Position numbers and translations under genes: made by a program. A stretch of 23,223 bases of DNA, taken from positions 1-23,223 of IMG/VR virus record IMGVR_UViG_3300049825_000738. One strand, given 5' to 3'. A model generated the notes under the pieces. That model had not been told where the DNA came from and ran no database searches. It worked only from the letters and a program-made list of their open reading frames with translations. This DNA is from a virus. This document shows positions 1-23,223 of the stretch, piece after piece; the first letter of the stretch is position 1; every line of letters begins with the position of its first letter.

Positions 1-380
1 GAGGGAAAGAGTCCGCAGAGAATACCATTCGTAACCTGGCGGGGTTCATCATCCGCGCCGATCGTGTCCATGGAGATAAGTTTCTACGCGCCGGGCCACT
101 GTCATCACAGGCGGAAGCAAACAACGTCAAGCTGGTCGAAGGGCCGTGGAATGCGGCCTTCATCGACGAACTCCATAGTTTTGATCCGAAGTCTCGCTAC
201 AAGGACCGCGTTGATGCCTCGTCAGGTGCATTTAATAAGCTGGCCGCGAAGTTCATCGGCGTGGAACTCTCTGGCGGTGGCGCGACTGAGCCCGTGCAGG
301 CTGAAACGTATAAAGCGCAGCAGGTCGATCCCGCGATTGCCGCGCAACTGAAATCAGGGAATCTCTACTGGCCCTCGTAA
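1..380 (+). CDS. Terminase large subunit, C-terminal part (5' truncated)
   Basis: This is the tail end of the packaging motor that cuts concatemeric phage DNA and pumps it into the prohead. The open frame begins at base 3 and runs to TAA at 378-380, giving 125 residues. What is visible is the end of the RNase H-like nuclease domain: a KFLRAGPLSSQAEANNV stretch, then VEGPWNAAFIDELHSFD, then KDRVDASSGAFNKLA. The Asp in KDRVD (bases 201-215) fits the last conserved metal-binding acid of this nuclease family. The ATPase part lies upstream of the window. The portal gene follows 27 bases later, the usual order. It was identified from motifs and synteny because it has no start codon in the window. 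Confidence 0.9.
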   Translation, partial: GKESAENTIRNLAGFIIRADRVHGDKFLRAGPLSSQAEANNVKLVEGPWNAAFIDELHSFDPKSRYKDRVDASSGAFNKLAAKFIGVELSGGGATEPVQAETYKAQQVDPAIAAQLKSGNLYWPS

Positions 381-407
381 CCTTCTAGCAGGGAAAGCGA
401 TGACATC

Positions 408-1802
408 ATGCGCGGACTACCACTCATGCAACGGGTAATGCTTGCCACCAAGGCGCTTACCGGCCTCTTCGACGCTTCCTCGGCGACGGCAGCACAAGGG
501 CTCTTACAGGGGATCTTTCGCGGGACGCAAGGCAGCTACCCTGAGCGCGGGACACAGGAACTGCTGAATACCTTTAACACCTCTCCCTGGGCGCGTGCGT
601 GTAGCATGCGGGTGGCGGATGCGCTCTCGGCGACGCACTGGCGGCTGTACGTCAGTACAAAGAACGGGCAGGTCGTGCGTAACAGTGCCCTCCAGAAGGC
701 CCCATTCGGGGCACGGCAGAAGCTCTTGAAACAAGCCCTCGAAGATGCGACAGCCAAGGAAGTGACTGAGCATCTCTTGCTCGATCTCCTGCGAGACGGG
801 AACAGCGAGTTTCAAGGGCCGGACCTCTGGTGGCTCCATTCGGTCTTTATGGATCTCATCGGGGATGCCTTCTACGTCAAGCAGCGCAACGCATTGGGGA
901 AGCCGGAGAGTCTGTTCCCCATCCCGCCACATTGGGTGACGGGGACACCGACGCCGAGTAAGCCGTACTACTGCGTCTCGTATCGGGCCTGGGTGAAGGA
1001 GATCCCGCAGACCGAGATGCTGTGGGCCCGTAATCCGAACCCAGTGAATCCCTACTGGCGTGGGAGTGGCATCGCAAAGGCCTTGGATGACGAACTTGAA
1101 TTGGATGAGTTTGCGGCGAAGCATCGGAAGGCGTTCTTCCGCAACAATGCCCGCCCCGACATCGTCGTGATGCCGAAAGAGGGTGGCTTACTCGGAGATA
1201 CCGAGCGGGATCGCCTGGAGCAGTGGTGGAACGATCGCCTGCAGGGGTTCTGGAAGAGCTACAAGCCCCTCTTCATGAAGGCGCCGATGGAGATTAAGTT
1301 TCTGGAGCAGAACTTTCAGCAGATGCAGTTCTCTGAGCTGCGCAGCCAGGAGGCCGACATTATTATGCAGGTCTGGGGCATTCCCCCTGAGTTATTCGGG
1401 CGGTTAGCGAATAGCAACCGCGCCACGATCACCCTAGCCTTACAGATCTTCGGGAAGTCTGTGCTGGTGCCTCGCCTGGAACGACTACGCCACTGGCTGC
1501 AAGCGAACCTGGTTCCTGAGTACGATAGTCCGCTGATTTTGGAGTACGATAGCCCGGTGCCTGATGACCGGGAGTTCTCGCTCTCGGTGATGAAGGCGCA
1601 ACCGGCGGCGTTTCAACTGAACGAATACCGCGAACTCGCGAATCTACAAGAAGATGAGACCTTAGGTGAACAGTACGGTGCGACACCGGCCAGTCCACTT
1701 CAGTCCCCACCGTTGGAGAATATGACGAACGAGGAAGTGCGGCAGCTCTACGATCTGCTAGATCAAGCGGCCACACGCACAGTGAAAGGAGCGCGACGAT
1801 GA
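408..1802 (+). CDS. Phage portal protein, HK97 type
   Basis: The portal is a dodecameric ring at one head vertex; it nucleates assembly, docks the terminase and forms the DNA channel. The 464 residues match the usual length. Support includes FFRNNARPDIVV in the middle, then LEQNFQQMQFSELRSQEAD and the IPPELFGRLANSNRATI region, followed by a helical LVPRLERLRHWLQ segment; this series is typical of the HK97 portal family. ATG 408 follows a GGGAAAG element at about 390-396; ATG 426 is an alternative start. It sits between the terminase and small head proteins, and its TGA overlaps the next ATG (ATGA, 1799-1802), suggesting translational coupling. Confidence 0.96.
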   Translation: MRGLPLMQRVMLATKALTGLFDASSATAAQGLLQGIFRGTQGSYPERGTQELLNTFNTSPWARACSMRVADALSATHWRLYVSTKNGQVVRNSALQKAPFGARQKLLKQALEDATAKEVTEHLLLDLLRDGNSEFQGPDLWWLHSVFMDLIGDAFYVKQRNALGKPESLFPIPPHWVTGTPTPSKPYYCVSYRAWVKEIPQTEMLWARNPNPVNPYWRGSGIAKALDDELELDEFAAKHRKAFFRNNARPDIVVMPKEGGLLGDTERDRLEQWWNDRLQGFWKSYKPLFMKAPMEIKFLEQNFQQMQFSELRSQEADIIMQVWGIPPELFGRLANSNRATITLALQIFGKSVLVPRLERLRHWLQANLVPEYDSPLILEYDSPVPDDREFSLSVMKAQPAAFQLNEYRELANLQEDETLGEQYGATPASPLQSPPLENMTNEEVRQLYDLLDQAATRTVKGARR

Positions 1803-2065
1803 ACGAGGCGCGCCGACCACTTCCGGTCAAGCTGAAGCTTGGACCGTCAGGGCAAGGGACGATTGAAGTCGCTGGACATCGATTGGAAAACTGGACGGCA
1901 GGTATTCATATTATCAGTCGTCAGGGTGAACTAACGCAGGTCTGCCTAGAGATGATTGCCGCCGATGGATTACAGGTTGAGCTTGAGGCGTTGGTTGATG
2001 TAGTTATTCGCACGCCACTCGTTACGGAAAAGGAGCAGACTAATGAACCCAGCACATGCAATTGA
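1799..2065 (+). CDS. Small conserved-looking phage head-region protein, unknown function
   Basis: An 88-residue protein that I do not recognise. Its ATG shares the ATGA overlap with the portal stop, so it is very likely translated by coupling. The sequence alternates short hydrophobic stretches with polar residues (KLKLGPSGQGTIEVAGHRL, then LTQVCLEMIAADGLQVELE), which suggests a small beta-rich fold and no membrane segment. The VELEALVDVVI ending resembles small proteins that follow portal genes in many phages, but I cannot assign a family. It overlaps the next gene by 23 bases. Confidence 0.75.
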   Translation: MNEARRPLPVKLKLGPSGQGTIEVAGHRLENWTAGIHIISRQGELTQVCLEMIAADGLQVELEALVDVVIRTPLVTEKEQTNEPSTCN

Positions 2066-2270
2066 CGGCTTGATCGTCAGCGGCCCCTACGGCGTGGGTG
2101 AACTGCGTCGCCAGCCGAACGGCTGGGACTTACTGATCGGAGAAACGATCCGGCAGAGTATCGATCTATCCGCGTATGAGCCGACGACCGAGCCTCTGGC
2201 GCGACCGTCGATCGTCGAGATTCATACGGGTGATCGAATCGCACCTAAAGTGATCGGGAAGCAGACGTGA
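2043..2270 (+). CDS. Small phage protein, unknown function
   Basis: A 75-residue protein of unknown role. The start is well supported: AAGGAG lies at 2030-2035, seven bases before ATG 2043. There is no signal peptide, membrane segment or known motif; the sequence is mixed (GPYGVGELRRQPNGWDLLIG) and ends in basic KVIGKQT. It overlaps both neighbours: it starts inside the preceding frame, and its TGA overlaps the GTG start of the minor head gene. The packing argues that it is a real gene. Confidence 0.7.
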   Translation: MNPAHAIDGLIVSGPYGVGELRRQPNGWDLLIGETIRQSIDLSAYEPTTEPLARPSIVEIHTGDRIAPKVIGKQT

Positions 2271-3223
2271 GAGCAGCTATTCCCTCACTCCCCATGGTCG
2301 AGGCGGAGCTGATTCGGCGAGGACTCATCGGCCCCGCACAGAAGGCGATGAATACCGACCGCGAGGATCTGCCGCCCGCAGTGATGCGTGCCGATCGGCT
2401 AGAACCCCTGATGCGGCGGCGCTTTCTTAATGCGATTGAGCAGGCGAAGGAGGGTATTAATCCCGCACAGCTCGCTCAGGCGGTGCGCACCGGCAATACC
2501 GCACGTATTCTGGAAGAACTCAAGCTCGCAGAACTGGAAGGGCGCTTGAAGGTCGGGACGACCGAGACCCTTCGGCAGGGCTTTATGGCCGGGGCACGGG
2601 TGGGGGCAGATAGACTGGAAGCACGGAATATCCGCATTCGCTTTGACCTGATGAATCCACACGCCGTCCAATGGGCGGAGGCGCGGGCTGGCAAGCTGAT
2701 TACGGAGCTCATGGCTGGCCAGCGCATTGGCGTGCAGCAGCTGATGGCCGATGCGCAGCGCCTGGGGCGGACAGTGGATGAGACGGCCCGTGATATTAAG
2801 ACATTCATCGGTCTGCATAGCCGACAACAGGACGCAAAGGAGAAGCTGCGCACCCAACTGGAGGAACGCGGCCTTCCCGCCGAGACGATCGACAGGAAAG
2901 TGAGCCGCTATGCCGAAGGGCTGTTGAATCAACGCGCCCGCACGATCGCCCGCACCGAGATGGTCCACGCTGCACACTATGGACAACGCGGGCAGTGGGA
3001 TGAGGCGTCCCGCAACGGGCTCTTTGATAAGAAGGCGACGCAGCGGATCTGGATTACGACGGTCGATGACCTGACGGACGTGCCGATCTGTCTGGAAATG
3101 GACGGTCAGACGGTCGGCTATGATGATCTGTGGGACCTCCCTGAGGGGTACGGCTCGGTCAAGATTCCTGGTGAAAGCCATCCGAACTGTCGCTGTTCTG
3201 AAGATCTACTATTTTCACAATGA
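2267..3223 (+). CDS. Minor head / head morphogenesis protein (Mu gpF, SPP1 gp7-like)
   Basis: Proteins of this family sit in a few copies inside the head near the portal and help assembly or DNA ejection. The diagnostic C-terminal domain is present: ARTIARTEMVHAAHYGQ (about residues 224-240), IWITTVDDLTD with CLEMDGQTV after it, and the closing HPNCRC motif (residues 305-310) that ends the Mu gpF-like domain. The N-terminal two thirds are helical and charged. Length (318 aa) is in range. The GTG start at 2267 overlaps the previous TGA; ATG 2294 is a plausible alternative. The position after the portal is canonical, and its TGA overlaps the next ATG. Confidence 0.9.
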   Translation: MRAAIPSLPMVEAELIRRGLIGPAQKAMNTDREDLPPAVMRADRLEPLMRRRFLNAIEQAKEGINPAQLAQAVRTGNTARILEELKLAELEGRLKVGTTETLRQGFMAGARVGADRLEARNIRIRFDLMNPHAVQWAEARAGKLITELMAGQRIGVQQLMADAQRLGRTVDETARDIKTFIGLHSRQQDAKEKLRTQLEERGLPAETIDRKVSRYAEGLLNQRARTIARTEMVHAAHYGQRGQWDEASRNGLFDKKATQRIWITTVDDLTDVPICLEMDGQTVGYDDLWDLPEGYGSVKIPGESHPNCRCSEDLLFSQ

Positions 3224-3489
3224 ACGCATTTTATCTCTACGCAAACCCATGTAGCATCGAAGATCTCGACTACTATGGCGTGACTGACGACGGAAGACTG
3301 CTCCAGCTTCATCGATGGACACGGTCTGGCACATACTTTATTTGCGCTAGGCAATCACTAGATGCAAGAATATCAGAGCGCGTTGCGGGTCAGGTCGCAG
3401 ATCGTTCAGTCTTACGCCCTCAATGGATTGCGTGTCGCGATGATGAATTTGCCATGTTTCTCTCCGCACAAGGGTATCAGATCACTTAA
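3220..3489 (+). CDS. Hypothetical phage protein, 89 aa
   Basis: A protein of unknown function, rich in aromatic residues and cysteine (FYLYANPCSIEDLDYYGV, then YFICARQS). Its ATG overlaps the stop of the minor head gene (ATGA at 3220-3223), a coupling pattern seen throughout this window, which is the main reason to accept it. There is no signal peptide or membrane helix. It starts the accessory block that separates the minor head gene from the protease. Codon use is slightly more AT-rich than its neighbours by eye, so recent acquisition is possible. Confidence 0.65.
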   Translation: MNAFYLYANPCSIEDLDYYGVTDDGRLLQLHRWTRSGTYFICARQSLDARISERVAGQVADRSVLRPQWIACRDDEFAMFLSAQGYQIT

Positions 3490-3511
3490 TCTTCAAGCCC
3501 GAAAGGACTTC

Positions 3512-4255
3512 ATGTCTGATGAACAATCCGCACCACAGTATCCACGCTGGCGCCTCTATACGGCGGACGGTGTGACGACCTCATCCGCACAAATGCGCTG
3601 GGAGCAGGCACCCGCCGCCAACCTCGTTGCCGTCGTCTGGCAGCATCCTGATATGGGGAAGCCCGAGGTCGAACTGGGCGCGCCCTACTACTACCACGGC
3701 GGCACCTGGATTCGGCGCGTTTGGGATCATACGCTCTATCTGCGGCAGTGCGGGCGCGTCAAGTTTGGTCGCTGGACGGATGCGGGACTCTTTAATGCAG
3801 CCTGGTGCGCGGCGGTGCACAGCATTCTCCCCAAAGAGCAGCAGATGACGAACGAGGAGATCCTCAGCAACAACGGCGGTGTGGTCTGCTCGACGCAGGA
3901 CGCCCTAGTCGTGACCTCCGTGCCGCAGTGGTGGGTCTACTACGATGATCGCTCACTCTATACCGCGGATCAATATACGTGGGCGGAGATCCCCGCGGAT
4001 GGCGTTCTGGCCGTCTGCTATCGGCACGTCCATGACAACCTGTCGATGACGATCGCCAAGCGTCGCTACACCTACTTCTACTGGCACGGGAACGAGCTGA
4101 TCAACACGGATGACCAGGACTTAATCCTTTCGCACTTTCCTGAGATCAAACGCGGTCGCATCAGCTTTGATGGGCTTGTCGCGGTGCGCCCGATGGCGGA
4201 CGCCCTGCAAGTGGCGATGGCCGATACGCTGGAGGATCTCCCATGGCCGATCTAA
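3512..4255 (+). CDS. Aromatic-rich protein with two tandem related halves, unknown function
   Basis: A 247-residue protein very rich in Trp and Tyr. The two halves look related: the first has WRLYTADG, MRWEQAP, LVAVVWQH and YYYHGGTW; the second has WWVYYDD with SLYTAD, YTWAEIP, VLAVCYRH and YFYWHGNEL. This points to an internal duplication of a roughly 95-residue beta-rich unit. The family is unknown to me. I chose ATG 3512 because AAAGGA lies at 3502-3507; the frame stays open upstream to 3362, but that stretch overlaps the better supported preceding gene. Its 3' end contains the ribosome site and ATG of the next small gene. Confidence 0.8.
   Translation: MSDEQSAPQYPRWRLYTADGVTTSSAQMRWEQAPAANLVAVVWQHPDMGKPEVELGAPYYYHGGTWIRRVWDHTLYLRQCGRVKFGRWTDAGLFNAAWCAAVHSILPKEQQMTNEEILSNNGGVVCSTQDALVVTSVPQWWVYYDDRSLYTADQYTWAEIPADGVLAVCYRHVHDNLSMTIAKRRYTYFYWHGNELINTDDQDLILSHFPEIKRGRISFDGLVAVRPMADALQVAMADTLEDLPWPI
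4231..4250 (+). repeat. 20-bp direct repeat, copy 1 (ribosome site plus start codon)
   Basis: GGAGGATCTCCCATGGCCGA occurs here and again at 4392-4411. It holds a strong Shine-Dalgarno site, a seven-base spacer and the first codons of the 49-residue gene. In this copy it also codes for the last residues (EDLPWP) of the upstream protein. Confidence 0.9.
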
Positions 4256-4392
4256 CAATGAGCATACTGACAAGTGACTTCTTCACCGGACTCATGACAG
4301 GGCTCGCGATAGGCTGGGTTCGCTCCTGGCCGCTCTGGAAGAAGCTCTGGGTCAAGATCAATCAGAAATTGGATGAGTGGACCGACGCCTAG
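4243..4392 (+). CDS. 49-residue putative membrane mini-protein
   Basis: A short frame starting MADLTMSILTS and ending DEWTDA, with one hydrophobic segment (about residues 12-25, FFTGLMTGLAIGWV) followed by basic, Trp-rich residues (RSWPLWKKLWVK). This suggests a single-pass inner membrane or membrane-surface peptide with the positive end inside. GGAGG at 4231-4235 lies seven bases from ATG 4243, a very good start; ATG 4258 is a second option. It starts inside the end of the preceding gene and stops at the ribosome site of the next. Function is unknown: a holin-like or superinfection-related role is possible but unsupported. Confidence 0.65.
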   Translation: MADLTMSILTSDFFTGLMTGLAIGWVRSWPLWKKLWVKINQKLDEWTDA

Positions 4393-4411
4393 GAGGATCT
4401 CCCATGGCCGA
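4392..4411 (+). repeat. 20-bp direct repeat, copy 2 (ribosome site plus start codon)
   Basis: Second copy of the block at 4231-4250. It provides the ribosome site and ATG (4404) of the methyltransferase-like gene, so both proteins begin MADLT. A further TAAC matches after a two-base difference. Duplication of a translation start is the simplest explanation. Confidence 0.9.
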
Positions 4412-5129
4412 CTTAACGGTTGACTTGAGTACCGGCCCACCGCCTGGCTGGACGGGTCCGCGCGCCACCCTCTACGCGGCGAACGCCTGTGATGTGCTCC
4501 CGTATTTGAAGGACGTATCGGGTGTGATCACCGTCCCGCCCTGGTACCAGAATCAGTACTGCGAAGCGACGATCGCAACGCATACGATCGCTCATCAGGC
4601 GGACGTCGATTGGTACAGTCAGCTCTGGATCTACTTTGCCTCATGGATGTCACTGGTCCAGCAGGCTGGGGCACACTGGGGGTTTTACTTCGTAGGGTTT
4701 GACCATGCCCCGACCTTTCTACGCGTGGCGCGCCTCATCGGCTGGCCCATACAGCACGCCTGGCCCATCGATCAGCGTGAGTGGCTATTCTATACCGGCT
4801 CGACGCCCCTACGTGATACTGAGGGTCTACAGGACTTGCTGGTGCGTGATGGCTACACATCGATTAAGCCCTATCTGCAGCTCGTGGATCTGCTGCGTCG
4901 ACACGGCGTCACGCCCGACGAGCAGATTCTCGATCCGTTCTGCGGGTACGGCTCGTCACTCGTGGCGGCGCACTTGCTGGGGGCGTACGTTATTGGGATC
5001 GATGCCCGACCCGACCGGATTGCACTCGCGTCAGAGGCGCTGCGCGAATTAACACCAGGCCCTGTAGATATGACGGCGGGACCGCACTGGCGACGACGCT
5101 TTCATAGCAGTAAGGAGCAGCACTACTGA
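4404..5129 (+). CDS. DNA (N4/N6) methyltransferase-like protein with altered catalytic motif
   Basis: The 241 residues follow the layout of amino-methyltransferases that carry the catalytic motif before the SAM motif. LYAANACDVLPYLKDVSGV (residues 23-41) matches the usual stretch before motif IV; ITVPPW (residues 42-47) stands where (D/N/S)PP(Y/F/W) is expected; SIKPYLQLVDLL (153-164) matches the TQKP-like segment; and LDPFCGYGSS (176-185) with YVIGID (195-200) is the SAM-binding motif. The first catalytic residue is Val, not Asp, Asn or Ser, so activity is doubtful. ATG 4404 has an AGGAGG ribosome site at 4391-4396. Its TGA shares one base with the next ATG. It could protect phage DNA if active, or be a repurposed binding protein. 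Confidence 0.8.
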   Translation: MADLTVDLSTGPPPGWTGPRATLYAANACDVLPYLKDVSGVITVPPWYQNQYCEATIATHTIAHQADVDWYSQLWIYFASWMSLVQQAGAHWGFYFVGFDHAPTFLRVARLIGWPIQHAWPIDQREWLFYTGSTPLRDTEGLQDLLVRDGYTSIKPYLQLVDLLRRHGVTPDEQILDPFCGYGSSLVAAHLLGAYVIGIDARPDRIALASEALRELTPGPVDMTAGPHWRRRFHSSKEQHY

Positions 5130-5917
5130 TGCGACAATTCACGACGGATCTGATTACGCATCAATCACCTCTGAACGGGCACCCTCTACGTACGAAGGTC
5201 GCGATCGTCGGCTTTTCTGATAAGCTCCACAAACAAGCCCCCTATGACGATCCCGCCTGGGACGTGTGGGGCCTAAATATGGCGAATCGCATGGGCTTCA
5301 TGCAGGATGCGCGCGGGCGCTTTCGGGCCGACCGGTGGTTCGACCTGCACCCGCTCTCCGTCCAGTCGCAGGAGGATATGGCATGGATTCACTGCTGCCC
5401 CGTGCCGCTCTATTTGACCGAGCCCTATCCCATCAATCCTCGTGCGAGGGTCTACCCCTTGCTCGATGTCCGGACGCGCTACTTTGAGTACTGCGAACTC
5501 CCGTACTTCGCCAGTTCCTTTGCCTATATGCTGGCCTTGGCGATGTACGAAGGCTATCACACGATCGGGCTCTTTGGGTGTGATCTTGATTGGGGACGCG
5601 AGCGCATGGTCGAGCACGGTAATCTGGCGTTCTGGGTCGGTCTTGCGCGTGGCCTGGGGCATACAGTCTATATCCCACCGGGCAGCCGATTTCTCGCGCA
5701 TCCCGCCCTGTATGGGTTCGACTACTGGAAAGAAAAGACCGCGATTGAGGACCGCATGGTGCGCTTGGTACTGGAATTGCGGCACTACGAAAAGGTCGAG
5801 CAGCGCGTGTCACAGCTCACTTATCGGTGGAATAACGGCGATGCCGCGGCAGTACAGCGAGAACTCTGGGGGTCACTGGTGACGACCGAGGATGCACCGA
5901 TTCAGGAGGAGATATGA
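5129..5917 (+). CDS. Rossmann-type protein resembling DUF115/GT42, copy A
   Basis: The 262 residues share an architecture with the protein at 9499-10557. Visible elements are a glycine-containing first strand RTKVAIVGFS (21-30), YDDPAWDVWGLN (39-50), RADRWFDLH (67-75), and a central helix-strand pair SSFAYMLALAMYEGYHTIG followed by LFGCDLDWGRE. The pattern of a small-residue helix, then a GY-x-x-I strand, then G-x-D resembles DUF115/MptE proteins and, from memory, GT42 sialyltransferases such as CST-II. I see no sure catalytic His, so function is open: sugar or nucleotide-sugar chemistry is one option. The start is fixed by TGATG overlap with the previous gene. Confidence 0.75.
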   Translation: MRQFTTDLITHQSPLNGHPLRTKVAIVGFSDKLHKQAPYDDPAWDVWGLNMANRMGFMQDARGRFRADRWFDLHPLSVQSQEDMAWIHCCPVPLYLTEPYPINPRARVYPLLDVRTRYFEYCELPYFASSFAYMLALAMYEGYHTIGLFGCDLDWGRERMVEHGNLAFWVGLARGLGHTVYIPPGSRFLAHPALYGFDYWKEKTAIEDRMVRLVLELRHYEKVEQRVSQLTYRWNNGDAAAVQRELWGSLVTTEDAPIQEEI

Positions 5918-6063
5918 GGCGCCCAATCTGTCCGCGTATCATGGGAACGAAAGCCTGTGCCTCCTGTGGGTGCATTTGCGCTGTTTATGAGACGCCGCTG
6001 AAACAGCTACTGTGCCTACCGTGTTGGTCGGCGCAGTGGGATACTCTGGAGCAAACCGAATGA
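5914..6063 (+). CDS. 49-residue zinc-ribbon-like mini-protein
   Basis: A short frame starting MRRPICPRIMG. It has CASCGC (C-x2-C-x-C) and, about 20 residues later, CLPCW (C-x2-C), enough to bind one zinc ion in a ribbon-type fold. AGGAGGAG at 5904-5911 lies just before ATG 5914, and the start overlaps the previous stop (ATGA). The end overlaps the next ATG in the same way. Function is unknown; small zinc proteins of this type are common in phage genomes. The strong ribosome site and overlaps on both sides support a real gene. Confidence 0.7.
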   Translation: MRRPICPRIMGTKACASCGCICAVYETPLKQLLCLPCWSAQWDTLEQTE

Positions 6064-6257
6064 CCTTGACGGATGCCCTTATCGTCGCCATGACGGATAT
6101 GCTGGAAAGCCATCGCGTGCTCTTGGATGGATCGGCACAGGTGCGTAGCGTACGGCTCGATGTCAAGATCGCGAACGATCGGACGATTCGTACGGGTCTC
6201 TTAACCCCGGAGATCGAGGTCAGACCGCGTGCGTCAGCGGGGCAGTATATTTTCTAG
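6060..6257 (+). CDS. Hypothetical phage protein, 65 aa
   Basis: A small protein starting MTLTDALIVAMTDMLES. The N-terminus looks helical and the rest beta-rich and basic (VRLDVKIANDRTIRTG). There is no signal peptide or recognised motif. The start at ATG 6060 overlaps the zinc mini-protein stop (ATGA 6060-6063); the frame is open back to 6012 but that would run far into the preceding gene. It is the last gene before the only real intergenic gap. I cannot assign a role. Confidence 0.65.
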   Translation: MTLTDALIVAMTDMLESHRVLLDGSAQVRSVRLDVKIANDRTIRTGLLTPEIEVRPRASAGQYIF

Positions 6258-6274
6258 TATTAAAATGCGCAAAG

Positions 6275-6286
6275 TAGTATATACTA
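6275..6286. promoter_or_regulatory. 12-bp perfect palindrome in AT-rich spacer, possible operator or promoter
   Basis: TAGTATATACTA reads the same on both strands and sits in the AT-rich start of the intergenic region (6258-6350). It contains TATACT (6280-6285), close to a bacterial -10 box, and TATAAG follows at 6290-6295. I find no good -35 box at the right distance for either. As the only non-coding DNA ahead of the protease-capsid genes, this is the best place for a promoter or protein-binding site, but the call is weak. Confidence 0.35.
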
Positions 6287-6354
6287 GACTATAAGTGTTT
6301 CAACGTTCGTGACCTGTTCGTACAATTAATCCTTGCCGTCGGCGCAAATTGAGG

Positions 6355-6394
6355 AGCCGTCATTCCCGAGTGGGGGTGACGGCTTTTGTGTTTT
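6355..6394 (+). terminator. Rho-independent-type terminator or attenuator hairpin
   Basis: AGCCGTCATTCCC (6355-6367) pairs with GGGGGTGACGGCT (6372-6384) over 13 positions (two T-G wobbles) around the loop GAGT; TTTGTGTTTT follows. The T-rich run is only on the + side, so it acts on + strand transcripts. It ends about 20 bases before the prohead protease start, so it would lie in the leader of the capsid operon or block read-through from upstream genes. Confidence 0.8.
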
Positions 6395-6415
6395 CTAGCA
6401 CACGAGGGCTTTACC

Positions 6416-7306
6416 ATGGACATCCGTTCCATCACCGAGCACGAAGTGAAGATCCTCCCCGTGGCTTTCAAGGCTGCACCCGATCGGCAGCGCACCTTTC
6501 GATTCAAAATCTCCGATGCGACCTCTGACTATGATAATGACATCGTGGACCCGAAGGGCTGGGATCTGACCAACTTCAAGAAGACCGGCGGGCCGGTCAT
6601 GTTTGGGCATGACTACAGTAGCCTGCCGATTGCCAAGGACGTAGGGATCTCCGTTGAGGCCGACGGGCTCTACGGCTATCCACAGTTCCCTGCGCCTGGG
6701 ATTCACCCCTTCGCCGATACCGTGTACGAGCTGATTCAAGGCGGATTTCTCAACGCCGCCAGTGTCGGCTTTAAGCCGAAGACCTATCTCTATAACGAAG
6801 AGCGCAAGGGCTACGACATTGCCGAGGCGCTCCTCTTGGAATACAGCATCGTGCCGATCGGCGCGAATCCGTCGGCGTTGATTCAGCGCGCGAAGGCGGC
6901 GGGCGTGAATATTATCCCGCTGGAAAAGTGGTGTGAGCAGTACCTCGACGAAACCTACGGGACGAAGGGCGGCGTCTGGATGCCACGCTTTCAGGTCGAG
7001 GAGGTCTTTAAGTTTATGAATCAGGCGAAGGCCGTGACCGTTCCTGATGGAGTGATTTCTGAGCAGAAAGAAGCAGAGAAAGAAGTAGGGGCTGAGTCGG
7101 GTACCTGTCCATCCTGCGGGCACACGCCCGCGCTAGAACTCGACATTGAAGAAGCATCTACGCTGGAGCTCGCCGATGATCCGATTATCATCGACGCTGC
7201 ATCCGTAAACGAGGCCATCGCCTCAGCCGTCCGCACCGGGTTGGCGGAGGTCATTACCCACCAGGTCCGTGAACGCATCGACTATGCGCGCGGGCGGGTC
7301 ATTTAG
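6416..7306 (+). CDS. Prohead maturation protease, HK97 gp4-like, with zinc-motif C-terminal extension
   Basis: A serine protease that cleaves the capsid delta domain and itself during head maturation. In 296 residues the family motifs are clear: VMFGHDYSSLP with the expected catalytic His65, and FLNAASVGFKPK with the expected Ser116, followed by LLEYSIVPIGANPSAL (141-155). Beyond about residue 165 there is a C-terminal extension with CPSCGH (231-236), then an acidic stretch and a final helical, charged end; it may act as scaffold. I chose ATG 6416 because GAGGG lies at 6403-6407; the earlier in-frame TTG at 6386 falls in the terminator T-run. The capsid gene follows. Confidence 0.94.
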   Translation: MDIRSITEHEVKILPVAFKAAPDRQRTFRFKISDATSDYDNDIVDPKGWDLTNFKKTGGPVMFGHDYSSLPIAKDVGISVEADGLYGYPQFPAPGIHPFADTVYELIQGGFLNAASVGFKPKTYLYNEERKGYDIAEALLLEYSIVPIGANPSALIQRAKAAGVNIIPLEKWCEQYLDETYGTKGGVWMPRFQVEEVFKFMNQAKAVTVPDGVISEQKEAEKEVGAESGTCPSCGHTPALELDIEEASTLELADDPIIIDAASVNEAIASAVRTGLAEVITHQVRERIDYARGRVI

Positions 7307-7324
7307 CAACGAGGAGGGGCACCC

Positions 7325-8614
7325 ATGGGCGCCATGACATTAGAGCAACTCAACGGGCATATCAAGGACGCTGTACTGCCGATTCTCAAGGGAGAGTTGG
7401 GCGATACGGTGAAGGGGGTCGTGCAGGCCGCTGTAGATGAGGCGCTCAAGCCTGTCCGCGGCGATCTGGGGAAGGCGCAAGCCGACCAGGAGACCCTGAA
7501 GACGCAACTGAAGGAGATGGCGGGCGGGATTTCTCCGCTCTCAACCAAATCCAAGACGCGGCAAAAGGGCGAGGCGTTCGGCGCCTGCGTTCGTGCCGCC
7601 TATAAGAGCCGCAACGATCCACAACGGGCCGCCAAGATTCTCCATGACGAAGGGAACGGCGATCTGGGTGACTTAATGAAGGCGATGACGGCGGGCGATC
7701 CGACCACGGGCGGCGTGTTGATTCCGCACGCGGTCTCAGCTGAGATCATCGACATCCTTCGGAGCACGGTCGTGGTGCGCGGCCTCGGACCACAACAGAT
7801 CTCGATGCCAAACGGGAATTTCCGACTCCCCAAGAAAGTCCAGGGGACGCAGAGCTACTATGTCGGTGAGTCGCAGGCCGCGGCCACCAGCGGTGTGACG
7901 GTTGGGTCCGTGGTGCTGAACTTCAAGAAGCTCGTCACGGTGGTTCCGGCCAGCAACGACCTCTTCCGCTATAGCTCTCCTGGGGCGGACGCAATCATTC
8001 GCGACGACATTATGGACAGCATGCGTGTCCGTGAGGACCAAGCGTTCCTGCGCGATACGGGTGTGACGCCGAGCGGTACCTCGACCCCAAAGGGTCTGCG
8101 GCAGTGGTCAATCGAGGCGGTGAACAACTTAGCCATCACTACGGGGGCCACTTCCCTCGCCAACGTGACGATCGATCTGGGACGGCTGATCTTGAAATTG
8201 GTTGAAGCCGATGTCCCGATGACACGGCCAGGCTGGATCATGGCTCCGAAGACCTGGAACTACCTGATGACCGTGCGGACGACAAACGGTCCCTACGCCT
8301 TCCGTGATGAAATGGCACGTGGGACGTTGTGGGGCTGGCCGTTTAGGATGACGACCACGATCCCGACCAATCTGACGGTCGCTGCGCTGACCAACAGGTC
8401 GGAGCTGTATCTCGTCGATTTCGCGGATGTCGTGATCGGAGATTCAGAGGCTATGATCATCGATGCCTCGGGTGAGGCGGCGTATGAAGAGGCGGGCACG
8501 GTGAAGAGTGCGTTCCATCGCGACGAGACGGTGATTCGGGCAATCTCTGAGCACGATCTGGTTGTGCGGCGGTCACAGAGCGTCGCACATTTCGAGGATG
8601 TCAACTGGGCCTAA
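7325..8614 (+). CDS. Major capsid protein, HK97 fold with delta domain
   Basis: This protein forms the icosahedral head shell. The 429 residues begin with a helical, charged region of about 80 residues (LEQLNGHIKDAVLPIL through TLKTQLKEM), the delta scaffold domain usually removed by the protease; cleavage is likely near the basic KSKTRQKGEAFG stretch (75-86), inferred from related phages. The mature part starts the HK97 core: DPTTGGVLIPHAVSAEIIDI (residues 125-144), YYVGESQAAATSG, and VREDQAFLRDTG in the spine region. GAGGAGGGG at 7311-7319 precedes ATG 7325. Abundant product expected. Confidence 0.96.
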   Translation: MGAMTLEQLNGHIKDAVLPILKGELGDTVKGVVQAAVDEALKPVRGDLGKAQADQETLKTQLKEMAGGISPLSTKSKTRQKGEAFGACVRAAYKSRNDPQRAAKILHDEGNGDLGDLMKAMTAGDPTTGGVLIPHAVSAEIIDILRSTVVVRGLGPQQISMPNGNFRLPKKVQGTQSYYVGESQAAATSGVTVGSVVLNFKKLVTVVPASNDLFRYSSPGADAIIRDDIMDSMRVREDQAFLRDTGVTPSGTSTPKGLRQWSIEAVNNLAITTGATSLANVTIDLGRLILKLVEADVPMTRPGWIMAPKTWNYLMTVRTTNGPYAFRDEMARGTLWGWPFRMTTTIPTNLTVAALTNRSELYLVDFADVVIGDSEAMIIDASGEAAYEEAGTVKSAFHRDETVIRAISEHDLVVRRSQSVAHFEDVNWA

Positions 8615-8695
8615 GACACGGAGGGCACAGGCCCTTGAGCACTTCACGCGGGACACGGAGGTTCGCCGGTCCCGCCAGCAGAGGGGAACGCGACT

Positions 8696-9283
8696 ATGTC
8701 AGTACATATTTCCGGACAAGTGGTACAGGGAAAGGCCGACACACTGGTATTCGACTGCGCCACAGGAGGCGGGGCGACGTCCGGTGGGGTCATTGCAGGC
8801 AGTATCATCGATCGGCTCGCGTTGGCGCGGGCGTTTACGCACTGCCAACCGTTCGTCATCGGCTCGGGACTGACGAATACCTCGACCGCGGGGGCGAAGG
8901 TCGCCAAGCTGGACGTCTATCTGCAACATGGGGATAGCTCGAACGGCGGCGATATGGCGGAGGTCAATTCCGGTCTGCGCGTCGTGCAACAGCAGATCTT
9001 CAACAGCGGCGAATTGACGACCGACTACAAGGTCTGGGCCACGGGCGCGATCCGCGTCCAGCACACCGGCGCGAACTACGCGCTGTTAGGCGCCAAGCGA
9101 TTTCTGCGTTCGGCGGCCATCGTGACACGCTTGGGCTTGAGCACGGCGACCACGGGGGCGAACGATCTGACGGTCAGCCTCGGCACCATTATGCTGCGGC
9201 CCGATGAAGAGCCACCGAGCCGCAAGGCGTTGCTGGTTGACGGGACCAAGATTCCGTTGTTTGCCACCTCAACGGCGACCTAA
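8696..9283 (+). CDS. Probable head decoration or structural protein
   Basis: A 195-residue protein with no family I can name. It is rich in Gly, Thr, Ala and Ser with alternating hydrophobic residues (GAIRVQHTGANYALLGAKRF), suggesting a beta-rich structural protein. Its place directly after the major capsid gene is where decoration or cement proteins usually lie; that is the only reason for the call. AGAGGGG at 8680-8686 precedes ATG 8696. The 81 bases between this gene and the capsid gene hold no supported feature. Confidence 0.7.
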   Translation: MSVHISGQVVQGKADTLVFDCATGGGATSGGVIAGSIIDRLALARAFTHCQPFVIGSGLTNTSTAGAKVAKLDVYLQHGDSSNGGDMAEVNSGLRVVQQQIFNSGELTTDYKVWATGAIRVQHTGANYALLGAKRFLRSAAIVTRLGLSTATTGANDLTVSLGTIMLRPDEEPPSRKALLVDGTKIPLFATSTAT

Positions 9284-9287
9284 GACG

Positions 9288-9497
9288 ATGGTGACGGTAC
9301 GCTTTATTCGTAGCTTTCGTACACCAGGAGGGCCGCTCTATGTCCCAGGGGATACGGCGGCCCTCAGTGAGACGATGGCGAATGAGGCCTTAAAGCAAGG
9401 GGCAGCCCTACGGGTCCAGGACGCCACCTACGGCGCGGCGCTCGATGGGCCATCCGCCCACACGATGATTACCGAACCCTCCAGAAAGAAGGGGTAG
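9288..9497 (+). CDS. Small head-region protein (VRFIRSFR...VPGDTA type)
   Basis: A 69-residue protein beginning MVTVRFIRSFRTPGGPLY, then VPGDTAALSETMANEALKQG. This layout (short basic strand, P-G-D, then a helix with Ala and Leu ending at a Gly) is common in small phage proteins found next to capsid genes, where a bound charged edge is followed by a helix. Precise function is unknown. It starts four bases after the preceding stop. The frame is open back to 9204, but that would overlap the previous gene. Confidence 0.75.
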   Translation: MVTVRFIRSFRTPGGPLYVPGDTAALSETMANEALKQGAALRVQDATYGAALDGPSAHTMITEPSRKKG

Positions 9498-9498
9498 C

Positions 9499-10557
9499 AT
9501 GCCAGACGCAGACGGACACAGCATGACATTGAACTTGACGGCGAATCCGAACAACGTGCCCCTCACGGCACAGGCCGTGGCGGACGCCCTCGGGCATAAC
9601 GTCGAGATCGAGTTCGAGCAGGTGGCGAATATCCCGAAGGAGTTGACCGGCCCGATTCGCTGGGATCATCCACTCGCGGCACATCCCGTGATCGTCGATG
9701 CGCACGCGGGACTGGTCTCGGTGACACCGCGCCGGACGAAGGTCTGTATCGTCGGGTATGCAGAGAATAGCCGGCATCTGGCGTGGTATGACGACCAGGA
9801 CTGTGAAATCTGGGGCGTCAATCAGCTGGGGCGCTTTATCCCACGCGCCGATCGCTGGTTTCAAATTCATCACAACTGGGATACCCCCGCCCTCTGGGCG
9901 AAGGGGACGGATCAGCGGCAGTGGATTCGCGAGTCGCCGATCCCCGTCTATATGATCGATTGTGACCCGGACTTGCCGTCCAGCGTCCGCTACCCGCTTG
10001 AGCGTGTGATGGCGGAGCTCAAGACACACGATTATTTTACCAGTACCATCGCCTTTATGGTCGCCCTGGCGATCGCCGAGGGATTCGAGACGATCGGGAT
10101 CTATGGGATCGACTTGATTATCGGGCGCGAGTATCAGTTTGAGAAGCCCTGCGTCGAATATCTCCTGGGGATTGCGAACGAGCGCGGGATTCGTATCCAT
10201 AAGCCCGACGGCTGCGCCCTCCTCTGGCAGAGTCACCGCTACGGCTATCAGGAGGAGCCGGAGTTCGGCTTCTACTCGGTCAAGAAGCTCGATGCGCGGT
10301 CGAAGCAATTGGAAGAACAGACACGCCTCCTGCGTGATGAAGTCAAGGTCTGGCAGGGGCGGCGTGAAGAGGCCGTCTGGGTACGCGAAAGGCTGAACGA
10401 AGGCGCGCAGGCGTCGATGGATGCGCATATCAAGGAACTGGAAGAGAAGATCGATAAGGCCCTGAATCGGCTCTACATGCACGACGGCGCACAACAGGAG
10501 GTCGCTCGGATGCACGACATTCTTGAGCTGCGACATCGCGGCGGGCAGGTCGCGTGA
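9499..10557 (+). CDS. Rossmann-type protein resembling DUF115/GT42, copy B, with coiled-coil tail
   Basis: The 352 residues contain a second copy of the protein at 5129-5917 plus extra ends. Residues 1-76 are an added N-terminal region. The shared core begins RRTKVCIVGYAEN (78-90), then YDDQDCEIWGVN (97-108), RADRWFQIHHNW (117-128), and STIAFMVALAIAEGFETIG with IYGIDLIIGREYQFEK. Residues from about 265 on are strongly charged and heptad-like (LEEQTRLLRDEVKVW, then HIKELEEKIDKAL), a likely coiled coil. ATG 9499 directly follows the previous stop. Its presence among head genes suggests a virion-related or assembly job, not proven. DUF115 or GT42-like glycan chemistry is the best guess. Confidence 0.75.
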   Translation: MPDADGHSMTLNLTANPNNVPLTAQAVADALGHNVEIEFEQVANIPKELTGPIRWDHPLAAHPVIVDAHAGLVSVTPRRTKVCIVGYAENSRHLAWYDDQDCEIWGVNQLGRFIPRADRWFQIHHNWDTPALWAKGTDQRQWIRESPIPVYMIDCDPDLPSSVRYPLERVMAELKTHDYFTSTIAFMVALAIAEGFETIGIYGIDLIIGREYQFEKPCVEYLLGIANERGIRIHKPDGCALLWQSHRYGYQEEPEFGFYSVKKLDARSKQLEEQTRLLRDEVKVWQGRREEAVWVRERLNEGAQASMDAHIKELEEKIDKALNRLYMHDGAQQEVARMHDILELRHRGGQVA

Positions 10558-11235
10558 ATGCTGACGGTCCTCGCCACGGCCACGTCGGACGCCCTCACCA
10601 CCCTAGAGAACGCCAAGGAGTTCTTGGGGGTGACGGACTCGAAGGACGATCAATTCATCGATCGGCTGATTCTGCGCGCCTCGCGACGCATCACGACCTA
10701 TCTCGGGCGTCCGCTCGTATTACAGACCTACCAGACGCTCTTGCCGTCGCAGGGCAGCGTGAATCTCCTCCTCCCGCGGTATCCGATTCAGACCGTTCTA
10801 CGCCTCTTCGACAGTTCGGATACGGGGAGCGCACAGGCGGTCACACAGTATCGCGTCGACCGCGAGGCGGGTCTATTGAATCGCGACGCGGGCTGGTCGT
10901 GGACGGTCCAGCTCGATGCCCATGCCGTCACCGATCTGCCTACGCCGGGCGGAGAATATCGCACCTGGCTCGTCGAGTGGTCGGCGGGCTATATCGGACC
11001 GAACGGCACCTCATCGACCGGGCACGGCAATACCAGCACCGGGTCGACTCTCCCGGAGGATCTCGAAGAGGCGTGTCTCGAATTGATCAAGGACCGCTAT
11101 CTGGCACGCAGCCGGAGCGACGCCGTGCAGAGTGAGAAGGTCGGAGATGTCTCGGTCACGTATCGTGATGGCGGTAGTCAGCAGGTTCCGATGACCGTGG
11201 CTGCCCTACTGGCGCCCTATCAAAGTGTGGTTTAA
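10558..11235 (+). CDS. Head-tail connector protein, HK97 gp6-like (adaptor)
   Basis: This type of protein forms a ring under the portal and links it to the tail. The family signature is visible: an N-terminal helical start (LENAKEFLGVTDSKDDQFID), the FIDRLILRASRRITTYLGRP segment, then a beta-rich region, and LPEDLEEACLELIKDRYLAR near residues 167-186 that closes the helical core; a GDVSVTYRDG strand follows. The length of 225 is longer than the usual gp6 because of a Gly/Ser/Thr insert (NGTSSTGHGNTSTGST). ATG comes straight after the preceding TGA. The other connector genes, which usually follow, begin only at 20960. Confidence 0.9.
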   Translation: MLTVLATATSDALTTLENAKEFLGVTDSKDDQFIDRLILRASRRITTYLGRPLVLQTYQTLLPSQGSVNLLLPRYPIQTVLRLFDSSDTGSAQAVTQYRVDREAGLLNRDAGWSWTVQLDAHAVTDLPTPGGEYRTWLVEWSAGYIGPNGTSSTGHGNTSTGSTLPEDLEEACLELIKDRYLARSRSDAVQSEKVGDVSVTYRDGGSQQVPMTVAALLAPYQSVV

Positions 11236-11245
11236 GGAGGCTGCG

Positions 11246-11434
11246 ATGAGTCGAACCGCTGCACAGATTTTAACCGATGTATCACAGGGGGAGCTCGATG
11301 CCGGGGATATTAAGGTCCGCGAAACCGCGCGGCTGCTGATTCGCGATGTCGAGACGGGCGAGACCGAGGAGCGCGTGCTGGCACAGGGAACGAGAACCGT
11401 CACGCAGCACGACGGACAGATCAGGATTTCGTAA
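11246..11434 (+). CDS. Hypothetical phage protein, 62 aa
   Basis: A small protein starting MSRTAAQILTDVSQGELD with a charged, beta-like second half (VRETARLLIRDVETGETEER). No family recognised. TAAGGAGG at 11234-11241 gives a very strong ribosome site for ATG 11246. It is the first gene of the block inserted between connector genes. Confidence 0.75.
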   Translation: MSRTAAQILTDVSQGELDAGDIKVRETARLLIRDVETGETEERVLAQGTRTVTQHDGQIRIS

Positions 11435-11461
11435 TTCATCTAGCTGAAGGAGGGCGCCACC

Positions 11462-11860
11462 GTGCCTTTACATATTACCGGACGGAATATCATTGCATCA
11501 CTCCTCTTGGGCAATTCTGTCACGCCACTGTTGGCGACGACTGGCGCTGTCCTGTGGGTCGGCTCAGGTACCGCTGATCACGTCTCGTCAGATAATCATC
11601 TGAAGGGGACGAGTGTCGCGGCGACAATGGTTTCAGGGTACCCCATTAACTCCCCGAACAACAGAATGACGTTCCGTGGCGTCTATGCCACGAATCAGGC
11701 GAACTTCGATTGGTCGGAGTGGGGCATCAAGAACGCGACTACGACTGCGACCTCAACGGCGGGCTCGACGTTCATGCTACAGCGGAAACAGGAAGCCCTG
11801 GGGACGAAGGCCAACACGCAGCAATGGCAGCTGACGGTCGATCTCGACATTACGACCTAA
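11462..11860 (+). CDS. Virion surface/tail-fibre-like structural protein, 132 aa
   Basis: The sequence has VYATNQANFDWSEWGIKN, then TFMLQRKQEALGTK and QQWQLTVDLDI near the end. This series (WxEWG, then a L-x-R strand, LGTK, then W-x-L-T-V) is a pattern I know from phage structural proteins encoded among fibre genes; it suggests a beta-sandwich. The start is GTG 11462, with GAAGGAGGG at 11447-11455. It precedes a row of other beta-rich surface proteins. Confidence 0.75.
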   Translation: MPLHITGRNIIASLLLGNSVTPLLATTGAVLWVGSGTADHVSSDNHLKGTSVAATMVSGYPINSPNNRMTFRGVYATNQANFDWSEWGIKNATTTATSTAGSTFMLQRKQEALGTKANTQQWQLTVDLDITT

Positions 11861-11863
11861 GCG

Positions 11864-12061
11864 ATGTCGCCCTGGATTATGCATACGGTTGCCGAGGGGC
11901 GGTGCATACACTGTGGATGTCCGGTCCCTGAATCGGCACGTGTCGATTCGGTGGCTTATTGGCTCAAGGGCCTGGGGTGGCTCGCCGAAGTGCCGCACGG
12001 ACGTATCGTACCCTGTGAGGAGACGAATGGGAGCGGGACGCGCGACGCTCGGGTGGCTTGA
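11864..12061 (+). CDS. 65-residue mini-protein with CxxCxC motif
   Basis: A short frame with CIHCGCPVPES (C-x2-C-x-C, residues 14-19) and one more Cys (VPCEE) near residue 51. The motif is like CASCGC in the gene at 5914. It may bind zinc, but a clear second pair is lacking. It starts three bases after the preceding stop, has no strong ribosome site, and overlaps the next gene by 35 bases. Real gene more likely than not. Confidence 0.55.
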   Translation: MSPWIMHTVAEGRCIHCGCPVPESARVDSVAYWLKGLGWLAEVPHGRIVPCEETNGSGTRDARVA

Positions 12062-12344
12062 GGTCACGACCGATGAGGGCGGCGGGCCGCTGACGGGACT
12101 CGCGGGCTATCGCATCTATCGTACCAAAACTCCTGGCGGTCCCTATACCCTAGCCGCCGATCCAGGACTGACCGCTACCCCATCAGCTCCTCGTTATACG
12201 GTTACAGACTTCAGCTCTGACGGGGTCTGGTACTTTGCGCTAACGGCCTATGATGCAAGCGGCAATGAATCAGCCGGGAAGAGCGTTGAGGTCTCGAAAA
12301 CCATCACGCGCCCAAAGCTACGTCTCGGGCGCACCTACGTCTAA
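12027..12344 (+). CDS. Single fibronectin type III domain protein
   Basis: Almost all of the 105 residues form one FN3 domain: LGWLEVTTDEGGGPLTGLAG, then YRIYRTKTPGGPYTLA (C-strand region), YTVTDFSSDGVWYFALTAYD (F-strand Tyr), and SGNESAGKSVEVSK as the G strand. FN3 domains on virions usually bind cell-surface sugars or act as spacers. ATG 12027 has AGGAG at 12018-12022; the frame is open upstream to 11889 but without such a site. It is placed among surface proteins in the inserted block. Confidence 0.85.
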   Translation: MGAGRATLGWLEVTTDEGGGPLTGLAGYRIYRTKTPGGPYTLAADPGLTATPSAPRYTVTDFSSDGVWYFALTAYDASGNESAGKSVEVSKTITRPKLRLGRTYV

Positions 12345-12355
12345 TGGAGGCTACT

Positions 12356-12784
12356 ATGCAGTGGAAACCACTCATCCTCATGATTGTACTCGTCGGCTTC
12401 GGTTGGCTCCTGACGGTCACGTTACTGCAGGCCGAAACCTGTACGGGGACGACCTGTACTTATACCGCGGCGGGGACGGAACCCGCGACGAAAGTAGGCG
12501 GGGCGCCACTGAACAACCTCAAGCAAATCGTCTTAACGCCGAAGCTGAACGGCGTGACGCAAGCACCCATCGTGATTCCCGCCACCGCGCCGACGGGTGG
12601 GGGCACATTCAGTAAGGCGTTGACCATCACGCCGACCGTCTGTGCGGTGACGACGCTTTCGGTGGATATGCAGGCAGAAAATACCGTGGGGGCGAAAAGT
12701 ACGGCGATCACTGCGTCCAAATCGAAGGATTTGACGCTGGACCCTACGTGTGCCCCCGCAGCGGGGGCGTTTACACTCGATTAA
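12356..12784 (+). CDS. Secreted or membrane-anchored Ig-like protein with signal peptide
   Basis: The first 26 residues are a good Sec signal or membrane anchor: MQWK, then PLILMIVLVGFGWLLTVTLL, with a cleavage-like LQA|ETC site. The rest (about 116 residues) is Thr/Ala-rich with four cysteines or more (CTGTTC, TVCAV, PTCAP) and a strand pattern like an Ig or FN3 domain. ATG 12356 is preferred because GGAGG lies at 12346-12350; the earlier ATG 12344 overlaps the previous stop. A signal peptide is unusual for virion parts and suggests export to the periplasm or cell surface. No family assigned. Confidence 0.75.
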   Translation: MQWKPLILMIVLVGFGWLLTVTLLQAETCTGTTCTYTAAGTEPATKVGGAPLNNLKQIVLTPKLNGVTQAPIVIPATAPTGGGTFSKALTITPTVCAVTTLSVDMQAENTVGAKSTAITASKSKDLTLDPTCAPAAGAFTLD

Positions 12785-12878
12785 GGCGATGGCTCTGCGC
12801 AGTCTTTGGTTGGTGCTCCACACGTATATAGGCGGATGACGCGATGATGGTACGCGACTGGTATCGACGGAGGGTACA

Positions 12879-14030
12879 ATGAGACTGAGATTCGCCATAT
12901 TACTCATCCTCATGTGCGGCTACTGGGCTATGCCGGCCGAGGCCCATCTTAACTGCAACGGTGATGGGGCGCACAATGCGGCGTACCAAGCTGATTGCCT
13001 CGCCAATGGTGACGTGTTGCATATCGATGATTTCGAGGACGGCACCTATGTCTGTAGCAATGAAAATCCAGGACTGGCGATCAACGATGGATGGAACGCC
13101 AATCCGTTTATCGGTACGGACCCGGACGGAGTGAGTGGGGCGCCAGGCACCTGTTGGGTCACAGCGGGCGGCGTAGGCAGTAGCGCATGGGCGGCGGATT
13201 CAGGATTGATTAATGGGGGGGAAGGGGGCGTGCCCACGATGAGTGACCACGGACTGCGCGTCACCATCACCTATGGACAAACCCTGCGCTTGCGCTATTA
13301 CAAGCGGTGTGTGCGGAGCCCGCAGTGCGACTGGACGATCAACACGAAACTCTATCCCACCATCAATCCATTTGTCGGATCTGGCGGGATTTACTTCGGA
13401 GCTACGGGTGCATTTCCACTGGTGGGCGTGGCGGACCCAGATGCTCCTGGCCCATGCAGTAATCCAACGCCGGATAACTGTACGAAAGCGTATCACATTA
13501 TGGACTGGAAAGATAACATCGGGGATCGCGCCTACCTCTTCGATCCCAACCAAGGAAATGCGGTCTACGATTGCAATGACGCTGCGAATAACCGCTGTTT
13601 CGAGGACGGAACGCAAACGAATGTATGGTACTACTTTGAGCATGAGTGGAAATTCAATACCAACGGATCGGCCAATGGCACCTATCGGTTCTGGATGAAT
13701 CGGTGCGGCACAAGTGGCGTCTGCACAGGCTCGCCACACTTACAAGCCTCCTATACCGGGCTACAACTCCTCCCAGCCTTTCAGGGCAATGCCGTGATTG
13801 GCGCACTCTGGATGGAGCAGTATTCGAGTTGGAACGATACGCGCAATGTCCACGGACGGTGGCAGTGGGATGAAATTATCGTGTCGAAAGCGACCGCTGG
13901 ACCAATCGGGTTTGCTGGGGCCAGCTCCGATACCGCACCTCCGTCCTCTCCGACGGGCGTGACCGTGACGCAGGCGCCTGCTGTCCCGCGTGATCTGCAT
14001 CTCATAAAGGAGTCTCCTCATGCCCGCTAG
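12879..14030 (+). CDS. Secreted Cys-rich jelly-roll-like protein with signal peptide
   Basis: The 383 residues start with a clear signal peptide (MRLRFAILLILMCGYW, cleavage near AEA|HLN). The mature part has many cysteines in disulfide-type spacing and a beta-rich, Gly/Asn/Trp-rich sequence; VWYYFEHEWKFNTNGSANG and GRWQWDEIIVSK recall concanavalin-like or glycan-binding jelly rolls. It ends in DTAPPSSPTGVTVT, the usual entry to an FN3 domain, but stops 19 residues later, so the FN3 domain is missing. GGAGGG near 12869 precedes ATG 12879. It overlaps the next gene by 11 bases. Carbohydrate binding is an inference only. Confidence 0.75.
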   Translation: MRLRFAILLILMCGYWAMPAEAHLNCNGDGAHNAAYQADCLANGDVLHIDDFEDGTYVCSNENPGLAINDGWNANPFIGTDPDGVSGAPGTCWVTAGGVGSSAWAADSGLINGGEGGVPTMSDHGLRVTITYGQTLRLRYYKRCVRSPQCDWTINTKLYPTINPFVGSGGIYFGATGAFPLVGVADPDAPGPCSNPTPDNCTKAYHIMDWKDNIGDRAYLFDPNQGNAVYDCNDAANNRCFEDGTQTNVWYYFEHEWKFNTNGSANGTYRFWMNRCGTSGVCTGSPHLQASYTGLQLLPAFQGNAVIGALWMEQYSSWNDTRNVHGRWQWDEIIVSKATAGPIGFAGASSDTAPPSSPTGVTVTQAPAVPRDLHLIKESPHAR

Positions 14031-14706
14031 TCTCGGCGGCATCGCCTCGGCCTTCGGCACTGCGACGTCGCAGACTACGGGCGCTATCACCGCAACGCCG
14101 ACCGCGGGAAGTGCCTTGGTGGTGGTCGTCGAAGTCACACGTGATAATTCCAACGCCATCACCGTCAGTGACAACAACAGTAACACGTTTGCACGGGTCT
14201 CAGGAAGTGCCACGACGACCGTTCAAGGCACGGTCGTGTTTCTCGCGTCCAATATCGCCACGTCGGCGGGGCATACGGTGACGGTACAGTTTTCCGATGT
14301 CAACGCCGTGTCGAATATCGCCGTGCAGGAAATCAAAGGGGCCGCCACCAGCAGCCCGTTTGACGTGCAAGCGCCCACCGATACGACGAACAATCAAACC
14401 CCGGCCCCCGCTACGACCGATGGCGTGACCTCCACCGCAGCCACCACGACGGCGGCAGGAGAGTTTGTGCTGGGTGCAACCCGATGCGGCGATGCCGCTG
14501 ATCTGACCGTCGGGACGGGATTTACGAATATCCAGACAGTCAACAATATCCTCAAGACGGAGTATCTGATTCAGGGTGCAGCCGGGTCGATTGCCGCAAC
14601 GATGACGCTTGGGAGTGCACAAAATACCAGATCGCTTATGGCGACGTTTAAGGCGGCAAGCGGGGCCGTTGCCGATGCACGGAAGCTCGTCCGGACGTGG
14701 ATCTAG
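14020..14706 (+). CDS. Beta-rich Ig-like structural protein, 228 aa
   Basis: The protein is Thr/Ala/Val-rich with repeated beta strands (ALVVVVEVTRDNSNAITVSD, then TVQFSDVNAVSNIAVQEIKG). It ends with MTLGSAQNTRSLMATFKAAS. Proteins with this pattern (a VxVxE strand, IAVQEIKGA, ATFKAA at the end) are common in metagenomic phages and bacteria as single beta-sandwich domains. Starts at ATG 14020 with AAAGGAG at 14007-14013 inside the end of the preceding gene. Likely a surface protein; role unknown. Confidence 0.7.
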   Translation: MPASLGGIASAFGTATSQTTGAITATPTAGSALVVVVEVTRDNSNAITVSDNNSNTFARVSGSATTTVQGTVVFLASNIATSAGHTVTVQFSDVNAVSNIAVQEIKGAATSSPFDVQAPTDTTNNQTPAPATTDGVTSTAATTTAAGEFVLGATRCGDAADLTVGTGFTNIQTVNNILKTEYLIQGAAGSIAATMTLGSAQNTRSLMATFKAASGAVADARKLVRTWI

Positions 14707-14707
14707 T

Positions 14708-15283
14708 ATGGCGCGACGCGTCCTCAATGTCGGAGGCGGTGGATCACGCGATCTTCCCACACTGTATCGCGAGTGGCGTCAGGATCTCCTCGATATTGAT
14801 CCGATCGTCAAGCCGGATATTTGCTGTGACGCGAAAGACCTGAAGACGTTACCGCGCGGGACGTATGACGCCGTGTTTTGTTCGCACAATCTTGAGCACT
14901 TCTATCACCACGAGGTACCGATCGTGCTAGCGGGCATGAGACACGTCTTGAAGCGGAACGGATTTCTTCACTGTGCGGTCCCGGATGTCGCGGCGCTCAT
15001 GGAGGCCGTCGTGCAGGGGAAGAAAGATATAATGGATATTTGGTATACCGTGCCGGCAGGTCCGATCCGTTTTCACGATGTCCTCTACGGCTGGAGCAAG
15101 GAAGTCATGCGCGGGAATCAGTACTACTGTCATCGCACGAACTTTACCGAGAAGAGCTTCACGCACGTTCTGAGTCTGGCGCACTTTACACAGATCTACA
15201 CGGCGCGCGATGGGTACAATCTCACGGCCTTTGCGTTTCTGCAACTGCCCTCCGCCGCACAGCGAAAGGAGTGTGGACTCTAA
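14708..15283 (+). CDS. Class I SAM-dependent methyltransferase (first copy)
   Basis: The 191 residues show a Rossmann methyltransferase: RVLNVGGGGSRDLP (residues 4-17) is the SAM-binding motif I, DLLDIDP (26-32) holds the acid that binds the ribose, and YDAVFCSHNLEHFYHHEVPI (53-72) and MRHVLKRNGFLHCAVPD (77-93) are motifs II and III of the Methyltransf_11 type. The substrate is unknown; the neighbours are fibre-like proteins and a glycosyltransferase. ATG 14708 directly follows the preceding TAG; no clear ribosome site, so coupling is likely. Compare the second copy at 17098, which has the same length. Confidence 0.85.
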   Translation: MARRVLNVGGGGSRDLPTLYREWRQDLLDIDPIVKPDICCDAKDLKTLPRGTYDAVFCSHNLEHFYHHEVPIVLAGMRHVLKRNGFLHCAVPDVAALMEAVVQGKKDIMDIWYTVPAGPIRFHDVLYGWSKEVMRGNQYYCHRTNFTEKSFTHVLSLAHFTQIYTARDGYNLTAFAFLQLPSAAQRKECGL

Positions 15284-16380
15284 TGCCAGTAACACATGCA
15301 AAGAACGTCACCGCTGCGGACTGGTCCGGCGTCATTACGGTGGGGAACAGTACGGGCGGGTCAACGACCGATCAGGCCTCCAATCTGGCGCGCCCTGGCG
15401 ATTGGAACTCAAATCACGTCGTGAATCTCTCGGCCTCTGAACTGACCCCTGTCTTTACCTTTACGAACGGCCTATCGAGTACGACGGCAGCGGGCGGCAT
15501 TACGATAGGGATGGCCTCGGACCCCTGGTACACGCCGCTGCCCTTCTATAATACCGGCGTCACGCAAGTCTCGGTGAGTTCGATGTCGAACGGCACTTGG
15601 TATCTGGACGGACCCTATGAGTGGGATCAAGCGATGGGCAAGGGGCAGATCAACGTCTTTGTCGCCATGCCGGCGAATTTTCTCGGCGGAGCGGTCTATT
15701 CAGCCGCCTCCACAGGATCAGTCACCCGTACCGCAACCTTCTATAATCACTTTGCGATCTACAAGCAGGGTTCAGGCGCTAGCACGACGCGGCTGGAATC
15801 ATTCTGGACGATGCAGAATTCGTTCATCGCCACGAACGAGATGAACCTGAATACGGCGAATACGAGTTCCGGGACCTTGACGAACCGCCTGACGATCAGC
15901 TTTCCCGCGCAGTGGGATACGGCGGGCGGTATCACCTATAGTTCGTCGTCTACCAGTGCGACCTCGAATCTTTCGGCGAGCACGATGGCCTCGACGCGCT
16001 ACGATTCGCTTATCTCGAACGTCGGCGCCTACCTCAGTGGCTCGATGATGCAGATATTCGGGATGTCCACCACCGCCCCGCCGGGCATCTATTGGGTCGG
16101 ACGCATGCAGTTCACCACGACAGCGAGCGCGGGAACATCTGGTGGGATCGGGTCGATGGGCACGTACTTCGGTCAGTGCAGCGTGCTGGGGCAAGTCGAG
16201 CTATTGGGAAATGCCTATAGGCGGCAAGGACTGTCCGTCACCAATAGCACGTCGAACTTCTTTCCGTTCCACGGATTTTTGGCCACGAGTACGACGGACG
16301 CCACCTCGATTATCAACACCGCCGACATTCGAGGGACCACGGGCCAGATGTACTGGAACTATTTTGCGAGCTCCTACTAA
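15283..16380 (+). CDS. Tail/head fibre-like protein, 365 aa
   Basis: The N-terminus (MPVTHAKNVTAADWSGV, then LARPGDWNSNHVVNL) has the pattern of phage fibre proteins that start with a short motif followed by RPxDWNxxH, here about residues 37-46. The body is Ser/Thr/Gly-rich, beta-type, with aromatic residues (WYTPLPFYNTG, GTWYLDGPYEWDQAM). It is probably exposed on the virion and may bind a host receptor. ATG 15283 overlaps the preceding TAA by one base; AAGGAG lies at 15266-15271. The glycosyltransferase gene follows at once, which makes this protein a candidate substrate. Confidence 0.75.
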   Translation: MPVTHAKNVTAADWSGVITVGNSTGGSTTDQASNLARPGDWNSNHVVNLSASELTPVFTFTNGLSSTTAAGGITIGMASDPWYTPLPFYNTGVTQVSVSSMSNGTWYLDGPYEWDQAMGKGQINVFVAMPANFLGGAVYSAASTGSVTRTATFYNHFAIYKQGSGASTTRLESFWTMQNSFIATNEMNLNTANTSSGTLTNRLTISFPAQWDTAGGITYSSSSTSATSNLSASTMASTRYDSLISNVGAYLSGSMMQIFGMSTTAPPGIYWVGRMQFTTTASAGTSGGIGSMGTYFGQCSVLGQVELLGNAYRRQGLSVTNSTSNFFPFHGFLATSTTDATSIINTADIRGTTGQMYWNYFASSY

Positions 16381-16381
16381 G

Positions 16382-17104
16382 ATGAAACCCGAACTCTTGA
16401 TTCAGGTACTCGAAACAGGTGGCTACCATAACGGCGACATCGGGCGCACGCGCGCGCGATTGGATAAAAGCAAGAGCTGGCGGAAGCAGCGCATCATTGT
16501 CTTATTGCCGACGTCGATGATGATTGCCGCGAAAGTCTCGCTCTCGCACTGGAACCTGGCATTCCCGCCAAACAATGGGGTCGCGCGTCTCCTGGCGATC
16601 GGTATGGAGGTTGGGGAAGCCTACAGTACCGCCATCGAGCAGATTCTCGCGCATCCTGAACTGAGTCAGTGGGAATATCTCTTGACACTTGAGCACGATA
16701 ATATGCCCCCACCGGACGGCGTACTACGATTGGTCGAGCGTATGGAGGCCCATCAGACGTATGATTGCATCGGCGGCTTATACTTTACCAAGGGCGAGGG
16801 CGGGGTGGCGCAGATCTGGGGCGATCCGACAGACCCGGTTCTGAACTTCCGCCCGCAACTCCCCGATCAGAACGGGGGGTTAAAGGACTGCTGCGGGACC
16901 GGAATGGGCTTTAACCTGTGGCGGTTGAAGATGTTTAAGGATAAGAAATTACGACGACCCTGGTTCGTTACGCAGAAGCACGGCGGTGTCGCGACACAGG
17001 ACCTCTATTTCTGGACGGACGCCCGCACGCACGGCTATCGGTGTGCGGTGGATTGCTCGGTCAAGGTGGGGCATTATGCACCGGAAACGGATACGGTATG
17101 GTAA
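16382..17104 (+). CDS. GT-A type glycosyltransferase
   Basis: The 240 residues have the features of a metal-dependent glycosyltransferase: a first strand QRIIVLLPT (36-44), a DxD-like LTLEHDNMPPPDGVLRL (101-117) for the metal and sugar nucleotide, GGLYFTKGEGG, then KDCCGTGMGFNLWRL (168-182), TQDLYFWTDARTHGY (205-219) as the acid-containing acceptor side, and VKVGHY (228-232) near the end with the second metal ligand. Donor and acceptor are unknown. Starts one base after the preceding fibre gene stop and overlaps the following methyltransferase by 7 bases, so the three are co-expressed. It may glycosylate fibre proteins or a cell glycan. Confidence 0.85.
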   Translation: MKPELLIQVLETGGYHNGDIGRTRARLDKSKSWRKQRIIVLLPTSMMIAAKVSLSHWNLAFPPNNGVARLLAIGMEVGEAYSTAIEQILAHPELSQWEYLLTLEHDNMPPPDGVLRLVERMEAHQTYDCIGGLYFTKGEGGVAQIWGDPTDPVLNFRPQLPDQNGGLKDCCGTGMGFNLWRLKMFKDKKLRRPWFVTQKHGGVATQDLYFWTDARTHGYRCAVDCSVKVGHYAPETDTVW

Positions 17105-17664
17105 GGGCGAAGAAATTACGATTCACGAAGCAACCTATTACGCCGCCGCTGGTCCAGCTCGACCTCGGTACGGGGAAGGGGAAGAATCGTCCCGAGGGAT
17201 TCCTCGGCGTCGATAGCCATCACTATCCTGGTGCGCGCGTCGTGGATTTACGGAAACGCTGGCCGTGGCCGGATAACTCGGTGGACGCGGTACATTGCAA
17301 TCATCTCCTGCAGTTCTTCACGAGCCGCGAGCGCGTGCATTTTACCAACGAACTCTATCGCATTCTGAAGCCTGGCGCCAAGGCCACGATTATTACACCC
17401 TATTGGGCCGCCTGTAAGGGCTATGGTGATACCTCGACGTGCTGGCCGCCGGTGTCAGAGGCCTGGTATGCGCGCCTGAACAAAGTCTGGCGTGAGGCGC
17501 AGGACTATGACGATCCCGATGGCTATACGTGTGACTTCGAGCATACGATCGGGTACGGCCTGCATCAAGCAATCGTCCCGCGCAATCTCGAATATCAGCA
17601 GCACGCGGTGATGTTCTACAAGGAGGCCGTACAGGACTTAATCGCCAACTTGATGAAGAAATAA
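17098..17664 (+). CDS. Class I SAM-dependent methyltransferase (second copy)
   Basis: The 188 residues have VQLDLGTGKGKN (19-30) as SAM motif I, FLGVDS (35-40) with the ribose-binding acid, SVDAVHCNHLLQFFT (61-75), and NELYRILKPGAKATII (84-99), a typical Methyltransf_11 core. It is the same size and type as the protein at 14708 but not closely related by eye. The start at ATG 17098 overlaps the glycosyltransferase stop; the frame is open back to 17041. With the glycosyltransferase it may produce a methylated sugar. Substrate unknown. Confidence 0.85.
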   Translation: MVRAKKLRFTKQPITPPLVQLDLGTGKGKNRPEGFLGVDSHHYPGARVVDLRKRWPWPDNSVDAVHCNHLLQFFTSRERVHFTNELYRILKPGAKATIITPYWAACKGYGDTSTCWPPVSEAWYARLNKVWREAQDYDDPDGYTCDFEHTIGYGLHQAIVPRNLEYQQHAVMFYKEAVQDLIANLMKK

Positions 17665-17667
17665 CCC

Positions 17668-20643
17668 ATGTCAGCGTTTCAACATAACGCCTTTCAACCT
17701 AACGCCTTTCAGGGTGAGCGCTCCTCACTCTTCTTGAACGCGGCGGTCTCCGATCCACTGCTCACGGGCCTGACCGAGACCGCCGTCCTGACCCGTATTA
17801 ATCTCGTCGCCTCCGATACACTGGCGCTAACAGTCAGTGACCCTGATATTACAGCGTTTGAACTGACCGGTCTCACCGATCCCTTCCCGGCCTTTGCGGA
17901 GACCTCCGCGCTCGATACCGGCGGTGGGATTACGCCCATCGTAGGCGCCGACACCCTGTTGGGCTTAGCGGAAGCCGTCACCGTTCGCGCCTTCATTCCT
18001 ACATCTGACGTCTGGGCCGCCGGTCTCACGGATACGGCCACGGCATCCGCCACTGTCTCGACCTCGGATACCTTTGCGGCGGGTCTGACGGATACGGCGG
18101 GGACGCTCGTTATCTCCGTCTCGACCGCTGACATCGTGACGTGTGGCGTTACGGAGAATCTTGTCCTCGCTATCTCGTTCGCCACGTCCGATACGCTGGT
18201 CATAGGCCTGACCGACTCCACGACACCAGCAATCACACTCTCGACCTCTGATGTCTTCACGACGGGCCTGACGGATACCGCCAATAGCTCGGTCACGCTC
18301 ACCACATCAGACAGCCTGCGTACTGTTATCGATGATCTAGACATTCTCGCGATTGAGTTGACGGGTCTGACGGACGCCTTCCCAGCCTTCACCGACACCT
18401 CGACGCTCGATGCCGGTGGCGCGATACAGATTACGTCATCCGACGTTCTGATCACTGGCGTGACGGAGTCCAGTACCGTCTTCGTGCGGCTCTCGGTCTC
18501 TGACACGCTCATGCAAGTGGTCGAGGATCTGCTGATCAAGAAGAGCGAATCAGTCAGCGACTCACTTCCTGGTTTCGTTGAATCGGCCTCGGTTGTGCAG
18601 CTCAGCGCGGGTATCATTGCGACCTCCGATGCATTGACCGTCGGTCTCACCGAGGCGGTCACGCTCGTTGCAACGCTCTCGATCTCCGATACACTCACCG
18701 GACTCGCCGAGAGCGCCACGAAACTCGACCTGAGTGCGACGGTCATTACCACCAGTGACTCCCTGTCGCTTACGCTCGGCGAGCGCGCCATCCGCAGTGA
18801 CGGGACTCTCTTCGCCCTCTTCACGAGTGACGCCATACGCGTCACGATAGCTGATCTGGACATCAAGGACATCTTCCTGAATAACGACCCTGATCCACTC
18901 AGACTAGGTCTCACGGAAACGGCATCGGTCGTCATCGACGCCGTGACGTTTGTTACCAAAACTGGTACCGATAGTATTACCGTCGGACTCGTTGAGCCCT
19001 ACGTCTTTGAGCAGCAGCTCGCCAGCGCCGAGAACATGCAGGTGCGTATCACGGAATCCACGGCGGTCGTGGATCTGACCGGCGGTATTACGAGTATCAC
19101 GGATGACGATTTCGTCCTACGCATTGGGCTGACTGAAACCCTTACGGCGAAGGGTCTCGTCACTGTTAGTGATGCCCTCTCAGGACTGACCGAGCAATCT
19201 ACGCTGGAGACCGCTGGGGGCATTGAAAAGACCGCCTCCGATACGCTCACGGTCAACATCTATCCAGACTTCCCGACGACAGGCGTGCTCGATACCTTTA
19301 CACGTACCGATGAAAACCCGTTGGCCTCTGGACCCTGGCAGGCCTTCTTGTTGGGTACGAGTCGCGGGCAACTCCTCTCCAATGCAATTACACATACCCT
19401 GAGCACGTCATTCTCAAATGCCTGGAACGCCGTTCCTTCTTCCGATCAAGAGATTTATCTTACGGTTACGACGCGCCCGAATGTATCTGGGAACGTCTCG
19501 CTCTTCGTTCGCGCGAATAATCTTAACAGTGCCGTGGAGAACGGCTACATCTGCCAATATACACGCACCACCTGGACGTTGTCGGTCTTTACCGGAGGAT
19601 CTGCCGCCGCGACACTTGCCAGTGGTGCGCTGTCTCTCTCCGATGGCGATGCCATCGGCCTGCGCATTACGGGTATTACACTTAGTGTCTATCATCAACC
19701 CATCGCCGGAGCATGGACACGATTGGGATCTGCGACCAGCACGACCTATGCTACGGGTACGATCGGGTTCTATGCCTTAGATACCGCCACAGGTACGGTA
19801 CTGGATAATCTGGGCGGCGGTCTCTATGTACCGTTCGAGCAGAGCACGCTCGCGGTACGTATCAGCGTAAGCGACACCGCACCAGGACTGACCGAGACCG
19901 TGGCTACGCGGCTCTCGATGCGTGTCGACGAACTTCTCTCCGGACTGGGTGAGAATATAAACATCGTACCGATCATCCCGATTAGCGCCGCCGACGCGAT
20001 TGATAACATTTTCAATGTCATTCTCGCCGAGAACGCCAATATCGTCGATCTCTCAGGCGGGCTCTCGACGCATAGCGATACGGAGACGCTGCCCGCATTC
20101 CTGAATGAGGCCGCACTCACTCGCGCCTTCCAGCCAGTGAGTGACGTGGAAGCACTGGGACTGACTGAGGCGGCAGCCGTGGCCGTGGTGATTGCGGGCG
20201 CCGACACGTTGGTCGTGCAGCTGACCGATACGTCAGGCGCGGGCGCCCTGGTGCTACTCAGAGTAGATGATCTATTGGCGAAACTAGCTGAGGACGTCAC
20301 GAACTATCTACGTACCTCGGTTGAAGAGACGGTCGGCGGACTCCTTAGTGACCTCTATCGACAGTTACAGGGACAGGTTGCGACTGACGATCTACTCATT
20401 CTGGGTCTCACCGAGACGAGGACGATCCAGGATGTTACGGATCTACTGACGAAGAGCGGGGCTGACTCCCTTCGTCTGGGGATGACCGAGACCGCGGTTA
20501 TTGAATCCGTAAGTCTGCTGGGCGGGCAAATTATCGTCACAACGGTAGAGTATCTGGGGCGAAAAAGGGCTATACTAGGGAACGGGCCGTTAACCGTGAC
20601 CGTGGACACGATGCCGAAACAGGCACAATTGAGTGAGGTCTAA
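17668..20643 (+). CDS. Giant repetitive fibre protein, 991 aa, with embedded lectin-like domain
   Basis: Three regions are visible. Residues 1-16 (MSAFQHNAFQPNAFQG) carry the AFQxNAFQ peptide seen at the start of several phage virion proteins, perhaps an anchor. Residues about 27-541 and 728-951 are tandem units of 18-25 residues, consensus SDTLxxGLTE, each with an Asp near the start and Glu/Asp after GLT. Residues about 542-721 are a different domain (DTFTRTDENPLASGPW, VSLFVRANN, GTIGFYALDT, LDNLGGGLYV) with a concanavalin-like pattern. This looks like a long stalk or fibre with a sugar-binding domain. It starts three bases after the preceding gene. Acidic overall. The location among connector genes suggests a neck or head fibre, unproven. 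Confidence 0.85.
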   Translation: MSAFQHNAFQPNAFQGERSSLFLNAAVSDPLLTGLTETAVLTRINLVASDTLALTVSDPDITAFELTGLTDPFPAFAETSALDTGGGITPIVGADTLLGLAEAVTVRAFIPTSDVWAAGLTDTATASATVSTSDTFAAGLTDTAGTLVISVSTADIVTCGVTENLVLAISFATSDTLVIGLTDSTTPAITLSTSDVFTTGLTDTANSSVTLTTSDSLRTVIDDLDILAIELTGLTDAFPAFTDTSTLDAGGAIQITSSDVLITGVTESSTVFVRLSVSDTLMQVVEDLLIKKSESVSDSLPGFVESASVVQLSAGIIATSDALTVGLTEAVTLVATLSISDTLTGLAESATKLDLSATVITTSDSLSLTLGERAIRSDGTLFALFTSDAIRVTIADLDIKDIFLNNDPDPLRLGLTETASVVIDAVTFVTKTGTDSITVGLVEPYVFEQQLASAENMQVRITESTAVVDLTGGITSITDDDFVLRIGLTETLTAKGLVTVSDALSGLTEQSTLETAGGIEKTASDTLTVNIYPDFPTTGVLDTFTRTDENPLASGPWQAFLLGTSRGQLLSNAITHTLSTSFSNAWNAVPSSDQEIYLTVTTRPNVSGNVSLFVRANNLNSAVENGYICQYTRTTWTLSVFTGGSAAATLASGALSLSDGDAIGLRITGITLSVYHQPIAGAWTRLGSATSTTYATGTIGFYALDTATGTVLDNLGGGLYVPFEQSTLAVRISVSDTAPGLTETVATRLSMRVDELLSGLGENINIVPIIPISAADAIDNIFNVILAENANIVDLSGGLSTHSDTETLPAFLNEAALTRAFQPVSDVEALGLTEAAAVAVVIAGADTLVVQLTDTSGAGALVLLRVDDLLAKLAEDVTNYLRTSVEETVGGLLSDLYRQLQGQVATDDLLILGLTETRTIQDVTDLLTKSGADSLRLGMTETAVIESVSLLGGQIIVTTVEYLGRKRAILGNGPLTVTVDTMPKQAQLSEV
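17746..19290 (+). repeat. Coding tandem repeats of the giant fibre, first array
   Basis: Roughly 20 units of about 60 bases are visible by eye, each encoding a version of SDTLxxGLTE followed by 8-12 variable residues. Two longer units are near copies (ELTGLTDPFPAF at 17860 and ELTGLTDAFPAF at 18355), showing block duplication. Units vary in length, so this is protein-level, not a simple DNA satellite. Confidence 0.85.
19852..20520 (+). repeat. Coding tandem repeats of the giant fibre, second array
   Basis: About seven further units continue after the lectin-like domain, for example VSDTAPGLTE, VSDVEALGLTE, ATDDLLILGLTE and ADSLRLGMTE. They are more divergent than in the first array. The last 40 residues of the protein lack the repeat. 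Confidence 0.8.
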
Positions 20644-20645
20644 CC

Positions 20646-20969
20646 ATGTCGCATGAAACCGTCGGGATTGTCGAGGGGTGGAGCGCGCGACTTGACTTTT
20701 CCTTAAAGGAAAACGACGCCGTCAAGGATCTCTCCGGTCTGACCATGATCGCCGAAGCCCTGGACCGCCGAAAGCAACCCGTGACGTTGACGGGAGACTT
20801 GACGATCATCAGTGCGACGGACGGGCGTGTCCGACTCACCCCGGATACGGGAGACTTTCCACCAGCAGGCAGTCCGTTCGAGCTGCGCTTTAAGGCCGTT
20901 CAGGGCGGTGAGGTGAGCTACTACCCGAGTGATGCTGCCGTGAAGGTCGAGGTCCGTCGATGGGCGTGA
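20646..20969 (+). CDS. Baseplate/neck-type structural protein (BppU N-terminal-like), 107 aa
   Basis: A beta-sandwich pattern: GWSARLDFSLKENDAVKDLS, then LTMIAEALDRRKQPVTLTG, GRVRLTPDTGDFPPAGSPFE, and a final strand VKVEVRRWA. This order of strands, with the TPxxGDFPPAG turn, fits the small module found at the N-terminus of BppU and in many phage structural proteins that connect fibres to the virion. It follows the giant fibre at once, so it could be the attachment platform of that fibre. ATG 20646 follows the previous stop; it overlaps the next gene by 10 bases. Confidence 0.7.
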   Translation: MSHETVGIVEGWSARLDFSLKENDAVKDLSGLTMIAEALDRRKQPVTLTGDLTIISATDGRVRLTPDTGDFPPAGSPFELRFKAVQGGEVSYYPSDAAVKVEVRRWA

Positions 20970-21316
20970 TCGAGCATGTGCAAGGTCTTCTCGATACAAC
21001 CGTAGAGCTTGAGCCCTGGACGGCGCAGGACTCCTACGGGCGCGGCACTTACGGGGCGAAGCGAACCGTACTCGCCCGTATCCAGCAGGGGATCTATCAA
21101 ACACTCGGCGCCAATGGACAAACATTGGTCGCGGGGTACAAGGTGATTCTCGGTGAGGCAATTCAGGTAGACCCGCGCGATCGGCTGACACTCCCAGAGG
21201 CCTTCGGGCCGCGTGCGATCGGAGGAAAGACGGCGGAAGTCCAGCCACCGATCCGCTCAGTCCAGCCAGTCTACTATCATGGGGCACATGATTATACAGT
21301 CATTCTCTGCGGATGA
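20960..21316 (+). CDS. Head closure (head-tail joining) protein
   Basis: The 118 residues match the SPP1 gp16/HK97 gp7-type head closure family by pattern: a start with a short helix, then TVELEPWTAQDSYGRGTYG, VLARIQQG, and LGEAIQVDPRDRLTLPE with the last strand. This ring sits under the gp6-like adaptor and closes the head after packaging. It overlaps the preceding gene by 10 bases and ends 4 bases before the gp10-like gene. In most phages the gp6-like gene lies immediately before it; here 9.7 kb separates them. Confidence 0.85.
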   Translation: MGVIEHVQGLLDTTVELEPWTAQDSYGRGTYGAKRTVLARIQQGIYQTLGANGQTLVAGYKVILGEAIQVDPRDRLTLPEAFGPRAIGGKTAEVQPPIRSVQPVYYHGAHDYTVILCG

Positions 21317-21320
21317 TACG

Positions 21321-21821
21321 ATGAAGATCGAAATTGAGATCAAGGGGACCGACGAACTCCGGCGCATCCTGAGTGCTGCCGGACCGCAGGCACCGAGAGC
21401 CATCGCGGGTCCGCTCTATCGCTTTGTGCGGCAGTATGTTCTGCTGCCCGCCAAACAACGCTTTGTGCCGGTCGTGGACTCAGCCCTCAAGAATAGTATT
21501 CAAATTGAGGCGCCGACGATTAACGGATCTGTCGTGACGGTCACGATAGGGGCAGGTGGACAAAGCGCCCCCTATGCGGCGGCGGTGCATGAGAATCCTC
21601 GATCTGGGAAAACCGGAGGCATTCCTCCCGGAGGATTACAGCCACTGACGTTTCGATGGATTGGCGGAAAGATTCGCCCCATTGGCGGGCCATATCGTCG
21701 CTATTCACGTGTCGGGCAGTGGAAGTACCTTGAACAACCCGCGAAGGAAGCCGCCGCACATCTCGAACCGTTAATTCAGGATGTGCGCCGAGAAGTGGAG
21801 AAGCTCTTTGGGCGTCGCTGA
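21321..21821 (+). CDS. HK97 gp10-like tail completion protein
   Basis: Starts MKIEIEIKGTDELRRIL with an early helix, a common start in the HK97 gp10 family (tail completion or minor tail protein). The motif APYAAAVHE (about residues 79-87) is close to the YA-x-x-VE motif of the family; the C-terminus is basic and helical (LIQDVRREVEKLFGRR). ATG 21321 lies four bases after the preceding stop; ATG 21288 is in the same frame but overlaps the head closure gene by 29 bases. Role: joins tail to neck. Overlaps the next gene start by 14 bases. Confidence 0.85.
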   Translation: MKIEIEIKGTDELRRILSAAGPQAPRAIAGPLYRFVRQYVLLPAKQRFVPVVDSALKNSIQIEAPTINGSVVTVTIGAGGQSAPYAAAVHENPRSGKTGGIPPGGLQPLTFRWIGGKIRPIGGPYRRYSRVGQWKYLEQPAKEAAAHLEPLIQDVRREVEKLFGRR

Positions 21822-22191
21822 TGATCTTGCCGATCTCTTGGTGACGGGTAACCTGAGTGCCACGGTGCATATCGGTGAGCTACTGGCTGAGCCGTCGAAG
21901 GCCGCCGTGATTACACCGACGCCGGGACTGCCGAATCTCCGGACCTACGGCGGATCGGTCTTAGAGCGCGTTAGTGTGCAGGTGCGGTGCAGAGCCTCGG
22001 ATTACCCGACGGCAGATAATCTCATGGCTTCGGCGCATGGAAAGTTGAGTGGCGTAAAGGACAAGATATTGAGCGGACGCACCTATCATTGGATCGTCGA
22101 GGTACAGCAGCCGTTCTACCTAGGACTGGATGAGAACGAGCGCCCGATATTTGCCTGTAACTTTGATATTTTGCGGTCAGCAACGACCTAA
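21808..22191 (+). CDS. Tail terminator / minor capsid-type protein, TTG start
   Basis: The 127 residues begin (M/L)GVADDLADLLVTGN, include VITPTPGLPNLRTYGG, VSVQVRCRASDYPTADNLM, and KDKILSGRTYHWIVEVQQPF, with PIFACNFDILRS at the end. This is the pattern of small proteins of tail terminator/minor capsid type that follow gp10-like genes. No ATG sits in frame at a good site: TTG 21808 has GGAG at 21797-21800, seven bases away; ATG 21781 is the alternative. The start overlaps the end of the preceding gene by 14 bases. Its TAA (22189-22191) overlaps the stop of the HNH gene on the other strand. Confidence 0.8.
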   Translation: MGVADDLADLLVTGNLSATVHIGELLAEPSKAAVITPTPGLPNLRTYGGSVLERVSVQVRCRASDYPTADNLMASAHGKLSGVKDKILSGRTYHWIVEVQQPFYLGLDENERPIFACNFDILRSATT

Positions 22192-22664
22192 TCGAGGAGG
22201 ACAAGTTGAGCAGGTATACGACCGTTCCCACGCTTCATGTTGCACTTGAGATGCGACAATCCAAGATTGGCTGTGATCGTTGGTCCACCCTGAGCAATGG
22301 GGATGAGATGATCGAGCGACATAGTACGCTTCGAGACTTTCTTGCCACAGATATGACATTTGCCGTTGGTGCGCTGAATAATCACTTCTACATCAACAGG
22401 GCCAACACCGTTCGAACGTTTCTTCGCCAATCGTTTCAACACCTGGATGCGTCGCTTCATTCGATTGGCGATAATATCCTTTTGGTAGTGTGCTCGATTA
22501 TAGGCAAGGAAGCGTTCATGGTTATCTTTTCGCCATTGCTTCAAGCGGTCGTAGGATTTGCCAGGATTATCAAGATCCCATTGCTTGACTCGGGCAGACT
22601 CTTTTACTCTATATGCCGCAAGTGCTACCGGATCGGATTGGAGACGTTTCGCTATAGGGTGCAT
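22188..22664 (-). CDS. HNH homing-type endonuclease
   Basis: The only - strand gene. In 158 residues the HNH domain is at the C-terminus: CHIC (103-106), MSLDHLIPIAQGGPTITANL (115-133+) with catalytic His119, SHLKCNMKRGNGRI (137-150); Cys103, Cys106, His138 and Cys141 form the zinc site. The N-terminal part (1-100) is helical, basic, and probably binds DNA. Free-standing genes of this type move between phages by cutting. The ATG at 22664 (complement CAT at 22662-22664) is the first ATG in the frame; no ribosome site is seen. A TGCTATGTT element upstream could be an extended -10 box. Lower GC than neighbours by eye; recent insertion likely. Confidence 0.92.
   Translation of the reverse strand: MHPIAKRLQSDPVALAAYRVKESARVKQWDLDNPGKSYDRLKQWRKDNHERFLAYNRAHYQKDIIANRMKRRIQVLKRLAKKRSNGVGPVDVEVIIQRTNGKCHICGKKVSKRTMSLDHLIPIAQGGPTITANLGLSHLKCNMKRGNGRIPAQLVLLD
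22195..22200 (+). promoter_or_regulatory. Strong Shine-Dalgarno site without a recognised + strand gene
   Basis: GAGGAGG lies five bases before TTG 22206 on the + strand. No recognised gene starts there. It may be a leftover of the gene start that existed before the HNH gene was inserted, or serve a 172-codon frame antisense to the HNH gene (22206-22724, ending in an ATGA overlap with the next gene). Confidence 0.5.
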
Positions 22665-22720
22665 GAACAGAACATAGCACACTCTACTGCGCACTGTAAC
22701 TATGATTGCTTGAGGAGCGT

Positions 22721-22927
22721 ATGATTCGTGAGACCCTAGAGGCGGCAAAGAGTCAGTTGATTGCCACGCTGCACGTCCTAGATGTGGCCCTGGCGGCGAT
22801 GGAGCAACAGCCAACAACGTGTCCGCATGAGCAGAAAATCGACATCAGCAGTTTCACCACTCCGGGCAAATGGTATTGTCCGGCTTGCCGCACGGAAGGC
22901 GGCGTTACATTAGCAGAGGGGGGCTAG
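22721..22927 (+). CDS. 68-residue mini-protein with zinc-binding cysteines
   Basis: Starts MIRETLEAAKSQLIATLHVL with a helical first half, followed by TCPHEQK (about residues 33-39) and WYCPACRTE (52-60). CPH...CPAC can bind one zinc. TGAGGAG at 22711-22717 gives a good ribosome site for ATG 22721. It resembles small phage proteins with a helix plus a zinc ribbon that sit next to tail genes. Function unknown. It lies between the HNH gene and the tail tube, which it precedes by 3 bases. Confidence 0.75.
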   Translation: MIRETLEAAKSQLIATLHVLDVALAAMEQQPTTCPHEQKIDISSFTTPGKWYCPACRTEGGVTLAEGG

Positions 22928-22930
22928 ACC

Positions 22931-23223
22931 ATGGGCGACACAGTTATTTTTACAAACGCCTTAATTGCGATCGGGACAGGGACGGCGAGCGCCGACCGCG
23001 TGCTCTCAGGGCGGGCACGTAACATTACCTGGACCGAGGAGTTCGAGGACCACGATGTGACGGTGTTCGGCTCGTCGAATCGGATCCGGGCGGTCGGGCT
23101 CGGAGAGTCCAATATGGACATCGAGCTGATGCAGAGCTATTCCACTGCAGATGCCGAGGAGAACGTTGATAAGCTGCTCGACACGCTGCGCGATGTCTCG
23201 GCCACGGGGAAGAAGTTCCTCGT
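22931..23223 (+). CDS. Probable major tail (tail tube) protein, N-terminal part
   Basis: The gene starts MGDTVIFTNALIAIGTGTAS and is cut by the window end after 97 codons. The part seen (TWTEEFEDHDVTVFGSSN, RIRAVGLGESNMDIELMQSY, TADAEENVDKLLDTLRD) is beta-rich, and its pattern fits phage tail tube proteins, which stack as rings around the tail measure protein. Its position after the tail terminator gene is the usual one. GAGGGGGG at about 22917-22923 precedes ATG 22931. Confidence 0.75.
   Translation, partial: MGDTVIFTNALIAIGTGTASADRVLSGRARNITWTEEFEDHDVTVFGSSNRIRAVGLGESNMDIELMQSYSTADAEENVDKLLDTLRDVSATGKKFL

Follow-up and report, generated by a model that had tools for sequence, protein, structure and literature searches.

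Experiments have demonstrated that virion proteins of some mycobacteriophages, Che8 among them, are glycosylated (Freeman et al. 2023, cited by PMC11256854 and PMC12619734). There, the substrates are the capsid and tail tube, whereas the putative substrate at the locus described here is a fibre. The Omega-like mycobacteriophage Wanda carries glycosyltransferases, a kinase and a methyltransferase inserted between its capsid and connector genes; one glycosyltransferase is distantly similar to ours (24%, 4e-4), but the Wanda adaptor and closure genes are adjacent and its enzymes are unpaired with a fibre gene. A nearer counterpart is the podovirus ctxSa4 (MW202718, Manatee Spring metagenome), which encodes an F2 fibre, a methyltransferase, a glycosyltransferase (GT, 58-62% identity) and a second methyltransferase (MT2, 44%) in the order seen here. 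The fibre-GT-MT2 trio of ctxSa4 sits in the structural region between the capsid and a P22-like stabilization protein, among head genes unrelated to ours, and the split between adaptor and closure is absent. Fibres or collars that mount on the adaptor-level neck ring are known from cyanophage A-1(L) (neck fibres gp82-gp81-gp80, PMC10966104) and from the collars and whiskers of T4, XM1 and Milano (PMC10491603). The neck-fibre genes of A-1(L) are gp80-82 and its neck proteins gp5 and gp7, so that its connectors, unlike those reported here, are not split (PMC10966104, accessible part). The accessible text of these sources reports no glyco-cassette for the neck fibres or collars of these four phages, and any likeness to our locus would be one of position on the virion. 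Among isolates, RHph_X2_25, Pd_22F, RcapNL, BgVeeders33 and Roos have a homologous capsid and/or adaptor and the same module order, but closure follows zero to one genes after the adaptor where it can be identified. Neither the split nor the fibre-GT-MT2 cassette was reported in the searchable literature, outside which most subscription journals lie.

The stretch of DNA analyzed here (the window) is a 23,223-bp IMG/VR virus record (IMGVR_UViG_3300049825_000738) and a single metagenomic contig. ORF calling and profile searches gave the order TerL (end only), portal, MuF, DNA methyltransferase-like gene, prohead protease, HK97 capsid and adaptor, then 13 genes, then head closure, gp10/Neck1, tail terminator and tail tube. 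This agrees with the initial annotation, which had placed 13 genes (b1 to b13, 11246-20969) between adaptor and closure. All of these 13 genes, and the connector genes on either side, are on the plus strand. The gp6-like head-tail adaptor (10558-11235) forms the left flank, is placed after the capsid genes and is well supported (phrog_442, 1.5e-34; PF05135, 9.9e-12, above the curated cut-off). The right flank, an Hc1-like head closure gene (20960-21316), has a profile match that is weak alone (phrog_3881, E 0.003); we accept it because of its synteny, in the correct order before the gp10/Neck1-like tail completion gene (21318-21821; phrog_5, 2.7e-6) and the tail terminator (21781-22191; PF12691, 1.6e-14), and because of its 41% identity to the closure of a near-complete relative, G001. 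Neighboring block genes overlap or are separated by no more than 27 bp, the one exception being a 94-bp interval ahead of position 12879. The description of the block as a coherent and tightly packed unit of fibre-like surface proteins and modification enzymes stands, and both of its SAM methyltransferases pass Pfam cut-offs.

To place the arrangement among relatives, an alignment of the window capsid protein with two phage homologues was used, which yielded 80 IMG/VR relatives; single-protein scans of viral contigs with the window capsid and portal gave no matches, and alignments were required. Adaptor and closure HMMs built for this analysis detected both genes in 58 loci (including isolate phages and two other fetched loci). 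The gap between the two genes was ≤14 bp in 57 of the 58 and 544 bp in the remaining one, compared with 9,725 bp in the window. Isolate phages showed the same adjacency, and the split is hence a real outlier that far exceeds what chance would give. The gene-order comparison around gp6-like adaptors that had been proposed as a check thus found adjacency to be the rule, and the earlier impression that the arrangement is unusual proved correct.

The split is not restricted to the window contig; it is common to an uncultivated clade of soil and water phages, which on their predicted genes are HK97-capsid phages with tail genes but no sheath. The closest kin of the window were found by scans with the adaptor, b2, b13 and g9499 (the window gene at 9499). 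A block occupies the slot between adaptor and closure in L171, L172, L174, L185 (contained in G001), L186 and L264, with b2 at its left and b13 at its right where that end is present, and with b1/b2 at the start and usually a repeat fibre before b13. The order from MuF to adaptor in L171 and L186 is that of the window. The left boundary gene, b1 (11246-11434, 62 aa), has related or similarly placed genes of 53-67 aa directly after the adaptor in L171, L174, L185 and L264, the b1-like gene of L171 and L185 being followed by b2. The latter (11462-11860, 132 aa) encodes a small fibre-associated protein (phrog_23653, 2.3e-18) with more than 300 viral relatives, and is 70% and 69% identical to its counterparts at the same place in L171 and L186, respectively. 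At the right boundary, b13 (20646-20969, 107 aa) always directly precedes closure and shares 56% identity with its counterpart in G001 and 32-35% with those in L174, L263, L264 and L266. Its AlphaFold model was unusable (pLDDT 39), with no PDB match at E ≤ 0.001, and searches of a phage collection with b9 and b13 gave no matches.

The longest of these relatives, G001 (59,443 bp), is nearly complete, as a 616-bp overlap between its ends (96% identity) indicates. Its slot of ~6.6 kb holds, after the adaptor, b1, b2, a signal-peptide FN3 protein, five more genes, a b12-like repeat fibre and b13, and downstream identities to the window are 41% (closure), 39% (gp10), 42% (terminator) and 58% (tube). 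In L264, the block (5.6 kb) opens with b1 and b2 and includes a secreted SNase-like nuclease, a protein resembling a beta-helix, a repeat fibre and, ahead of closure, b13; L174 carries a 1.7-kb version with b13 last. These records also bear on whether the window itself is a chimeric assembly or a chance juxtaposition, as might be suspected of a single 23-kb metagenomic contig. One or both junctions are shared by independent records (L171, L186, L264 and G001), GC content is even across the whole window, and there are no strand switches within the block. An artifact of this kind is accordingly very improbable, and as an explanation of the slot it is already refuted.

Members of the clade also differ in whether they carry the block at all. 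Over 8 kb, L174 and L175 share 99.7-99.97% identity, yet 1,641 bp of the block are missing from L175 (L174 5756-7398 versus L175 5711-5715), which makes the two a natural presence/absence pair. In L175, the adaptor is followed by a 23-residue remnant in which the beginning of b1 is joined to the final residues of b13, a deletion scar, and then by closure; b13 was not found elsewhere in this 30-kb block-less record. L173, from a different sample, has the same short form. A second pair, L185 and L186, is 95-96% identical up to position 11289, the last base of a block gene, beyond which nothing is alignable. The two pairs together show that the block has been lost, and exchanged at a gene boundary. 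Since the block is absent from a nearly identical phage, the neck can do without it, and the L174/L175 comparison suggests that the module is dispensable.

As judged from its sequence, the window block combines edges specific to the slot with parts that are traded widely. Besides the boundary genes, it encodes a small Cys-containing protein predicted as an ORF (b3, 11864-12061, 65 aa), for which L186 has a 72-aa Cys-rich ORF in a like position, the likeness being positional. This is followed by an FN3-like domain of ~105 aa (b4, 12027-12344), similar by BLASTP to signal-peptide FN3 proteins of the podovirus loci L012 (1.4e-5) and L011. Sequence inspection indicates an N-terminal signal peptide with an Ig-like remainder in b5 (12344-12784, 146 aa) and a signal-peptide protein of lectin-like appearance in b6 (12879-14030, 383 aa). 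No family match was obtained for b5 in PHROG/Pfam-type profile searches, nor any match for b6 in PHROG, Pfam, NCBIfam or PDB. Homologues of b3, b5 and b6 were not found, and these three may not be fibres. Two signal-peptide proteins thus lie within a late structural block (12344-14030), and signal-peptide FN3 proteins recur in L186, L011 and L012. Further, a fibre-like 226-aa protein of L186 matches L011 (1e-28), and the signal-peptide FN3 proteins of L186 match those of L012 (4e-13). Two more block proteins are fibre-like. The Ser/Thr-rich b7 (14020-14706, 228 aa, 26% Ser/Thr) was recognized by composition and is very weakly similar to L011 6534-7256 (0.018). The 991-aa b12 (17668-20643) is a repeat fibre with 20-residue SDTLxxGLTE repeats, an inserted beta-rich segment and an N-terminal FQxNAFQ motif, and resembling repeat fibres occur at the same place in L186, L264, L263 and G001.

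The interior of the block contains a cassette of four genes. The first, MT1 (b8, 14708-15283), is a predicted SAM methyltransferase with an intact SHNLEH motif (PF08241, above cut-off), whose homologues (49-62% identity) lie directly upstream of a fibre in L011-L015. The fibre, b9 (15283-16380, 365 aa), belongs to the F2 family, is Ser/Thr-rich (27%) and is 36-83% identical to its counterparts in L011-L015. Profile comparison linked its C-terminal domain to other F2 fibres (prob 98.6), a score that Ser/Thr-rich composition can inflate. Its AlphaFold model is of low confidence (51) with a beta-rich core; the best viral match was a phage parallel beta-helix protein, and the fold search gave no PDB match at E ≤ 0.001. 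The third gene, GT (b10, 16382-17104; PHROG 2.6e-5), encodes a GT2-like glycosyltransferase with conserved E104xD106, D207 and H231, and the fourth, MT2 (b11, 17098-17664; PF08241, above cut-off), a SAM methyltransferase paired with GT in which an EH dyad is replaced by QF.

A scan with GT alone identified 80 metagenomic viral (IMG/VR) loci (GT identity 43-87%); linkage to MT2 and fibre was therefore not built into the selection. MT2 adjoins GT in 75 of the 80; of the five loci without this neighbor, four stop at GT or shortly beyond it. An F2 fibre lies at most 1.5 kb upstream of GT in 48 of the 80. GT and MT2 distances are correlated (rho 0.56, permuted-null sd 0.07), more strongly than those of GT and the fibre C-terminus (0.28). 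The head and tail genes beside the cassette, assigned by PHROG, are diverse: a P22-like portal, scaffold and coat in L030, a phrog_1216 portal with a phrog_3927 scaffold in L015, another coat family in L012, an HK97-type capsid and protease in L027, and a tape measure gene in L029. Its slot varies likewise (between portal and scaffold, after the capsid, before the adaptor, or, in L029, before the tape measure), and in L014 the order MT1-F2-GT-MT2 occurs just upstream of an adjacent adaptor-closure pair. Being found with different head genes and in other slots, the cassette has no fixed tie to the neck. The methyltransferase preceding GT in ctxSa4 was considered as an equivalent of MT1, but the two are not clearly the same (E 0.007); the fixed core is hence fibre-GT-MT2, with MT1 marking a subclade. 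A GT search of G001 and other clade members was empty, which is weak evidence as those records had no positive control.

These results divide the proposal that the block is a unit for neck or head fibres. Similarly bounded blocks do occupy the adaptor-closure slot of relatives, but a dedicated neck or head function is not supported as first stated, given the portability of the fibre-GT-MT2 core, which occurs in phages with unrelated heads and in other slots, and the absence of the whole block from a near-identical phage. We consider it likely that the adaptor-closure slot holds a locus for accessory fibres, optional in presence and modular in makeup, and that its interior in the window took up a portable MT1-fibre-GT-MT2 cassette. 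An accessory fibre locus is of a known kind; the slot is unusual, and the putative fibre-glycosylation cassette is widespread.

Whether the cassette enzymes are active was assessed from residue conservation. The GT scores below the Pfam gathering threshold (16.9 versus 23.3 bits, 0.006), and one of 18 relatives matches at all. Despite this sub-threshold match, GT is probably active, because the ExD metal motif, D207 and H231 are conserved across 82 sequences. In the MT2 family, 67 of 74 members keep the EH pair. It has been lost from MT2 in all six loci that carry MT1 (the window and L011-L015), where MT1 keeps SHNLEH or a close variant. This pattern suggests that MT1 took over catalysis with MT2 as its non-catalytic partner, although the six carriers are probably one lineage and the loss may be a single event. 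GT and methyltransferase genes lie among structural genes here as they do in mycobacteriophage-type virion glycosylation clusters, and Ser and Thr make up 24-27% of b7, b9 and b12. Late in infection, GT would glycosylate fibre domains rich in Ser and Thr, those of b9 most probably and those of b12 perhaps. The methyltransferases would then methylate that glycan, with MT1 as the active enzyme and MT2 possibly as a partner without the conserved EH pair. The decorated fibres would mount on the virion and could change adhesion, receptor range or particle recognition. Glycosylation, b9 as the substrate and a location on the virion are each predictions from gene content, under which the block proteins are probably accessory virion fibres glycosylated and methylated by their own cassette.

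The same enzymes could instead have host targets, whether the cell surface or other molecules (for receptor masking, superinfection exclusion or seroconversion), and be merely carried in a late operon. GT and the methyltransferases belong to soluble, broad-specificity enzyme types (GT2-like and Methyltransf_11), and b5, b6 and their counterparts (such as the SNase-like nuclease of L264) bear signal peptides, implying that the slot carries exported proteins; signal peptides would be odd for virion proteins and count against a virion-fibre reading of b5 and b6. On the other hand, a fibre is kept upstream of GT across unrelated phages, and the structural-gene setting of the cassette suggests late expression. 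Seroconversion enzymes are typical of temperate phages, yet no prophage or bacterial copy of GT was found: a pattern scan recovered it from no GTDB genome, and neither GT nor g9499 was found in bacterial or archaeal genomes. A host target is thus improbable, and modification of the phage's own fibres remains our preferred reading. The nuclease of L264 (1912-2496) is itself a signal-peptide staphylococcal-nuclease homologue (PF00565, 9.6e-19) located inside the adaptor-closure block.

The position of such fibres on the virion is less certain. The fibres might belong to an ordinary tail-fibre locus that was relocated, in which case they would attach along the tail or at its tip, and the connector neighborhood would be uninformative about location. 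The many slots and morphotypes in which the fibre-GT-MT2 cassette occurs, in some loci just before the tape measure gene (L029), fit this idea, as does the small tail-tip module of G001, which has two large proteins. However, G001 already encodes a separate tail-fibre-like protein after its tape measure (phrog_8469 and others), which makes its block additional to a tail fibre. Wherever a clade member offers sufficient sequence, its block adjoins the connectors, and complete-enough contigs keep it exactly between adaptor and closure. Moreover, a 1024-aa ORF in L127 (6764-9838), directly before closure, encodes ~830 fibre-like residues that continue in frame into a complete C-terminal adaptor domain (phrog_442 at residues 836-1022; translation may also start internally at the adaptor), and a giant 1841-aa protein in L014 ends 7 bp before the adaptor. 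The window sequence ends in the tail tube gene, placing its own tail fibres out of view. A relocated tail-fibre locus is less likely than not. A neck position is possible for the block on these gene neighborhoods, and we give a neck or head location of the fibres a chance that is at best even. The fullest version, namely an exchangeable neck-fibre locus of siphovirus-like phages with b13 and/or b1-b2 as ring anchors and a mobile self-glycosylating cassette in which one methyltransferase is the non-catalytic partner of the other, is a tentative proposal and, taken as a whole, somewhat unlikely.

In HK97-type phages, the adaptor and closure genes are hardly ever separated. That one clade accommodates as much as 9.7 kb between them, and has swapped this DNA repeatedly, indicates that surface modules can dock within a connector operon. 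Approximately 80 environmental phages with the cassette and different head genes also lead to a testable claim, that many uncultivated phages possess an enzyme pair dedicated to chemical modification of their own fibres; with a single-gene substrate and small enzymes, the cassette is easy to test.

Several other genes of the window merit mention. Two paralogues (5129-5917 and 9499-10557; 34% identity) flank the capsid genes and are conserved in the clade (51-56%). They had no family or PDB match, and their GxD-rich motifs (IGIYGIDL), which we take to resemble DUF115/sialyltransferase-like folds, make them possibly further glycan enzymes. A DNA methyltransferase-like gene (DPFCGYGS, 4377-5129) lies within the head module between the MuF and protease genes, and an HNH endonuclease gene (22188-22817, minus strand), likely a homing element, is located between the tail terminator and the tail tube.
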